Made by a program: the position numbers and the translations under genes. A model generated the notes under the pieces. It was not told the origin of the DNA. It was given only the letters and a program-made list of their open reading frames with translations, and made no database searches. 64,000 nucleotides of DNA from Candidatus Poribacteria bacterium. GTDB lineage: Bacteria; Poribacteria; WGA-4E; WGA-3G. The stretch is taken from positions 1-64,000 of the forward strand of contig VXMD01000033.1 in assembly GCA_009841255.1 (NCBI GenBank), given 5' to 3'. How positions within the stretch are numbered: the stretch's first letter is position 1; the number at the start of each line of letters is the position of its first letter. Shown here piece by piece: positions 1 to 64,000 of the stretch.

Positions 1-1921
1 TGCCAGTTTGCATGCCGTGGATATCACTGGTAACGATGAACGCCCATGCGCTCTTGTAGGTTGAGAGTGCGGGGGCTGCGGCAGCGGCATCTCCACCGGC
101 ATCAGCAGCGGCGTCTCCACCAGCGTCAGCGGCATCCTCTTCCTCAGCAGCATCGTCGCCTTCTGCAGCATCGTCGCCCTCAGCAGCATCGTCGCCTTCT
201 GCGGCATCTCCATCGCCTTCTGCGGCATCATCGCCCTCAGCATCTTCCTCAGCCTCTGCAACAGGAGTTTCTTCTTCAGCAGCGGGTTCTTCAGGCTGTT
301 CAGGCTGGTTGTCCCACGCATCACCTGTAAACTTTACATTAGCTCCAGCAGGCGTATTCACGATATACCCCATACCACCGCCAATACCGAAACCATCACC
401 TTCATCGGCCACCGTGTAACCCACGAAATTCTGAGTCGCCGCATCGAGTTGGATCACAACCGTCGCACCCAGCATTTCTGCGAGTGATTTCGCTGTGTAA
501 GGTTCTTCCGGCATCAGCGGAATCGAAATCATGTTCAAGCCCGGTTCAAGCGTCACATCAAAACCGGGACCTTCCACGACGGGTTCAGGCATCGGTTCTT
601 CTACAGTCGGTTCCGCAGGTGCCGCAACCGGCATGATCGTCAACATCGCCGTTGGTTCTGTCCAGGCAAACGCTTCCGTCACATCACCACCACCTTGGAT
701 ACCTTCGTGCGCCGCTATAACGCCACCTTCGGTCGGAACACGTTCATTGCTTCCGTGAGGATCCGTCGCTTCATCTAAACCCAGCGGTCCCGGAATATCG
801 GAAGCCATCTCTGTGTTCTCTTCACTACCGGCATCATACGCCATCAAGTCGAGGCTCACTTCAACAGGATCACCATTTTCATCAAAAAGTGGGACGTCAA
901 GCACCGCGATGAAAGCATCGTTCGTTGAAACTAACATTGAACCCATAGACAGCGAAGAGTTGATCATGTCAGCAGTCACAGTAACAGTCGTAGATTGACC
1001 CGGCATCGTATATCTGCGCGTCCCATCCGCATTCATAGCGATCATGACGTTCGCGCCAGCAGCCTCTGCAAGCGTGGCGAGCCCTGAGGTATCTCCACCT
1101 TCAGCAAGAGCAACAATCGCAGGATTCGCAGGCTGACCGACTTCAGCAAGTTTAATACCGGCAGGATGTGCTGCGAAGATCGCAGGTGAGAAAGTTTGCC
1201 CACTCACACCGTGTTCACCAGTGGTAAGGTTCGTAAGCGTAATCTCGAACATCTGGCTCACTGGCATTTCAGGAGCAACCTCTTCGGTTGCGGTATCGTC
1301 CACTTCGGCATCATCGGTGGCTTCGGCATCATCAGTGGCTTCAGCATCATCAGCGGCATCGTCAGCGGCATCGTCCGCTTCTGTGTCATCGGCTGCGTCA
1401 TCAGCAGCATCATCGGCGGGTGCTGGCTCAGCACCAGCGACGGTAACCATACCATCCATCGTCGTGACTTCTAATGCAGCAGCAGTGGCATCAGAAAGTG
1501 TAACATCTGACAAACTGATAGCAGATGGTTTTGCCTCAACAACTGTAAATGTTACCGTAGCGAGTGTTCCATCGGCATCCGGAGCGGCACCTCCCAAAGA
1601 GGCTGCAGCGATTGTAACGCTACTGTCAGTTGTAGTAGTCGGTGTGGCAAAGGCACCAGCGGGTAAATAGTCTGCATTCCCGCCAGAAACATACTCCAGC
1701 GCAGTTGGATCAAAGTTTACAGTTACTTGATATCCAGTAACATCTGCACCACCGGTTATGTTAATACTCACCATGAGTTCTTCCCCGGCTGCTGGGGATT
1801 CGACTTCAGCAGGTTCCACAGAAATAACGGCTGCCCCGTAACTCATGGCTGTAAACCCTAAACACATTACAACAGCTAATAAGGAAAAAAGGACTTTCCT
1901 ATTAAAAAGCTGGTCTTTCAT
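1..1921 (-). CDS. Secreted cohesin + spondin-N domain protein, 3' end beyond window
   Basis: The reading frame is open from ATG 1921 to the left edge (640 codons), so the C-terminus is missing. AAGGAG lies 7 nt before the ATG. Residues 1-28 are a signal peptide. Residues about 30-160 read like a cohesin domain (start AAVISVEPAEVE, then VTGYQVTVNFDPTALEYV). Residues about 162-215 are an Ala/Asp/Glu linker. Residues about 222-430 resemble spondin-N (FEITLTNLTTGEHG, LMAYDAGSEENTE). Residues about 455-540 form a module with LEPGLNMISIPL, followed by a second long acidic Ala/Asp/Glu tract (about 547-610) and the start of another domain (TYKSAWAFIVTSD). Inferred role: exported surface or matrix protein that binds other proteins. 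No dockerin is visible in the window. Domain calls are by eye. Confidence 0.88.
   Translation of the reverse strand, partial: MKDQLFNRKVLFSLLAVVMCLGFTAMSYGAAVISVEPAEVESPAAGEELMVSINITGGADVTGYQVTVNFDPTALEYVSGGNADYLPAGAFATPTTTTDSSVTIAAASLGGAAPDADGTLATVTFTVVEAKPSAISLSDVTLSDATAAALEVTTMDGMVTVAGAEPAPADDAADDAADDTEADDAADDAADDAEATDDAEATDDAEVDDTATEEVAPEMPVSQMFEITLTNLTTGEHGVSGQTFSPAIFAAHPAGIKLAEVGQPANPAIVALAEGGDTSGLATLAEAAGANVMIAMNADGTRRYTMPGQSTTVTVTADMINSSLSMGSMLVSTNDAFIAVLDVPLFDENGDPVEVSLDLMAYDAGSEENTEMASDIPGPLGLDEATDPHGSNERVPTEGGVIAAHEGIQGGGDVTEAFAWTEPTAMLTIMPVAAPAEPTVEEPMPEPVVEGPGFDVTLEPGLNMISIPLMPEEPYTAKSLAEMLGATVVIQLDAATQNFVGYTVADEGDGFGIGGGMGYIVNTPAGANVKFTGDAWDNQPEQPEEPAAEEETPVAEAEEDAEGDDAAEGDGDAAEGDDAAEGDDAAEGDDAAEEEDAADAGGDAAADAGGDAAAAAPALSTYKSAWAFIVTSDIHGMQTG
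88..290 (-). repeat. Acidic Ala/Asp/Glu codon repeat
   Basis: Imperfect 12-18 bp repeats inside the cohesin/spondin gene, encoding runs such as AEGDDAAEGDDAAE. This is probably a flexible acidic linker. Such tracts are prone to copy-number change and to short-read assembly error. Confidence 0.75.
1275..1437 (-). repeat. Acidic Ala/Asp codon repeat
   Basis: Short degenerate repeats encode DDAADDAADD-like linkers between the cohesin-like and spondin-like domains. Spurious long frames on both strands come from this composition. Confidence 0.75.
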
Positions 1922-2238
1922 AAGACACTCCTTCATAATTCATTTATATTCTGACGTATCCTTACCTTTCAGTAAAGGTTATAGCCCCGCGTTTGACAAA
2001 AGACTTCAACCGCAATAAATATGGGAGATTCTTCCACACCAGCGCATTGGAATCAGAGCGCAAGGTGAGTCGCGCAAATGGGACTCTAAGGTTAAAAGAC
2101 AAGTTTATCCTAATTTTAAAACGTTGTCAAATCAAATTCGGTTCAAATTTAAATAATTTTCCGTAAATTAGGCGAACGTACCCTGTTTGTTATCTTAAGT
2201 ATAGCATAAACGCGAAAACAAAGCAAATTAAAAATAGC
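1922..2238. other. Intergenic region, 317 bp, no gene
   Basis: AT-rich spacer between the cohesin/spondin gene and the cupin gene, both on the minus strand. An ACCTTT/AAAGGT hairpin lies near 1962-1980, about 45 nt upstream of the cohesin/spondin start. A TATAAC-like -10 near 1982-1987 (minus strand) lacks a well-spaced -35, so I do not call a promoter. No open frame is worth annotating. Confidence 0.6.
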
Positions 2239-2871
2239 CTATTGGGTTACACGCGGAGCAAGCGCGTTCCAGACCTCCCCTAATTCAGCGATAGCCTTGT
2301 AAACCGGATAGATGGCTTCCCACATTGCTTTACGCGCTGCGGTGGCGGTGTCGGCATCGTCCTCAGCGAGTGCTGTTTTAAGTTGCGCGCCCATCTCCTG
2401 CTGAACCGTTGCACAAGTGCGGGTAAGTTCTTCCAACAATTGTGCGGCATGTATCTGGCGCGCAACGAGTTCTGCTACCGATACCTGCATATCCGGTTCA
2501 ACATCATAAGCACGAGAGGGTGAGAAATTGTGCGGTAGCCGTTCACCCGCTTCTGTACGTGGCGTGTGCGTGGGGTGAATATGCGGCGTAACAGACAGAT
2601 ACATTGTTATGGGTTCATCACCGAGAACTCGCACCGTGTGCGGTTGGTCCGCCAAAGCGATACACATTTGCCCGGGTCCCAGCTCTTCAGTTTCACCCTC
2701 AATTTCAAATTCGACGCGCCCTTCCAGAATGAGAAAAATTTCATGCCCCAAGTCATGACTATGAAGTTGGGCACTCTGCCCAGGCTCCATCCTTAGAAAT
2801 CGAGAACGAATTTGCGGTGTCACCAATACATTCCGTATATCTGTGCGGTAATCGTAAACAGGGAATCCCAT
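2239..2871 (-). CDS. Cupin-domain protein
   Basis: 210 aa from ATG 2871, preceded by GGAGG 7 nt upstream; the longer frame to 2991 would start upstream of the promoter at 2899-2927. Residues about 20-90 form a conserved double-stranded beta-helix: H37, H39 and E44 (QLHSHDLGHEIFLILEG) plus H78 match the usual His/His/Glu/His metal site of cupins. Residues about 125-205 are predicted helical and rich in Ala and Glu, an extension absent from the smallest cupins. Substrate unknown; it may be an isomerase, a dioxygenase or a sensor-type cupin. It is a single gene, divergent from the DUF5069 gene. Confidence 0.85.
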   Translation of the reverse strand: MGFPVYDYRTDIRNVLVTPQIRSRFLRMEPGQSAQLHSHDLGHEIFLILEGRVEFEIEGETEELGPGQMCIALADQPHTVRVLGDEPITMYLSVTPHIHPTHTPRTEAGERLPHNFSPSRAYDVEPDMQVSVAELVARQIHAAQLLEELTRTCATVQQEMGAQLKTALAEDDADTATAARKAMWEAIYPVYKAIAELGEVWNALAPRVTQ

Positions 2872-2898
2872 TGTATACCTCCATGGACTTTTAATATA

Positions 2899-2927
2899 AA
2901 TATACAATGTCCCGTGAAAATTGGCAA
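2899..2927 (-). promoter_or_regulatory. Sigma70-type promoter of the cupin gene
   Basis: On the minus strand: -35 TTGCCA at 2927-2922, 17-bp spacer, -10 TATATT at 2904-2899. Transcription would begin near 2892, about 20 nt before the ATG. Both hexamers match consensus at 5 of 6 positions. Confidence 0.65.
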
Positions 2928-2943
2928 GGTAAATACTTTTTTC

Positions 2944-2971
2944 TTGACACGCTTTACAAGCATGATAGAAT
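2944..2971 (+). promoter_or_regulatory. Sigma70-type promoter of the triple DUF5069 gene
   Basis: TTGACA at 2944-2949, 16-bp spacer, TAGAAT at 2966-2971. It lies inside the longer open frame that begins at 2907, which supports translation starting at 3024 instead. Confidence 0.7.
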
Positions 2972-3023
2972 ATCAGCAAAAGCTCTAACACCTCATTTCT
3001 TGAATTGGAAGGATAGAAAAATT

Positions 3024-4307
3024 ATGGATTTGACACGCCAACCGCCACGTCGCCCTTCAAATCTCGGAATCGCCGGGATTGTAGGTGTGGCACGCATGAC
3101 AGACAAGGCACGCGCACATAACGCGGAAACTCTCGGTGATTATATCTACGGTGAGAGTTCCGGTCTGGATCAGCGCGTTTTAACGTTTTTAGGGATTTCT
3201 GCCGATGCTTACGCCGAAGCGGTTGACGCATACGATGATGCCGCTTTGGGGCACTGGGTGCTTGAAACAAGCGGAAAGACAGCAGCAGAGATTGCTGAGT
3301 TTAACGATGCCGCTCTTAGCCAACTCCCCGATACCGACGCCCACAAACAACGCCTGAAAGATCGACTCGCTCGCTTTGCGCCAAGCAGAACTGATATTAC
3401 AACGGTATTACAGTCCATGGAACTCGACGATTGGGGAAGTTTCTGGGAGGTCGACCTGACTGCTGGTCCACCTCGCAGTGCCCGTGCCAAAGATGTCGGT
3501 GGCATCTGCGGTGTGGCGCGTATGACAGACAAAGCACGTGCTGAACGTGCAGGCAAAATCGGTGAGTACCTATATGGCGACGATTCCGGACAAGACATCC
3601 GTATTTTAGCATTCCTCGGCATTGCGGCTGCGGATTTTCAGGAAGCATCGGTCAACAACCCGAATAACCTCGAACTCGGCGCGTGGGTCTTGGAAAACTG
3701 CGGTAAATCGCAGGACGAGATTGATACATTCAATCAAACGTTGGTAAACTATGGACCCAATGAAACGACACGGGAACGGTTTGAAGCGCGATGTCAAGAA
3801 GTAGCCCCCACTCGAACAGACATCACGACGTGGGTCATGCTTCAGGACGTGGACGATCAGTTGAGTTTCGGTATCGTCGACCTCAACCGCCGCGCACCAC
3901 GAAGCCCTTACAATACGGATGTTTACGGAATGGTTCAACTCGCACGGTTAATTGACAAAGGTAGAGCATCTAATAGCAACACGCTCGGTGCTTACTTTTA
4001 TGGTGAAGATTCAGGGATCGATCGGGCAACGCTTAATTTCCTTGGTATATCCGCAGCGGAATTTGCTGAAGCATTGAAGACCTTGTCGACCGATGCAGAG
4101 GTTGAGGCGTGGCTGAAGGCGAATCATCCGAAAAGCGAATCGGATATCGAAGCCTACAACGAACGGATGATCCAGATGGGTCCCACAGATGAACGTTACC
4201 AGGCACTAATGGCGAAAATGATTAACAAGATCGCACCAGAGCGGACAGATATTAAGACATGGTTCGCACTGATGGCTCTTGACGATGAGAAGACATTTGC
4301 GTTGTAA
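3024..4307 (+). CDS. Protein with three fused DUF5069 domains
   Basis: 427 aa from ATG 3024 (GGAAGGAT upstream; promoter at 2944-2971). Three homologous segments of about 140 residues begin DLTRQPPRRP, DLTAGPPRSA and DLNRRAPRSP. Each continues with a VARMTDKAR or LARLIDKGR motif, then LGDYIYGESSGLD-like and FLGISADAYAEA-like motifs, and ends with R-T-D-I-TT/KT. This is the pattern of DUF5069, a family of unknown function usually found as one domain of about 150 residues. There is no signal peptide, so it is probably cytoplasmic. A terminator hairpin follows at 4330-4375, so it is likely monocistronic. The function is unknown; the domain assignment is from memory of the family motif. Confidence 0.85.
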   Translation: MDLTRQPPRRPSNLGIAGIVGVARMTDKARAHNAETLGDYIYGESSGLDQRVLTFLGISADAYAEAVDAYDDAALGHWVLETSGKTAAEIAEFNDAALSQLPDTDAHKQRLKDRLARFAPSRTDITTVLQSMELDDWGSFWEVDLTAGPPRSARAKDVGGICGVARMTDKARAERAGKIGEYLYGDDSGQDIRILAFLGIAAADFQEASVNNPNNLELGAWVLENCGKSQDEIDTFNQTLVNYGPNETTRERFEARCQEVAPTRTDITTWVMLQDVDDQLSFGIVDLNRRAPRSPYNTDVYGMVQLARLIDKGRASNSNTLGAYFYGEDSGIDRATLNFLGISAAEFAEALKTLSTDAEVEAWLKANHPKSESDIEAYNERMIQMGPTDERYQALMAKMINKIAPERTDIKTWFALMALDDEKTFAL

Positions 4308-4329
4308 ACAATGCAACAATTGATATACA

Positions 4330-4375
4330 AAGCTGCCAACACGTCCAGTTTGTGACAGGCAGCTTCGTTTGTTTT
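4330..4375 (+). terminator. Probable intrinsic terminator
   Basis: AAGCTGCC (4330-4337) pairs with GGCAGCTT (4358-4365), followed by a T-rich CGTTTGTTTT. It lies between the DUF5069 gene and the beta-helix gene. Confidence 0.6.
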
Positions 4376-4403
4376 GGTGTAGCCTCTCCATGGAGCATAA
4401 ACG

Positions 4404-5669
4404 ATGAAAAATCTCCAAGCGATTGCGGATGTTCGTTCCGGAAAAAGGACTGTTGCCAACGCGGCATGGTGGGGATTCGACCCAGAAGACGCAACCGTCG
4501 GATTGCAAGCGGCAATCGACTCTGGTGCGAAACGGGTAGTTGTCCCGAATATGCACACCGATTGGATAATCCAGCCCATTAAACTGGTGGGAAACCAAGC
4601 GTTAATTTTTGAACCTGGGACAGTCGTCACAGCAAAACGGGGCGAGTATCGCGGCAGAGGCGACTCGATGTTCACTGCACAAGATGTTGAGAATCTCACT
4701 ATTCGTGGCTACGGTGCTACCTTTCGCATGTGGAAACAGGATTACATCAACGGGCTTGTCCTTGAACAGTTTGGTTGGCACCGCTGGTATGGACAATATC
4801 CAAAGGCGGAGTGGCGTATGACCCTATCAATTCGAGGGAGTAAAAACGTAAATGTGTCTGGCTTGACACTCAAAGATAGCGGTGGAGACGGTGTTTACGT
4901 TGATGGCGGCACAAAACGAGATGCCTCTGAAAATGTGGTCTTACGCGACCTCGTCTGCGACAATCATTATCGTCAGGGTATCAGTGTTATTAGCGCTGAA
5001 AATCTCAAAGTCGAGAACTGTACGTTTTCAAACACCTGGGGAACACCACCGGCATCAGGGGTGGATATTGAACCGGACAAAAGCGAGCAGAAAATAAAGA
5101 ATACAGTATTCTCCGGATGTCAGTTCATTGACAACGTCGGTGACGGCATTGAGGTATTCTTGGCACACACCAACGGCGAATCCGATGACGTGATGCTGCG
5201 TTTCGAGAACTGCTACATCAGCAGTAAACACGGAACAGGTATCCGCGTGTCAAAAATTGGAGATAACGGTCCCGGTGGTAGCATTGAATTTGATAACTGC
5301 ACAGTTGCGAACACGGTCGGTTACGGCATTAAGGTTCAGGAAAAGTCCTTGAAAGGGGCGCGGGTGAGGTTTACCAATTGTAAGGTTATCCACGCTGCTT
5401 CTGACCGGCAGTTCGGTGGTGAATGGTCGCCGATTTCGTTGTCCCTACCAAAACCAGAGTTAGTCCAGACGATGGGCGGTATTGATTTCATCAACTGCTT
5501 TGTCGAGGACAATCGCGACCGTCCTGCCATCGAATTTACCCAACTGGAGAGCGATCTCCCTCTTCATGACATCACAGGAACAATCACGGTGTTGAACGCT
5601 AATGGTGTCCGTGCCGAGTTAGGTAAAGACCGAGAGAAACTTCCACTGATTGTCAGGGAATATGAATAG
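4404..5669 (+). CDS. Right-handed parallel beta-helix protein
   Basis: 421 aa from ATG 4404 (GGAG 9 nt upstream). The N-terminus (AWWGFDPEDATVGLQAAIDS, then VVVPNMHTDWIIQPIKL) resembles the start of pectate-lyase-like and GH28-like helices. Residues about 90-400 have many short turns of the form N-V-x-V/I-S-x-L/C (NVNVSGLTLKDSGGDGVYVD, ENLKVENCTFSNTW, GIRVSKIGDNGPGGSIEFDNCTV), typical of PbH1/NosD repeats. No signal peptide is visible. No catalytic residues were assigned, so a polysaccharide lyase or hydrolase role is only possible. The stop almost abuts the PhyH gene, suggesting co-transcription. Confidence 0.85.
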   Translation: MKNLQAIADVRSGKRTVANAAWWGFDPEDATVGLQAAIDSGAKRVVVPNMHTDWIIQPIKLVGNQALIFEPGTVVTAKRGEYRGRGDSMFTAQDVENLTIRGYGATFRMWKQDYINGLVLEQFGWHRWYGQYPKAEWRMTLSIRGSKNVNVSGLTLKDSGGDGVYVDGGTKRDASENVVLRDLVCDNHYRQGISVISAENLKVENCTFSNTWGTPPASGVDIEPDKSEQKIKNTVFSGCQFIDNVGDGIEVFLAHTNGESDDVMLRFENCYISSKHGTGIRVSKIGDNGPGGSIEFDNCTVANTVGYGIKVQEKSLKGARVRFTNCKVIHAASDRQFGGEWSPISLSLPKPELVQTMGGIDFINCFVEDNRDRPAIEFTQLESDLPLHDITGTITVLNANGVRAELGKDREKLPLIVREYE

Positions 5670-5715
5670 GACATGGACACCGACCCGTCCAGCCTACACA
5701 TTAGGATTCAGAACA

Positions 5716-6546
5716 ATGTCAATAGAACAAGCACTTCCCACCGAGTCTCTACCTCCAAACACTTTGAACGCTATCTTGGCGGATTTCTATCAAAACGGTG
5801 TAACGGTTATCCGAAACGTTCTCTCACGTGAAGAGTGTGAACGGATAGTCGCGCGTGTTGACGAAATCTTTGCCGAACCTTATTTCATGCATAAGCGAAA
5901 TGTCAAAGGCAATCGACAAGATGGTAAAGACCCTATCGTGGTTCATCGTCTCTTTGAATGTGACCTCATGTTCCGCGATCTGTTAGTACGCGAACCGATT
6001 ATTAGCATTGCTGAAAGTGTATTAGGTGAGCACTGTCACTGTATCGCTCAAGGGTGTATCCTCAACCGAAAAGATTTAGGGATCAACCGGTTTCATATTG
6101 ACGATGGTGTGGAATTTCCGATCACGCCGGAGATGGAACGGCACGATCCAAAATTACGTATGCCTGTGCTTCGTATGTCGGTGCAAATCGCACTGACCGA
6201 CCAAGATAATGTTAAATACGGTCCATCTCAATTTGTTCCCGGTAGCCATTATTCTGGACGACAACCCGATGATTCGGAACACCCAACCTTTGAAGGCAAA
6301 TCACCTGTTTCACTCCTCATGAAAGCGGGTGACCTCTACCTACTCAATGGACAGACGTGGCATCGAGGGGCACCAAACCAGACAGATCGCGTCCGTTATC
6401 TGTTCCATCAAGTCTACGGGCAACGTTTTGTTGCACAACGGTTCTGGCCCTATCTAAACTACCGTATGCCCGATTACGTCTTGGAAGGGGCGGATGAACG
6501 TCTGTTGCGGGTTCTCGGGAAACATCCGGAAATGGCTTACGGATAG
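5716..6546 (+). CDS. Phytanoyl-CoA dioxygenase (PhyH) family oxygenase
   Basis: 276 aa from ATG 5716 (AGGA 9 nt upstream; an ATG at 5662 overlapping the previous stop is possible). Members use Fe(II) and 2-oxoglutarate to hydroxylate small molecules. The iron facial triad is visible as H127-x-D129 in NRFHIDDGVEF and distal H216 in NGQTWHRGAPNQ. R225 or R227 (TDRVRY) is the likely 2-oxoglutarate carboxylate ligand. Length fits the family. Substrate unknown. PhyH genes are known to be strongly expanded in Poribacteria, in line with the presumed host. It sits directly downstream of the beta-helix gene and 21 nt before the carbonic anhydrase. Confidence 0.9.
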   Translation: MSIEQALPTESLPPNTLNAILADFYQNGVTVIRNVLSREECERIVARVDEIFAEPYFMHKRNVKGNRQDGKDPIVVHRLFECDLMFRDLLVREPIISIAESVLGEHCHCIAQGCILNRKDLGINRFHIDDGVEFPITPEMERHDPKLRMPVLRMSVQIALTDQDNVKYGPSQFVPGSHYSGRQPDDSEHPTFEGKSPVSLLMKAGDLYLLNGQTWHRGAPNQTDRVRYLFHQVYGQRFVAQRFWPYLNYRMPDYVLEGADERLLRVLGKHPEMAYG

Positions 6547-6567
6547 AGAGGACCGTGAGGTCAGATA

Positions 6568-7479
6568 ATGGAAAGAGAAATTTTTAAAGAATTCAAGATC
6601 ATTTATATGGAGTTTGCAAAACTATTTTTAGGATGTGGTTTGCATCCTATTACAAAGTCATTGATTAGCATTATGTGTATTCTTATATGTATGACAAGTT
6701 GTGGAAAGACAAGGAATGCCCCATCCCACACCGAGAAGATGGAATGGGGTTACAAACCAGAGAATGGACCGGACGTTTGGGCGGAACTCAGTCCAGAATA
6801 TATCCTCTGTGCCGCAGGGAAACATCAATCACCAATCGATCTGGTCAACCCCACGTCAGTAAAACTTCCTCCCATTCCCTACTATTACGACAATCCAACA
6901 CGTATGGACATCCGCAACACCGGCCATACGATTGAAGTTGCATACCCAGAAGGGAATTGGATCGAGGTCGATGGTGTGCGGTATCAGTTGCTCCAATTTC
7001 ATTTCCATGCCCCGAGCGAACATACGGTGGCAGGTAAACCCTTTGAAATGGAGGCGCACTTCGTTCATAAAAGTGAGGATGGCAATTTGGCAGTCGTTGG
7101 ATTGCTAATCGAGAAAGGTAGCCACAATTTCGCCCTTGACCCTGTCTGGGTACATCTGCCCGGAGTCCCAGGTGAAACGCAACGCGTTGAAAATGTCACC
7201 GAGGATGGCAGTTTGATCGTTGACCCTCGTTTTATGTTCTCACCAAATGGTCAGGTAGAAGATATATCCCCGTCGTATTTCGGAAGTTCCTATCGTTACG
7301 AGGGTTCACTGACGACTCCCCCCTGTTCAGAAAATGTCAAATGGATCGTGTTGACAACCCCGATCGAGATGTCTGAAGCACAAATCGCGGCATTTAAAGC
7401 AATTATCCATGATAACAACCGGCCGGTTCAGCCGTTGAATGGACAAGAACTCCTCACGGATGTTGAGGCAAACGAATAA
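6568..7479 (+). CDS. Alpha-type carbonic anhydrase lipoprotein
   Basis: 303 aa from ATG 6568 (GAGG upstream; ATG 6607 is an alternative giving a shorter signal). CO2 hydration enzyme of the alpha class. Zinc ligands are H145, H147 (FHFHAPSEH) and H164 (EAHFVHK). H120 in NTGHTIEV fits the proton shuttle. QSPIDL and GSLTTPPCSE are family hallmarks, and C81 with the Cys in TTPPC could form the conserved disulfide. The N-terminus has a hydrophobic stretch ending CMTSC, a lipobox with Cys45 as lipidation site, so the enzyme should be anchored in the periplasm. The leader before the hydrophobic segment is unusually long (about 30 residues). Confidence 0.93.
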   Translation: MEREIFKEFKIIYMEFAKLFLGCGLHPITKSLISIMCILICMTSCGKTRNAPSHTEKMEWGYKPENGPDVWAELSPEYILCAAGKHQSPIDLVNPTSVKLPPIPYYYDNPTRMDIRNTGHTIEVAYPEGNWIEVDGVRYQLLQFHFHAPSEHTVAGKPFEMEAHFVHKSEDGNLAVVGLLIEKGSHNFALDPVWVHLPGVPGETQRVENVTEDGSLIVDPRFMFSPNGQVEDISPSYFGSSYRYEGSLTTPPCSENVKWIVLTTPIEMSEAQIAAFKAIIHDNNRPVQPLNGQELLTDVEANE

Positions 7480-7526
7480 GACACAGCTATCTATTTACGC
7501 CACGAAAAATCTAAAGGAGATTTGCG

Positions 7527-7841
7527 ATGTTTATTGAGATCATCAACCAAGATGGGAAGTATAACTCTTCCTACCGAGGGATGGTGAATATTCGGTACGT
7601 ACACCAGATTCAGATAATCAAAGGGAGGCATCGTTCGTACGAGTTGCATATTAATCTGTCAAATTCGCCCAGCATAGAACTGCTCGGCACCCAGGAAGAA
7701 TGTGAGCAATTCTATAATCAGCTGCAAGAGGTATTGAAAACCCATCAACAATTATCTGCAACTGACACGCTGACTTTCCCACCGCGATTGTCACCAGAAT
7801 TGCCGATAGGCGAAAATGAAGAACAGATTAGAGAAACCTAA
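7527..7841 (+). CDS. Small hypothetical protein
   Basis: 104 aa from ATG 7527 with GGAGATTTGCG immediately before it. I do not recognise a family. The first 75 residues alternate strands and one helix (FIEIINQDGKYNSSYRGMVN, then ECEQFYNQLQEVLKTHQQL), with no signal peptide or membrane segment; the last 25 are Pro/Glu-rich and probably disordered. It is followed after 22 nt by the HAD phosphatase gene, so the two are likely co-transcribed. Confidence 0.7.
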   Translation: MFIEIINQDGKYNSSYRGMVNIRYVHQIQIIKGRHRSYELHINLSNSPSIELLGTQEECEQFYNQLQEVLKTHQQLSATDTLTFPPRLSPELPIGENEEQIRET

Positions 7842-7863
7842 CCAAAAGGAGATGACGCGACGA

Positions 7864-8508
7864 ATGATTGCTACGATATTTGATATCGACGGGACCTTGG
7901 TCGAAAGTTTCGGTTTCGATGATGCCTGTTACGTCTCCGCAATAAGAGAAGTTTTGGGTGAAGTTTACATCCACAGTGATTGGAGCAAATACAAAAATGT
8001 AACCGACACAGGTAGCTTGCGACAAATCATGGAAGAGAATAAGATTCAGGAAAAGGAGCAAATTAAGGAAGTTCGCACGAAATTCGGCGAATTGATTCGG
8101 CAGTATCTTCAAAACGGTGGCAAATGCTGTCCAAAGGGCGGGGCTATTCAGCTGATTGACAAACTTCACACCTCGGAGGACTATGAAGTTGGATTCGCGA
8201 CAGGGGGATGGGAACATACCGCCAAAATGAAACTCCAGCATGCAGGATTTAACCTGAGAAATACGGTTTTGACTTCGAGTGATGATGGTGACGAGCGTGT
8301 AACGATTATGAAAAAATGTTTGCTCGCCGTAAAAAAAAGTTGCTTCCACCGCATCGTATATGTGGGTGATGCCGAATGGGATATGCAGGCGACCAAAGAA
8401 CTCGGATGGCACTTTATAGGCGTAGGCGCACGGTTAAAGGGAAAATGTGAATTTTGGGTTGAAGATTTCTCGTGTCAGGATACATTTATGAAAATGCTAT
8501 ACGCCTAA
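7864..8508 (+). CDS. HAD-superfamily hydrolase
   Basis: 214 aa from ATG 7864 (MIATIFDIDGTLVES). AAAAGGAG lies at 7844-7851; an ATG at 7852 is too close to it and one at 7816 overlaps the upstream gene. Motif I is D7-I-D9-G-T with the nucleophile Asp and acid/base Asp; motif IV is VGDAEWD near residue 170; FATGGWEH fits the motif II region. A helical cap lies between residues about 25 and 95. This is the phosphoglycolate phosphatase-like layout of HAD subfamily I. Substrate unknown. Confidence 0.85.
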   Translation: MIATIFDIDGTLVESFGFDDACYVSAIREVLGEVYIHSDWSKYKNVTDTGSLRQIMEENKIQEKEQIKEVRTKFGELIRQYLQNGGKCCPKGGAIQLIDKLHTSEDYEVGFATGGWEHTAKMKLQHAGFNLRNTVLTSSDDGDERVTIMKKCLLAVKKSCFHRIVYVGDAEWDMQATKELGWHFIGVGARLKGKCEFWVEDFSCQDTFMKMLYA

Positions 8509-8573
8509 TAAAGAAACTGCATTTTTGTAGACATATTTTTAATATCAGAAAAGAAAACTTTGGTTAGAATCTG

Positions 8574-9671
8574 ATGGCACCTTTAAGTATCCCCGACACA
8601 CCTAACGATATTACATCTCAATGGCTCACTGAAGCCTTATGTTCAACAGGAAGACTCCCGAATGTCGTTGTAACATCGCTTTGGATTGAGCCAATTGCGG
8701 AGTTGACTTGTGCTGGACAGTTAGCACGTTTGCATCTTAGGTTTAGTCAACCTCAACCAATGCTTCCAAACACACTGGTTGCCAAACTACATGCCCCTGA
8801 TGAACCCCTTCGGGCAAAAACGCGTCCATTTACGCCGGATACGTGTGAAATTTTGTTTTATCAGGAACTTGCCGGAGAGACACACCTTCACACCCCGCAT
8901 TGTTATTACAGTGCTATGAATGTCACCGATGGGAAGTATGTTAGGATCCTTGAAGACCTTGCCCCTGCGAAAGCCGGAGATCAAATAAGAGGTAGTACAG
9001 CGGAAGAAGCAGCCCTTGCCCTCCGTGCAATTGCCGGTTTTCATGCCCACTGGTGGCAGAGCGAAAAGCTTGAAGAGTTTGATTGGTTAACCAGTTCATC
9101 AACGGATCCTGATTCCATTAACCGTTGGGTTCTGGATCAATATCAACACGCATTTCCTATCTTCGTTAACAAAACAGGAACTCTGTTGACGGATACAGCT
9201 AAGGCGTTTGGAAAACAATTACCTGAGCGGTTAACAAATAATCCTCAACACAGAAGACCCGCACGAACCCTGGTTCATGGTGATTTTCGCTTGGAGAATG
9301 TGTTTTTTGGTGATTCTCTTGGAAAGCCGGGTTTCGCCGTGATTGACTGGCAAGATATATCACACGGCGAGGGAGTTTGGGATGTCGCATGGTTTATCGG
9401 CGGGTGCTTACAAGTTACATCAGAACGGCAAGTGGAGGAACGGCACCTTTTAAAAATCTACCATGAGACCCTGAAGACAAATGGAGTTAGCGGATACACC
9501 TTCGATGCGTGTTGGGAGGACTATCGGCGCGCTATATCGCGTTATTTTGTCCAAGCGGTACTTATGGTAGCCTCGTTAAATTCAGAAAATGATCGAGAAA
9601 ACAGACTCGCACGAGCAGTCGCTGAACGATTCATCGCGGCAATCACAGATTTGCATTTAACCGATGGATGA
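8574..9671 (+). CDS. Aminoglycoside/choline-kinase-like phosphotransferase
   Basis: 365 aa from ATG 8574. Kinase-like fold of the APH/EcKinase group: K71 (LVAKLHAP) is the likely ATP-binding Lys, HGDFRLEN (235-242) the catalytic loop with Asp237, and IDWQD (257-261) the metal-binding DFG equivalent. The long N-lobe with ITSQWLTEAL and the sequence around LEDLAPAKAGDQ resemble the ecdysteroid-kinase-like/DUF1679 branch more than true resistance enzymes. Acceptor unknown. No partner gene is evident; the GNAT gene follows after 68 nt. Confidence 0.85.
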   Translation: MAPLSIPDTPNDITSQWLTEALCSTGRLPNVVVTSLWIEPIAELTCAGQLARLHLRFSQPQPMLPNTLVAKLHAPDEPLRAKTRPFTPDTCEILFYQELAGETHLHTPHCYYSAMNVTDGKYVRILEDLAPAKAGDQIRGSTAEEAALALRAIAGFHAHWWQSEKLEEFDWLTSSSTDPDSINRWVLDQYQHAFPIFVNKTGTLLTDTAKAFGKQLPERLTNNPQHRRPARTLVHGDFRLENVFFGDSLGKPGFAVIDWQDISHGEGVWDVAWFIGGCLQVTSERQVEERHLLKIYHETLKTNGVSGYTFDACWEDYRRAISRYFVQAVLMVASLNSENDRENRLARAVAERFIAAITDLHLTDG

Positions 9672-9739
9672 AGAGACTATCACTCTTTAATAGTCAAATT
9701 CTCACCTAACCTACATCTGCCAACGTAAAGGTTATACGA

Positions 9740-10306
9740 ATGACAGTTCGTATGCAGACGCCAACAGAACTTAGCGATGGAACAATCGCGATTCGCACCT
9801 ATCAACCCCAGGACGTTCATCTCTATTTTGAGGCTGCGCGGGAGTCAATTGCAGAGATATCGCGTCATCTGCCGTGGCTTCATCAAGAGTACTCAATCGA
9901 AGAAACACGAATGTGGATTGAAAAAACAGTCCCAAAACTCTGGAAACAACAGAGTGAATATCACTTTGTCATTACTGAGGCGGCAACCGGTAGCGTTCTG
10001 GGCGCGTGTGGTTTGGACCAAGTCAATTGGGTCGACCAAACAGCGAACCTCGGATATTGGGTGAGAACGTCTCGAACACGACAAGGCATTGCAACTGCTG
10101 CCTCTAAACTTCTCGTTCGCTTTGGATTTGAGAAACTCCAACTCAAACGCATTGATGTGGTGACTTCAATTAAAAATGCCCCGAGTGTACGAGTCGCTGA
10201 AAAACTTAACCCCTCTAAGAAGAAAAGCATGAAAGACAGTTCTTCGACCAAAGAAGGTGTTTCGGATACCATCGTCTTTTCGCTCTTCTCACACGATACG
10301 TCTTAA
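9740..10306 (+). CDS. GNAT N-acetyltransferase, RimJ/RimL-like
   Basis: 188 aa from ATG 9740. Typical order: TELSDGTIAIRTYQPQDV, LPWLHQEYSIEET, GACGLDQVNWVDQTANLGYWV, then the acetyl-CoA P-loop RTRQGIATAA (residues 112-121) and IDVVTSIKNAPSVRVAEKL. RimJ/RimL relatives acetylate protein N-termini or small amines. Odd point: after AEKL156 the family normally has a Gly-Phe and a hydrophobic strand, but here the sequence is NPSKKKSMKDSSSTKEG. This could be natural divergence or a local error with two compensating indels. Confidence 0.85.
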   Translation: MTVRMQTPTELSDGTIAIRTYQPQDVHLYFEAARESIAEISRHLPWLHQEYSIEETRMWIEKTVPKLWKQQSEYHFVITEAATGSVLGACGLDQVNWVDQTANLGYWVRTSRTRQGIATAASKLLVRFGFEKLQLKRIDVVTSIKNAPSVRVAEKLNPSKKKSMKDSSSTKEGVSDTIVFSLFSHDTS

Positions 10307-10508
10307 TTCAAGAAATTTTGGGCACATTTTACATCCACTATAATTAAAATAAAAATTATGATAAAATCCAAAAATATGCTAACATTTCAATGACAACACT
10401 TTCCCTAAAAACTTACGGAGAGGTAAACGATGTATCTTTATCAAGGAAGTAAGGAGTCGTTTCCCAAATTGAAAAAATGTCGGAGAATACCGCAAAGGAG
10501 GGAACATC

Positions 10509-11513
10509 ATGTTTATCGCAACTTACAACGCAATCTATACCGTTGAAGATGATGGAAATAGTGAACCTACCCTCGCCTATGAGGGCACGCTCGGCGGAAT
10601 AGCCCCTCATGGTGCCATGGTTTCACTGTCAAGCGGCAAAACCGTGGTGTCCGCCTTGTCGGATGGAACGCTACTGGTTTTATCAGAGAACGATGAGAAA
10701 CGAATTCCAACAGGTATAGAGGATCCAATCGCTGCGTTACTCGTTGTTCGTGAGGATCCGTTGACCCTGCTCATTGGAACGGATGAGGGTGCTTATGTCT
10801 ATCGCCTCGTTGGAGAAGAAGGACCGGCTGAACGGGTCATTGCCTTTGATGAATTAGCATGTCGGAAAGATTGGTATACACCATGGGGCGGTCCACCAGC
10901 CGTAAGGACTTTTGCCAAAACCCAAGACGGCTTTTGTTATGCAGATGTCCATGTAGGAAGTATCATGCGCTCTTCTGATGAAGGCATTTCGTGGGAGCCC
11001 GTCACACCGAAACTTCATGAAGATGTCCATCAGGTCACCACGTGTCCTGCAGACGATAATCGAGTTTATGCGAACACGCAAAACGGTGTTTATATCAGTA
11101 CAGATCGTGGAAACTCATGGGAACATCGGTTTCAAGGTTTACCGCGTCGCTACGGCACTGCTATTGCTGTACACCCAGCGGACCCAGACCTACTGATCGC
11201 TACAGTCCAAAACGGACCGAGAGGCGGTGGCGCTTGGCTCTGTCGTTCGGAGAATGGCGGCGCGACGTGGACGCAACTCAACGATCACCTCACAGAATCC
11301 ACCGATCGAATTAGCACCGGTTGTATCGCGTTTACATCCGATGGCACAGCATGGGCAGTGATTGGAAAGACGCTTTACAGAGGTCAGGATCAAGCAACGA
11401 CTTGGAGTCCTTTCTGGACAGCGCCCGAATACGATGGAACGTATCAGTCACCTTCCGACGATTATTCTCTGTCCTATCTGCTTGAGTATCCCATCCAGAC
11501 CCTTGCTGCTTAG
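10509..11513 (+). CDS. BNR-repeat beta-propeller protein
   Basis: 334 aa from ATG 10509 (GGAGGG 6 nt upstream). The protein has Asp-box/BNR motifs SSDEGISWEP, STDRGNSWEH and SENGGATWTQ, each at the turn of a propeller blade, and VHPADPDLLIATVQNG-like strands, as in sialidase/sortilin/VPS10-type propellers. There is no signal peptide and no sialidase catalytic set, so a binding or scaffold role is more likely than hydrolysis. A possible 38-codon frame (10430-10546) overlaps its start. Confidence 0.82.
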   Translation: MFIATYNAIYTVEDDGNSEPTLAYEGTLGGIAPHGAMVSLSSGKTVVSALSDGTLLVLSENDEKRIPTGIEDPIAALLVVREDPLTLLIGTDEGAYVYRLVGEEGPAERVIAFDELACRKDWYTPWGGPPAVRTFAKTQDGFCYADVHVGSIMRSSDEGISWEPVTPKLHEDVHQVTTCPADDNRVYANTQNGVYISTDRGNSWEHRFQGLPRRYGTAIAVHPADPDLLIATVQNGPRGGGAWLCRSENGGATWTQLNDHLTESTDRISTGCIAFTSDGTAWAVIGKTLYRGQDQATTWSPFWTAPEYDGTYQSPSDDYSLSYLLEYPIQTLAA

Positions 11514-11549
11514 CGCATCATTTTGGTTGGTATTGGGGAGGTAGTCGCT

Positions 11550-11915
11550 ATGGATGTACTGGGGATTGACTTTACTTTCTTTGCAGTGAGCGATATGCAG
11601 AAATCGATTGCTTTTTATCGTGATGTGCTTGGGATTCCACTGGCATGTTTGGTGCACGAAGGGACATGGGCAGAATTTGAGATAAATCCTGGCACGTTGG
11701 TATTAGGACAGGGCGATCGTTTTACACAACCCGGTGGAGGGATGGTTGCGCTTGCTGTTGATGACGCGAAAGCTGCTGTAGAAGAATTAGAACAAGCAGG
11801 AATCCATACCCTTTCACCTTTAGGTGAATCCGCTGTATGTTTTTGGGCGATTATCGAAGATCCCGATGGCAATCGTGTCATTATACATCAACGAAAGGAT
11901 AAAACAGTCGGTTGA
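11550..11915 (+). CDS. Glyoxalase/bleomycin-resistance (VOC) family protein
   Basis: 121 aa from ATG 11550 (GGGGAGG upstream). One vicinal-oxygen-chelate domain: FFAVSDMQKSIAFYRDVLGIP at the start and IIEDPDGNRVIIHQ at the end are diagnostic. It is a single-domain protein that would dimerise. No usual first His ligand is seen in FTFFAVSD, so metal binding and activity are uncertain. Last gene before the iron locus promoters. Confidence 0.85.
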   Translation: MDVLGIDFTFFAVSDMQKSIAFYRDVLGIPLACLVHEGTWAEFEINPGTLVLGQGDRFTQPGGGMVALAVDDAKAAVEELEQAGIHTLSPLGESAVCFWAIIEDPDGNRVIIHQRKDKTVG

Positions 11916-11979
11916 ACAGAAGCGAGGTAGAACCCTGATACAATATGCCAAGGACTTTTAATATTTTTTGCACATTTTT

Positions 11980-12008
11980 TTGACATTCGCGAGAATTGCG
12001 GGTATAAT
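11980..12008 (+). promoter_or_regulatory. Perfect-consensus sigma70 promoter P1 of the iron locus
   Basis: TTGACA at 11980-11985, exactly 17 bp, then TATAAT at 12003-12008. The whole element is repeated with three spacer changes exactly 72 bp downstream. Such a perfect promoter is expected to be very strong unless repressed. Confidence 0.85.
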
Positions 12009-12051
12009 TAACCTAATTCGTGCCATTTTTTGCGAATTTATCGCGATTTTT

Positions 12052-12080
12052 TTGACATTCGCGAAAATTGTGGGTATAAT
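12052..12080 (+). promoter_or_regulatory. Perfect-consensus sigma70 promoter P2 of the iron locus
   Basis: TTGACA at 12052-12057, 17-bp spacer, TATAAT at 12075-12080. Start of transcription is expected near 12087, at the beginning of the first Fur-like palindrome. Confidence 0.87.
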
Positions 12081-12085
12081 TAAAG

Positions 12086-12104
12086 GATAATGAGATTCGT
12101 TATC
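12086..12104 (+). promoter_or_regulatory. Fur-box-like operator 1
   Basis: GATAATGAGATTCGTTATC matches the classical 19-bp Fur box at 16 of 19 positions and sits over the expected P2 start site, where bound Fur-Fe(II) would block transcription. Confidence 0.72.
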
Positions 12105-12162
12105 AATTTTTTAGAAACAATCTCCAACAAATATTTAGAATTTCATTTGACCAAATGACACA

Positions 12163-12189
12163 ATATGATAATGAGTCTCAATATCATAT
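12163..12189 (+). promoter_or_regulatory. Fur-box-like operator 2 in a 27-bp near-perfect palindrome
   Basis: The core GATAATGAGTCTCAATATC (12167-12185) matches 15 of 19 Fur-box positions. The full 27 bp are self-complementary apart from the central base and one pair. It lies in the 5' untranslated leader, 17 nt before ATG 12206. Confidence 0.65.
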
Positions 12190-12205
12190 TTCAAAAATCG
12201 TATTC

Positions 12206-13465
12206 ATGAAGAAACAACTGGCAAATTCCATAAGATTTCTCGCGGTTTGTGGAATGTTTATTTCACTAAATGTTAACACTATTGCTGAATCGAATCGGTT
12301 CTCAGTCTCCGGATACGGCGTAATTAACTACTCCCATTTCGATTGGGAACTTGACCCAGATAGACGCGCTGCTATTGACGTGGAACGCTTCGTCATTGCG
12401 CCGAAATATCGTATCAATGATACCATGCGACTCGAATCGGAAATTGAGATTGAGCATGGCGGCACCGGTAGCACAATGGAATTCGACAAATTTGAAGAGT
12501 TTGGGGAATTTGAGACAGAAATCGAAAAAGGCGGCGAAGTTATTGTTGAAAAACTTGCCGTTGTCTTCTCTTTTCAACCCTCCTTTAACCTCCGCGTTGG
12601 ACACATTATTGTTCCGGTAGGACTCGTTGCGAAACGGCATCGACCCCAACACTATTTTACGACGACGCGTCCCGAAGCGGCGGCACACCTCATTCCGACT
12701 ATTTGGCATGAAACCGGTGTTGAAATCTTCGGATCGCTTGGCTCATTGAACTATCAAGCACAAATTGTCAATGGACTGGATTCAACGGGTTTCAGTTCTC
12801 GGCATTGGATCGTTCGCGGACACCAACTTCGGTTTGAAACTGTGAACGCTGAGGCCCCGGCATTTGTCGGACGCCTCGATTATGCGTTCCATGAAAACGC
12901 GACCGTCGGTATTTCCGGCTACTACGGAGACACCGCAGCGAACCGACCAAAACCTGATGTAGATTTCGATGCACACGTCGGGATTGTAAGCCTTCACGGA
13001 TTTTACGAAATGAATTCTGTGAAAGTCCGAGGGTTATTCCTATGGGGAATGCTCGAAAATGCGGATCGGTTGTCTAAAGTCAATCGGACTCTTTCTAATA
13101 ATCTTAATGTAAAGCGGACACCGATAGGGAGTTCAGCTTTAGGTTGGTACATTGAGGCAGGTTACGATATCTTATCATTTTTCAGAGGACCTAACAACAG
13201 CACGGAACATCAAGACCTGAAGGATACTCCTTCAGACAAGGCTTTAGATGTCTTCGCGCGTTACGACTATTACGATACGATGGCGAGTGTTGAAGGTATT
13301 ATCTTCGACAATCCGCGGTGGGAAAGAACCACGTGGACTTTTGGGATTAACTACCACGTCCATCCTCAACTCGTTTTCAAGAGCCATTACTCACTGCGGC
13401 GGTTAGCGACAAAGGAGAAAAACAGGGAAAATACCTTTGCGCTCGGTCTCGGTTTTCAATATTAA
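12206..13465 (+). CDS. Outer-membrane beta-barrel porin of the iron locus
   Basis: 419 aa from ATG 12206 (signal MKKQLANSIRFLAVCG...TIAES). The ATG at 12155 is rejected because the second operator lies over it. After the signal: RFSVSGYGVINYSHFDWE, then alternating strands with FQPSFNLRVGHIIVPVGLVAKRH, typical of phosphate-selective-porin-like (OprP/OprO-type) barrels that start from an outer-membrane lipoprotein-free N-terminus; it ends with FQY, an aromatic C-terminus. Residues about 75-100 are Glu-rich, a possible cation-binding loop. No TonB box or plug is seen, so it would be a passive porin. Operon leader gene under the Fur-like operators; inferred role is passage of iron or an iron chelate. 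Confidence 0.82.
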   Translation: MKKQLANSIRFLAVCGMFISLNVNTIAESNRFSVSGYGVINYSHFDWELDPDRRAAIDVERFVIAPKYRINDTMRLESEIEIEHGGTGSTMEFDKFEEFGEFETEIEKGGEVIVEKLAVVFSFQPSFNLRVGHIIVPVGLVAKRHRPQHYFTTTRPEAAAHLIPTIWHETGVEIFGSLGSLNYQAQIVNGLDSTGFSSRHWIVRGHQLRFETVNAEAPAFVGRLDYAFHENATVGISGYYGDTAANRPKPDVDFDAHVGIVSLHGFYEMNSVKVRGLFLWGMLENADRLSKVNRTLSNNLNVKRTPIGSSALGWYIEAGYDILSFFRGPNNSTEHQDLKDTPSDKALDVFARYDYYDTMASVEGIIFDNPRWERTTWTFGINYHVHPQLVFKSHYSLRRLATKEKNRENTFALGLGFQY

Positions 13466-13468
13466 CAA

Positions 13469-13495
13469 ACGCGGTGTTTTCGCAAGAAACCGCGT
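13469..13495 (+). other. Intercistronic hairpin
   Basis: ACGCGGT (13469-13475) pairs with ACCGCGT (13489-13495) with further TTTC/GAAA pairing inside. It begins 4 nt after the porin stop, so it may adjust expression of the porin relative to imelysin. No T-run follows, so it is not a clear terminator. Confidence 0.5.
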
Positions 13496-13521
13496 ATATT
13501 AAGAGTAATATGGAGGTTTTT

Positions 13522-14628
13522 ATGAAATCCAATAAAAACACAGTTATGATATACGTTTGGACATTGTTCTGTTGCTTGATCCTCGCATCTGCTTTTGTCG
13601 TTGGATGTGGAAGCGATGAAGAAACAGATGAGCAGGCAGAACAAGTTGAAGCTTTTAATGCCAGCATAATGCTCAATGATTTTGCGAATACCGTCGTGTT
13701 AGCGACATACACCGATTTGGATAACAAAGCAGGTGAGCTGTTGTCTGCCGTCAAGGCACTGGAAGCAGATACCACACAAGGGAATCTTGAAAAAGCACAA
13801 CAGGCGTGGAAAGCGACGCGAACACCGTGGGAAATGAGCGAAGCGTTCCTGTTCGGTCCCGTTGATACGCAAGGACTCGACCCAGCGTTAGACAGTTGGC
13901 CCGTTGATCACGTTAACCTACAATCTGTTCTCGACAGCGGCGATGCATTAACGGTGGACTTTGTCAGCGGATTAGAGGATACACAGAAAGGCTTCCACAC
14001 CATCGAGTTCCTCCTGTTCCGTGAAGGTGATCAACGAAAAGTATCAGACATAACCGCGCGCGAACTGGAGTACCTCGTCTCGACGGCTGAGAATCTCAAG
14101 GCGAGTACCTCTCAACTGCGACTAGCGTGGGCACCGGAAGGTGAAAATTTCAGTAGTGCAGTTGCTCAAGCTGGTACGGGAAGTGCCATCTATCCGTCGC
14201 AGAGTGCTGCAGTCCAAGAGATGGTCAACGGCATGATTACCATCGCCGACGAAGTTGCGAACGGTAAGATCTCCGATCCCTACAACGAATCGGACACGAC
14301 CCTTGTTGAATCCCAGTTTAGTTTCAATTCCATCTCGGACTTCCAAGACAATATCCGTGGAATTCAGAACGTCTACATGGGCAAGTTCATGACTGATGGG
14401 CAAGGACTCAATGAATTCGTGAATAGCCAAGATCCAGCGTTAGATGTTCGTTTCCAGCAAGAGGTGCAAGCAGCGATTGATGCTATCGGCGCAATTCCAG
14501 ACCCGTTCCGTGATTCGATTACTGCGAACCGCAGTGCTGTCCAAGTTGCGATCGATGCCGTCAGCACAGTACAACAGACGCTCGAACAAGATATACTCCC
14601 GCTCATTCAATCGAGTGAGTTCAACTAA
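13522..14628 (+). CDS. Imelysin (peptidase M75-like) iron-responsive lipoprotein
   Basis: 368 aa from ATG 13522, GGAGG 5 nt upstream. Lipobox VVGC with Cys29. The imelysin motif GxHxxE is present as G157-F-H159-T-I-E162 (KGFHTIEFLLF), and the protein is all-helical with the usual two-bundle length. Imelysins (IrpA, ICMP, EfeO C-domain) are exported proteins tied to iron uptake; peptidase activity is doubtful in the family. Second gene of the Fur-like locus, 56 nt after the porin and 109 nt before the di-haem gene. Confidence 0.92.
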   Translation: MKSNKNTVMIYVWTLFCCLILASAFVVGCGSDEETDEQAEQVEAFNASIMLNDFANTVVLATYTDLDNKAGELLSAVKALEADTTQGNLEKAQQAWKATRTPWEMSEAFLFGPVDTQGLDPALDSWPVDHVNLQSVLDSGDALTVDFVSGLEDTQKGFHTIEFLLFREGDQRKVSDITARELEYLVSTAENLKASTSQLRLAWAPEGENFSSAVAQAGTGSAIYPSQSAAVQEMVNGMITIADEVANGKISDPYNESDTTLVESQFSFNSISDFQDNIRGIQNVYMGKFMTDGQGLNEFVNSQDPALDVRFQQEVQAAIDAIGAIPDPFRDSITANRSAVQVAIDAVSTVQQTLEQDILPLIQSSEFN

Positions 14629-14703
14629 TATATTTTGTAAAGCGTTTTAGTTCCGAAATACGTAGACACGAAAGGGAAACCATTTCGTTTTTGCAAAGTA
14701 GCA

Positions 14704-14721
14704 GGCACGCGTCGGCGTGCC
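14704..14721. repeat. Hairpin GGCACGC-GTCG-GCGTGCC
   Basis: Perfect 7-bp stem with a 4-nt loop between imelysin and the di-haem gene. Its form suggests a dispersed intergenic hairpin rather than a terminator; no T-run follows. Confidence 0.5.
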
Positions 14722-14737
14722 GTCTCAACTAAAAGAG

Positions 14738-16138
14738 ATGAAACATCTTCAAAGTTCATTCTATTTAATTCTTTTGGCGTTAATCCCGTTGAGTGCTTGT
14801 GATTCCGAGTCACCCGTGGCGGTAGAATCAACACCCGTATTTTCGACCAGCGAACTTTCCGGGGGCGACACAACAATTTTCGATGCGTCAAGCCATGCGT
14901 TCTCAATTCCTGCTCCCAATCTTTCGGCATCAGCATTTGAAAAGCATCTGGAGGGTGATGTTGAATTTGAAGCCGTTTTTGTAACAGCTCCTGCAGTGGT
15001 GAACCCCGGACTCGGACCCATCTATAACAACGTTTCGTGTATCAATTGTCATTCTCGTGACGGTCGCGGGCGACCACCGGATCCTGATGAGGGGCTTGTG
15101 TCCCTACTGTTCAGGCTCAGTCTTCCGAAGGCAGAGGATGCGATAGATGGAAAACCACCGATTCCGGTGCCGGGCTTCGGGACGCAACTCAACAACCGTG
15201 CTATTGTCAAGGCGAGTCCAGAAGGTAAAGTCAAAATTGACTACACTGAGCAGACGCTGACGACGGTAGATGGAACGCGCGTACATCTGCGCTACCCGAA
15301 CTATACTGTCACGGAAACCTATCAGCCACTGCCAGAAAATGTCGAAGTATCTCCACGCGTCGCACCCGTTGTCTTTGGACTGGGTCTGTTGGAAGCGATC
15401 CCTGAAGAAACCATCCTTGCTTATGCAGATGAAGTCGATGTCGATGGAGACGGTATCTCAGGCAAACCGAATTATGTGTGGGATGTTGTTGAGAAGCGTT
15501 ACGCGCTCGGACGTTTCGGATGGAAAGCGAACCAACCGACACTTATCCAGCAGGTCGCGGCGGCGTATCACGACGATATGGGTGTAACGACCTCACTGTT
15601 CTCAACCGAAAACTCGGCAGGGCAATCGCAACTCACTGAACATGGTGTAACGCCAGAAGTTAGAGACGAGATTTTAGAGGTGGTGACGTTCTACGTTCAG
15701 ACGTTGGCGGTCCCAGCGCGACGCAACGTAGATAATCCGCAAGTTAAGCAGGGTGAGCAACTTTTTGCGAAAGCCCAATGCGCCAGTTGTCATGTGCCGA
15801 CATTAAGAACCGGTGTCTTAGCAGGTGTGCCTTCAGTGAGCAACCAAACGATCCATCCGTACACGGATTTGCTGTTGCACGACATGGGACCCGATTTAGC
15901 GGACAATCGTCCCGATTTCCATGCCAGCGGTCGCGAATGGCGGACGCCACCGCTGTGGGGTATCGGTTTAGTGAGAAGGGTTAACGGTCATACCAACTTC
16001 CTCCATGATGGGAGGGCGCGGGACTTAATGGAAGCGATTCTCTGGCACGGTGGGGAAGCGGAAGTATCACGGCAAGCCGTTGAACAGATGTCAAAATCAG
16101 AACGCGATGCGCTCATTGCGTTTTTAGAATCGCTGTAG
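14738..16138 (+). CDS. Di-haem c-type thiol-oxidoreductase-like lipoprotein (DHOR/DUF1111)
   Basis: 466 aa from ATG 14738 (MKHLQSSFYLILL, lipobox LSAC with Cys21); a GTG at 14717 is an alternative. Two CxxCH haem sites: C101-I-N-C104-H105 and C348-A-S-C351-H352. The second is within a MauG/cytochrome c peroxidase-like domain (EQLFAKAQCASCHVPTLRTG, then the conserved RTPPLWGIG). DVDGDGISG (234-242) resembles a Ca-binding loop. Known context: this family is repeatedly found beside imelysins in Fur-regulated operons. Inferred role is periplasmic redox chemistry on iron or its carrier. Confidence 0.92.
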   Translation: MKHLQSSFYLILLALIPLSACDSESPVAVESTPVFSTSELSGGDTTIFDASSHAFSIPAPNLSASAFEKHLEGDVEFEAVFVTAPAVVNPGLGPIYNNVSCINCHSRDGRGRPPDPDEGLVSLLFRLSLPKAEDAIDGKPPIPVPGFGTQLNNRAIVKASPEGKVKIDYTEQTLTTVDGTRVHLRYPNYTVTETYQPLPENVEVSPRVAPVVFGLGLLEAIPEETILAYADEVDVDGDGISGKPNYVWDVVEKRYALGRFGWKANQPTLIQQVAAAYHDDMGVTTSLFSTENSAGQSQLTEHGVTPEVRDEILEVVTFYVQTLAVPARRNVDNPQVKQGEQLFAKAQCASCHVPTLRTGVLAGVPSVSNQTIHPYTDLLLHDMGPDLADNRPDFHASGREWRTPPLWGIGLVRRVNGHTNFLHDGRARDLMEAILWHGGEAEVSRQAVEQMSKSERDALIAFLESL

Positions 16139-16260
16139 AACAGATAAGCTTCATCCTCAACTTTCAACAAAGATTTGAAATCCATTCTAACGTGTGATGC
16201 ACTAATAGGTGCAGGAATAAAAAACCAAAATTCTAACACCTCATCATTAGGAGACACATC

Positions 16261-16728
16261 ATGAATCAAGTAACAAACGACGCAATTATCAAAGAACTGA
16301 CTCGCGCCTATTGGCTTGAGGTAGAGGCAACTATCAACTATCTCGCTATTTCTGTGGATTTGGATGGCATTCGTGCAGAAGAGATTAAGAAATCTCTGGC
16401 AACAGATATCCAAACAGAAATTACACACGCACAGGAACTTGCCGCCCGTATCAAAGAGATCGACGGACGAGTCCCGGGTTCGTTTGCCTTCAAACCCGAA
16501 CAGGCCTCGCTTCAACCCCCAGAAGATTCAACGGACGTTGTGGCAGTGATCCATGGTGTCATCGAAGCCGAAAATTCCGCAATCGAGCAATACAATAAGA
16601 TTATTCGCTTGTGCGATGGGATAGATTACGTCACGCAAGACCTCTGCATCAAACTCCTCGCCGATGAGGAGAAGCACCGTCGGGAGTTCAGAGGCTTTCT
16701 CAAGGAATACGAGAATGGGAGCGAGTAA
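16261..16728 (+). CDS. Ferritin-like diiron protein
   Basis: 155 aa from ATG 16261 with AGGAGACACATC upstream. A four-helix bundle with two diiron half-sites: E20/E22 (WLEVEATINYLA) with E53-I-T-H56, and E102 (VIEAENSAIEQY) with E136-E137-K-H139 (DEEKHRREF). No haem-binding Met is obvious, so it is closer to generic ferritin-like/bacterioferritin-type proteins than to true Bfr. Cytoplasmic. It closes the iron locus; a terminator follows. Inferred role is storage or detoxification of the iron the locus imports. Confidence 0.85.
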   Translation: MNQVTNDAIIKELTRAYWLEVEATINYLAISVDLDGIRAEEIKKSLATDIQTEITHAQELAARIKEIDGRVPGSFAFKPEQASLQPPEDSTDVVAVIHGVIEAENSAIEQYNKIIRLCDGIDYVTQDLCIKLLADEEKHRREFRGFLKEYENGSE

Positions 16729-16755
16729 TCTTATCAGAACGAACCCCAAAACAGA

Positions 16756-16787
16756 ACAACGGGCATCACTGCCTGTTGTTTGTTTTT
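16756..16787 (+). terminator. Intrinsic terminator of the iron locus
   Basis: A 10-bp stem (16756-16765 with 16770-16779, one G-T pair), loop TCAC, then TTGTTTTT. It separates the plus-strand iron genes from the converging helicase gene. Confidence 0.75.
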
Positions 16788-16848
16788 AAGAGCAAGTATT
16801 GAACTCGACCTGCATCATTTTTGAGCAAAACGCCTTACCTGTGTCATC

Positions 16849-19800
16849 TCACACATAATCTGCTGGGCGTCGGAGTGCTATAAATGGGTTCATTGGGTCA
16901 ACATGGTATCGTCGATACCGCTGATTGGCATCTTTCTCAGCAGCGCAGTAAGATGGATGCTCTTTTGTCCATAACGGATGACATTCAATCCAAATCTTCT
17001 TTACAGTCCCCCCTCGTTTGACATAACCTCGCAAATCACCAAAGTTTATAGGTTCGCTATACCCAAGTCGCTGCATAGTAGCAGGTACCGGAGCATTATT
17101 TCCTTGAAGTAGTACACTCCAGGGATTTTTGCTTTGCCCCCAAGGAGAAACAAGGTCAATAATTGCAGCTGAAGAAGTCGCGAGACGAGCCATATCAAGG
17201 GCAAGTCGCCAATCAAGTAGACCGTGGTAAGGGAGATTGTGGAAATCTCGGAGACAGGTATTGCAGGAAGCATCGCACTCATGATTATGGGCCTCTTTCA
17301 TCCATAACTCAGCGAGACCTTCTGGTTCTTCCGATTTGGCTTGATCTAGCAATAATTGGAAGTGCTCTGGTTTGCCGAACCAACGACAGTAACCAGCACC
17401 ATTTTCGAGTTTATCAGATAGGAAAGCTTGTCCTACCGTTAAGTCATTTTCCTTAGTCGCACGAAATCCTCCATCCAGTTCGGTTGTATCAATATCAAGT
17501 ATTGCAGCCGCAGCTGTTTGTAGATAAAAAGCAAGCGAATACCACGCTGCACGTCCTTCAACCTCAGTTGGATTAGCAAAAATACCTTGAAGCCATTCTG
17601 TCATCCCAACCAAGAGAATATCAGTTCTTCTCCGCGAAAGAAGAGCAATACGAGAAGGTTGACCAAAAACAGAAACGTGCTGATTGTTCTGTGGAGAGAC
17701 TGCATAAGCATCTTGCCATTGTCTCCCTCTTATTCTTGCTGCTTGAAAAACAAATCCATTTGATCCGCCATCGTCATTAATTGAGAGAATTTCCTTATTC
17801 TCAAGGATTGAGACATCTGTATTCTTAACATGTTCAGTGTTTTCAGGTTGTACTTCAAAACTAAGAGTTGGACGGGTGGCACGAGGATTCCATTCAAATG
17901 CTCCATCAAAATCGGTAGGTTGTTGATCGGTAAAAAATCCCTTTGGTTCGCGGGCATCAATGGAACGTAACTCGGTTTTACCACAAACATAGCAGTCAAT
18001 TGGTGGTGGTATTTCCACGTTATTGTTTGGTATATCTTCGGTTTTAAGTGGAACAACAGCCTGGCAGTGTTCGCACAATCCGATCCATGCAGGGTTTTCT
18101 TCTTCCAAGGGTGGAGCGAATCCAGGTCGAGAACCAACCTGATCACCTGCCGGATACAATTCAACTACTCCGCATGCAGTATGTACAGCCTTATCTTTCA
18201 CTGTTTCGGATCCAGGTGCAAATTGACTTATTGCAATATCAATGTCTCTATCTACCAGTCCTTTTTCAGGTGGCCATGGATACCCAGAATAAGGCCAGTT
18301 TGTATACAGCAACCGGACACGAGTAGGAAAGCCAAACATTGGAAGTAATCCTGCGTTTGCCAACCTTTCACTCAAAGCGTCTTGTGTAAATTGTGGGTCT
18401 TCGACGATTTTTGTAATCTGATCAAGCAACTCGGTTTTTACAAATTCAGACATTTTATTACAAAAATCTAATGCTATTGATGAATTACCTGACCACCCTG
18501 TCTCAAAGCGCAGTGTATCAAGTATTTTATTGATAATGTGTTCAGTTTCTGGTTTGTCAAGCCAATCTTGGATATATGGTTTAATGTGATGCCACTGTCT
18601 TACGGGACCGAATTGACCATGTACACTTTCCAGAAAACGCTCTTCTACTTCATCATCAATTTCGCTTAAAGTGTCAATAGGGAAGTTAGCCTCCTCAAAA
18701 GCACGTCGCAATATTTCTTTAACAAACACACGACAGAAAATCGGTTCACGCGCCATATCAACATACGGAGTTGGTGGCGGATCTCCCGTCATTTTTTCAG
18801 TCCTATGATAGTAATAGTCGTCGTGGCTTCGTCCTCGACAGAAGGTTATTGCGAAAGAAACACCAGTTCCACGTCGACCCGCTCGTCCAACACGTTGTTG
18901 ATAATTAAAACGTCGTGGTGGCATATTGGACATCATGACAGCTGATAGCGCACCAATATCCACACCTGCCTCCATAGTCGTAGTGACACTAAGAAGGTCA
19001 ATACCGTGGATCTGTTTCTTATCGACTTCATCTCCAAAGAAAATCTCTTGAAATCGTCTTTGGCGTAGTGGACGTTCAGAGGTATCGCTTTGTCCTGTTA
19101 GTTCCTGGCAGTTGAAACGGAATGGATCTCCCGATAGTTGGGAAAGATAGCGGTAGTAGTCGAAAGATGCCTCCGCCGTGCTACCTTTTTCAAGTGAGGT
19201 GCCTATACACGTTGGACATTTTCCACCAGCAGGATGAAGATAGAACGCATTACAGGTCGGACAACGCCAACCCTCTCGTTCATCTCGAGGATCGAAAGGT
19301 GGTTGCATTAGATAGAGTTCTTTCGGGTTGAGACCTACGTAGTATTCACCACCAGCAGCAACCCCAGCTTCGTTAAGCTGGTGTTCAATTGCTGCATAAT
19401 CTACCCCAATTTCACCAAGATAATTCGTTATATACCCCGGTAAAGTTTTTGAAGTGCCTTCATTGAAATAGTCTGCACCGAGATATCTGCGCCGTCTTCC
19501 TAATTCCCTGATTGCAGCATCAGTTGCCTGTATCACCAATGGGGTAGAATTTTCAGATTGATGGTAAGTTACCCATCCCTGTCCAAGTCCTTCCAATGTG
19601 CGGGCAACGTGTGGAAACAGCGCATACATAAGTTCTGATGCCAAATAGTCTTGCATTCTGGTGATGTGATCTCTCACAGCATCATCTGCATGAATCGGTT
19701 GTGGTTCTTCCGCGCTCCAATCAAAACACTCCCACCACGGCACAATTTCTGATTGGCTTCTCCGGAAATTAAGTGCGCAATAATTTGTTCCACCGGGACA

Positions 19801-22572
19801 GATACCTAGTGAAAGCAGGATGTTCCAAACTGCCTGTTGAACTTTTTGGAGTGGAATGCGGTTTGGAAAATCATTGATGATTCTTAAGAGTTCCTTGCGA
19901 GCCTGAGGAATTGCAGTGGGGACTCCATCCAGAAAATTCCCAATTTCCACCGTAAGGTATGGATTCCATTGCGCATAGCGATTTCGCATAGACATATCTT
20001 CAGCACGCATGGGTTTTGAAATTTCTGCATGAAGATCCTTATTCATCTCCATAATTCTATCAAGTGCTGGCTGCGTATCTACTTTCATTGAAAGGGTTGC
20101 CCTTATGAACGCGACAAATTCATCCCGATACGTTTTATGAGCACTAAGCATAGCAACGCGTACCATATCTCGGAAATGATCACGTTCCATTCCACCTGCT
20201 AACTTCGCAGCATCCTGGCGACTGTCTGAGAAGATCACAAGTTTCTGAGCAGATTCTGGTATCTCTCGAGACAATGCGCTCGCAATAACTTGACATGCCT
20301 TCTGAAAACCTGTCCTATGATTCCGTAGCGGTGTTGGAAAACGCTTACGTTTTCTATAATCAGCATCACATCGAGGACATTTATGAGGCATTGCGGGTTC
20401 ATCTGGATTCCTGCCTGCGACGACATGAACCCAGCCTGCCATTTCATTTTCTTTCAGTGGTGATGCATTTTGTTTAAGTTGGCCAGAAAATACATTAAGT
20501 TTTGCTCGGACCCATCGTCTTGTTATCCGTCTACCGTTTTTGGATTTTATTTTACTTTTAATGGTGTATTCTTCATCTTGAGGTACTGTTGTCCATGGAT
20601 GCTCCTCTTTCAGTGGCCAAAAGATCACATATTGTCCAGATATATGCCTCACTGACACACGATCAGGCATATTTTCAAGGTCAGGTTGATCTGATGTGAG
20701 TATCTCCAATTTACCGGATTGTCCACTTCGGAAACCTCCTAAGAATACATCCCCGCAGACTTCGCATACAATGAGGTCAAGTACCCTTCCACCACATTTA
20801 CATGCTAAACGATGAATGGCATGTAAGGCACCAACTGGTATATTTTGTTCTGCTTCGCTTACACGATGCGTGTGAGTTTCATTGCAATTCGGATTTGAAC
20901 ACACCCACAAGTTTTGCAAGTTATGAAAAAAGACATGTCCGCGTACAGGTTGTAGTGATTGATCCGTATCGGGATCTTGGCTCATGCCAAGCGCGAGTAA
21001 CATACCTCGCATTGCTTTCGAGGCAGTTCGTTCTTCTGTTCGAGCACCAGGAAAAAGTTTATCGTCTAATACCGGAACTTTTGCTGGACGGACTACTTTA
21101 TTTGTTGATACTTCGCGGCAGGCATCACGAAGAGCCTGATGAACATTCAGTGATTTCAATGCCTCCAATAGCACAAATCTTGAATCCTTTGATGACGGTT
21201 GTTGTCCCAATGCGATTGCCAAGGTCTGCATCGCTGTTTGATTATCTGACAATCCAGGATCAGGTTGGGACATGGGATCAAACGGATTTGACTGAATACT
21301 ATCAGCAAAATTCTTAAAATTTTGTTGATAGTCGCGCATGTTTATGTAGGTAGTTGCTTCTGGAAGTTCTTGTTCTTCAGATATTCTTTTGAATCGACCA
21401 GCATCACGTCCAAAAAACTCTTGAAGAAACTTATCGGACTTTTCGTCCTCAGTCACACTTGCTGAAGTTGCTAATATTGCAAGTTGATCTGAGTTAGGAT
21501 CTAAGCCAATTCTATCAATGAGCAAGCGTAATATATAGCCTACCTCAGTACCAGGGGTCCCGCGATAGGAATGAAGTTCATCAATAATGAGGAAAAACTT
21601 ACGCGTTGAATCACCTTCAAGCCAGTCCCGGGTTTGCTTAAAAATATTGGATTCAATATCACGCATTAGCATGATATTTAACATGCTATAATTAGTAATG
21701 AGAATATCGGGTGGTGTAACCTGCATATCCCATCGAGACCACATTTCACCTCCATCTATATTCGGGAAATGATAAAGCATCTCTTCATCCAAATCTGGTT
21801 GCTGACGCATTTCTCTGCTTGTTTCTTCCATCTCATGCAATTGGGCATGTAGGCGTTTCACTGCGTTTGAGTTACTCTTTTCACCAGATACAGGTGTCTG
21901 ACCTGTGTACCTTCCGAATAGTATTCTATTTCGACCGTGTCCATCATCTAACCAACGATGCACGTAATCTGAATCAAGAGTACTTCGTAAGCGGCGCATT
22001 TGATCTTCAACAAGCGCATTAAGTGGATAGAGAATTAAACCACGAATAGCATGTAAACCTTCTTGATTTCTACCTGTGTGTCCCCATTGACTCTTCCAAT
22101 CTGGTATTTCACTATTCCACCATTTATGATCTGGTGGTGATTTCGGACAGTCTGGCCACGAACTCAATTCTTTTGATAGTTCTGCGAGAAGAGGTAAGAG
22201 AAAACACTCTGTTTTGCCGGAACCTGTTCCAGTCGTTACAACAATGTCACTTCCACCCAGAACAGATAGTAGACTATTCCACTGATGTCTATAAAGCTTT
22301 CTGTCATCTGGAAACAAAGCTTTGGCAAGATGATATAGGTTCTCGTACCCATTTTGCATTTCCTCCCTTTGACATACATCTAAAAGACTCATACCTGAAG
22401 AAGGATATACCGGGATTGTTTCCAAAATTGGAGGTTGAGAAAGAATCCCTTCGCGGGCTAACAGTTTTTTTCTCTCCTCACTAAGTGATTCGTACCTTAA
22501 TGGAAAAGCACTTTCAATATACCACTGATAAATTTTATTCATTCGTTCATAAGCACCTACAAGATCATGCAT
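16849..22572 (-). CDS. Giant DEAH helicase with DUF1998/MZB-type zinc C-terminus
   Basis: 1907 aa from ATG 22572 (GGGGAG 8 nt upstream; the TTG at 22587 is rejected). Superfamily 2 helicase: Walker A GTGSGKT (115-121), DELH box (331-334), TSAS (motif III), TTTMEAGVDIG (motif V) and QRVGRAGRRGTG (motif VI). Between and after the RecA domains are several cysteine clusters (CSNPNCNETH, CPTCNAF...CPTC, LCEHC...CYVCGK). The C-terminal C-x3-C-x2-CLRDFHN motif, in CDASCNTCLRDFHN, is the DUF1998/MZB hallmark. Helicases of this build and size occur in Druantia (DruE), DISARM (DrmA) and dpd clusters. Last gene of the six-gene cluster; its start is 1 nt after the stop of the 441-aa gene. Likely ATP-driven DNA translocase of a defence system. 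Confidence 0.92.
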   Translation of the reverse strand: MHDLVGAYERMNKIYQWYIESAFPLRYESLSEERKKLLAREGILSQPPILETIPVYPSSGMSLLDVCQREEMQNGYENLYHLAKALFPDDRKLYRHQWNSLLSVLGGSDIVVTTGTGSGKTECFLLPLLAELSKELSSWPDCPKSPPDHKWWNSEIPDWKSQWGHTGRNQEGLHAIRGLILYPLNALVEDQMRRLRSTLDSDYVHRWLDDGHGRNRILFGRYTGQTPVSGEKSNSNAVKRLHAQLHEMEETSREMRQQPDLDEEMLYHFPNIDGGEMWSRWDMQVTPPDILITNYSMLNIMLMRDIESNIFKQTRDWLEGDSTRKFFLIIDELHSYRGTPGTEVGYILRLLIDRIGLDPNSDQLAILATSASVTEDEKSDKFLQEFFGRDAGRFKRISEEQELPEATTYINMRDYQQNFKNFADSIQSNPFDPMSQPDPGLSDNQTAMQTLAIALGQQPSSKDSRFVLLEALKSLNVHQALRDACREVSTNKVVRPAKVPVLDDKLFPGARTEERTASKAMRGMLLALGMSQDPDTDQSLQPVRGHVFFHNLQNLWVCSNPNCNETHTHRVSEAEQNIPVGALHAIHRLACKCGGRVLDLIVCEVCGDVFLGGFRSGQSGKLEILTSDQPDLENMPDRVSVRHISGQYVIFWPLKEEHPWTTVPQDEEYTIKSKIKSKNGRRITRRWVRAKLNVFSGQLKQNASPLKENEMAGWVHVVAGRNPDEPAMPHKCPRCDADYRKRKRFPTPLRNHRTGFQKACQVIASALSREIPESAQKLVIFSDSRQDAAKLAGGMERDHFRDMVRVAMLSAHKTYRDEFVAFIRATLSMKVDTQPALDRIMEMNKDLHAEISKPMRAEDMSMRNRYAQWNPYLTVEIGNFLDGVPTAIPQARKELLRIINDFPNRIPLQKVQQAVWNILLSLGICPGGTNYCALNFRRSQSEIVPWWECFDWSAEEPQPIHADDAVRDHITRMQDYLASELMYALFPHVARTLEGLGQGWVTYHQSENSTPLVIQATDAAIRELGRRRRYLGADYFNEGTSKTLPGYITNYLGEIGVDYAAIEHQLNEAGVAAGGEYYVGLNPKELYLMQPPFDPRDEREGWRCPTCNAFYLHPAGGKCPTCIGTSLEKGSTAEASFDYYRYLSQLSGDPFRFNCQELTGQSDTSERPLRQRRFQEIFFGDEVDKKQIHGIDLLSVTTTMEAGVDIGALSAVMMSNMPPRRFNYQQRVGRAGRRGTGVSFAITFCRGRSHDDYYYHRTEKMTGDPPPTPYVDMAREPIFCRVFVKEILRRAFEEANFPIDTLSEIDDEVEERFLESVHGQFGPVRQWHHIKPYIQDWLDKPETEHIINKILDTLRFETGWSGNSSIALDFCNKMSEFVKTELLDQITKIVEDPQFTQDALSERLANAGLLPMFGFPTRVRLLYTNWPYSGYPWPPEKGLVDRDIDIAISQFAPGSETVKDKAVHTACGVVELYPAGDQVGSRPGFAPPLEEENPAWIGLCEHCQAVVPLKTEDIPNNNVEIPPPIDCYVCGKTELRSIDAREPKGFFTDQQPTDFDGAFEWNPRATRPTLSFEVQPENTEHVKNTDVSILENKEILSINDDGGSNGFVFQAARIRGRQWQDAYAVSPQNNQHVSVFGQPSRIALLSRRRTDILLVGMTEWLQGIFANPTEVEGRAAWYSLAFYLQTAAAAILDIDTTELDGGFRATKENDLTVGQAFLSDKLENGAGYCRWFGKPEHFQLLLDQAKSEEPEGLAELWMKEAHNHECDASCNTCLRDFHNLPYHGLLDWRLALDMARLATSSAAIIDLVSPWGQSKNPWSVLLQGNNAPVPATMQRLGYSEPINFGDLRGYVKRGGTVKKIWIECHPLWTKEHPSYCAAEKDANQRYRRYHVDPMNPFIALRRPADYV

Positions 22573-22573
22573 G

Positions 22574-23899
22574 TTAAAGCTCCCCAATTGTAATGCTTAA
22601 TTTTTCAGCAAGCAGCTGAACCAATTCGTTAGATATGTTTGTATATTTTAGCCATTTATAGTTATTATCTCGGACAGGTAACATACCAGAGGCAAGAACT
22701 AATGCCCGTTCATACAACAAGGGCCAATGTTCCTCAACTGGTATTAGAACTTCATTTGCGCTAGAATCATACCTTGCTCCAAAATCCCGTCCTGCACTAT
22801 CGTATGCAAGAAAACGCAAGCCATACCAGTCTCCACGCAACCACCGTTGATTTGGTTCATCAAAATAAAGAACAATTTGGTAAGGATTATTTTCCGCTTG
22901 CTTTGTTAAGCGATACAGGCCTGAGTCGCCGCAATATCTTCCATTTCTTTCATAAAAATTATCGCATTGTATATATCTTCTACCATTCCAGATCTCAATG
23001 CTATAAGTTGTTGTACTGAGTTGATCTATAGCAGGCAAGATGTCCTTCCAACCCTCTAAGTCAGGAAGCAACTCTGCTAATTGAATCGAAACAGTTCCTG
23101 CATGCCCAATGTTAAAACCGTTGAGCGTGACATCGTTTGTAGAGACCCCCTTCACTTTCACACACGAAGGCCCCTGATGATTCGGCTGCGGAAGAGTTTC
23201 AACTTCGCAATGTTCCTTAAGATGCTCAATTAACTTAGGGGTTTGCTGACCCGTGAGGAAACAAACATCTGGATTTGCAGCGCACTTCACCAAAGCCGTT
23301 GGGCAAATCGACCATTTTTGTCCGTTGTCTGAATTCTCAATATAACCAAGAAGAATCAAACGCCTGAAAATCGATCTGGCATCTTTCACGTCCTCTGCCA
23401 ATTGCAAGATGGTACAAGTCTTTGCAAAAGTCTGCCAAGTGCCTTCTGCATTAGCGGATAACCAGTGAAGTAATCGGTCATACCGTTCCCCAAGCGAAGT
23501 ATCACCCATACTTTCCGTATTGGAAAAAACATCGGACAAATCAAATGGATCACCAAAGTCCTTAGACCACAAAGATATGTAAGCGAGCGTGTTGAGACCG
23601 TGAGTTTCAAAATCTGACCCGCTCACCATTGATTTAATATCATCGTACGAAAAAAACTGTGGGATGATGTTGCCCTTCAAATTCCATAGCTTAAATGCCT
23701 TTTGCACTTGGTTTAGAAGGTTTTCTGCTTTCGGATTTTGCACGGTTAAAAAAATAAAAAATTCCCCGCCTGCTCCTTTTTCAAATTTCACTGAAGGTAT
23801 CGCCCGGGTTAATTCTGCCTTCTGCAGGACTAGACAGATACGCCCGAAAACCTTCATCGGGTTGCCAAATGCTCTAACAGCGAGATATTGCCTTTCCAT
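22574..23899 (-). CDS. Unknown protein of the TGT/helicase cluster (441 aa)
   Basis: Start ATG 23899 with GGGGGAG 4 nt upstream. I do not recognise a family. What can be seen: no signal peptide or membrane segment; N-terminal about 90 residues alpha/beta (YLAVRAFGNPMKVFGRICLV); a middle helical segment (about 150-215: LLHWLSANAEGTWQTFAKT, DARSIFRRLILLGYIE) that reads like a helix-turn-helix or winged helix; and a C-terminal beta-rich half (VTLNGFNIGHAGTVSIQLAELLPDLEGW, RWLRGDWYGLRFLAYD). The tight packing between the 573-aa gene and the helicase (1 nt on each side) argues that it is a subunit or accessory of the same system. Confidence 0.82.
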   Translation of the reverse strand: MERQYLAVRAFGNPMKVFGRICLVLQKAELTRAIPSVKFEKGAGGEFFIFLTVQNPKAENLLNQVQKAFKLWNLKGNIIPQFFSYDDIKSMVSGSDFETHGLNTLAYISLWSKDFGDPFDLSDVFSNTESMGDTSLGERYDRLLHWLSANAEGTWQTFAKTCTILQLAEDVKDARSIFRRLILLGYIENSDNGQKWSICPTALVKCAANPDVCFLTGQQTPKLIEHLKEHCEVETLPQPNHQGPSCVKVKGVSTNDVTLNGFNIGHAGTVSIQLAELLPDLEGWKDILPAIDQLSTTTYSIEIWNGRRYIQCDNFYERNGRYCGDSGLYRLTKQAENNPYQIVLYFDEPNQRWLRGDWYGLRFLAYDSAGRDFGARYDSSANEVLIPVEEHWPLLYERALVLASGMLPVRDNNYKWLKYTNISNELVQLLAEKLSITIGEL

Positions 23900-23900
23900 T

Positions 23901-25622
23901 TCACTCCCCCCCATCACTCTCGGTGGCATCCATACTTATTTCAGCACCACGTAGCGTAAATGACCCTATGTTTACCTCAAAAGACTGTTCTGGCTGATTA
24001 CATTCCAATGAATCCCAAGGTAAGATTCGGAGTATCCTTCGAGTTGCTAGTCTTCCCGAATTGTAAACTTCAAGGAGATAGTCTCCAGTACCAAAAATTG
24101 GACAACTTATCGGTTGGTTTGTATTAACAACATCATTTATAATTGGTTTGTTGAGACGAGAAACATCAATCAACTTTAATTCAACGCTTTCATCAAAAGC
24201 AAAGACTGTAATCTCAGGAGCATATCCTTCCAACCATCCGCCTTGATTTCGCACTCTAAGTCCACCTTTCAAGGAAATCGTTGCAGAGACGTTTGGTTTT
24301 AATTCATCGTAAATATCTTGGTATTGCGGAATTATCCCTTCCCAACTTGCTGAAACAATCATGCATTCCCGATATTCAATCCATTCGTCATCAATCGGAA
24401 TACCTTGACCCCATTCAAGCAGAGCTTCCTGTTTAAAGAACGCCATTTGCTCTGCATATTCTTTTCGGCACAGGAGAATGAACGTTTCACCAAGTCCAGG
24501 ACGCCCCCAATCGGCAAAAACACCTGAGTCTTCATTCTCCGGATCACGAACAAGAACCCAGAAATTTCGTTCTGGTAGAACCAGTTCTTTGATTTGAGAG
24601 TGTCCTTTCACTTCATAAAGCATTCCTCCAGCAGGATCGACGGGCCATAACGGCATAAACCACCCTTGTCGTTCTTCTCGCAATGGATGAATACTACCAT
24701 TATGAACTATTTCCAGCGATCCACCACCAAATTTCATCGGTTGACGCGGGTATAGATAGTATTCAATGTCCCCTATCATACCATCTTCTTCCCTATACAA
24801 ATGTGCAGTCAGGCGGCGTTGACCAATTGATCGAACACTGGGTTCAGTTTCCATCTCTTGATCCCAATCAATTGCAAGGTAAACGTCATAGATAGCATCC
24901 GTAATCACGTCATACTGTCTGAAGTCCGCTTCTTGAAGCAATTCGCTGAGGTGCTTTGCGCCAAAGGGCTGCTTGCGCGTCCAAGTGCCTACGGTATCTC
25001 GGTCCCAAACACGTCCTAATTCTCCCGTCTGCTCTTTTTCACGAAAATGAAGTTCCATAGTTCTTTTGTCACTATCACGAAGCAATGCTTGAGAAAGTGG
25101 ATAATTAATATACCTATTAGGAATAGCATGTCCGCGCTCAGCCGAGGGTAACCAACCGTTTCCAATTAACCATTGGTTCCAAATCTGCCATAAGTTTTCC
25201 TCAATTCCAGTTTGTTGCAAGCCATCAGGACGTCCACCCTCTTCGGGTGGTAAACCAAGAACCTGCCGCAAACGCGTGAAATAATTAATCTGCGAAATAA
25301 TTACATCTTCGGTTTCCTCTCCAATCATATAATGAGCGGCAAGGACCATTGCTGCTAAAAAAGCAACACAACCTGGAATCTGATCGGATTGATAATCAGA
25401 GTCCCGAGGAAGATAGACTATGTTGTTAGTTACACACTTAGACCGAACTGCCTTAGTAAAATCCCCAACCCAATTTACATAATCAGTACCTGATTGTTCA
25501 AATTGAACACCAATCTCCATTAAGGCTTCTTCATCCACACTCAAATAGACGGTTGAACCACTTGGAAGTCCACTAACAAAGTATTCAGCAATTGCCTTAT
25601 TCCATTCGTCATAAGTAGCCAT
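23901..25622 (-). CDS. Unknown protein of the TGT/helicase cluster (573 aa)
   Basis: Start ATG 25622 (GGAG 7 nt upstream; the in-frame ATG 25634 lacks a site). Unrecognised. The N-terminus MATYDEWNKAIAEYFVSGLP is followed by STVYLSVDEEALMEIG and a helical domain to about residue 200; residues about 240-573 are beta-rich with many aromatic residues and include VFADWGRPGLGETFILLC. It has no signal peptide, no visible catalytic motif and no P-loop. It follows the ATPase gene after 46 nt and ends 1 nt before the start of the 441-aa gene. Its position suggests a structural or recognition subunit. Confidence 0.82.
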   Translation of the reverse strand: MATYDEWNKAIAEYFVSGLPSGSTVYLSVDEEALMEIGVQFEQSGTDYVNWVGDFTKAVRSKCVTNNIVYLPRDSDYQSDQIPGCVAFLAAMVLAAHYMIGEETEDVIISQINYFTRLRQVLGLPPEEGGRPDGLQQTGIEENLWQIWNQWLIGNGWLPSAERGHAIPNRYINYPLSQALLRDSDKRTMELHFREKEQTGELGRVWDRDTVGTWTRKQPFGAKHLSELLQEADFRQYDVITDAIYDVYLAIDWDQEMETEPSVRSIGQRRLTAHLYREEDGMIGDIEYYLYPRQPMKFGGGSLEIVHNGSIHPLREERQGWFMPLWPVDPAGGMLYEVKGHSQIKELVLPERNFWVLVRDPENEDSGVFADWGRPGLGETFILLCRKEYAEQMAFFKQEALLEWGQGIPIDDEWIEYRECMIVSASWEGIIPQYQDIYDELKPNVSATISLKGGLRVRNQGGWLEGYAPEITVFAFDESVELKLIDVSRLNKPIINDVVNTNQPISCPIFGTGDYLLEVYNSGRLATRRILRILPWDSLECNQPEQSFEVNIGSFTLRGAEISMDATESDGGE

Positions 25623-25668
25623 ACTAATCTCCATATAGGTCAGAACATAGGAAACTCGCTACCGTCAC

Positions 25669-28600
25669 TTAGGTTTTTCGAGAAACCTGGATATGGATTT
25701 TTCCTTCCTTAAACAGTCGTTTTAATTTCTCAAAATCAGGAGGCTTGTCAGAATTATCGAATAAACCGAAGGTCGCTTCAGTGAGGCCACGTTGCATCAA
25801 CAAAACTTTCGATCCTATACGCTGAACTACTTCAAAACTGAGTGTATCTCGGCTTTTCCGAAGGGCTGTTTCAACTTCCCTTTTCAACTCCTTCCAACTT
25901 CGGCGTTTATTATCTGGATCACGCCATTGAGCACCACTTCTTTTTAATTCTTGGCACTCAGCCACAGCAGTACGAAAACCTTCAAATGCCCACTGATACA
26001 ATTTCTGGAAGGATTCATGAATTGAATCAATCTGCTGACTTTTTTCCTTTGATACGTCAAACACCGGAGGTGCCGTTGACGGTAATAGGAAATTGAATTG
26101 GTCCCTGATTTCTGCTAATTCCTTATTGAAAGTTTGGACATGACTATAAAGGTGACCTTGAACATCGGATTGTACCTTCCGTATTTTTTTTGAGAACTTG
26201 CTTGCCGCTAACAAAGGATCCCATAAATCAGTAGCAAACCACTCTTTGAATTCGGTAACCAACTGGTTTAAAGTTTGTTTCAGTGCTGGTTCTGTTTTGG
26301 ATACTTTAGCACACAACATATCAGTCGAGCGAAGTTGACTATTCAACGCTTTCCATGATATAAGTGCTTTTACCCTTTCTTCAAATTCCTTCACACGCTT
26401 TTGTAGTTTCTGCAAGGAATTGGAAAACGTCTCCTTCTTATCCTTTTGGGCAATAGCCCACTTTACATCCGCAGAATCTGACGAAAAATCAAGTTCTTTA
26501 GTCAACTTTTTAGATTCCTTGCGTAATGCTTCCAGCAGATTTTCTCGGGAGTCCTTAAGTTTAGCTGCTATACCCGTGAGGTGTGTGCTTAAATTTGAGT
26601 CTAGCCACTCCATAGGAATAGCGGCGGCATCTACAGTTCCTATCAAGACTTGAAGAGAATTGATACTATTCTCCAATTCCTTAATCTGTTTATCAATAAG
26701 GGTTTGCAAACGGACTTGCTGCTGGTTGAGATGCTTTTGCAAATCAGTTATGGCCGTGCTTTGGCTGATTGAAGCAGCAGCATCAGTTACTTCAAGGAAG
26801 CAGAGTTCACGGTTCGCTTCATTAATTCTCTCCAACAAGCGGTCGCGCTCAATATCTGCGTTTAGAATGAATCGAATATTCCCGCTAGAATCTCTTGTAA
26901 GGCATTCCCTTGCAACAAGGATTTTGACGATTTCCTCGGTTTCTGTCTTTGTATAACCTAGGTGGCGTAAAAATTCTACAGCAGCATCAAAAGGAAGGAA
27001 TTGCTGACTGGGAAGTCTTTTTAAATAACTTATAAGAGCATGCTCCGCAGGGTGCATTGCCAGACGAAGCGAAAACGATTTGCTGTTGTTTTTTGTCTGA
27101 ACGAATGGGCCCAATTTCTTGATAAAACTGTCACCGGCTGCAGTACTCATTTGACCGAACAGTGTTTCATATATCTCTGCCTTGGGCATAACAATTTCTT
27201 TTCGACCCTGACATTCTGCGGGACTTAATCCAGACTTCAAACCTTCTCGATAGTCAGACAAAACGTCCTCCCATTTTGCCGTTGTTGCCAACGTTTGATA
27301 TTGTGGAAAATGACGACGACATGCTTGGGCAAACAAGGCACGCAATAGTTCTGGACCTCGCAGAGAGATTGGAGGGGTTGTTCCTACATCTACCGTTCCG
27401 TTCATAAGTTCTCTTAGAACAAAATCTATTACAATCTCGGTAAATGCTTTTCCTTTGTCCATCTCAATCTGCTCCTCTGGGGACAAAAGTTTATCGCTAT
27501 TATCAGAGTTATCAATCAAATTTCCTAAAAATGCCTCAAGGTCGTGAAGAGCGGCTAAAATCATTACTGGACGAAATGGTTCGGGTTGAATGTATTTCTC
27601 GTAACGCTGTAGATCCGCAGGAATACGATCTACCAAGGGTTTTAATATAGGTAATCGCATCAAAATGCAACTACCTTCATTTTTATCCAGTAATTCCGAT
27701 CTTGGAACAGTATCAGGATCCGTGCTGGTATCGCACACAAGGGCGATGGAGACATCTACATCTCCGGGCCATGATTCTGGTTCTTTGTCTGTTACGCATA
27801 AGGCAACTTCTCTCTGAGGATAGGCATCATCGAAAGTCCCTCGGAATATATACCAACCTGTCAACATAGCATTTGATTCGTCAGATATCCGCTCCCAGAT
27901 CGGTTTGGTAGGAGTTCCTTTCGGAAAAAGTTTTGGAATCAGAACGCGGAGAATCATATTTGGAGTTTGTGCAGCTAAGGCATCAAAGGATGGTAACCTT
28001 TCCCAACAACGAGATAGGATTTGCTCCCAATTGGTGTGAGTTCGACGAACCTGTTGTAGTAGTTCTAAGGCCAGTCCGTCAGAAAGTTCAACAAGTAACG
28101 GAGCAAATAACTCGGACCTCGCCTTCTTAATTTGCTCTTTGTCTGAGATTTGGTCATGCAGTATTTCTTTAGGACATCCCTGTGGAAAAGCCACCAGGGT
28201 TGTTACCAGTTTCTTACGTCCTTCGTCCTCAAGAATCCATTCGTCTGAGAGGATTTGGGTTAGGATACTTTGTACCGTCGCCCCTTCTCCGAAGTAACGA
28301 AACCTTCCTTGGTGAATATCATCAACGAGATCAGGTATATCGTAACTTGATCTTGTGTCTTGGTAATGAATTGCTGCTCGGGCAAAAATATCAACAACAG
28401 TTCTCGGGCCGTTGGCAAGATCTGGTCTCTCAACAAACTGACCTAAAGATGTAAGAACATTCTCTGACAACGCAACTGATGGAAGGGTTGAAGTCCGTTT
28501 CCTATTGTCACTGCTGAATTTATCCCAAAGCCATTCAGGAAACTCTTTGGTGTAAATATCGGTCAATTGAAGTGCGGGGCCGTTTTCGCGGATCCTGTGA

Positions 28601-29358
28601 AGGATATCAGATGCCCAACGTGCCAGCCTCGCTTCAAGTAGCGAGTCTAAGGCTAAAATAATACCGCAAGGTGAACGCTCTGTGCGCAATCCCCATACAA
28701 ATTCTCGAAATTGGATAATGGCGCGGGCATCAAGGGGACCGAGCAACTGCTGGAGTTCGTCAAGGATTATTACTAAACCTTTAGTATTTTCGGTTGCAAG
28801 TTCTCCAAGTTTTGACAAAAACTCAACGGTTCGATGAGGATGGCTGTCTACTGTAAACTGACCAGCAGAGAATTTATCGTTGTAGATTTTTCGGACTGTC
28901 TGAGGAGGCACAGCGTAACGTTTCGCGTCTGCCTGCACCATAGGTTTTAAACCGTCTGTGAAGACATCTTGAAATAGTTTGTCAACCTGTTTTTTAATTT
29001 GGGGATTCTGAGCACCAGCGAGCGAGGCAATTCCAGCAGCCAGTTCATTAAAATTGGTACATGATAAAGGAGGGATCGCTAAAAACTCGGAATTTCTCGC
29101 GTGTGCCCATAGAGCAATTGCAGATGCAGTTTTACCAAATCCATACGGACCACTTAGGCTACCCCACGTAGTATAACCGCGTTGAACACCTGAAAATACA
29201 TTATCGGCAACATCACTAACTTTTGACGATAACCAAAACTGGTTGGCAAGACTGTTGTAGTGTTCAAGCGTCTGTTTAGGATTTTCCCGTGCTGCGGAGC
29301 CACTAATGGTATCCGCTATAGGTAAAATTTGCAAATAATCTTCGTGTTTCTCTTCCAT
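25669..29358 (-). CDS. P-loop ATPase with long coiled coil (BrxC/PglY- or DpdH-like)
   Basis: 1229 aa from ATG 29358. Walker A is G70-P-Y-G-F-G-K76-T77 in SLSGPYGFGKTASAIALW; Walker B is VIILDELQQ with D200-E201. The N-terminal arrangement (ATPase placed after a short lead with FWLSSKVSDVADNVF) recalls the very large BrxC/PglY (DUF6079) ATPases of BREX and the ATPase of dpd clusters. The middle contains helical and winged-helix-like stretches. Residues about 830-1110 are coiled coil (ITDLQKHLNQQQVRLQTLID, LQKLQKRVKEFEERVKALIS). Cytoplasmic. It begins 8 nt after the winged-helix gene stop. Likely a clamp-like or regulatory ATPase of the system. Confidence 0.88.
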   Translation of the reverse strand: MEEKHEDYLQILPIADTISGSAARENPKQTLEHYNSLANQFWLSSKVSDVADNVFSGVQRGYTTWGSLSGPYGFGKTASAIALWAHARNSEFLAIPPLSCTNFNELAAGIASLAGAQNPQIKKQVDKLFQDVFTDGLKPMVQADAKRYAVPPQTVRKIYNDKFSAGQFTVDSHPHRTVEFLSKLGELATENTKGLVIILDELQQLLGPLDARAIIQFREFVWGLRTERSPCGIILALDSLLEARLARWASDILHRIRENGPALQLTDIYTKEFPEWLWDKFSSDNRKRTSTLPSVALSENVLTSLGQFVERPDLANGPRTVVDIFARAAIHYQDTRSSYDIPDLVDDIHQGRFRYFGEGATVQSILTQILSDEWILEDEGRKKLVTTLVAFPQGCPKEILHDQISDKEQIKKARSELFAPLLVELSDGLALELLQQVRRTHTNWEQILSRCWERLPSFDALAAQTPNMILRVLIPKLFPKGTPTKPIWERISDESNAMLTGWYIFRGTFDDAYPQREVALCVTDKEPESWPGDVDVSIALVCDTSTDPDTVPRSELLDKNEGSCILMRLPILKPLVDRIPADLQRYEKYIQPEPFRPVMILAALHDLEAFLGNLIDNSDNSDKLLSPEEQIEMDKGKAFTEIVIDFVLRELMNGTVDVGTTPPISLRGPELLRALFAQACRRHFPQYQTLATTAKWEDVLSDYREGLKSGLSPAECQGRKEIVMPKAEIYETLFGQMSTAAGDSFIKKLGPFVQTKNNSKSFSLRLAMHPAEHALISYLKRLPSQQFLPFDAAVEFLRHLGYTKTETEEIVKILVARECLTRDSSGNIRFILNADIERDRLLERINEANRELCFLEVTDAAASISQSTAITDLQKHLNQQQVRLQTLIDKQIKELENSINSLQVLIGTVDAAAIPMEWLDSNLSTHLTGIAAKLKDSRENLLEALRKESKKLTKELDFSSDSADVKWAIAQKDKKETFSNSLQKLQKRVKEFEERVKALISWKALNSQLRSTDMLCAKVSKTEPALKQTLNQLVTEFKEWFATDLWDPLLAASKFSKKIRKVQSDVQGHLYSHVQTFNKELAEIRDQFNFLLPSTAPPVFDVSKEKSQQIDSIHESFQKLYQWAFEGFRTAVAECQELKRSGAQWRDPDNKRRSWKELKREVETALRKSRDTLSFEVVQRIGSKVLLMQRGLTEATFGLFDNSDKPPDFEKLKRLFKEGKIHIQVSRKT

Positions 29359-29366
29359 AAATTCTT

Positions 29367-30233
29367 CTACTCACTAACTTCCGAGTTCAGCCCAGATGCT
29401 TCCTTGACTATCCATTCAATAAATGGATCTTCTGAACCATTGAAAACGACACGATTGGGTACCGATGATATGAACAGAAATTCATCGGTATCGCGTGCAA
29501 AATCCTCCAACAAACCAATTAGTCTGTCCCTTTGTATCAGAAAGGACTCTGCAAGTAATTGTATCTTCTCGTCATCAAGAACGATCTCACCTTTTTCAAG
29601 AGAACAGAGCGCAGCTAAATGAAGGCGTATAGCATCTGCCATAGGAATTGACGAATTCTGGCAGAGAATACGTTTTCCTTCTTTTTTGACGAGGGGTAAT
29701 GCTTGACTCTCAAGCCACACTGTCACACCACTCACACTGGCCCTGCTGAAAGAAACTTTTACTTTGCCAAAGTCCGCCTCAGCAACGGAGACTAACCTCA
29801 ACACAATTTCATCCGAATCAACTCCAACAGATCCAGAATACAATATTTGCCGTAATACCTCACGATAACTCCATGAAGGAGAAGCAGTCTTCTTATCTCC
29901 ATCCCAAATCCATTTCCAAGCATAAAGACAGTGGACAGCCGCGCGAAAACCTATTTCATAGCAGCCGAGACCTTTTGCGAGGGCTTTACCAGCTTTGGAA
30001 AGTCCAACTCCCGCTCGCGTTTTCTCAACGATTCCAACTTCCTGCATAGAAGCAAGAAGTTTGGTTAAACTATTACGCTGGGCCAAGGGCGAACCAATCA
30101 CCTTTGAAATAGCATGTAAACCGGAAGGTGAAATTCCATCCGTGGGAACTTCAGATAAAAGTTGAAATGCTGCCCAGCCTAACTCGGGTTTAAAATCATG
30201 CTTCGTATGAAAAACATGAGCAGGTCTTTTCAT
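29367..30233 (-). CDS. Winged-helix-like small protein of the cluster
   Basis: 288 aa from ATG 30233 (AGAGGAT 5 nt upstream). Residues about 15-85 look like a winged helix-turn-helix (LGWAAFQLLSEVPTDGISPS, RNSLTKLLASMQEVGIVEKT, VGLSKAGKALAKGL). The rest is mixed alpha/beta with no catalytic motif I can identify. Size and position before the large ATPase resemble DpdG of the dpd islands, but this rests on layout only. It may recognise DNA or bridge to the ATPase. Confidence 0.8.
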   Translation of the reverse strand: MKRPAHVFHTKHDFKPELGWAAFQLLSEVPTDGISPSGLHAISKVIGSPLAQRNSLTKLLASMQEVGIVEKTRAGVGLSKAGKALAKGLGCYEIGFRAAVHCLYAWKWIWDGDKKTASPSWSYREVLRQILYSGSVGVDSDEIVLRLVSVAEADFGKVKVSFSRASVSGVTVWLESQALPLVKKEGKRILCQNSSIPMADAIRLHLAALCSLEKGEIVLDDEKIQLLAESFLIQRDRLIGLLEDFARDTDEFLFISSVPNRVVFNGSEDPFIEWIVKEASGLNSEVSE

Positions 30234-30474
30234 TTTGATCCTCTATAAACAAAACTCACACAAAGGCTATCGGAACATTGCCTTCACCAGTCGGATCAAG
30301 ATTTGTTTAACGTGAGTTTGATAAAAGCGTCAAGTTGGGTTTCGCTACCGTTATTGACGCAGAAGGGGTCTTGAAAAACGTCAGATCTCTCCACATTCTG
30401 CGATTTTTTCGGTGTATTTACCGCTCTACCCAACCTACAGATTTATTTTCAAACTGGCATTTGTTTAACACAAT
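30234..30474. other. Intergenic insert with a nested inverted-repeat element
   Basis: 241 bp between the winged-helix and GNAT-TGT genes, which otherwise read in the same direction. Positions 30334-30434 form a long imperfect hairpin: GTTGGGT/ACCCAAC (30334-30340, 30428-30434), ACCG/CGGT (30347-30350, 30410-30413) and CGCAGAA/TTCTGCG (30358-30364, 30396-30402). This resembles a miniature palindromic repeat rather than a gene. No clear flanking duplication. Confidence 0.6.
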
Positions 30475-31887
30475 CTAATTGATTTCTTCCATCATGTCAC
30501 AAAAAACGATCGCATTATGCCACATTCGTACGAGACGATTTTCTTGAAGACGTGGAAAATCCATACAAAAAGGACAGGAATGTCCTGTACGTTCGCACTC
30601 CGCGTAAAATTCTTTCGCAGACATGCCTTTGTTAATTGTCAAAGCAGTTGATTTATGACTGACATTCCGCCGCCCAATAAACGGTAGATAAACGTTTCCG
30701 AACCCCGCGGTACGTTGCCAACCAGAACTATCGAAACTGGTTGCTAAATAACCTTTGAACTGATTAATTATATTGGGTGAACTAACACCGAACAGATGAA
30801 GATTTGGTGGAGACACTATTTTTCTATCAAGAAAATCACGAAGCATTAAATCTTTTACAAAAACGAGGCGGCTTTCGGTTTGAGTGGTTAGAAGATTAAT
30901 CTCTGCATTCACACCGGTGGTATCAAAACTACCAAAGCCAATATTTTTCAAACCACTGTTCATATATACGTCAAAACAGTATTTGAGGTGTTCCGGCGTA
31001 TGCCCTTGTAGAACTCCAAGAGCTTTACTTTGCAAGTCGGTGGGAAGTCTTTTCAGAAATCTGACACTTTCAGCAGCGGTTACATGTACCCTTTCTTCTA
31101 CTTCCTCCGATGTCTGCCTTGATGTTGGCACAAAGTCAGGGAGTACATACGTTTGAGCCCATTTGTGTTTAAGATAAAAATTAAGAAGTCGAGAAAACAA
31201 CTCGTCGTATGAAATCTTGCCTTGCTGGACGAAGAATCCGCCGGAATCAAAGACTACTTCAATACCCCAATTCTCATGCATATATCGGACATAATCAAAA
31301 GATCTACGTCCAATAAAAAGCGGTGTAATGATACACTTGTCAAAAGGTTTTCGATCCGGTCCCTCATTTTCCCAAAGCTGAATTAATTGTTTGAGATCAG
31401 CAGAGACCGATGTTAATGATGCCACAAATGTGAGCTTTCGATTCGGTAAAATCGGAAGTTCCCACTCATATAGCGGGCGACTTCTACCACGACGACTGCG
31501 ACGCGTTGACCGAATAAAACCGACTGCTTCATAAAAATGGTTTGCTGGTAATTCCACGGGACATGATAACCGAAGGCATCGTGAAGACACACGTTGACAA
31601 TCGGCAATCAATGCTTTGATTAGTTGATGGCCGATTCCCTTGCTGCGGACATCAGGAATTATTGCGATCTCGTAAAGCGTTGTCCGATTGTCTCGCCTAT
31701 GATGATAACGCACGAAGCCCACAACCTGATCTTCTTTTTTTGCGATCAGGAGTTCACCTTTGTCAAGACTATCTACATAAGCCTGACGAGCGTGAAAGCC
31801 GAGTTCAGCACGATGTTCATCGGCAATATGTTTAACAATATCAACATCGGATAGGTCTTTAGCTTTGGAAATAGCGATTGAAGACAT
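30475..31887 (-). CDS. GNAT - tRNA-guanine-transglycosylase-like (DpdA-like) fusion
   Basis: 470 aa from ATG 31887; the ATG at 31917 lies between the -35 and -10 hexamers and is rejected. Residues 1-145 are a GNAT acetyltransferase (P-loop DVRSKGIGHQLI at 79-90, then FYEAVGF). Residues about 150-470 read as a TGT-fold base-exchange enzyme: D214-S-G-G-F, GVLQGH (291-296), HLFGV (364-368), D386 in SFDSSGW as candidate nucleophile, and a zinc-type set C431, C438, C441, H457. TGTs swap guanine for a 7-deazaguanine; DpdA does so in DNA. Having a GNAT on the N-terminus is unusual. No preQ0 biosynthesis genes are in the window. An archaeal-TGT-like RNA enzyme remains possible. Confidence 0.85.
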   Translation of the reverse strand: MSSIAISKAKDLSDVDIVKHIADEHRAELGFHARQAYVDSLDKGELLIAKKEDQVVGFVRYHHRRDNRTTLYEIAIIPDVRSKGIGHQLIKALIADCQRVSSRCLRLSCPVELPANHFYEAVGFIRSTRRSRRGRSRPLYEWELPILPNRKLTFVASLTSVSADLKQLIQLWENEGPDRKPFDKCIITPLFIGRRSFDYVRYMHENWGIEVVFDSGGFFVQQGKISYDELFSRLLNFYLKHKWAQTYVLPDFVPTSRQTSEEVEERVHVTAAESVRFLKRLPTDLQSKALGVLQGHTPEHLKYCFDVYMNSGLKNIGFGSFDTTGVNAEINLLTTQTESRLVFVKDLMLRDFLDRKIVSPPNLHLFGVSSPNIINQFKGYLATSFDSSGWQRTAGFGNVYLPFIGRRNVSHKSTALTINKGMSAKEFYAECERTGHSCPFCMDFPRLQENRLVRMWHNAIVFCDMMEEIN

Positions 31888-31899
31888 AACGTGTATTTT

Positions 31900-31928
31900 A
31901 TTATACAAAGCAGACATTAATTAGTCAA
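31900..31928 (-). promoter_or_regulatory. Strong sigma70 promoter of the GNAT-TGT cluster
   Basis: On the minus strand: -35 TTGACT (31928-31923), 17-bp spacer, -10 TATAAT (31905-31900). The start site would be near 31893, only about 6 nt before ATG 31887, so the mRNA is expected to be near-leaderless; no Shine-Dalgarno is visible. Confidence 0.75.
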
Positions 31929-32000
31929 GGGCTTCAAAATTTGCACAGAGGCATTCAGTTTCAAGAAATTATCGGGTTTTGCACCTTATTTTAACGATCC

Positions 32001-32022
32001 GGTGCGATTAGGAAATCGCACC
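32001..32022. repeat. Hairpin repeat GGTGCGATT-AGGA-AATCGCACC
   Basis: Perfect 9-bp stem with a 4-nt loop in the spacer upstream of the cluster promoter. A dispersed palindromic repeat of a REP-like kind is likely; only one copy of this version is in the window. Confidence 0.6.
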
Positions 32023-32152
32023 TACCAGCCCAAGGGCAAAGTCATTCTATAAACATGCCGTCCCTACGGGCCTAAAGACCGGAGATTCTCCTTACATTTC
32101 TTATTCTATACTACTTAGAGTAGAGGAACTGACGATTAAGATGGTATATCAG

Positions 32153-32437
32153 TCACTTTACCCAATAGAAATTACCATTAGAAGCCGGCCAGTCAAGCAC
32201 ATATAAAATTTGGGATTTAGTTTCATATTTCTTGACTTCATCATGGACTCTTGCCCAACGCTTTTGTATTTCAACAGATTCAAGATTCTGAGAGGTTTCT
32301 GGGTTTTCATATTCTGGGACAACTTCCTGCCAGCATGTCATTGCAAGGTTTTGCAGATTTTTGATCTTTTTTGGTCGAGACAAGTGCGTATCTCTAATAA
32401 CTTCGTCTATTTGGTGAATGATTTGTGACACTGACAT
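32153..32437 (-). CDS. Small hypothetical helical protein
   Basis: 94 aa from ATG 32437 (GGAGG 7 nt upstream). The gene begins 17 nt after the stop of the 139-aa gene and probably shares its transcript. No family recognised. It is mostly helical (MSVSQIIHQIDEVIRDTHLSR) with a short C-terminal strand segment (SQILYVLDWPASNGNFYWVK), with neither a signal peptide nor a membrane segment. Confidence 0.65.
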   Translation of the reverse strand: MSVSQIIHQIDEVIRDTHLSRPKKIKNLQNLAMTCWQEVVPEYENPETSQNLESVEIQKRWARVHDEVKKYETKSQILYVLDWPASNGNFYWVK

Positions 32438-32454
32438 TTTAGTCCTCCGTAGTG

Positions 32455-32874
32455 TTAACATCTTGCTGTAATGAACGTTCGTTGGTGAATGACCCTCCGC
32501 TGAACTGAGAACCCCGCTCTACTTAGAGCATCAATTATCGGAAACTCGCTGAAGCGTCCCGTTGTAATAACAATTCGTTTCACCTGAAGACTTTGTGCCT
32601 GCCTAACAAAAGCACTTGGTTCAACAAACGCTCCTGTCGGCACTTCGATGAAAGGAACATTCGATGCTCGTAGAAACCGAATATGCCCCTGGAAAATAGT
32701 TTCTAATCCTACCTGATTGACGTTGGCAACAATTGTATTCGGACCGGGATTCAAATCAACGTGCCTAAAATCTGGGCGTTGGCTGCGAGATGTAATAAAA
32801 TTGTCAAGAGATCCACCGATATTAACGACTTTTACTTGCCCTTGTTGGGCCCCTGCATCCGTCTCTACGATCAT
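32455..32874 (-). CDS. Rossmann-like protein, possibly a degenerate methyltransferase
   Basis: 139 aa from ATG 32874 (GTG 32877 possible; GGAG about 12 nt upstream). The alternating beta/alpha pattern with VKVVNIGGSLDNF, then RHVDLNPGPNTIVANVNQ, looks like the first half of a class I SAM-dependent methyltransferase fold, but the glycine-rich loop is atypical (NIGGSL) and the length is short. It ends with FIEVPTGAFVEPSAFVRQAQ and a helix/strand. The gene is translationally linked to the permease upstream (8 nt) and to the 94-aa gene downstream. Function unknown; a toxin-type or inactive methyltransferase is possible. Confidence 0.6.
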   Translation of the reverse strand: MIVETDAGAQQGQVKVVNIGGSLDNFITSRSQRPDFRHVDLNPGPNTIVANVNQVGLETIFQGHIRFLRASNVPFIEVPTGAFVEPSAFVRQAQSLQVKRIVITTGRFSEFPIIDALSRAGFSVQRRVIHQRTFITARC

Positions 32875-32881
32875 CACTTAC

Positions 32882-34057
32882 CTACTCCGTCCTCAGTCTG
32901 GGATCCAAGGCATCACGGACGGCATCACCGAAGAGGTTCGCAGGTAGCACCAATCCGAACATAAACGTGAACGCTGCGGTGAGATTCCACCAAACAATCG
33001 GGTCGCGAGCGAGTTCTAAACGCGCCGTGTTAATCATATTGCCCCAACTCCCCGTCGTCGGTTCAACACCTATTTGGAGGTAACTGAGCAACGCCTCCGC
33101 CAGCACTAACCCACTAAATCGCAAGATTGTAGAGATTAACACGATATGCATGAGATTTGGGACGAGATGCTTCAGAATAATAAGCCCACGATGCACGCCA
33201 AAGGCTTCCGACGCTTGGATGTATTCCAATTCTCGGAGTTTTAAGGTTTCGCCGCGTAAGATACGACAGAGTCCCGTCCAACTTCTAATGCCCATGATGA
33301 GACAGAGATTGAATAATCCCTGTCCAAAGAGGAGCATAAAAGCAACAATCAGAAGAATAGACGGAATGGAATCGAGCGTGGCGTAGATGTACTGAACGAC
33401 ATCGTCTATCCAACCCCCAAAATAACCGGCGATGACACCAAAAAATATAGCGAACGGGACAGCAATCAAGGTGGTAAATCCACCGATAATGAGTCCAGTG
33501 CGGATGCCTTTTAAAGCACGGTAGAGGACATCACTGCCGACTTTGTCGGTACCGAGGAGATGACTCCGAGGATACTGAAGCGGCGGATAGTCGCGAACTG
33601 TTTGTCCGTCAGGTGTTTGGAGGGTGCTTTTCGCATATAGATGCGTCGCTAAGGGAGCGGAATAGGTTTTTTCGGTCCGTTCTCGAAGCGGTGTGCAAAG
33701 CCTATCCAAGAGGCTTAAACCTCTCGGTCTATAGACAATGGCACCGCTCTCATTTCGGGTGAGTGTTTGGTCGGTCTGCCGTATCAGTGGGTCGCGCCAA
33801 CCGATGCTATCCAATACACCGACAAGAAGGTACCCCAAGAGAACAAAAAGACAAACAATAGCAAGGCAGTTCCTGCGAATCTGCCGCGCGGCGTTTCGCC
33901 AATACTCTTGCTGCGAGGCGTATCGGAGAAGCCATCCAGCACCGACAAGACATGCAATGACGATGAGATTTTGATAGGCATCGGAACGCCACACCCAACT
34001 CAGCCGATCATCGATTCCGATGTCTCGAGCATTCGTCCCGATGAGAAAAATAGGCAT
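32882..34057 (-). CDS. Peptide-type ABC transporter permease (DppC/OppC-like)
   Basis: 391 aa from ATG 34057; no Shine-Dalgarno is visible. Multi-pass inner-membrane protein with the binding-protein-dependent transport domain in the C-terminal 220 residues: HLLGTDKVGSDVLYRALKG, then the EAA-like loop ELEYIQASEAFGVHRGLIIL, and PTTGSWGNMINTA, as in DppC/OppC/GsiD. The usual partners (DppB-like permease, ATPases, binding protein) are not adjacent. The nearest binding protein gene is of a sugar type. It may be an orphan separated from its operon by the repeat at 34060-34180. Confidence 0.88.
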   Translation of the reverse strand: MPIFLIGTNARDIGIDDRLSWVWRSDAYQNLIVIACLVGAGWLLRYASQQEYWRNAARQIRRNCLAIVCLFVLLGYLLVGVLDSIGWRDPLIRQTDQTLTRNESGAIVYRPRGLSLLDRLCTPLRERTEKTYSAPLATHLYAKSTLQTPDGQTVRDYPPLQYPRSHLLGTDKVGSDVLYRALKGIRTGLIIGGFTTLIAVPFAIFFGVIAGYFGGWIDDVVQYIYATLDSIPSILLIVAFMLLFGQGLFNLCLIMGIRSWTGLCRILRGETLKLRELEYIQASEAFGVHRGLIILKHLVPNLMHIVLISTILRFSGLVLAEALLSYLQIGVEPTTGSWGNMINTARLELARDPIVWWNLTAAFTFMFGLVLPANLFGDAVRDALDPRLRTE

Positions 34058-34059
34058 TT

Positions 34060-34180
34060 TAATAGTTACCGGTTGTCAGTTTCCAGTGCTCAGTCATATT
34101 CTTGTGGTATTTACGAGAAAAGTACCCGCCACAAATTGCCTCTTAACTGATAACTGAGTACTGAAAGATTTTTCGCAGAA
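34060..34180. repeat. Heptad-like CAGT/ACTG intergenic repeat, copy 1
   Basis: CCGGTTGTCAGTTTCCAGTG is followed about 70 bp later by ACTGATAACTGAGTACTGAA, two halves in inverted orientation. Similar sequences occur at 49395-49585, 52838-52942 and 54090-54115, and a half-copy at 50806-50822. Confidence 0.65.
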
Positions 34181-34195
34181 AAATCGCACTGACAA

Positions 34196-35314
34196 CTATT
34201 CCGTTTGATAGACGGCTTCGCGTGTGTGGAATCCATCTTTAATGACAACTGCATCCAGATTCGCTTTGTCAACTTGGATAGGTGTCAGCAAAATTGATGG
34301 CACTTCAATTTTGCCGTTGTTAACGGTCTGTGTCGCCTCAGCGATGGTGTCACCTTTTGCGAGTGCGACAGCGGCTTGTGCCGCCTTCGTTGCGATGAGA
34401 TGGATCGGTTTGTAAACCGTCATGGTCTGTGTGCCTTTGACAATCCGTTGGCACGCCGCGAGTTCCGCATCCTGTCCCGAAACAAGGACATTTCCTGCTA
34501 AATTCTGTCCTTCAAGCGCCTGTATAACGCCACCCGCTGTGCCATCATTCGACGCAACAACAGCATCTATTTGGTTGTTCGTCTGTGTCAAGACCTGCTC
34601 CGCCTTTTTGAGAGCGTCACGCGGATCCCAATTCACCGCCCAATGTTCCCCTCCTGCCACTAAACGAATGGCACCACTGTCAATTGCGGGTTGCAAGGCA
34701 CGAAGTTGTCCCTGTCGGAGGAGTTGTGCGTTATTGTCGGTTGGTGCACCACCGAGCAGGAAGTAGGCACCCTCTGGCTTCTGACGTAGTAGGTATTCGG
34801 CTTGCAGGTATCCGACCTGTTCGTTGTCGAAAGAGATATAGAGATCGGGTGAACTCTCACGTATTAGCCGATCATAGGCGATGACTTCGATTCCTTCTGC
34901 GTGCGCGGCTTGGACAATTTGGGCGGCAGCGACACTATCCTTCGGAATAACAACAAGAACGTCCACCCCTTGGGTAATCATGTTCTCGGCTTGCTCATTC
35001 TGTCGACGTTCATCTCCATCGGCAGACTGGACGATAACTTCGGCACCGAGTTTCTCTGCCTCAGCCGTGAAAATATCTCGGTCCCTCTGCCACCGTTCCA
35101 CACGCAACGAATCCATGGACAATCCAATTTTGATTTTCTTGGTGGCAATCTCATTCGCCTTTTCGCTCTTCCTTTCTGTGCTCGGGTCAGCACATCCAAA
35201 TAGTAGGACGAGACATGCCATTAAAATGCAGAACAGCAATGTAGCTTTCACACAAAACTTGTTTTTGATAGCACCCGGAATCCAAAGGTTACCGCTAAAA
35301 GTCGAAAGGGGCAT
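34196..35314 (-). CDS. Xylose-type sugar ABC substrate-binding lipoprotein
   Basis: 372 aa from ATG 35314 (AAGGAG 7 nt upstream; the longer frame to 35428 overlaps the CsgG-like gene). Residues 25-40 contain a hydrophobic segment and the lipobox LLFGC. Periplasmic binding protein type 1 pattern: IKIGLSMDSLRVERWQRDRD, VDVLVVIPKDSVAAAQIVQA, GIEVIAYDRLI, VASNDGTAGGVIQAL, GQDAELAACQRI, and ends with HTREAVYQ. This matches XylF-like D-xylose receptors best. XylG/XylH partners are not in the window. It follows the CsgG-like gene by 28 nt. Confidence 0.88.
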   Translation of the reverse strand: MPLSTFSGNLWIPGAIKNKFCVKATLLFCILMACLVLLFGCADPSTERKSEKANEIATKKIKIGLSMDSLRVERWQRDRDIFTAEAEKLGAEVIVQSADGDERRQNEQAENMITQGVDVLVVIPKDSVAAAQIVQAAHAEGIEVIAYDRLIRESSPDLYISFDNEQVGYLQAEYLLRQKPEGAYFLLGGAPTDNNAQLLRQGQLRALQPAIDSGAIRLVAGGEHWAVNWDPRDALKKAEQVLTQTNNQIDAVVASNDGTAGGVIQALEGQNLAGNVLVSGQDAELAACQRIVKGTQTMTVYKPIHLIATKAAQAAVALAKGDTIAEATQTVNNGKIEVPSILLTPIQVDKANLDAVVIKDGFHTREAVYQTE

Positions 35315-35342
35315 CGTATCACTCCTTAGCTGGGTGAGTATG

Positions 35343-36614
35343 TCAAGGTTGTTCTTCAGACGAACCTGCTTCTGAAGTAGATTCCGCGGATCCGTCAGAA
35401 TCGGATGTAATCTCACGAACGATATCACCTCTTGTCAGGGGTTCCGCTATTTCAATGACGCGAAAAATAGAGACTTTACCTGTCTGAATTTCGGAAACCG
35501 CCAAGGTCCCGATCTGCTTCGGTACGTATGTTAGGATTTCACCAGTGTCTATATCTCGCACTGGCTTGCCCTTGGTATGGACAGTAAATTCTTGGTTGAT
35601 GGCTATCCCCTTATCGGAACCAATATTGACGTAGATCATATCCGGATTTTCTTCATCAACATACAGAATCTGTCCTCTGATAGGCCCATCCGCTTTTGAA
35701 GGGGTTTTCTCCGCTTTTTCGGCAGTTGCGGGTTGCGACTCCCAAGGCGTAATGAAATTGGGTCCGACGTTATCTCGAAGTGCCAAAACCACCTTGATTA
35801 ACGCCTCGTTGGTTACCACTCCGAAAAGGGTTTTGTCATATTCGGCACTCGCAAACTGGATCTGATTAAGTTCGGTTGGTTTAACAATCGGACGTGGATT
35901 TTTTCGCTGAGTGTCCCTCGTCTGACCGAAAGAGAGGTTCGTCCCTTCCTCCGTCATACTGGCTTCAAGAGATGCGAATTTTGTGCCGGTGTACCGGTGG
36001 TCGCGGCTGGCGGATATTCGAGGTTCAGCTACAAGGCTGCCGGAGGCGTTGTAGAATTTCATGTTCAATTTAATGGTGGCACGGTGTAGAGACCCTCGTA
36101 GGATAACGGGAGCAAGGTAACTCGCACGCCCAAGCCCTTGCTGTGCTTCGCGTCCACCTTCCCGCAGCGTGCGCGAAGCGTTAGCTCTCAACCGTTCTTG
36201 ATTAAATTTCCGGATATCGCCCACCACAATTACGTCTGCATTGAGATGCTTCGCAAGCGTTGCAAACTGCGCCTGATCCAGTCTTTTTAGGTTTTGTCGT
36301 GAGAGCGTCATAAGTGCCATCGCATCAAGGAGTTCGTCCTTGCTGATGGGTTCATACACATTCGTTTCGACGAACTTCCGATTGAGTATTTTGGCAAATC
36401 CCGCCTCCAAATCCCATCGTTTCTTTGTGCCGAATATGTTCCCGATGAAGGTAGGGACACAACCACATCCAGTAGGAGAATCAAAGCGACTGTGATCCTC
36501 AAAATAAAGAACAGCAATGCGTTTCTTTGGAGTTGCCTCGCTAACAGCAATCGTGCCAATCATGAAACACAGACTGAGTCCTGCGACGTAGATATATGAA
36601 AAGAAGCGTTTCAC
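35343..36614 (-). CDS. CsgG-like secreted protein with a C-terminal FlgT-like domain
   Basis: 423 aa from GTG 36614 (AGGAGG 11 nt upstream). Signal peptide of about 25 residues. Residues about 30-210 follow the CsgG/HfaB pattern: RIAVLYFEDHSRFDS, ADVIVVGDIRKFNQ, IKLNMKFYNASGSLV. Residues about 320-400 (GQILYVDEENPDMIYVNIGS, DIVREIT) look like the C-terminal domain of flagellar assembly protein T. There is no lipobox Cys at the expected place. It probably sits in the periplasm or outer membrane; its role here is unknown and no curli genes are near. Confidence 0.8.
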   Translation of the reverse strand: MKRFFSYIYVAGLSLCFMIGTIAVSEATPKKRIAVLYFEDHSRFDSPTGCGCVPTFIGNIFGTKKRWDLEAGFAKILNRKFVETNVYEPISKDELLDAMALMTLSRQNLKRLDQAQFATLAKHLNADVIVVGDIRKFNQERLRANASRTLREGGREAQQGLGRASYLAPVILRGSLHRATIKLNMKFYNASGSLVAEPRISASRDHRYTGTKFASLEASMTEEGTNLSFGQTRDTQRKNPRPIVKPTELNQIQFASAEYDKTLFGVVTNEALIKVVLALRDNVGPNFITPWESQPATAEKAEKTPSKADGPIRGQILYVDEENPDMIYVNIGSDKGIAINQEFTVHTKGKPVRDIDTGEILTYVPKQIGTLAVSEIQTGKVSIFRVIEIAEPLTRGDIVREITSDSDGSAESTSEAGSSEEQP

Positions 36615-36739
36615 TCTTTTTTTATCCTCCTTTTTCCTTCATTTACCCTCCACGCTTATAGTTTAGCAATCCCGTGAAGATTTATCAAGATTTTTAATTT
36701 ATAGGTCTCTGGTCTGCTCTCCAAATGTAAAGCAAAGAC

Positions 36740-36765
36740 AAATTATGCCATTTAAGGCATAATTT
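36740..36765. repeat. Perfect 10-bp inverted repeat, possible operator
   Basis: AAATTATGCC-ATTTAA-GGCATAATTT lies centrally between the divergent CsgG-like and TAXI genes. It lacks a T-run, so it is less likely a terminator. Confidence 0.5.
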
Positions 36766-36890
36766 CATTACGAGCAGGTTTTTGATTAAGTCGAGATTGG
36801 ATTTTCAACGATCCGCGTTTATCCTGAAAATCCTAAAATTCTGCAAATCTCGATTCCGAACATTAAAACACTAAGGTATAACTTAAAAAC

Positions 36891-36919
36891 TTGAAACACC
36901 AGAAAATATCTGATATCAT
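36891..36919 (+). promoter_or_regulatory. Sigma70-type promoter of the TAXI gene
   Basis: TTGAAA at 36891-36896, 17-bp spacer, TATCAT at 36914-36919, about 70 nt before ATG 36995. Confidence 0.65.
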
Positions 36920-36994
36920 TAGTATGAGTTAGCGGACACCGTTTGTAAGCGGCAACTCGCTGCTATATAAAACAGAAACGAAAAAGGAAACGCT

Positions 36995-38053
36995 ATGTTT
37001 ACAAAAAACAGACTCGCGCCTCATAACTTATTACATATATTTATATCCGCCGCGTTGGCTGTGCTAATTGTCCTCTATGGGTGCAGCGATCAGCAATCGG
37101 GTGAAAAAGCGAAAACAGGTGATGCCCCCCCACAGGAAAAGGAGTGGCTCTCGATTTTGGGTGGCGTGATGGGAGGCAGTTTTTCACAATTCGCAGGGGG
37201 CGTTAGCCGCGTTCTGACCCATAAAGAACCGCACCTGAAAATATCCATTGATGCTTCTGCAGGCTCGGTAGAAAATACGCGGCGTGTAAATGAAGACCCG
37301 GAAGCACTCGGTGTCGTCTTTGCCGCTGAAAGTTACCTCGGCTACCACGGTGAAGAAATTTTCGCAGAAGAGGGACCGAAAACTAACATTCGTATGGTAA
37401 CACTGCTTTTCATCGCTTACGACCAATTCTCAACGTTAGCGAACAGCGATATTCATCAGTTTGAAGACATTGTTGGAAAAAAAATCGCTTCTGGAGCGAG
37501 TGGGTCCGGGACCGCACAGACGTTAGAGCGACTGTCAAAATTGGCGGGCATCTGGGGAAAGTTTACGCCGATCTATAAAGGTGGGAGTGCTGCTGCTGAG
37601 GCGCTCCAAGATGGACAGGTCGCCGGGTTCCAATGGCTTGTCAGTGTGCCGAACAGTGCTGTTATCCAGTTGACAGCGATTAAATCCATCCGGATGATCG
37701 ATCTTGACGTAGCTGCGAAGAAGTATGGTTTCTACGAAAAGTATCCGTTCTACCTCCCCGGCTCTCTACCAGAGGGAGCGTATGAAGGCAAAGTGGAACC
37801 GGTGAATACTATCCTGATGCCAACGGTACTCATCTCGAACAAAGCGGTGAGCGAGGAGACGATCTATAAACTGCTAAAGCATGTTTACTCCTCAGAGGGA
37901 CATCAGACGATGCTTCAAACAAATCAAGCAGCAGCAGATATGACGATAGAGAATGGACCGAAAGCTTTTGTAATTCCACTACACCGCGGGGCATACAAAT
38001 TTTGGAGCGAACAAGGTGTGGAAATTCCGGCGCATGCGATGCCGGTGGACTAA
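36995..38053 (+). CDS. TAXI-family TRAP transporter solute receptor
   Basis: 352 aa from ATG 36995 (AAGGAAACGCT before it). Lipobox LYGC. The mature protein starts with WLSILGGVMGGSFSQFAGGV, then SIDASAGSVENTRRVNEDP and GKKIASGASGSGTAQTLERL, matching the TRAP-associated extracytoplasmic immunogenic protein (TAXI) family, which binds organic acids for a TRAP permease. The DctM/DctQ-like permease genes are not next to it: thiO follows. Ligand unknown. Confidence 0.9.
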   Translation: MFTKNRLAPHNLLHIFISAALAVLIVLYGCSDQQSGEKAKTGDAPPQEKEWLSILGGVMGGSFSQFAGGVSRVLTHKEPHLKISIDASAGSVENTRRVNEDPEALGVVFAAESYLGYHGEEIFAEEGPKTNIRMVTLLFIAYDQFSTLANSDIHQFEDIVGKKIASGASGSGTAQTLERLSKLAGIWGKFTPIYKGGSAAAEALQDGQVAGFQWLVSVPNSAVIQLTAIKSIRMIDLDVAAKKYGFYEKYPFYLPGSLPEGAYEGKVEPVNTILMPTVLISNKAVSEETIYKLLKHVYSSEGHQTMLQTNQAAADMTIENGPKAFVIPLHRGAYKFWSEQGVEIPAHAMPVD

Positions 38054-38191
38054 ATTAAAAACGGGATCACTATAGATTCGCAAAGAATTGTGACGCTGAA
38101 AGCAGAAGTATGGACAAGTGGATTTTTCCCGATCTTCTCACCTTTCAATTTTTACCTATCAGGCGGTAACGCGCATAAAAAGGATATTTCC

Positions 38192-39331
38192 GTGTCGGGG
38201 GAAAAAAACGTTATCATCATCGGCGGCGGTGTGATTGGCCTCGGTATTGGGTGGCAATTGGCGAAGGCGGGCGTCTCCGTCACTATCCACGAACAAGCTG
38301 AAGCTGGGCGCGCTGCCTCTTGGGCAGCCGCTGGAATGCTTGCACCACTCGCCGAAGCACACAGCGAAGAACCGGAACTGCTTAAGTTAGGCAGCCAAAG
38401 TTTAGCACGCTATCCGCAATGGGTTCGAGAATTAGAGTCGGATGCCGAAATGTCCACCGGGTATCGGGTGGAAGGCACCCTCATCGTCGGATTGGAACCT
38501 GATGATACACATCAACTCCAGCATCTCTACACGGCACAACAAGATTTAGGGTTGGACGTTACGTGGTTGACGGGACGAGAGGCGCGTGAAATCGAACCTG
38601 CGCTTTCACCGCGCGTGACTGCAGCCATCCGCTGTGAGAGCGACCATCAAGTCGATAACCGACTCATGGTAAAGGCACTTCAGCACGCCTATCAGAGATA
38701 CGGGGGTGTGTTATATGAAAACAGCACCATTGAAAGAATCGTCATAAAAAGCGAAATCGTAACGGGTGTTCAAACACAAGAAAGTTTTCAAACGGCAGAC
38801 ATGATTGTCCTCGCAGCAGGGTGTTGGTCGGCGCAGATTGAAGGGTTACCCGATACCATTGTTCCGCCGGTACGTCCTGTAAAGGGACAGATGCTGGCGT
38901 TACAGATGGAAGCTGGCATTAGGGTTAAAAACGTCATTCGCACCGTCAGAGCAAGGTATCCGATGTCGGTATATTTGGTCCCGAGAACCGATGGCAGGCT
39001 TATCGTTGGCGCGACAAGCGAAGAGATGGGATTTGATACGCGTCTCACCGCCGGTGGTGTGTTTGAGTTGCTCCGCGGCGCATGGGAAGCGGTGCCGGGT
39101 ATTTATGAACTTCCTCTTCTGGAAACCTGGACCGGTTTACGCCCCGGTAGCAGAGACAACGCCCCCATACTTGGCGAAACACCCATCAAAAATCTGATAT
39201 ATGCTACGGGACATTATCGTAACGGCATTTTACTTACACCCATCACGGCTTACGAGATTTCCAAACTGATTCTGACCGGTGAGACTTCAGAAACAATCGC
39301 CCCGTTTCGGTTGGACAGGTTTTTGGCATGA
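38192..39331 (+). CDS. thiO: Glycine oxidase ThiO
   Basis: 379 aa from GTG 38192 (AAGGA 8 nt upstream); the longer frame from 38090 adds an unsupported leader. FAD-dependent oxidase that turns glycine into dehydroglycine for the thiazole of thiamine. The dinucleotide-binding motif IIGGGVIGLGIG is at residues 8-19, followed by AASWAAAGMLAP, and the C-terminal GHYRNGILLTP is typical of ThiO. ThiS and ThiG follow directly (gap 12 nt to thiS), which strongly supports the assignment. No TPP riboswitch hallmark (CTGAGA with the conserved ACC...GAT core) was found upstream. Confidence 0.92.
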   Translation: MSGEKNVIIIGGGVIGLGIGWQLAKAGVSVTIHEQAEAGRAASWAAAGMLAPLAEAHSEEPELLKLGSQSLARYPQWVRELESDAEMSTGYRVEGTLIVGLEPDDTHQLQHLYTAQQDLGLDVTWLTGREAREIEPALSPRVTAAIRCESDHQVDNRLMVKALQHAYQRYGGVLYENSTIERIVIKSEIVTGVQTQESFQTADMIVLAAGCWSAQIEGLPDTIVPPVRPVKGQMLALQMEAGIRVKNVIRTVRARYPMSVYLVPRTDGRLIVGATSEEMGFDTRLTAGGVFELLRGAWEAVPGIYELPLLETWTGLRPGSRDNAPILGETPIKNLIYATGHYRNGILLTPITAYEISKLILTGETSETIAPFRLDRFLA

Positions 39332-39343
39332 CAGGAGTCGAAA

Positions 39344-39550
39344 ATGAAAATACGCGTTAATGGCGAAGAAAAAACAGTCCGTTTAAATTTAAATGTCCAC
39401 GGTTTGCTCCTCGCTTTAGAAATGGATCCAACGCAGTCAGGTATCGCTGTCGCCGTCGATGGGGAAGTTATCCCGAGAATGGAGTGGCAGGCAACAGAGC
39501 TTCACGAGAATAGTGAAGTTGAGATCATACGCGCCGTTCAAGGTGGGTAA
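39344..39550 (+). CDS. thiS: Sulfur carrier protein ThiS
   Basis: 68 aa from ATG 39344. Beta-grasp ubiquitin-like carrier that ends in the required Gly-Gly (EIIRAVQGG), the site of adenylation and thiocarboxylate formation. MKIRVNGEEKTV and the DGEVIPRMEW segment fit the family, as does the length. Lies between thiO and thiG; the adenylating enzyme (ThiF/MoeB) is not in the window. Confidence 0.93.
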   Translation: MKIRVNGEEKTVRLNLNVHGLLLALEMDPTQSGIAVAVDGEVIPRMEWQATELHENSEVEIIRAVQGG

Positions 39551-39695
39551 TGCTGTTACAAAGCACGTTAGCGAGGAATTGAGACTATAGGTTTAACGCT
39601 TGATAAAGAGGCTCCAAAAGTGCTATACTAAATTGGAAATACAGAGATGTGTAGCACTCTATCAAAAAAGAAACTGGCATTGGAAAAAATAAGAA

Positions 39696-40466
39696 ATGCA
39701 AGAATTCCAAATCGCTAACCAGACATATACATCAAGGCTACTTATCGGAACGGCAGGGTACCCGAATTTCCATATAATGACGGAATCTATCGCTGCAAGC
39801 GGTGCCGAAATCGCGACAGTGTCAATGCGACGGGTGAAATTTACAGATACACCGGGTGAGAATTTGTTCGCACTTCTACGTGAACGGAATATGACGATCC
39901 TTCCGAATACCGCTGGCTGTTTCACAGCAAAGGACGCGATTCTAACGGCGAACCTAGCGCGAGAGGCACTTGGGACACCGCTCATCAAACTCGAAGTCAT
40001 TGGAGACGAGGAAACACTGTTTCCTGATGTGGAGCAACTGCTCAGCGCAGCGGAATCACTCGTCAAAGACGGTTTTACTGTGCTCCCGTATTGTAACGAC
40101 GATCCGATTACGTGTAAGAAATTAGAAGATATTGGTTGCGCAGCGGTAATGCCGTTAGGTGCACCGATCGGTTCAGGGATGGGGATCCGCAACCCTTATA
40201 ATATTCAGATTATCCGAGATCTCGTGCAAGTACCTCTCATTGTGGATGCTGGCGTTGGCACGGCATCGGATGCAGCCATAGCGATGGAGTTAGGGTGTGA
40301 CGGGGTTTTGCTCAACACGGCGGTGGCAAAGGCACACCGCCCTGTGCTAATGGCGGAGGCAATGAAAAAAGCAGTCGAAGCGGGTAGAGCGGCGTTTTTA
40401 GCTGGACGTATTCCAAGGAAACTTTACGCGACCGCCTCAAGTCCACAAGGCGGAATAATTGAATAA
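39696..40466 (+). CDS. thiG: Thiazole synthase ThiG
   Basis: 256 aa from ATG 39696. TIM-barrel enzyme that joins DXP, dehydroglycine and ThiS thiocarboxylate into the thiazole. K98 ([11 protein letters not shown]) is the Schiff-base lysine; [15 protein letters not shown] and [21 protein letters not shown] form the phosphate site. A 145-nt gap to thiS holds a possible internal promoter (TTGATA near 39601, 18 bp, TATACT near 39625). Its end region is close to the next barrel gene. Confidence 0.95.
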
Positions 40467-40494
40467 GTTAGTTCGTCATAGCATCGGAGTCAGT

Positions 40495-41721
40495 GTGAAA
40501 AAAACATCCCACCTTTTCTGGATATGCCTGATTATTTCTACGCAATTCGTAGGCAGCACATTCTTATTTGACATGCAAAGTGCTTTTGCCCAACTTCAGA
40601 CTGAATTTGGACAGAGTCTTCTTGAAAGAAAACCTGAAACCTCTGAAAGCGATCCCGCAGAACTCACAATTAACTCCCATTTCTCCAACACATTTAACAA
40701 CCACATTGAACTCGGTCTGAGTGTAGATCCTTACACCAGTGGCCTCGCCGGTCAGGAAGATTCCCAACTTGAAGGTATGATTAGCCGATTCGGCGTTAAC
40801 CTGCTCGGGGATTTACCCGTAACCGATAAACTCAGGCTTAAATTGCAATACGCGCCACAGGTTGAAAACTACACCGGTGCTGACGGAAAACTCAACGAAT
40901 TCGATGCATTTAGCGATGTATTCCTAACCGAACTCAGTTTCCAACCCGTTGCGAATTTACCACCCCTGATTACCTCCCATCAATTGCAACGTTTCGTGCG
41001 CACTTCCAACGTCTACAATAACACCGACCGACAATTCGGTCTGCGCTTCGGGCGCGTTCTGGAATATAATCTGCGGTTACACCGATTTGACGATGAAGAC
41101 ACGCGAAAAGAGGATTTTCTACTCATCGGTTCCACCAGCCATAATATGACGACACGGTTGCAATTTGGGATTCTTAAACGGATCTTGGGCAAACTGGAGT
41201 ATGGAATAGAGCACAGTAACTACCAAACCAATCTGAACAATCTCATCTTAGGCGTGACAGGACTTGACGACAATGAACGTCGAAACGATTGGCGACATAT
41301 CGGCTCCGCAAAACTAATACAGGTAATAAAGGATAGACTCGTGCTTCAGGAAGAGATTAACCTATTTCTGAATCGTTCCAATGTCGATTTCTTTAACTTC
41401 GTTAGTACCGAGGTAGCCGCGAGTTCCTTTTACCGACTTGAGACAGGACGGTGGGTTCGGCTTCGGTTCTCCAGATTGTGGGTGCAGTTTGAAGGTAGAC
41501 AGATTCCTGACGAGACTGGATTAATACAGGAAAACGCTCCAAATCGGCGCGACACACAGATAGGTGTGAATGTGCAGTTGAATTGGCAATTTAATCCGCA
41601 TCTAACGCTCAATGCCGATTATCAGATTAACCAGAACCGCACGAATGAGGTAGATCCATTCCTTGATTTTCTCAACTACACGCATACCATTGCGACTCTC
41701 ACGCTCCGCGGTCAGTATTGA
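40495..41721 (+). CDS. Outer-membrane beta-barrel protein
   Basis: 408 aa from GTG 40495 (CGGAG 5 nt upstream; a TTG at 40459 overlaps thiG). N-terminal signal peptide with a second hydrophobic patch, cleaved likely after SAFA. The mature chain is alternating strands rich in aromatic girdle residues (RLRLKLQYAPQVENYTG, VQLNWQFNPHLTLNADYQIN) and ends with LRGQY. I recognise the barrel architecture, not a named family. Possible porin or transporter of the outer membrane. Confidence 0.75.
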   Translation: MKKTSHLFWICLIISTQFVGSTFLFDMQSAFAQLQTEFGQSLLERKPETSESDPAELTINSHFSNTFNNHIELGLSVDPYTSGLAGQEDSQLEGMISRFGVNLLGDLPVTDKLRLKLQYAPQVENYTGADGKLNEFDAFSDVFLTELSFQPVANLPPLITSHQLQRFVRTSNVYNNTDRQFGLRFGRVLEYNLRLHRFDDEDTRKEDFLLIGSTSHNMTTRLQFGILKRILGKLEYGIEHSNYQTNLNNLILGVTGLDDNERRNDWRHIGSAKLIQVIKDRLVLQEEINLFLNRSNVDFFNFVSTEVAASSFYRLETGRWVRLRFSRLWVQFEGRQIPDETGLIQENAPNRRDTQIGVNVQLNWQFNPHLTLNADYQINQNRTNEVDPFLDFLNYTHTIATLTLRGQY

Positions 41722-41859
41722 TTTTTTAATTATGGGCATTTGGGCATCGCTCCACTTCGTTTCACGATGGTTCTTGATGTGCTTCAATGCTATTCTTCCG
41801 TGGTACTTTATTAAAATACATAAGATATCAGTTAATGCGAACCTCAATGCGGACCGCTG

Positions 41860-43401
41860 TTACCGCTTTCCCTTAAATAATCTCAGCTTTCCTTCAGATG
41901 CCACCAAGGTATAACATGCCGCAATCGCCTCGGCGACAATAGGTTTGTCAGGCGTGTCCCATAGCAATAGATAATCTACATTGTCAGCATAATCACAGAG
42001 GTCAATCCTTTCGGGCTGCCAGTGAACGACTTGTACCCATTCCTTCTCATCCAATGGCGTCTCAAAATTGGCGTTGAACCGGATTGGAAAGTAGTCAAAC
42101 TGTATTTCATAGTTGCCGAGGTTGATGCATCCATTGTCAAGACAGTAGTAATTGGCGGCGTTGACAAAGATGCCCACACGCTTAGAACTACCTCTCGGAT
42201 CAAAGTGAAGCGGGAGGATGACCTTGTTTTTTCCAACCTGTTGAACAAAAGCGTTAAACTCGCGTATCTCGGCATTGAGATTCTTGAAGAGAATACCAAC
42301 ATAGAGGATGTTAAGGAGCGCGAGAAGTGTGACTATCGCTGTGAATACGCGTTTCCCCGGGAGCAGATCGAGGACACGAAACCAGGCAAATATCGCAAGG
42401 ACAGCTAAAATAGCGAGCCTGTCATTAACCCATCCTCCGGGACCTATAGAATTTGGCAAGATGAAATAGAGTCCGAAAAGCACACCCGCCAGACAGAGAA
42501 ACGCCTTTTGTCCAAGAGAATTTTCTTGGGAGTCTTTCCTATTTTGCCATATTGTTACACCAGCAAGAAAGAACAAGAGAACAGAGACCACAATGGAAAT
42601 CCAATTTGGAGGTTCGGCGTAGGAAACAAGAACATGCATACCGATTAGGTTATTGAACAGTTCTCCGATCCGTCCGATTCCAAATTCGGGAGACTCTCCG
42701 GCAAGGAGGTCGGAGGTAGGGAGATAGACGAGAAGGAGCGTAGCTGCAGGTAGCAGATAGCATCCTGTGATAAAAATACGTTTGAAATCCCGTCTGAAAT
42801 GGAACAGTGCCAGCAAGGCTATAGAGAACAGAATGAACGCGTACGAGATGAGGTGCGAAAAGTAGGTAATAACGATAAGCAGGTTGAGCAGAACAATCCG
42901 CGTGCTGTTCATCTCATCCTTATGTTTCCACCAGTAACCGAGTGCGAGGAAGAAGAAAGGCACGCTGATAGCAAAATTGTAGAAACCCATGAGAAAGAGA
43001 TAATTGTAGATAAAGGTGAAACTGAGTATGACGAGAACCTGTCGCCCACGTTGGACAGCCTCAAGAAAATAGTGGATTGCAAGAGGGAACAGGATGACAT
43101 AGAGACTGAGAAAGATTTTCTCAGCAATGAGAGGCGGAAATACGTACATTAACACCGCTAATGAAAAGTGGGAAAGCCAGTTAGGGAAAGGATACCAGTT
43201 AATCTCGTAATAGTCGCGAAACTGATATTCTGGATTGTTATACTCAGTCAAAATTTGCGAGTTATAAACATGGCTCACACCATCTTGTGTTGGAAAATAG
43301 GGAAACAACCATATCGGTAGCAAATAGACGATAATTAGCGCACCAATCAAAAGCGTCCCTTTTTTGTGTAGAAGTGTGTAGAATCGGGAAAAGAGTGTCA
43401 T
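41860..43401 (-). CDS. Multi-pass membrane protein, GT-C-like
   Basis: 513 aa from ATG 43401 (AAGGA upstream). About 10-11 hydrophobic segments: for example LLIGALIIVYLLPIWLFPY, IFLSLYVILFPLAIHYFL, AVFTAIVTLLALLNILYVG. An acidic motif in the first outer loop (YFPTQDGVSHVYNSQIL) and a large soluble C-terminal part (residues about 385-513) are what one expects of GT-C glycosyltransferases using a lipid-linked sugar, but the family is not certain. Inner membrane. No glycan genes adjacent; the gene ends 138 nt from the convergent barrel gene. Confidence 0.72.
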   Translation of the reverse strand: MTLFSRFYTLLHKKGTLLIGALIIVYLLPIWLFPYFPTQDGVSHVYNSQILTEYNNPEYQFRDYYEINWYPFPNWLSHFSLAVLMYVFPPLIAEKIFLSLYVILFPLAIHYFLEAVQRGRQVLVILSFTFIYNYLFLMGFYNFAISVPFFFLALGYWWKHKDEMNSTRIVLLNLLIVITYFSHLISYAFILFSIALLALFHFRRDFKRIFITGCYLLPAATLLLVYLPTSDLLAGESPEFGIGRIGELFNNLIGMHVLVSYAEPPNWISIVVSVLLFFLAGVTIWQNRKDSQENSLGQKAFLCLAGVLFGLYFILPNSIGPGGWVNDRLAILAVLAIFAWFRVLDLLPGKRVFTAIVTLLALLNILYVGILFKNLNAEIREFNAFVQQVGKNKVILPLHFDPRGSSKRVGIFVNAANYYCLDNGCINLGNYEIQFDYFPIRFNANFETPLDEKEWVQVVHWQPERIDLCDYADNVDYLLLWDTPDKPIVAEAIAACYTLVASEGKLRLFKGKR

Positions 43402-43468
43402 TGTTTTCCTTCTATCCATTTTAGCATAACTGGTAGGTTCCTAAAACTTACTGTTAAAAGATTCAGTC

Positions 43469-43496
43469 TTGAAATTTTTAAGACTTCAGTTATAAT
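43469..43496 (+). promoter_or_regulatory. Sigma70-type promoter of the glutamine synthetase gene
   Basis: TTGAAA at 43469-43474, 16-bp spacer, TATAAT at 43491-43496. Predicted start about 43503, giving a 127-nt leader before ATG 43630 that contains the inverted repeat at 43556-43611. Confidence 0.72.
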
Positions 43497-43555
43497 GCTA
43501 CCATGTTTCCACATTTTGTGAATAGCATTTTTGCATACAAAGCATATTGGGTGCG

Positions 43556-43611
43556 TTGTACCTCGGCAAAAGAGGCTTCTTAGGAAATTCATTCATATTT
43601 CCGAGGTACAA
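43556..43611 (+). promoter_or_regulatory. Leader hairpin, 11-bp perfect stem
   Basis: TTGTACCTCGG (43556-43566) and CCGAGGTACAA (43601-43611) are separated by 34 nt, within the untranslated leader of the glutamine synthetase gene, 19 nt before its ATG. Could be an RNA regulatory hairpin or a protein operator. No known riboswitch was identified. Confidence 0.6.
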
Positions 43612-43629
43612 ACCATTGGAGAAAATTTC

Positions 43630-44964
43630 ATGAATCGAGATGAAGTCAAACGTTTCGTTGAAGAGAAGGATATTGAGTTTTTTCTCTGCTCCTTCGTAGA
43701 GATGAGTGGTGCCCCGAAGGCAAAGGTTATTCCATCCACACACCTCGAAGATATGGCAGAAGAAGGGGCGGGTTTCGGCGGGTTTGCTGCAGGTGAGATC
43801 GGGCAATATCCCCATGACCCAGAGATGGCAAGTATCCCCGACTTTAACTCACTGACAATTGTACCGTGGCGGAAAAACATAGCATGGGTCGCAGGAGATA
43901 TGTATGTCGAAGGCGAAGCGTGGTACTACTGTCCAAGAACCATTCTGCGGCGGCAATTGGAAAAAGCGAGGGAGAAGGGTTATATCTTCAACGTCGGCAT
44001 AGAAGCAGAATTCATGCTGTTGAAACAGGATGAAACGGGACACTATGCCCCATGGGACAAACTTGATACGTTGGATAAACCGTGCTACGATCTAAGGGCA
44101 CTCCATCGCAACCTTGATACGATGACCACTTTGATTAAATACATGCAAGAATTGGGATGGGAGCCCTACGCCAACGATCATGAAGATGGAACGTGTCAGT
44201 TCGAGGCGAATTGGACCTATTCGGACGCCCTTACGACAGCGGATCGGCATACCTTCTTCAAGTGGATGGTCAAAACACTCGCAGAGGAACGCGGACTGTT
44301 GGCAACGTTTATGCCGAAACCGTTTACCAATTTGACGGGGAACGGTGCACACTTCCACATGAGCCTCTGGGATGAGGAAAATCAAGCGAATCTGTTTATG
44401 GATGAGGATGATAGAAACGGCTTATCTCAACTTGCTTATTGGTTTACAGGCGGTATTCTCAAACATGCGCAAGCAGTAACGGCGGTTACGAATCCGCTTG
44501 TGAACAGTTACAAACGTTTAGTTCGTAGACCTCCACGTTCAGGTTCATCGTGGGCACCGGTTTACGTCACCTACGGGGCAAATAATCGAACACAGATGAT
44601 CCGGATTCCGGCACCGGGACGGATTGAGAACCGATTAGGTGATGGCGCGGCAAATCCTTACCTCGCGGCAACAGTGCTGCTTGCTGCGGGTCTGGACGGT
44701 ATTGAAAATAAGATTGATCCGGGGGTACAGAACGAGGATAACCTTTATGAAGTACCAGAGGACGAATTGCAACAGCGGGGTATCGGTTCGCTACCCGCGA
44801 CGCTCGACGCAGCGGCAGATGCTCTTGAAAAAGATGAAATCATCAAGAACGCCCTCGGAATGGAATATGCTGATTACTACATTCAGGTCAAACGCCAAGA
44901 ATGGCGCAACTACCATTGGAGCGTTAGCCAATGGGAGACCGATAACTACTTGGAAGTCTATTAA
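43630..44964 (+). CDS. Type III glutamine synthetase family protein (GlnT-like)
   Basis: 444 aa from ATG 43630 (GGAG 9 nt upstream). It reads as the glutamine-synthetase fold: beta-grasp N-domain, then GIEAEFMLL (metal site Glu), NGAHFHMSLWDEE (His-rich loop), and NRTQMIRIPAPGRIENRLGD with DGAANPYLA. This pattern fits the rhizobial GSIII/GlnT and gamma-glutamylamide-type enzymes more than GlnA of the type I class. The usual adenylylation Tyr motif of GSI-beta was not seen. Role: ligating ammonia or an amine to glutamate. Regulated perhaps through the structured leader. Confidence 0.88.
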   Translation: MNRDEVKRFVEEKDIEFFLCSFVEMSGAPKAKVIPSTHLEDMAEEGAGFGGFAAGEIGQYPHDPEMASIPDFNSLTIVPWRKNIAWVAGDMYVEGEAWYYCPRTILRRQLEKAREKGYIFNVGIEAEFMLLKQDETGHYAPWDKLDTLDKPCYDLRALHRNLDTMTTLIKYMQELGWEPYANDHEDGTCQFEANWTYSDALTTADRHTFFKWMVKTLAEERGLLATFMPKPFTNLTGNGAHFHMSLWDEENQANLFMDEDDRNGLSQLAYWFTGGILKHAQAVTAVTNPLVNSYKRLVRRPPRSGSSWAPVYVTYGANNRTQMIRIPAPGRIENRLGDGAANPYLAATVLLAAGLDGIENKIDPGVQNEDNLYEVPEDELQQRGIGSLPATLDAAADALEKDEIIKNALGMEYADYYIQVKRQEWRNYHWSVSQWETDNYLEVY

Positions 44965-45022
44965 TATGAAAAGTCATCAAGCAGCAACCGCCCCCAAACC
45001 CAAAATGAAATTATGTCTTAAA

Positions 45023-45031
45023 TGGTATAAT
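45023..45031 (+). promoter_or_regulatory. Extended -10 promoter before the SUMF1-like gene
   Basis: TGG directly before TATAAT (45026-45031) is an extended -10 motif; no good -35 lies 17 bp upstream. About 45 nt before ATG 45083. Confidence 0.5.
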
Positions 45032-45082
45032 TTGTCTTTGCTTTATATTTCGAAGACAGTCCAGGAGCCCATAAATTAAAAT

Positions 45083-46240
45083 ATGAAAATCTTATTCAGA
45101 CTGCTCGGGTTGACACTTGTATATCTGTCAGTCGTTTACATCGTTAGTTGTGGACAGCGTGAAGAGGATGCCGAAATTACGCCAGTTGGACTGGTGAGTG
45201 CAGAGCCAGCAGATGGGAGTACTATCGACGTAAACGGAATCATTACTGCTACTTTTAACGATATTCCCGGAAACGTGTCAGTGAATGCGGGCATTATTAA
45301 AAAAGCAGGAACAACGGTCACAATCTCAGGACCCTTCAACCCGGGTCCACTGACCCTAACAATCACTTGGGAAGATGGAGTGCAAACACTCACCTACACC
45401 GTCACAACACCCAAACCACGGACGACTGAACCAATCCCTGAAGTTGAACAGGAACCCGTCCTTGAGCCCGAACCCATTATCCCAGATGGAATGGTCCTGA
45501 TTCCGGAAGGTGAGTTTAAAATGGATAGCAATGATGGCGGTGCCGATGCCGATGAGCAACCGGTACACACCGTTCACCTTGATGCGTTTTATATAGACGC
45601 AAACGAGGTAACGAATGGAGAATTTAAGGATTTCATCCTCTCGAATCCGGAATGGCAAAAAGATCGCATTGACGATAAATTCGCCGATGCTAATTACCTA
45701 AGCGATTGGAATGGAAATAACCATCCGCTCGGTGAACGGGACCATCCTGTTCGCTACGTGAGTTGGTATGCGGCGATGGCTTACGCCGTGTGGACAGCCA
45801 AACGCTTACCAACAGAAGCGGAATGGGAGAAAGCCGCACGCGGGGGATTAGACAAAAAGCAGTACCCGTGGGGCAACGGCATTAATTTCAACAGGGCAAA
45901 TTATGGTAAGCGTCTCGGCGAGACAACGCCAGTCGGCGATTACCCTCCGAACGACTACGGTGTATATGATATCGCCGGAAACGTGTGGGAATGGTGTCTC
46001 GATGGATACGAGGTTGATTTCTATGCTAACTCTCCACGTCGGAATCCCACGGCAGGTGCAAATACTGTCGAAGAAATCGTCAGCGATTTCGAGAACATTG
46101 TAGATTTTCGCGTGTTGCGGGGAGGTGGGTGGAACAGCAATCCCGAGTGGCTGCGCGCAGCGAACCGTCACGGGACAAGTCCAGCGTATGCTGGCATCGG
46201 TGCCCTCGGATTCCGTTGTGCGAAATCTGTATCACCTTAA
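45083..46240 (+). CDS. Lipoprotein with SUMF1 (FGE-sulfatase) domain
   Basis: 385 aa from ATG 45083. Lipobox YIVSC. Residues about 25-115 form an Ig-like beta segment (GLVSAEPADGSTIDVNGIIT). A Glu/Pro-rich linker follows (residues 115-135), then the SUMF1 domain: GMVLIPEGEFKMDSND, LPTEAEWEKAARGG, VYDIAGNVWEWCLDGY, FRVLRGGGWNSN. In true formylglycine-generating enzymes the reactive Cys pair sits in the segment after GGSW; here that segment is GGGWNSNPEWLRAANR with no Cys, so formylglycine activity is unlikely. Anchored facing the periplasm; role unknown. Confidence 0.9.
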   Translation: MKILFRLLGLTLVYLSVVYIVSCGQREEDAEITPVGLVSAEPADGSTIDVNGIITATFNDIPGNVSVNAGIIKKAGTTVTISGPFNPGPLTLTITWEDGVQTLTYTVTTPKPRTTEPIPEVEQEPVLEPEPIIPDGMVLIPEGEFKMDSNDGGADADEQPVHTVHLDAFYIDANEVTNGEFKDFILSNPEWQKDRIDDKFADANYLSDWNGNNHPLGERDHPVRYVSWYAAMAYAVWTAKRLPTEAEWEKAARGGLDKKQYPWGNGINFNRANYGKRLGETTPVGDYPPNDYGVYDIAGNVWEWCLDGYEVDFYANSPRRNPTAGANTVEEIVSDFENIVDFRVLRGGGWNSNPEWLRAANRHGTSPAYAGIGALGFRCAKSVSP

Positions 46241-46282
46241 CACGTCGTATCTCACCTGATCCACCCCATAAAATTTTGTATG

Positions 46283-46311
46283 TTGAGACAAAAACGAAAA
46301 TTTGTTAGAAT
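46283..46311 (+). promoter_or_regulatory. Sigma70-type promoter of LamG gene 1
   Basis: TTGAGA at 46283-46288, 17-bp spacer, TAGAAT at 46306-46311. ATG 46404 lies about 85 nt downstream of the expected start. Confidence 0.65.
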
Positions 46312-46403
46312 GTCACCTAAAGGGAAGAAGACATCAGTTACTTTCTGATTCTTGTATTTTGTATAGTGTTAAACTATTTTTACTTTTCAGCGAAGGAGAC
46401 GCA

Positions 46404-47189
46404 ATGAAAATCTTTTCAGTTATCACGCTCTGTTTGCTCATCTGTGCGGCATTTTCGCACGCTGACTTAATGGAGGGACTTGTCTTATATATGCCACTTG
46501 ATGAAGGTGCTGGAACCGCAACGCAGGATTTCTCTGCAAACGGTTTTGAAGGCGAAGTGATGGGCGGCGCGAAATGGATTGACGGACAACACGGTAAAGC
46601 ACTTCAATTTGCGGCGGCTGCAGATCACGTCCTCATTGAAGACGATGCTGCCTTTCATCTTGAAGGCGCGATTACACAAGCTGCCTGGGTTCAGCTGGAC
46701 CGGCTTCCAGGCGCACACGCTATTATCTTCGGGACTCGGCAGGGCGGTGCGACTCGGCATATCGGTTTCGGATTCGGCATGAATCCGGCAAATGGTATCA
46801 AAGTCTGGACCAACGGCGCAGCCGGTGGATTCAAGGACATCAACGATAACGCAACAAAACTGGAAACGGGTAAGTGGTATTATCTCGCCTATACCCACAC
46901 AGACGATAGCAACGGCTTAGTAGAGATATACGTAGACGGTGAGGTAACACACTCAGAAGAGTCGGGAAATCCGGTTGCCCCTGCGCAAAATACGAGCGCG
47001 GTGACTATCGGTACATGGGGCGGTGAAGCGTGGACTGGGAGCGTTGACGAAGTTCGACTCTGGAATCGTGCCCTCTCGGCAGACGAGATTAAAGCGAGCA
47101 TGGATCAAAACGCTGAATCATTTCTGACCCCGGTAGAGCCGCAAGGTAAACTCGCCACGACCTGGGCGAATATTAAGTCAAACAAATAA
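46404..47189 (+). CDS. Secreted LamG/concanavalin-like protein 1
   Basis: 261 aa from ATG 46404 (AAGGAG 6 nt upstream). Signal peptide of about 19 residues (MKIFSVITLCLLICAAFSHA). Then one LamG/ConA-like jelly roll: LVLYMPLDEGAGTATQDFS, HGKALQFAAAADHVLIED, YVDGEVTHSEESG, GSVDEVRLWNRALSADEIKA, the last being the diagnostic end of LamG-3 type domains. The C-terminus is TPVEPQGKLATTWANIKSNK, the motif shared with three neighbours. Probable carbohydrate or protein binding outside the cell. Confidence 0.88.
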   Translation: MKIFSVITLCLLICAAFSHADLMEGLVLYMPLDEGAGTATQDFSANGFEGEVMGGAKWIDGQHGKALQFAAAADHVLIEDDAAFHLEGAITQAAWVQLDRLPGAHAIIFGTRQGGATRHIGFGFGMNPANGIKVWTNGAAGGFKDINDNATKLETGKWYYLAYTHTDDSNGLVEIYVDGEVTHSEESGNPVAPAQNTSAVTIGTWGGEAWTGSVDEVRLWNRALSADEIKASMDQNAESFLTPVEPQGKLATTWANIKSNK

Positions 47190-47229
47190 TCTGTAAACGA
47201 ATCACATTTTTTTAACGATGGCCCTTGGG

Positions 47230-47272
47230 CATTGTTCCCTGTGCAAGCCGCGTGTGGGCTTGCAGGACAATG
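47230..47272. repeat. Long hairpin, dispersed-repeat type
   Basis: CATTGT (47230-47235) with ACAATG (47267-47272) and TGCAAGCC (47242-47249) with GGCTTGCA (47257-47264) form a long imperfect stem after LamG gene 1. Its GC content and the lack of a following T-run speak against a simple terminator. Confidence 0.5.
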
Positions 47273-47402
47273 TTCCACAATGGTTTCTGGTGAAACTTCC
47301 GTCCGCATCTAAAAAGGTGCGGACGATCCATCAACAACCTGCCCGAAATGTAATGGAGGGCAGAGCAGAAGTTCATAATTAGAAATTTGTGCTAAGTTTC
47401 GG

Positions 47403-47430
47403 AAAGGCTGGGGCTTAGGCACCAGCCTTT
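47403..47430 (+). other. Hairpin upstream of LamG gene 2
   Basis: AAAGGCTGG (47403-47411) and CCAGCCTTT (47422-47430) with a 10-nt loop, 28 nt before ATG 47459. Either a terminator of the preceding unit or a leader structure. Confidence 0.5.
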
Positions 47431-47458
47431 CTGCTAATCTACGAACAAGGAGATTATC

Positions 47459-48241
47459 ATGAAGACGTTGGTATTTTTGTTGGTTTCCTTTGGCGCGATC
47501 CTCGTGCTTTCTATGAACGTTGAAGCAATTCGAAACGATTCGGATCTGATCATCTACTATTCCTTCGACAAAGATGAAAAAGAGGTCGCAGACGACAGTG
47601 GTAATGGGTTTGACGGTGAAGTTTCAAATGCGGACTGGAGTAAAGATGGCAAACACGGTGGCGCGATGGAATTTGACGGCGGAAGTGCTATCAAAACCCC
47701 ACAAGAAATCCCCGGTCTTACTGATACTGAGCTAACGGCAATGACTGTGGAGCATTGGGTAATGATTAATGCACAAACCGGCGACACACAGCAAGTTTGG
47801 GAAGCATTGAATGCTGCGGGTGCATGGCCTGCTGAAACCTTCATCGAAGGGGCCGCAGAGATGGTGTTCTACATCTATGATACCAAAAACACGGAACATC
47901 GAACCCCGATTCCGGAATTGCCAGTTAAAAAATGGGTACATATCGCTGGCACGTATGACGGTAAAGTTCAGAAGTCTTATTTTAACGGCAAAGTCGTCAG
48001 TGAAACGGATTGGAGCGGTAAATTCACAATCTTCGCCGCGCCTACGGGTGCCATCGTTCTCGGTAAAGACAATGAGGCAGACATTCAATACCTAAACGGG
48101 TTTATCGATGAGTTCGCCTTCTATACACGCGCCTTGAGCGAGGATGAGATTAAAGCCGACATGAACGACGGCGTTCTATTTGCTGTTGATCCGAGAGAGA
48201 AACTCAGCACCACATGGGCAAATATCAAGGCTGAGTATTAA
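47459..48241 (+). CDS. Secreted LamG/concanavalin-like protein 2
   Basis: 260 aa from ATG 47459 (AAGGAG upstream). Signal peptide of about 23 residues. LamG pattern: LIIYYSFDKDEKEVADDSGN, HGGAMEFDGGSAIKT, KKWVHIAGTYDGKVQKSYFN, GFIDEFAFYTRALSEDEIKA. It ends with AVDPREKLSTTWANIKAEY, the common C-terminal motif. Paralogue of the LamG protein upstream, with identity concentrated in the domain end and the tail. Confidence 0.88.
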   Translation: MKTLVFLLVSFGAILVLSMNVEAIRNDSDLIIYYSFDKDEKEVADDSGNGFDGEVSNADWSKDGKHGGAMEFDGGSAIKTPQEIPGLTDTELTAMTVEHWVMINAQTGDTQQVWEALNAAGAWPAETFIEGAAEMVFYIYDTKNTEHRTPIPELPVKKWVHIAGTYDGKVQKSYFNGKVVSETDWSGKFTIFAAPTGAIVLGKDNEADIQYLNGFIDEFAFYTRALSEDEIKADMNDGVLFAVDPREKLSTTWANIKAEY

Positions 48242-48262
48242 CCTGAGTCGTCAGTTTTGTAG

Positions 48263-48281
48263 GGGCTGGGTAACCCAGCCC
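48263..48281. repeat. Hairpin GGGCTGGGT-A-ACCCAGCCC
   Basis: A 9-bp perfect inverted repeat with a single central base, just after LamG gene 2. Looks like a dispersed palindromic repeat; it may also act as a transcription end. Confidence 0.55.
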
Positions 48282-48289
48282 TTACAACA

Positions 48290-49393
48290 GTGACCCTCCA
48301 TGAAATGTTGCCGTTAACTGAAAACTATCTCACTGCCAAATTTTTAACCCCTCAGGTCTACAGGACCGCTCCCTTGATACAAACAGAAATCCAGTTAGAA
48401 TCATATCTATCCGAACCGACAGACGAGGTAACAGCGTCTATGGCTACGCTGGAGGGGGATATCCTTATCCTCGGTGTTGGTGGAAAGATGGGACCGACGC
48501 TCGCCAAACAGGCGAAACGCGCTATTGACCTCGCAGGAATCACCAAAAAGGTTATCGGTGTGTCCCGTTTTTCGACACCGGGTGTGCAAGCAGGTTTGCA
48601 TGAAGTCGGTATTGAAACAATTGCCGGGGATTTGCTATCCGAAGACTGTTTGCAAAACCTGCCTAACATCCAAAATGTGATCTTGATGGCAGGTAGGAAG
48701 TTCGGTTCTACAGATGATGAAAGTCTAACGTGGGCGATGAATAGCTATATGCCGGGACGTGTAGCAGATAAGTTTAAGGATTCTCGGCTGGTCGTTTTTT
48801 CAACAGGAAATGTCTACCCGCTAACCCGAGTCTCCTATGGGGGTGCGACAGAATGTTTACCCCCCGCTCCAATCGGTGAATACGCGCAATCGTGCTTGAG
48901 CCGTGAGCGTATATGTGCCTACTTTTCATTGCAATTCGGTACACCTATGGCGATTTTGCGCTTAAATTACGCGATTGACCTCCGTTATGGAATATTGCTG
49001 GATATCGCCGAAAAAGTTTACACGGAACAATCGATTTCACTTGAGATGGGCAATGTGAATGTAATATGGCAAAGAGATGCGAATTCTGTGGTTTTGCGGG
49101 CTTTCGCACACTGCCAAAGTCCACCATTGATCCTCAATGTGACCGGACCGGAGACGGTTTCTATCCGATACCTCGCTGGACGTTTCGGCACGCTTTTCAA
49201 CAAACTGCCACGGTTCGAGGGCGAAGAGGCAGAAACGGCATTGTTAAGTAATCCCGCTCGGTGTCATCGCCTATTTGGATACCCACGTGTTTCTTTGGAG
49301 CAGATGGTCGAATGGACAGCAGAATGGGTTCGGATAGGTGGAACAACACTCCGTAAACCGACGCACTTTGAGGTGCGTGACGGAAAATTCTGA
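48290..49393 (+). CDS. NAD(P)-binding epimerase/SDR-like protein
   Basis: 367 aa from GTG 48290; ATG 48305 is a plausible alternative; no clear ribosome site. Rossmann start near residue 57: DILILGVGGKMGPTLAKQA. Extended-SDR layout: VVFSTGNVYPLT is the catalytic Ser/Thr region and GEYAQSCLSRERIC the Tyr region. The canonical YxxxK reads Y-A-Q-S-C here, so the catalytic Lys is replaced by Cys. C-terminal motifs (NVTGPETVSIRYLAGRFG) fit UDP-sugar epimerase-like proteins. It could be a non-catalytic or divergent dehydrogenase. Substrate unknown. Confidence 0.8.
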   Translation: MTLHEMLPLTENYLTAKFLTPQVYRTAPLIQTEIQLESYLSEPTDEVTASMATLEGDILILGVGGKMGPTLAKQAKRAIDLAGITKKVIGVSRFSTPGVQAGLHEVGIETIAGDLLSEDCLQNLPNIQNVILMAGRKFGSTDDESLTWAMNSYMPGRVADKFKDSRLVVFSTGNVYPLTRVSYGGATECLPPAPIGEYAQSCLSRERICAYFSLQFGTPMAILRLNYAIDLRYGILLDIAEKVYTEQSISLEMGNVNVIWQRDANSVVLRAFAHCQSPPLILNVTGPETVSIRYLAGRFGTLFNKLPRFEGEEAETALLSNPARCHRLFGYPRVSLEQMVEWTAEWVRIGGTTLRKPTHFEVRDGKF

Positions 49394-49394
49394 T

Positions 49395-49585
49395 AATGGC
49401 TATCGGTTGTCAGTCATCAGTTAAAGAACGCAAGTTGCCACCCTTGTAGCATAGAGAACCGTTAGTCTGTGCATCAGGGTGCGCAACTTAATAGGATACG
49501 CTACAAAAGAGTCCCCAAGGCAGACAGATTGTCACAGGAAACCCCTTTAACTGAAAACCGATAACCGAAAACTGATAACTTCAAA
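49395..49585. repeat. Heptad-like CAGT/ACTG intergenic repeat, copy 2
   Basis: Starts TATCGGTTGTCAGTCATCAG and ends with ACTGAAAACCGATAACCGAA and a further ACTGATAAC, flanking about 130 bp of spacer. Same family as at 34060, 52838 and 54090. Confidence 0.65.
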
Positions 49586-49601
49586 ACAATATAGACAAAA
49601 A

Positions 49602-50564
49602 ATGCGAATTTTGTTAGCATATCAGAGCAGTGTTTTTGTGGCGTTTGCACTTTTAATTACCAATGCTTTGTGCCAACTGCACCCGCCGGTAACTATCGCT
49701 TTCGCTTCGGACGTGAGCGGTGATTGGGAAATCTATCTAACAGATACGACCGGTAAACAACCGGTGAATCTTACACGCAATCCGGCGGCAGATTATTATC
49801 CGACGTGGGCACCTGATGGCGTTCAGCTCGCTTTTTTTTCTCGGCGCGATGGGAATCACGAAATTTATGTGATGCGGGCTAATGGAACCCATCAGCGACG
49901 CTTAACACATCACCCGGCAACAGATAAAGCTCCCGCTTGGGCACCTGATGGTAAGCGCCTTGCTTTCACGTCAAATCGAGATGGGCATTTCAATATTTAC
50001 CTGCTCCACCTTGATAGCGGCGAGGTAACCCATCTCACCGATAACCCATTTGAAGATGAAGCCCCTTCGTGGGCACCCGACGGAAATACCTTAGTTTTTC
50101 ACTCAAAACGGGAACTTAACTGGGATATTTACGTGATTGATGTAGGCAGTCGGGTCGAACGGCGGTTGACACATCAACCGCTAATGGACACCTATCCCGC
50201 CTGGTCACCCGATGGCACACGGATTGTATATGCGTCTATGCACCAAGAGGCAGAACTCGCCGATTTCGATTTGTACCTTATGGACGCAATTGATGGTGGG
50301 AACAAACAAGCCCTCACCGACACACCAACGGATGAAGCAGTTCCGGCTTGGGCACCTAACGGCAAAACGCTTGCTTTTCAATTTGAAAAGGACGGCAGAT
50401 GGGTTATCCACCTGATGCATGCCGATGGAACTGAACGCCGTGAATTGATTAACAACGGGGCATGGGCGGCACAACCGAAATGGTTCAGCGGAAACTCGGA
50501 TGTCCTGCCTATAGAACCGTCAACATTACAGATCCAGCAATGGGGCAAAATTCGAGGTTTTTAA
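49602..50564 (+). CDS. Secreted PD40 (TolB-like) beta-propeller protein
   Basis: 320 aa from ATG 49602; no Shine-Dalgarno visible. Signal peptide of about 24 residues. At least five PD40/WD40-like blades with the PD40 signature: YYPTWAPDGVQLAFFSRRDG, KAPAWAPDGKRLAFTSNRDG, EAPSWAPDGNTLVFHSKREL, TYPAWSPDGTRIVYASM, AVPAWAPNGKTLAFQFEKDG. Related to the TolB propeller, but no N-terminal TolB domain is present. The last residues, LPIEPSTLQIQQWGKIRGF, are a weak form of the C-terminal motif in neighbouring genes. Confidence 0.9.
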   Translation: MRILLAYQSSVFVAFALLITNALCQLHPPVTIAFASDVSGDWEIYLTDTTGKQPVNLTRNPAADYYPTWAPDGVQLAFFSRRDGNHEIYVMRANGTHQRRLTHHPATDKAPAWAPDGKRLAFTSNRDGHFNIYLLHLDSGEVTHLTDNPFEDEAPSWAPDGNTLVFHSKRELNWDIYVIDVGSRVERRLTHQPLMDTYPAWSPDGTRIVYASMHQEAELADFDLYLMDAIDGGNKQALTDTPTDEAVPAWAPNGKTLAFQFEKDGRWVIHLMHADGTERRELINNGAWAAQPKWFSGNSDVLPIEPSTLQIQQWGKIRGF

Positions 50565-50577
50565 GCTTACCTTGCGG
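50558..50577. repeat. TTTTAAGCTTACCTTGCGG repeat at a stop codon, copy 1
   Basis: This 19-nt sequence contains the stop codon of the propeller gene and occurs identically at 52244-52262, where it likewise overlaps the stop of the second CBM-like gene. Its second half recurs at 63459. Confidence 0.6.
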
Positions 50578-50678
50578 ATAAGTAACGTTGTTTGTGATTT
50601 GAAGGTTTTGGTGATCGAGCCGCCTGCGTGTTTTTGCAAACGCTGAAATCCAATGCGAAGAAAGTTTTTGCTTGGGCG

Positions 50679-50710
50679 TTTCTGCGTATTTCTGTGTATT
50701 TCTGTGTATT
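50679..50710. repeat. Short tandem repeat, period 10
   Basis: Three units of TCTGYGTATT in a row in the spacer between the propeller and CBM-like gene 1. Probably non-functional. Confidence 0.7.
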
Positions 50711-50751
50711 GTTGCAGGCTACGCGTTTGGGTCTAACGAAAAGCTCTTAAC

Positions 50752-50806
50752 TTTAACCATCAACTCGCCTCCGTTATAAATGTTAAGGCACGAGTTGATG
50801 GTTAAA
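50752..50806. repeat. 55-bp dispersed palindrome, copy A
   Basis: Inverted arms of 16 bp (50752-50767 and 50791-50806) with a 23-nt loop. A very similar element is at 55288-55341, so this is a repeat family. It is followed by ACTGATAACTGATAACTT of the heptad type. Confidence 0.75.
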
Positions 50807-50843
50807 ACTGATAACTGATAACTTTAAAAAAAGGAGATATTTT

Positions 50844-51497
50844 ATGCGCTTCAAAACGTTAGTATTAGGTACGCTCTTCATGTTTGGTTTGCTGCTAACA
50901 AGCGGTACGAGTTACGGCTATGAGCGGGCAATTGAGGCAGAGATGGCGGACGCGATCGAAGCACCGATGGTCGTCGCCGACGATGCAGACGCTTCCGGGG
51001 GACAGTTCATCTGGATGGAAGGGGAGCCCGTTGCTGGTGGCGGTGGTGAAGGTTGGGCGGAATACACCCTGCATATCCCTGCACCCGGCACTTACGCACT
51101 CTGGGGCAAAGTCATCGCATGGGATGGCAATAGCGATTCCTTCTGGGTAACATGGCAACCCGCCGATCCGGACGAAGATGCACAAGCTACTCAGAACACT
51201 GAGTTCCGATGGGGCGTTGCTCAAGGCAACGATTGGCACTGGGATCGGATCAACCACTGGTTAGACGGTGGAACCTTTGAACGGGAATGGGAGATATCGG
51301 CAGCTGGGGACACCACGCTGCGTATCGCCGTTCGGGAAGACGCAACGATGCTGGATGTGATCTATATCACTGACAATCTTTCAGAAGACGAAGCAGAAGT
51401 GAATCCGCGGGATCCGATTCCTGAAGATTCCTTAACGCCTGTCGAGCCACAAGATAAACTCACTACAACGTGGGGCAGACTCAAAGCAGGTAGATAG
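50844..51497 (+). CDS. Secreted CBM-like protein 1 of a tandem pair
   Basis: 217 aa from ATG 50844 (AAGGAGATATTTT upstream). Signal peptide of about 25 residues. Then EAEMADAIEAPMVVADD and GGQFIWMEGEPVAGGG, WAEYTLHIPAPGTYALWGKV, WHWDRINHWLDGGTFEREW and TTLRIAVREDATMLDVIYIT, which together resemble the CBM6/CBM35-type galactose-binding fold. The C-terminus is TPVEPQDKLTTTWGRLKAGR. Highly similar to the next gene: a recent tandem duplication. Probably binds glycans outside the cell. Confidence 0.85.
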   Translation: MRFKTLVLGTLFMFGLLLTSGTSYGYERAIEAEMADAIEAPMVVADDADASGGQFIWMEGEPVAGGGGEGWAEYTLHIPAPGTYALWGKVIAWDGNSDSFWVTWQPADPDEDAQATQNTEFRWGVAQGNDWHWDRINHWLDGGTFEREWEISAAGDTTLRIAVREDATMLDVIYITDNLSEDEAEVNPRDPIPEDSLTPVEPQDKLTTTWGRLKAGR

Positions 51498-51562
51498 ATA
51501 GTCAACTACGGGCGGATCAATACATCCGCCCAACATTTCAGAGAAGAGAAAGGAGCATTTTG

Positions 51563-52249
51563 GTGAAGTACGGACTAATTTTTTCGCTGCTTATATTGAC
51601 AGCGTTTGTATGCGGGATCGTGGAACTTGGTGCTGAGGTAGAAATTGCCCTTGAAGCTGAACTGGCACAAGAAATCGTAGAACCGATGATTATTGATGAT
51701 AACAAAGTGGGAAAAGATGCCTCTAATGGAAAATTCATCTGGATGGAAGGTGAACCCGTTGCGGGTGGTGGTGGTGCGGGTCATGCAGACTTTATCGTTA
51801 ATATCCCGGAACCTGGGAAGTACGCACTCTGGGGTCACGTTATCGCCTGGGACGGCAACAGCGATTCCTTCTGGGTGACATGGGAACCCGCCGACCCAAA
51901 GGAAGATGCACAAGCTACACAGAATACACAGTTCCGTTGGGGTGTTGGGCAAGGTGGCACTTGGCATTGGGATCGCATCAATCACTGGTTAGACGGCGGA
52001 ACCTTCGATCGGGAATGGAAATTCAACAAAGCCGGTGAAACGCTCCTACGTATCGCCGTGCGGGAAGATGCAACGATGTTGGATGCGATTTTCGTGACGA
52101 CTAACGTGAAAGCAACAGCTGCGGACCAAGCGAACGTTCGGCTTCCGACCGATAAAGATAGGAAAATACAAATTGAGGGGCTCGCTGTGGACGCGAAAGG
52201 TAAAGCCGCAACCACGTGGGGAGGCCTGAAACAGGTGTATCAATTTTAA
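51563..52249 (+). CDS. Secreted CBM-like protein 2 of a tandem pair
   Basis: 228 aa from GTG 51563 (AGGAG 8 nt upstream; TTG 51560 possible). Same architecture as gene 1, with near-identical blocks GKFIWMEGEPVAGGGG, DSFWVTWEPADPKEDAQATQ and WHWDRINHWLDGGTFDREW. It ends with AVDAKGKAATTWGGLKQVYQF, a longer form of the shared tail. The stop overlaps the 19-nt repeat at 52244, and its last 149 nt overlap the minus-strand gene at 52101. Confidence 0.85.
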   Translation: MKYGLIFSLLILTAFVCGIVELGAEVEIALEAELAQEIVEPMIIDDNKVGKDASNGKFIWMEGEPVAGGGGAGHADFIVNIPEPGKYALWGHVIAWDGNSDSFWVTWEPADPKEDAQATQNTQFRWGVGQGGTWHWDRINHWLDGGTFDREWKFNKAGETLLRIAVREDATMLDAIFVTTNVKATAADQANVRLPTDKDRKIQIEGLAVDAKGKAATTWGGLKQVYQF

Positions 52250-52775
52250 GCTTACCTTGCGGTTCGGTCAGGTCGGTTTGATGAATGAAGTACCTCTCCG
52301 TAGAATCGCCCTCCACTTCGTTACGGGCTACAGGTTTGAGTTTACCCAAGACAGTGGTTTCCTGCAACACCGGCGCAGGCGGATTTAAGGAACGCACGTC
52401 GTTACTCCACAAGGTAAGTTTAAAAATCAGATTGGCGCAGGGTACGGTTTTGATAAACAAGTTGTTGCGAAATAGATAGCACTGCTCCCCGTAATCGTTG
52501 ATACGCCATTGATCAAAACCACGTTCAAACTGGATAACGCGATCAGGTGGGCCGAGGTGAAGTTGTAACGCCTCCGTTGCCCGCTTGTCGCGTTTCACAA
52601 GCGCATACGTCGCATAAGCTAAACCCGAAAGAATCCCACCTAAAACTATTTTCCCTCTTAATTTGACTGAAACACTCTCCGCAGTTGGTGTTAATCCCGA
52701 GATTAGACACACAATAAGGACAAAAGCACAGATTTTTTTTCGTTTTAGAGAGAAAATATGGCATAAATTTAACAT
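52101..52775 (-). CDS. Small exported protein, 3' end overlapping convergent gene
   Basis: 224 aa from ATG 52775. N-terminal hydrophobic segment CAFVLIVCLISGLTPTAES suggests a signal peptide. The part LHLGPPDRVIQFERGFDQWR (about residues 80-99), then YLFRNNLFIKTVPC, resembles SmpA/OmlA-like lipid-binding proteins. The last about 50 codons (52101-52249) are read antisense through CBM-like gene 2, so this C-terminus may not be real. The frame stays open only through the repeat at 52244-52262. I keep it because the first 170 residues look natural. Confidence 0.5.
   Translation of the reverse strand: MLNLCHIFSLKRKKICAFVLIVCLISGLTPTAESVSVKLRGKIVLGGILSGLAYATYALVKRDKRATEALQLHLGPPDRVIQFERGFDQWRINDYGEQCYLFRNNLFIKTVPCANLIFKLTLWSNDVRSLNPPAPVLQETTVLGKLKPVARNEVEGDSTERYFIHQTDLTEPQGKLKIDTPVSGLPTWLRLYLSRPQRAPQFVFSYLYRSEAERSLGPQLLLSR
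52255..52270. repeat. CCTTGCGGTTCGGTCA repeat, copy with an exact partner at 63459
   Basis: 16 nt identical to 63459-63474. On the minus strand it reads TGACCGAACCGCAAGG; at 63459 it supplies the AAGGA ribosome site of the Gfo/Idh gene. Confidence 0.6.
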
Positions 52776-52789
52776 TTGTGTGTTATCTC

Positions 52790-52818
52790 TTGACAAAAAA
52801 AAACTTGGGGGGTATCCT
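52790..52818 (+). promoter_or_regulatory. Sigma70-type promoter of nadA
   Basis: TTGACA at 52790-52795, 17-bp spacer, TATCCT at 52813-52818. It reads toward nadA through a repeat-rich leader of about 140 nt. Confidence 0.65.
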
Positions 52819-52837
52819 AATTGGAACGAATAAAAAG

Positions 52838-52942
52838 AGTTATCAGTTCTCAGTGGTCAGTTAATAGTTAAGAGACCTCTGGTACAAGAAACTTTAGACC
52901 CATCAGAAATTTCTTAACTGAAAACTGTTAACTGTTAACTTC
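52838..52942. repeat. Heptad-like CAGT/ACTG intergenic repeat, copy 3
   Basis: Starts GTTATCAGTTCTCAGTGGTC and ends ACTGAAAACTGTTAACTGTT, inverted halves around about 45 bp, in the nadA leader. Confidence 0.65.
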
Positions 52943-52962
52943 TAAACGGAGTGTGTAAAAAA

Positions 52963-54090
52963 ATGACTGTCATGCATTCTAAGGGAGAGACTCCCGACAC
53001 AGCAGATGCACCGAATTGTACGACAGAACTGAGCCTTGAGGACGTTAAACAGGAATTATATAGCCGTCACCATCCGAGTTTAACGTTTCTCGACATAGAA
53101 GCCCATGCGAAGACGATTCACAAGATACGGACGCTGAAACAGAAACATAATGTTGTGATGCTCGGTCACAACTACATGGAACCACTGGTTTTTGGACTTT
53201 CTGAAAAAGAGGAGCAAGGCGATTCACTCGGTTTGAGCATGTACGCCGCAAAAACAGAAGCCCCCTATCTAATATTTAACGGTGTACCCTTCATGGCGGA
53301 AACAGCGAAGATCTTAAATCCGAGCAAAACGGTGCTGGTTGCAGATAAAACAGCAGGATGTTCGCTCGCCGATAACTTCGGTGCCGAAGATGTCAAAAAA
53401 CTGAAAGCGCTTTATCCGGGCGCACCAGTGATGATTTACGTTAATAGTTACGCCGATGCAAAAGCAGAATCGGATATCTGCTGTACGTCGGCGAATGCAG
53501 CACATATCGCGAAAACGATGCCAGGGGATACCGTGATTTTCGTGCCCGATATTTTCTTTGCGCAGAATTTGGAGGAAGAATTGAAGGGCGAAAAAAATGT
53601 CGTCTATCCCGGCAAAGACAACACAGCGCGCGGCGCAGTCTGTGAAGTTCATGAAAGATTCACACTTGATGACCTCCTCGGAATCCGTGAATCGTTTGAA
53701 ATCCCGAAAGGACATCCTCGTCGCAAACTATACGCGCATTGGGAATGTCGTCCAAATGTTTTACAGGAATCAGATTTCTACGGTAGTACCAGTCAGATCA
53801 TGAAGGATATAGGGGAACGTGTTGCAGCGAACCAACTTGAGCGCGCTTTTGTTGCTTCGGAGTGTGAATTAACCTCAAATCTGGCACAGGAGTTTCCAGC
53901 AGTTCAGTTCTGGACAGCTTGCTCGGTCCGATGCTCACATATGGCACAGGTGAGCTTGGGTAAAATAGCAAACATTCTGGAGGCGATTGATCAGAATGCG
54001 GATCTCGGTGAATACGAAGTTACATTGAGTCCTCAAATTATTGATAAAGCGCGCACGCCGATCGAGCGCATGCTTGAAGCGAGTTTATAA
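52963..54090 (+). CDS. nadA: Quinolinate synthase NadA
   Basis: 375 aa from ATG 52963 (GGAGTGTGTAAAAAA upstream; an in-frame GTG at 52951 also exists). Makes quinolinate from iminoaspartate and DHAP for NAD synthesis; contains a 4Fe-4S cluster. The three cluster Cys lie in AGCSLADNFG, HWECRPNV and TACSVRCSHM. VVMLGHNYMEP and the TACSVR signature are characteristic. It carries an N-terminal extension of about 50 residues. nadB and nadC are not next to it, so it is a lone nad gene. Confidence 0.95.
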   Translation: MTVMHSKGETPDTADAPNCTTELSLEDVKQELYSRHHPSLTFLDIEAHAKTIHKIRTLKQKHNVVMLGHNYMEPLVFGLSEKEEQGDSLGLSMYAAKTEAPYLIFNGVPFMAETAKILNPSKTVLVADKTAGCSLADNFGAEDVKKLKALYPGAPVMIYVNSYADAKAESDICCTSANAAHIAKTMPGDTVIFVPDIFFAQNLEEELKGEKNVVYPGKDNTARGAVCEVHERFTLDDLLGIRESFEIPKGHPRRKLYAHWECRPNVLQESDFYGSTSQIMKDIGERVAANQLERAFVASECELTSNLAQEFPAVQFWTACSVRCSHMAQVSLGKIANILEAIDQNADLGEYEVTLSPQIIDKARTPIERMLEASL

Positions 54091-54115
54091 TAGTTATCAG
54101 TTGTCAGTCTCCAGT
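54090..54115. repeat. Heptad-like CAGT repeat, copy 4
   Basis: AGTTATCAGTTGTCAGTCTC follows the nadA stop directly, then a CCAGTTACTG tail. Member of the family at 34060, 49395 and 52838. Confidence 0.6.
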
Positions 54116-54122
54116 TACTGTT

Positions 54123-54156
54123 AAATAGGGTTCTAATGTACATTAGAACCCTATTT
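54123..54156. terminator. 34-bp perfect palindrome, bidirectional terminator
   Basis: Two 17-nt arms, AAATAGGGTTCTAATGT and its complement, with no loop, followed by TATTT on the plus strand. It lies between convergent nadA and the PorV-like gene, so it probably ends both transcripts. Confidence 0.75.
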
Positions 54157-54218
54157 TATTTCACAACTTGAAAATATTTAGGCACCCATCCAATGAACGA
54201 AGTTCTCACTGATACCTA

Positions 54219-55223
54219 TTAGAAGCGCGTGATGAAAGAGACGCGATGTGCATTGCCGACATACGCGTCTGGCACGAAAGCGTAGTCGAATTGGAAGTCA
54301 ATGTTCGCCAACGCATCTTCACCGCTGCGGCGTACACCGATACCGAGTGCTAACCCATCGCTCGGATTCTCGTTCATCCCGATTCGGTATCCAACACGCG
54401 CAGCAATGCTCTCGTAAAACCACCGCTCTGCCCCGATATGAAAACTCGGATTTGCATCAATGAGCGGGAGGTTTGCATCTGCAACGAATGCCCACAACTC
54501 ACTTGGCGGTACTGTTTCCTCCGCTTCCGCCGCGGGTTGCTTCCACGTTCTATAAGCCAGCCCTGCACGGAGTGCCATCGGCAGATTTTCTCCACCGTCT
54601 AAGACCCCAGCATTCTGGACAGCAACCCCGATTCCGAGATGATTGTCAAGCAAACGTAGGATTACACCGACATCCGCTGCAACACCATAAGCATTCTGAA
54701 TGTCCAATTGTTGTGAAATCATCTTTGCTGTGCCCCCCACTGACATAGCCGTGCCAAGAGGGTAGGCAAGAGACAACCCTGTAGCGAAGCCTCCGACTGT
54801 CACCGTACTGTCTGGATCTTCTGTGGGTCCCTGTCGGCGTTCAATCTCAGTGAAACTTCCGAGGAAACTCGCTCCCCAAACGAGCCGATCTATCCGCTGT
54901 GCGTATCCAATGGTTTGATTGTTAATGTCCGCAAATGAAAAGTGTTGCATTGCGGTCAGTTCCTGATCATGGACGGCAGTTAACCCCGCTGGATTCCAAA
55001 AGATAGTGCTAACGTCATTCGCAAGTCCAGCGAAGGCACCCCCCATTCCAACGGGCCGACTCCCACCTTCAATTTTCAAGAAAGCGGCACCGGCTGTCCC
55101 CGCTCCATCGTGGATACTAATTGCGTGCGCGCTTGGGGTGACCGCGATTACTATAAGAAACACCATTGCGATTTTTTTAATTATGTTCCAAGGTGAGCAG
55201 TTTATTTTCATTTTTTTAACCAT
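54219..55223 (-). CDS. PorV/PorQ-like outer-membrane protein
   Basis: 334 aa from ATG 55223 (GGAG 4 nt upstream; ATG 55211 is an alternative). Signal peptide of about 34 residues. The mature start GTAGAAFLKIEGGSRPVGMG, then GGAFAGLANDVSTIFWNPAG, is the PorV/PorQ/UPF0164 signature. Beta strands run to the C-terminal Phe (HRVSFITRF). PorV acts as shuttle and attachment partner for type IX secretion cargo. The giant protein just upstream has a matching C-terminal domain, so the two may form a pair. Other T9SS genes are not in the window. Confidence 0.88.
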   Translation of the reverse strand: MVKKMKINCSPWNIIKKIAMVFLIVIAVTPSAHAISIHDGAGTAGAAFLKIEGGSRPVGMGGAFAGLANDVSTIFWNPAGLTAVHDQELTAMQHFSFADINNQTIGYAQRIDRLVWGASFLGSFTEIERRQGPTEDPDSTVTVGGFATGLSLAYPLGTAMSVGGTAKMISQQLDIQNAYGVAADVGVILRLLDNHLGIGVAVQNAGVLDGGENLPMALRAGLAYRTWKQPAAEAEETVPPSELWAFVADANLPLIDANPSFHIGAERWFYESIAARVGYRIGMNENPSDGLALGIGVRRSGEDALANIDFQFDYAFVPDAYVGNAHRVSFITRF

Positions 55224-55260
55224 GGTCTCCTCGTAGGGTGTCCATTTTAATGGTCTTCAG

Positions 55261-55285
55261 TTCGGATTTTCGGAGAAAATCCGAA
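55261..55285. repeat. Hairpin TTCGGATTTTC-GGA-GAAAATCCGAA
   Basis: An 11-bp perfect stem with 3-nt loop in the spacer between the giant gene and the PorV-like gene. Confidence 0.7.
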
Positions 55286-55287
55286 CC

Positions 55288-55341
55288 TTAACCATCTACT
55301 CGTCTCCGATACAACATCCAAAGGCACGAGTAGATGGTTAA
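55288..55341. repeat. 55-bp dispersed palindrome, copy B
   Basis: Arms 55288-55303 and 55326-55341 (16 bp), loop 22 nt. It begins just downstream of the stop of the giant gene (minus strand). Close relative of copy A at 50752-50806. Confidence 0.75.
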
Positions 55342-55343
55342 AA

Positions 55344-58300
55344 TTATTCCACGACCAGCACTTTGCCGACAACGTTCGCGCGATTTCCTGAGGCATTGAT
55401 GGCTTCCAGTCTGAAGACATAGAGTCCTCGTGCGACAGAGATGCCCGCTTGATTCTCTAAATTCCATTTCACCAATTGATCATTGCGCTGCCCTGATACA
55501 ACATCGGGATACGTTTGTGAAAGGACCATGTCACCACTCCAATCGTAGATACTCAGTGTGAGCTCAATCGTTTCTCCGCGTGGTACATTAACATCAAAGG
55601 AGAAAAAGGCAACATCCCGTTTTGAAAGTCGAAGTGGGTTTGGCCATCCAAAGGTCGTGCCCCGGAAGGTAAGAGACACAGACATCGTATACTCGCCAAT
55701 GTCGTAAACTTCGTAGTTCCCAGCATTGTCAGTGACCCGGACATCTAAATCGTATTCACCGGAACGTGTTGGCAGGAAGTCAATGGACCAAACACTCCAC
55801 GGTTCCTGTTCTGCATCGCTATCATCAACAGCGGCAACAGGATCTATGGGTTGTTTATCAGGTCCAGTACCGACGATCTCAACGAGCCAGACACCGGACG
55901 CTGGGACCGAAATTTCGTCTTGACCGATCCGCTGCGTGCCACTTGGGTCGGAGGCTGTGCCTTCTAATGGCAGTGCCTTATCGGTGAGTTCCGTCTCACC
56001 GCCATCACTCGTTATTTCAGCAATAGGCACGGTAGTTTCATACAAAAATTCGGTAGTCAGTGAATCACTCGGTGCGAACCCGAGGAGTTCGGAGTCATTC
56101 CCGATACTCATAACCGTGACTTTATAAACGCCTTGGATCGCAAGTCCATCGGATTTGAAAATGATCGTGTCCACGCCGTTTTGCTGTGTATTCCCAGAAA
56201 CTTCGGATCCATCGGGACTTCTCACAATAATCCGCGATTGCGCCAAGTTGACCCCTAAGCCTGTGTCAAAGATATTTGCTTGTATGACAACCCCACCAGT
56301 TGACGAAACTGCCGTCGGATAATTTATCGCATTGATGTCAACAAGGAGTGGTGCGTCATTGATGAGTAAGGTGGTTGAATCAATCATCGGCGGACTGGTA
56401 TCGTAGATGAAGACCCTTTCATAAGGTTTATCGTCGTTCCCTGCTCGGTCTTTCGGGTTAAGGGTAATTTGATATTCACCATCGGCGGAACCGTTGTCTG
56501 CGAGTGGCACCGTAAGCCGGAAAGTGAGGATACTGTCTCCATCGTCAGATATTCGTCCCGAAATTTTGGTCGGATTCGGTGAGAGACGTTCAAAGGTTAA
56601 CCATTTCTCGTCAACGTTTTTCCAATCGATTCCGGACGTTTCATCGGTCAGATTGACGTGAATCTCCGTCAGAGAATTGTTAACCCCAGGTTGTGTAACG
56701 ATGAAGTTAACCGCTTCATCCGTCTCAATTTCGGGTGACTGCGTGTCGTAGATGAAGGTCAATCGTTGAATTTCACCACTTCGTCCGGAAGCACTGATTG
56801 GCGTAAATTCAATGGTATAGACTCCATCTTCGGATCCATCGGTAGCGAGTGGCCGGACGAGGTTATAGATTAACCGGTCAGTTCTCCGCTCCAGTTGTCC
56901 GGCGACGACCTGAGTGGCAGGACTTGAATTGAGTAAACGAAGTGTTGACAAGTGATTTTCGTCGTCCGTTTCGAGGGTTACCTCTATCCGTTCAAGTGCC
57001 TCATTCGCAAAAGCTTCTTCTACTGGTGCTGTAATAGGCTCTGTCGAAACGATGGTAGGCAACCGCCTTGACAAGAGGAAACTCCGCTCAAAAATGACAG
57101 CGTCTCCGTTGCCTGCCCGGTCAATGGCTCGCACACGGACGATATAACGACCATCCTCAACAAGTTGGTTTGTCGTGAGGGTTAACTCGGTTTCTCCGTC
57201 ACTAACGAGTTCACCGGCTATCTGCGCGCCAGTGGGGTCAACCAACATCACCGTCGTTACTGTCCAGTCAATACCACTACCGCCCTCATCATTGAGAGTC
57301 ACCTGTATTTGCGTGACATCCTCTGTAAGTAAGGCACCATCAGCTGGCACAGTACTGCTCAGTGTAGGTGCTTGGGTATCATAGACAATCAGGTGTTCGA
57401 CTGTGTACGGATTTCCTGCCTTGTCTATTAACTCAATAAAAATAGTGTACTCCCCATCCATACTACCGTCGAGCGGTAAGGGCTGGTCCAATGTCAGAAA
57501 GAGTTGGTTTTCAGTATCGTTAGTGAGTTGCGCTGGGACCAAACCACCGCTTGCATCGCGAAGGGTGACCTCCTGCTCAGACAGTTCGAGGTCTGCAGGA
57601 CCGATATCAGCGACAGTGAAGTTAAACTGCGCTAAACTCTGGCTGGTATAGGAAACGGGTTGACTCAAGTCTATCGGATCAGCCGCTATAATCTCTGGTT
57701 CCTGTGTGTCATAAATAAACTCGCGATACACTGTATTTCCCTGCCGTCCCGCTTTATCAACAGGTATAACGTACACGCTATATCTTCCATCGGTGGTCCC
57801 ATCAGATGTAAGGGTTATCGGCTCCCAAACGATGAGGTCTGTTCCATTGGAACCCGTTGCTCCGGCAACAATTGTGGTTCCATCAGCCTCTACCACTGTG
57901 ATGTCCGATCCGTCATTCCCAAAGGATAGGCCGGTCTCCGTTGGATCCAGCAGAAGGGCTCCGATGACCATATTGCTTGCGTTGACGTAAGTAACATCGC
58001 TCCCCGCCTCTGTCTCTATTCCGCCGATAACAACAGAACTGACACGCGGTAAGGGTATATCCAAAAGGAACCTATAATCAACCGCACCTGCTGCAGCATT
58101 ACCTGCCACATCTTGCGGCGTGACAGACAGAACATACGAACCGATGTGTTCCAAATCTAAGAAACTGACGGTAATCTCAGAAACACCATCATCTTCCATT
58201 GTGAGCGGGATTGAGGGGGGCGTAGATTCAGCCGCCGAACCAGATACCTCGGGTCCCACCAACGTAATTTGCGTATTGGCAAAATTAATCCGCGTCGCCT

Positions 58301-61300
58301 CTTCAAACCGAACGGTGATACTGTTTACAGGTTCCAAGATATCAGTCGTCCGATTCGGAATAAGCTCGATCGGTGGATCGGTATTAACCGTGACCGAGTC
58401 TACCTGAGGTGCCTTAGAATCATAAACCACGGTATATTCTGAATCCGAACGATTCCCTGCTTTGTCGACCAGCGATATTTTTGCTGTATACTCACCATCA
58501 ACACTTCCGTCTCGAGGGAACGAGGCAGGAAGTGCCAAAAAGAGTTGATTCGTCAACTCGTCCCGCGTCACAGCGACCGGAACATTAGCACCAGCAGCAT
58601 TCAGCACTTCAAGGGTTTGTTTTTCAAGATACAGCCCCGCGGGACCTACATCTTCAATAGTAAACGCAAATTGGAATTGTCTTAAGGCGTTCCCGATATA
58701 AGTAACAGGTTGTTGGTTGAATATCAACGGGGTGGGTGCGGTGATGCGAGGTTCTTCTGTGTCGTAAACGAATTTACGATAGATGATACCCGCCTCGTTG
58801 CCCACCTGATCTCGCGGTGTAATTGAGAGAACGTATTCACCATCCTGAGTCAAGGCTTCGGAACTGACCGTCAAAACAGTTTGCCCATCATTAACCGTGG
58901 TGATAGGGAGACTGGTCCCATCTTGTCCTGTCAGCGATATAAGCGTTGCTTCAAAATCAACATCATTTGATGTTTCATCAAATACAACAGTCACCTGAAC
59001 CGTAGGTTCAGCAATATATACGGTGCGTTCCTCAATAAGTGGCGTTCCGGATCCGGCTATCACTTCAACGCTTTCAACCGTGGGAAATAGGGTATCTAAA
59101 ACGAGTGGGAATTCTCGTGTGAAGCGTTGTCCCGTAAAATCCACAAACGTCGCCGCTATAATGTACTCACCATCTGCGCTTCCATCACGCGGAACAGTGG
59201 AAAGACTGGTCCAGGTTAACTGGTTGCTTGCCTCGTCGTGTTTAAGTTCTTCTTGTGGAATCAGAACATCTTGAGGGTTCTTGAGGGTCACCATTGATGC
59301 ATCAAAATCTATACCTGCACCCACATAATCTATTAGCTCAACAACAATCGTCGGTAAACCGTTGACTCTGGTGGTTTCAGGCATCACTAACCGGACTTCA
59401 GGTTCATGCTTCTGGCTGACAAGGTAAAACTCCCGCACAACAGTAGCACCCGTATTGCCCGCACGGTCAGTTGGGGTGACTTGAATTGTGTAGGTCCCAT
59501 CGTCTGAACCATCTAATGCAATCGGTTCCGCGAGGGTCAGTGTAACTGTATCTGTGCCATTACTCGTGATATCTACAGGCACCTCTACATCCCCGCGAGC
59601 GAGCTGGAAAGTACTTTGAAGGAAATCAATGCCACTCGTTAGTTCACTGAGTTTCACCTGAACCTGTGATAACTCTGAGACGGTCTCATTCGCTGCCGGG
59701 ACTGTCGAAACGAGGGCGGGAATTTGGGTGTCTAAAACGATCGGAAATTCTTGGGTGAAGCGTCGTTCTGTAAAGTCTACAAAAGTTGCTGTTACACTGT
59801 ACTCACCATCCGCACTGCCATCACGGGCGACAGGGGCTGTAGCCGTCCACGTTAAGGAATCGGGGTTGGAAACCCCTCCTACATTGTGTTCGAGCTCCTC
59901 TTGTGGCATCAGCGTACCTTGGGAATTTTTAACAGTCACCGTTGACGCATCGAAATCAATACCCGCACCCACATAATCTATCAGTTCAACACCAACCGTC
60001 ATCAAATTATTGATTCTTGCTGTTTCAGACGTCGTCAATTGGATTCCGTTGAGCATTGCCAATCGGATTTCGGGTTCATGCTTTTGGCTGACAAGGTAAA
60101 ATTCTCGCACAATAGGAACACCCGTGTTGCGTGCTCGGTCAGTCGGAGTGACTTGAATTACGTAAGTGCCATCATCTGAACCGTTTAAAGCAATCGGTTT
60201 CGTGAGTGTCAGCGTAGCGGTATCTATGCCGTCACTTGTAACGTTCACAGGCACCTCTGTGCCATCGCGAGTCAATTGGAAGTCACTCTGAACGAAATCG
60301 ATGCCGCTGGTTACCTCATCGAGCTTCACCTGAACCTGTGATAACTCCGAGATGGTCTCATTGGAGGCTGGCGTTGTAGAAACGAGTGTAGGAACTTGCG
60401 TATCATAGATAAGTTGGTAAGTGTAAGACTTGGTATTGCCGGCGGTATCTGCTGCCTGAACATCGAGTGTATAGGTGCCGTCCTGGCTTCCATCCCGGCT
60501 CACGATTGGTTCATTTAAGACGTAAGTTAGTATGTAAGTTTCTGTTCCATCAGCTTCATCTCTTACATCTGTCGATATGCGCCCTTCACGTATATTAACG
60601 CCATCCCCTGATTCCTTGGGCGTACCAAACACAATACTTGTAGATCGCCGCCTGCCGGTAAGGTCAACCCCTATCCCAGCATCTTTAAATTCGGCGACAA
60701 ATCCTCTGACGGGCAGATTATAATAAATGGTCTCGACACCAAGGTCAAACGTCCCTTCACCTTCTGCTGGGCTTAACGAAACGAGCCTCGGCGCGCGGTT
60801 GTCGTAAAAGAACTTCACCGAAACTGATGTAGCCGGGTTCCCCGCCTTGTCAATTGCTGTAACCTCAATAGTATATTCACCGTCCTCGGAATCGTCTCTG
60901 CCTAACAAGGGTGATAGGAGATTCCACCGAATTTTACCACCTTCAGCATCCGCCGTTTGTTCTCCCGGTATAACAGCCCCATCGGGTCCTTTAAGCTCGA
61001 TAACGGATTTAAAGAGATCTATACCGTCCTCAAGATTATCTGAGAGTACGGCTTCAACAAAATTGAGGCGTTGACTCACACCACCACCGGGAATGAGTCC
61101 CCCTCTGTTGGTAGAAACTCTTTCTACACTGGGGTTGACGTTATCAAAAGTAAATTCCCTCACGCTTTGGACCACATTTCCAGCGGCATCTAATAAGATG
61201 AGAATAAGGGTGTACTTTCCATTTTCATCAGGGGTGTCTAAGGGATTGACTAAAGTAAAGGTTAAGGTTCTGGCAGTCTCATTATAATTGAAATTTCCAC

Positions 61301-62024
61301 GCACTACAGCATTCCGTTCATTCCTCAAGTAAATGGTGTTCCGCCTATTGCCGAGCTCAGCCTCGCCCTCGCCTGCCCCGCCTGCACCTCTTACTGTAAT
61401 GGAACGGAGGGATGATGCGGTAATAAAACCGCCATCGGTAATCGGCAGATTTTCATTTTCTTCATTTGCATAGACATCAGAAACCTGCGGCACCCTCGAA
61501 TCCAAAGTTGCCTCTGCGTCCAAAACCTCATCTGTCTCAGGAACACCATCATCAACAGTAACGCGGGTCGTATAGGTGTCGTCTGGAAGTTTTGTGCCGT
61601 CAATGGTGCCGTCCCAAAAAAGTTCCACAGTCTCACCTGCCGACACAACCCCTTGCGCAATGACACCCTGACTGACGAATTTATCAGGGTTATTCCCACC
61701 CTGTGGAACCTTCTTCCCGACCTCAACGACATACGGATCCTCATCGTCACTATCGTCAACCGTAAAAATAATCCGCAACCTATCCACTTCCCCTCTGAAA
61801 ACGGTATCCCCGTTTGAATCAACCCTCAGACTTACGAGATCCGCCCAAAGGGTCGTAGGCATCGTTAAGATTACAAGAGAGACAAAAATCTGAAAAAAGA
61901 GAAAACTCACCAAACCGGATCGGATTGGGAATTGGGGAGGAGGATAATTTCCATTATCACATTGATCTCGACTTTTGCGTATCGGCTTGCAAATCACGCC
62001 GTACATATCTTTATTTTTTGACAC
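55344..62024 (-). CDS. Giant Ig/cadherin-like repeat protein with FlgD/T9SS-like C-terminus
   Basis: 2226 aa from GTG 62024 (GGGAG 6 nt upstream). The longer start at 62147 lacks a ribosome site. N-terminal hydrophobic segment at residues 40-57 (FLFFQIFVSLVILTMPTTLW) is a signal. About 18-20 repeats of about 100 aa follow, each with a DTQIP/DTQAP, DGS(A/D)DGEY and TPTDRAGNTG-like trio, typical of bacterial Ig-like domains. The last 90 residues (LSIYDWSGDMVLSQTY, VARGLYVFRLEA, VGKVLVVE) match the FlgD-Ig/T9SS type A sorting domain. It is probably a surface adhesin or structural filament exported with the PorV-like protein. Two adjacent about 680-bp segments are near copies. Confidence 0.88.
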   Translation of the reverse strand: MSKNKDMYGVICKPIRKSRDQCDNGNYPPPQFPIRSGLVSFLFFQIFVSLVILTMPTTLWADLVSLRVDSNGDTVFRGEVDRLRIIFTVDDSDDEDPYVVEVGKKVPQGGNNPDKFVSQGVIAQGVVSAGETVELFWDGTIDGTKLPDDTYTTRVTVDDGVPETDEVLDAEATLDSRVPQVSDVYANEENENLPITDGGFITASSLRSITVRGAGGAGEGEAELGNRRNTIYLRNERNAVVRGNFNYNETARTLTFTLVNPLDTPDENGKYTLILILLDAAGNVVQSVREFTFDNVNPSVERVSTNRGGLIPGGGVSQRLNFVEAVLSDNLEDGIDLFKSVIELKGPDGAVIPGEQTADAEGGKIRWNLLSPLLGRDDSEDGEYTIEVTAIDKAGNPATSVSVKFFYDNRAPRLVSLSPAEGEGTFDLGVETIYYNLPVRGFVAEFKDAGIGVDLTGRRRSTSIVFGTPKESGDGVNIREGRISTDVRDEADGTETYILTYVLNEPIVSRDGSQDGTYTLDVQAADTAGNTKSYTYQLIYDTQVPTLVSTTPASNETISELSQVQVKLDEVTSGIDFVQSDFQLTRDGTEVPVNVTSDGIDTATLTLTKPIALNGSDDGTYVIQVTPTDRARNTGVPIVREFYLVSQKHEPEIRLAMLNGIQLTTSETARINNLMTVGVELIDYVGAGIDFDASTVTVKNSQGTLMPQEELEHNVGGVSNPDSLTWTATAPVARDGSADGEYSVTATFVDFTERRFTQEFPIVLDTQIPALVSTVPAANETVSELSQVQVKLSELTSGIDFLQSTFQLARGDVEVPVDITSNGTDTVTLTLAEPIALDGSDDGTYTIQVTPTDRAGNTGATVVREFYLVSQKHEPEVRLVMPETTRVNGLPTIVVELIDYVGAGIDFDASMVTLKNPQDVLIPQEELKHDEASNQLTWTSLSTVPRDGSADGEYIIAATFVDFTGQRFTREFPLVLDTLFPTVESVEVIAGSGTPLIEERTVYIAEPTVQVTVVFDETSNDVDFEATLISLTGQDGTSLPITTVNDGQTVLTVSSEALTQDGEYVLSITPRDQVGNEAGIIYRKFVYDTEEPRITAPTPLIFNQQPVTYIGNALRQFQFAFTIEDVGPAGLYLEKQTLEVLNAAGANVPVAVTRDELTNQLFLALPASFPRDGSVDGEYTAKISLVDKAGNRSDSEYTVVYDSKAPQVDSVTVNTDPPIELIPNRTTDILEPVNSITVRFEEATRINFANTQITLVGPEVSGSAAESTPPSIPLTMEDDGVSEITVSFLDLEHIGSYVLSVTPQDVAGNAAAGAVDYRFLLDIPLPRVSSVVIGGIETEAGSDVTYVNASNMVIGALLLDPTETGLSFGNDGSDITVVEADGTTIVAGATGSNGTDLIVWEPITLTSDGTTDGRYSVYVIPVDKAGRQGNTVYREFIYDTQEPEIIAADPIDLSQPVSYTSQSLAQFNFTVADIGPADLELSEQEVTLRDASGGLVPAQLTNDTENQLFLTLDQPLPLDGSMDGEYTIFIELIDKAGNPYTVEHLIVYDTQAPTLSSTVPADGALLTEDVTQIQVTLNDEGGSGIDWTVTTVMLVDPTGAQIAGELVSDGETELTLTTNQLVEDGRYIVRVRAIDRAGNGDAVIFERSFLLSRRLPTIVSTEPITAPVEEAFANEALERIEVTLETDDENHLSTLRLLNSSPATQVVAGQLERRTDRLIYNLVRPLATDGSEDGVYTIEFTPISASGRSGEIQRLTFIYDTQSPEIETDEAVNFIVTQPGVNNSLTEIHVNLTDETSGIDWKNVDEKWLTFERLSPNPTKISGRISDDGDSILTFRLTVPLADNGSADGEYQITLNPKDRAGNDDKPYERVFIYDTSPPMIDSTTLLINDAPLLVDINAINYPTAVSSTGGVVIQANIFDTGLGVNLAQSRIIVRSPDGSEVSGNTQQNGVDTIIFKSDGLAIQGVYKVTVMSIGNDSELLGFAPSDSLTTEFLYETTVPIAEITSDGGETELTDKALPLEGTASDPSGTQRIGQDEISVPASGVWLVEIVGTGPDKQPIDPVAAVDDSDAEQEPWSVWSIDFLPTRSGEYDLDVRVTDNAGNYEVYDIGEYTMSVSLTFRGTTFGWPNPLRLSKRDVAFFSFDVNVPRGETIELTLSIYDWSGDMVLSQTYPDVVSGQRNDQLVKWNLENQAGISVARGLYVFRLEAINASGNRANVVGKVLVVE
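59060..60420 (-). repeat. Tandem duplication of about 680 bp inside the giant gene
   Basis: Two adjacent segments, about 59060-59740 and 59740-60420, encode near-identical stretches, including YLVSQKHEPE and ELIDYVGAGIDFDAS in each. A recent internal duplication. Coordinates are approximate because I aligned by eye. Confidence 0.7.
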
Positions 62025-62438
62025 TCGTTTCTCCCTGCTTGTCGCGAGTCCGAAGATAATTAAGTTTCGGTGATTCGCGTTAATGCACAAGTTTTCCGGA
62101 CAGGTTCCGTGCCGTGCTGTAGTGCCGCACTTCCATTTTTCAAACAACGGAATAAATAAGAGACAGTCGGCAACCGTGTTTTACACACGCAACATCGCAC
62201 AGAACAAATCTCTAACGTTGTGAGGAGTGTGTTGACAACTTATTTGTATCTATTGACCGCTTCTGATTATTTGATTTCACGTTCTTGGGGAACAGTTGTG
62301 TTAAGAATCCCCTTTATTTTAATTAGACGCAGAAATTCTAATTAGGTTGATAAAATTATAGAGACTCCAGCGGAATGAAACACTGCTACAATGCGCGGTT
62401 AACCGTAAATCGCGCATTGTAACGTGTAGACATAAAGT
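62025..62438. other. Intergenic region, 414 bp, no gene
   Basis: Spacer between the Gfo/Idh/MocA gene and the giant gene, both minus. Holds an imperfect hairpin at 62043-62079 in the giant gene's 5' leader (CGCGA/CCGAA arms) and an 11-bp inverted repeat at 62387-62421. I could not find a convincing sigma70 promoter for the giant gene. No coding frame is supported. Confidence 0.6.
62387..62421 (-). terminator. Inverted repeat after the Gfo/Idh/MocA gene
   Basis: TACAATGCGCG (62387-62397) and CGCGCATTGTA (62411-62421), perfect 11 bp, loop 13 nt, 18 nt downstream of the minus-strand stop. Lacks a T-run, so it is either a weak terminator or a dispersed repeat. Confidence 0.5.
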
Positions 62439-63449
62439 CTAACCGACATCACCCTTGGCAACCATCGTCAGCAAGGCGGAATCGTCCACTGTCAGTGGTA
62501 AATTAATCTTTGCACGTTGTCGGCTCGACTGATACGTTGCAAAAATGAGTTCAGTCGCCTGAAGTGCCTTGCGACCGCTGAGTTCCGGTTCACGTCCCGT
62601 TTTTACACCGTGGATAAGGTCGAGTATAGAAAGTGTCGTTGCGTCGCGTTCAGGACTTAAGCCGCTTAAATCAGGCGCTTCCCATCCGTCTCCGTCTTCA
62701 CGGAGCATTCGCAACGGTGCGCCGCCACCGCCAACATCAATGATACCTTTCGTACCGATGAGACGATTGCCGAAGCCTCCTAAAGATGCATCACCCGTTG
62801 CGAGCAGTCCCTCAACGCCGTTCTTCCAGCGAATCCATGAGATCCCACTGTTTTCAACCTGAACACCGAAGACAGTCTTTTCTTCCACTACATCTATTTG
62901 ACCGATAACCCAGTCGACAGGTTCGTCATTATTGTAGAAGAAGAACATATCAAACCAGTGTGTCCCCCAGTCAAGCAAGTTCGGGCACGCCGCTTCAAGT
63001 CGCCGCAACTCACCAATTGCGCCTTCGTTTGCCAAGCGTTTTGCTTTGACGAACTGCGCCCCGAAACGGCGTTGATGACAGAACGTTATGACTACGTTAT
63101 TATCTACACAGGCTTGATAGAGCACCTTGGCATCGCCCCAAGTGGGTGCCATCGGTTTCTCACAATGAATGGCTTTAATCCCACTATTGGCGGCGGCGAT
63201 TACCATGTCCTTATGGAGTTCAATCCAAGTGCAAACACTGACGAAATCAAGGGATTCTGTATCCAGCATCTCTTGATAGCTTTCATAGGTGTTAGGCACT
63301 TTAAACTCCTCGGCGAAGGCGTTTCGGGCATCTTCAACTGGATCAGAACAGGCGACGATTTCTATATCTGGGGAGGCTTGATACCCGCGTGCATGCGAGC
63401 GTCCACGTCCGCCACAACCGATAACGCCTGCCTTAAAAGTAGTTTCCAT
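62439..63449 (-). CDS. Gfo/Idh/MocA-family oxidoreductase
   Basis: 336 aa from ATG 63449 (AAGGA 8 nt upstream, supplied by the repeat at 63459). NAD(P)-binding Rossmann motif VIGCGGRGRSHARGYQ at the N-terminus, then EKPMAPT, the usual EKP with the Lys involved in catalysis. The C-terminal two-thirds is the alpha/beta substrate domain (GTHWFDMFFFY, with the usual His). Typical sugar or inositol dehydrogenase. Substrate unknown. It lies 61 nt after the LDH2-like gene, so both may act in one catabolic route. Confidence 0.93.
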   Translation of the reverse strand: METTFKAGVIGCGGRGRSHARGYQASPDIEIVACSDPVEDARNAFAEEFKVPNTYESYQEMLDTESLDFVSVCTWIELHKDMVIAAANSGIKAIHCEKPMAPTWGDAKVLYQACVDNNVVITFCHQRRFGAQFVKAKRLANEGAIGELRRLEAACPNLLDWGTHWFDMFFFYNNDEPVDWVIGQIDVVEEKTVFGVQVENSGISWIRWKNGVEGLLATGDASLGGFGNRLIGTKGIIDVGGGGAPLRMLREDGDGWEAPDLSGLSPERDATTLSILDLIHGVKTGREPELSGRKALQATELIFATYQSSRQRAKINLPLTVDDSALLTMVAKGDVG

Positions 63450-63458
63450 TTTTTAATT

Positions 63459-63474
63459 CCTTGCGGTTCGGTCA
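63459..63474. repeat. CCTTGCGGTTCGGTCA repeat, second copy
   Basis: Exact match to 52255-52270, lying in the ribosome-binding region of the Gfo/Idh gene. Confidence 0.6.
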
Positions 63475-63510
63475 AGTTATTAACAGGCAAGATGATCTCG
63501 CCTACACAAT

Positions 63511-64000
63511 CTAATACGTTAATTGATTTACGAGTGTGTCCTCTAAGTGGATACCCTTAGCGAGGTGTATTTCCCTCTGACGATATGCGCGTTCGCCTGG
63601 GATAAGGATTTCTGCCACTCCTGTCTCTCGTGGATTCTCTTTGACGCGCCCAATGAGGGTATCGACTTCCGTCTTGAACTGTGTCAATGGCACAAAACTT
63701 GTTGGGTCTATCGCAACAATGAGTAAGCCGTAGTTTTTACCGGGAGGCGGGATTGTAGCGGCGTTGACCAAGGCACCCGCAAGGATTTGCGTAATGAGCG
63801 CAAGTCCAAATCCCTTATGTCCACCGAACGGACGAACACTCCCTTTCAACGCGGCATCAGCATCTGTGGTCGGCTCACCCTCCGGATCAAAGGCAATTCC
63901 TTCAGCAATGGGAGTGCCTTCCTGCATAGCGACAAGCAGATCCCCATTGGTAATCGCAGCAGTAGACATATCGAAGAGCAGTGGGACTGTGTTAGATGGG
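63511..64000 (-). CDS. Malate/L-lactate dehydrogenase (LDH2) family, 5' truncated at window edge
   Basis: The frame is open to the right edge: codons before the internal ATG at 63969 read SNTVPLLFDMSTAA, part of the family core, so the start lies beyond 64000 and about 163 codons are present. The LDH2/MDHG2/YlbC family is NAD(P)-dependent and unrelated in fold to classical LDH. GGHKGFGLALITQILAGALV is its signature near the C-terminus, followed by LIPGERAYRQREIHLAKGI. Probable 2-hydroxyacid (malate, lactate, ureidoglycolate-like) oxidation. Paired with the Gfo/Idh gene downstream. Confidence 0.92.
   Translation of the reverse strand, partial: PSNTVPLLFDMSTAAITNGDLLVAMQEGTPIAEGIAFDPEGEPTTDADAALKGSVRPFGGHKGFGLALITQILAGALVNAATIPPPGKNYGLLIVAIDPTSFVPLTQFKTEVDTLIGRVKENPRETGVAEILIPGERAYRQREIHLAKGIHLEDTLVNQLTY

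Follow-up and report, generated by a model that had tools for sequence, protein, structure and literature searches.

A mobile Poribacterial island joins a GNAT-transglycosylase module related to BREX-related capture with the DruF, DruL and DruE proteins of Druantia type IV

Results

A six-gene island in the window (the whole 64-kb stretch of Poribacterial DNA analysed here) joins the modification/sensor half of BRC (BREX-related capture) to the effector of Druantia type IV, an identification of parts that we hold with high confidence. With less assurance, we favor a restriction-modification-like defense in which 7-deazaguanine would mark self DNA and the BrxC-like/Druantia complex would attack unmarked DNA.

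A six-gene mobile island

The six consecutive minus-strand ORFs spanned 16849-31917 and encoded proteins of 480, 288, 1229, 577, 451, and 1912 aa. Internal starts conserved in relatives (MSSIAIS at 31887, MATYDEW, MERQYL, and MHDLVG) yielded products of 470/573/441/1907 aa and spacings of 1 nt, in agreement with an earlier reading made from the sequence only. The 288-aa gene and the ATPase gene were 8 nt apart, while a noncoding gap of 241 nt (30234-30474) lay between the transglycosylase (TGT) gene and the 288-aa gene. A repeat had been claimed in this gap, and a repeat scan found no second copy within the window. A strong promoter had also been proposed: one 11/12 sigma-70-like match was present at 31928-31900, but its strength was not sustained, as 1.2 looser matches would turn up in such a scan by chance. 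The six-gene cluster itself, as first described, is far beyond chance, since other phyla also contain these six genes.

In the sister genome G066 (L103), the flanking genes were direct neighbors: their aligned flanks were separated by 6 nt, compared to 15.36 kb in the window. The sequence missing from G066 was exactly window 16790-32152, which defines the extent of the island. In two further genomes (G081 and G065), the island was found one gene away, between a permease gene and a 102-aa gene. The GC content of the island was 43%, compared to 48% for the remaining window. The cluster is one mobile unit, present or absent as a whole. Elsewhere in the window, porin-like, imelysin, di-haem oxidoreductase, and ferritin-like genes to the left of the island (12155-16728) formed an apparent iron-related operon, and a 2267-aa protein of bacterial Ig-like domains (55344-62147) is probably a surface protein.

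Druantia-like and BRC-like components

All positions given for the six genes are on the minus strand. The 1912-aa YprA-family SF2 helicase (16849-22587) was identified as DruE by PADLOC models (DruE4, 1568 bits, E=0; DruE2, 1502 bits), confirming the Druantia-type DUF1998 helicase of the sequence-only reading; it carried a DUF1998-type CDASCNTC cluster and several CxxC motifs. The two subunits that could not be placed at that time were found to be DruF-like and DruL-like: the 577-aa protein (23901-25634; 573 aa from MATYDEW) matched PADLOC models DruF2 (8e-23) and DruF4 (4e-19) in its N-terminal 200 residues, and the 451-aa protein (22574-23929; 441 aa from MERQYL) matched DruL4 (5.5e-18) across residues 151-445. 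The N-terminal end of the long DruF2 models matched the 577-aa protein and the C-terminal end matched the 451-aa protein; DruF and DruL therefore look like the parts of one long DruF. A structure model of the DruF-like protein (pLDDT 72, moderate) gave no significant match in the PDB. DruE, DruF, and DruL, the three proteins that define Druantia type IV, were thus all detected, with DruM and DruG absent, and no nuclease was recognized in the Poribacterial six-gene version. A second, ordinary Druantia-like locus in the same genome (G000:C13, L143 522-10981) consisted of DruF, a coiled-coil gene, a DruL-like gene, and DruE, and was neighbored by a PLD/SNF2-like 1112-aa gene and a gene with an NPPY motif.

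The 1229-aa P-loop ATPase (25669-29358), with a long coiled-coil C-terminal part, contained a Walker A motif (GPYGFGKT) at residue 70 and a Walker B motif (ILDEL) at residue 198. Its Pfam matches were weak and of AAA and coiled-coil type, and DUF6079 was not matched directly. BRC-like ATPases were among its homologs (E to 1e-45), and the homolog from Haloplanus passed PF10923 (BrxC/D), so that the BREX-like ATPase suggested earlier was borne out. The 288-aa protein (29367-30233) was homologous to the protein in the same position of BRC cassettes; it had no Pfam match, and DUF4007 was matched by none of the family members scanned. The BRC component in this position is named DUF4007/BrxA-like (PMC12839542). 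By homology, the GNAT-TGT, the 288-aa protein, and the ATPase are assigned to the BRC module.

Distribution and phylogeny of the two modules

Eighty-five Poribacteria genomes were surveyed. The GNAT-TGT and the ATPase co-occurred in the same 12 genomes, and one further genome each showed a weak match alone. Four of the 12 carried the six genes in the order of the window. The other eight had the GNAT-TGT, the small protein, an ATPase of ~1320 aa, and an AAA protein of 182 aa. Some of these contigs were too short to show what comes next; in the loci that extended far enough, genes resembling PglZ and HerA came after the cassette genes just named. The PglZ-like gene was present in none of the four hybrid-bearing genomes. 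This second cassette was also detected in Latescibacteria (L068), in Promineifilum (L063), and on a Haloplanus plasmid (L080), with the GNAT as a separate gene in the latter two. The BRC-like cassettes gave Pfam matches to HerA (in L068 and L080), PglZ (weak), and BrxC/D, and the second cassette matches BRC as described in the text of PMC12839542. Just upstream of the cassettes at L068 (7865-9934) and L063 (2398-4974), we observed a gene with RNA polymerase alpha-CTD repeats, sigma-70 region 4, and a PglW-like match (1.3e-11); this gene may be an additional component of BRC.

Outside Poribacteria, genomes of 85,000 species and viral contigs were scanned. The hybrid with all six genes was found in eight related loci: the four Poribacteria, an Acidobacterium (GNAT-TGT 65% identical to that of the window), Isosphaera (55%), a proteobacterium (52%), and an IMG/VR contig (56%), the last four all having DruF, DruL, and DruE. 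Conservation of the six-gene order, a check proposed with the sequence-only reading, was therefore seen in Poribacteria, and in other phyla the gene set was kept with the order sometimes changed. The proteobacterium showed the order DruF-DruL-DruE-TGT-W-ATPase (W, 288-aa homolog), and in the Acidobacterium DruL was displaced downstream on the opposite strand. A helicase of 657-671 aa resembling NERD-UvrD proteins accompanied the Acidobacterium, Isosphaera, and IMG/VR loci; a VIEVKD motif, which we take to be typical of PD-(D/E)xK nucleases, was read by eye in the Acidobacterium copy. The ninth hybrid locus, on a conjugative plasmid of Oscillatoria nigro-viridis PCC 7112, had a divergent front module, and its DruF-DruL-DruE operon was convergent to ATPase-W-GNAT-TGT with two genes between the operons.

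Related Druantia-like loci carried other modifiers or none. On a Nostoc plasmid, a C5-methylase preceded DruF-DruL-DruE, and the viral contig L090 (5180-11713) contained a C5-cytosine methylase, an HNH gene, Vsr, the same NERD-like helicase, and then DruF, a methylase-bearing counterpart of the hybrid system. A C5-methylase in the modifier position of related DruF/DruE loci supports the view that the TGT is a modifier that can be swapped. Another eight DruF loci of Poribacteria, including one in the genome of the window, were ordinary Druantia-like loci without TGT. Calothrix had a DruE of the hybrid DruE clade and no TGT on that replicon, so DruF-DruL-DruE may work without TGT.

In phylogenetic trees, the eight hybrid TGTs, all accompanied by DruF/L/E, formed one clade (100/100), as did seven hybrid ATPases (100/100). 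The TGT and ATPase of Oscillatoria fell outside these clades, while its DruE grouped with that of Calothrix within the hybrid DruE clade. The TGT and ATPase trees rejected a joint group of Oscillatoria and the proteobacterium (p about 1e-7), which the DruE tree favored. The reverse DruE test was not significant (p 0.08), so that the trees hint at an exchange of modules, or an independent origin of the Oscillatoria pairing.

The discordance of the module trees for Oscillatoria, the two intervening genes that keep its convergent operons apart, and the existence of TGT-free loci, both of Druantia IV and of the ordinary Druantia-like kind, are all consistent with two independent neighbors, that is, a decayed BRC-like modification cassette beside a complete Druantia type IV in a defense island. 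We consider this unlikely, since the six genes are tightly spaced in Poribacteria and stay together in three other phyla even after rearrangement, the island is present or absent as one unit, the PglZ-like gene of BRC is absent from the four hybrid Poribacteria, and the 100/100 clade of eight hybrid TGTs always comes with DruF/L/E.

Predicted substrate of the GNAT-TGT

The first gene (30475-31917) encoded a 480-aa protein (470 aa if translation begins at 31887, as is likely) with an N-terminal acetyltransferase (Pfam GNAT, 2.7e-14) and a C-terminal transglycosylase. Both halves of the fusion, first described as a DpdA-like TGT with a GNAT, were real by Pfam and structure matches. Alignment to E. 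coli Tgt showed that D396, D224, D261, Q304, and the Zn ligands H446/C448/C451/H467 were kept; from knowledge of Tgt, we take D396 to be the nucleophile, D224 the second catalytic aspartate, and D261 and Q304 residues that contact the base, with the four ligands forming the zinc site. Many BRC relatives had H in place of Q304.

A tRNA-modifying role, for example on infection, would have the system act on translation instead of marking DNA. The confident AlphaFold model (pLDDT 90) matched GNATs, tRNA TGTs, and DpdA (7ui4); the fold, common to tRNA enzymes, is therefore indecisive alone. Some relatives of the window TGT also matched the Pfam model of tRNA TGTs, and the window protein missed the curated DpdA cut-off by a wide margin (29-30 bits compared to 200). 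When the PDB was searched with a profile of the whole GNAT-TGT protein, only GNATs were among the matches listed. However, the TGT-domain profile searched against solved structures gave DpdA 7ui4 (E=0.0014) as the sole match below E 0.01, and the window TGT domain matched the DpdA family model at 1.7e-7 and no tRNA-TGT model. The nucleophile motif FDSSGW (DSSxW) was nearer to CDSSSW of phage 9g DpdA than to FDCVMPTR of E. coli Tgt, and tRNA TGTs were split from the window TGT family at 100/100 support. An ordinary tRNA-type TGT, which together with a lack of co-occurrence of the six genes would have overturned the sequence-only reading, was not what emerged; the enzyme came out closest to the DNA enzyme DpdA. 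A canonical Tgt is already present in the host, and the partners of the fusion are DNA helicases and BREX-like ATPases, which makes the tRNA role improbable. From these comparisons, the GNAT-TGT probably acts on DNA, and 7-deazaguanine marking of DNA is likely. The GNAT could modify a protein instead of the base. No full-length relative was present in the phage records searched.

No local preQ0 genes and no match to DpdB or DpdC were found in the island, as had been read from the sequence. The host genome has QueC, a tandem QueD-family gene, and QueF in addition to Tgt; preQ0 and preQ1 should therefore be available without local genes. The TGT family is genetically linked to preQ0 genes: QueC, QueE, and QueD adjoined the TGT-bearing BRC-like cassette of Haloplanus, and QueD was located 37 nt upstream of the GNAT-TGT in the Acidobacterium.

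Several other TGT and GNAT genes were noted. In the genome of the window, a BrxC/D-like AAA ATPase (384 aa, PF10923 5e-10) directly preceded a second DpdA-like TGT (397 aa) at G000:C74 (L052 8121-11899), with a 305-aa gene upstream, possibly a further TGT and BrxC-like system. A third TGT-like protein of about 650 aa (PF01702, 65 bits) was encoded at G000:C32:250750-251619. In a prophage-like region of G028 (L047 13267-14415), a DpdA-like TGT (382 aa) had a PolC-like polymerase gene and methylase-like genes as its neighbors. Proteins of 670-710 aa at L048 9614-12129, L049 752-3372, and L051 10670-13248 had a GNAT at the N terminus that shared 20-29% identity with the window GNAT, and adjoined a small gene resembling, by eye, an ASCH-domain protein.

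Discussion

The gene content of the island, its conservation, its presence or absence as one unit, the homologies, the intact catalytic residues, and the linkage to preQ0 genes were observed. We infer from them a DNA substrate, the chemistry of the mark, its role in telling self from nonself, the order of events, and the destruction of DNA. On the proposed mechanism, the island would be a mobile antiviral system of two modules. The first, common to BRC, would comprise the GNAT-TGT, the DNA-binding-type protein in the BrxA position, and the BrxC-like ATPase; it would swap guanines of host DNA for 7-deazaguanine, using preQ0 or preQ1 from the queuosine pathway of the host, and the GNAT would probably alter the inserted base further. 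The ATPase would read the mark. The second module would be DruF-DruL-DruE of Druantia type IV: on meeting incoming DNA without the mark, the ATPase would license DruE to load and then to unwind or block, and in most loci outside Poribacteria the NERD-like nuclease-helicase would be added. The homologies, the TGT residues, and the preQ0-gene linkage broadly support what was proposed earlier, a distinct system that works by 7-deazapurine modification and restriction.

The modifier belongs to the self side both in Dpd and in those Druantia systems that carry a methylase. Given that C5-methylases sit in the same place as the TGT, it is very unlikely that the TGT puts its base into invading DNA as damage or a flag for the helicase without protecting host DNA, even if this would need no separate host-protection gene and the sequence gives no order of action.

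To our knowledge, how Druantia distinguishes self from foreign DNA is not known. The definition of Druantia type IV has no modification enzyme, and under the marking mechanism the cluster would offer a 7-deazaguanine mark and a BREX-like sensor for one branch. The island also shows that the BRC module of GNAT-TGT and ATPase can be transferred from one effector to another. More speculatively, and with some doubt, the product may be a base new to cellular DNA: the TGT would insert 7-deazaguanine, the GNAT would acylate it (for example, at the preQ1 amine), and the BrxC-like ATPase would read the mark and hold or release the helicase. If this is true, the GNAT-TGT/ATPase module of BRC would be a portable mark-and-sense module that couples to unrelated effectors, either HerA-PglZ or DruF-L-E. 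As a cultured cyanobacterium carries a full copy on one of its plasmids, the proposed marking is open to a direct test.

Comparison with known systems

As far as our literature search reached, the combination of a GNAT-TGT with a Druantia helicase, present in several phyla, is undescribed. The search found neither Druantia combined with DpdA nor Druantia, BrxC, and DruE together, and only the PADLOC paper (PMC8565338) named both Druantia and DruF.

The island shares a DpdA-like TGT and a YprA-family helicase with Dpd, but the TGT is remote from DpdA (30 of 200 bits), the helicase is DruE rather than DpdJ, and DpdB/DpdC and local preQ0 genes are lacking. Membership in Dpd was rejected, as no protein reached the family cut-off (DpdA, 29-30 bits compared to 200; DpdJ, 46.8 compared to 800), and the suggestion of a Dpd-type variant was abandoned on the same grounds. 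BRIGADE (bioRxiv 2025, PMC12458937) also joins 7-deazaguanine chemistry to a YprA helicase of the Druantia branch. It is found in halophilic archaea only, usually with two YprA helicases and with PLD or PD-(D/E)xK nucleases, and its paper names none of DpdA, TGT, GNAT, DruF, and DUF4007 (PMC12458937). Druantia type II/type IV CoCoNuT shares the DruE family and DruF, the long DruF2 covering the 577-aa and 451-aa proteins, but has the cytosine methylase DruM in place of the TGT and is defined without the BrxC-like ATPase.

BRC (NAR, January 2026) comprises PglZ, a BrxC-like DUF6079 protein, a STAND NTPase, DUF4007, HerA, GNAT, and TGT; the GNAT is sometimes fused to the TGT, HerA is universal, and Druantia is unmentioned in the paper (PMC12839542). 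The GNAT and TGT, the BrxC-like ATPase, and the small DNA-binding-type protein of the island are homologous to BRC gene by gene, whereas HerA, PglZ, and the STAND NTPase are replaced by DruF/L/E; no HerA was found among the six island proteins in PADLOC and Pfam profile searches. Druantia type IV, defined by DruE, DruF, and DruL (PADLOC 2021, PMC8565338), has all three proteins in common with the island, but its definition does not include the GNAT-TGT, the BrxA-position protein, and the BrxC-like ATPase, which the island joins to them.
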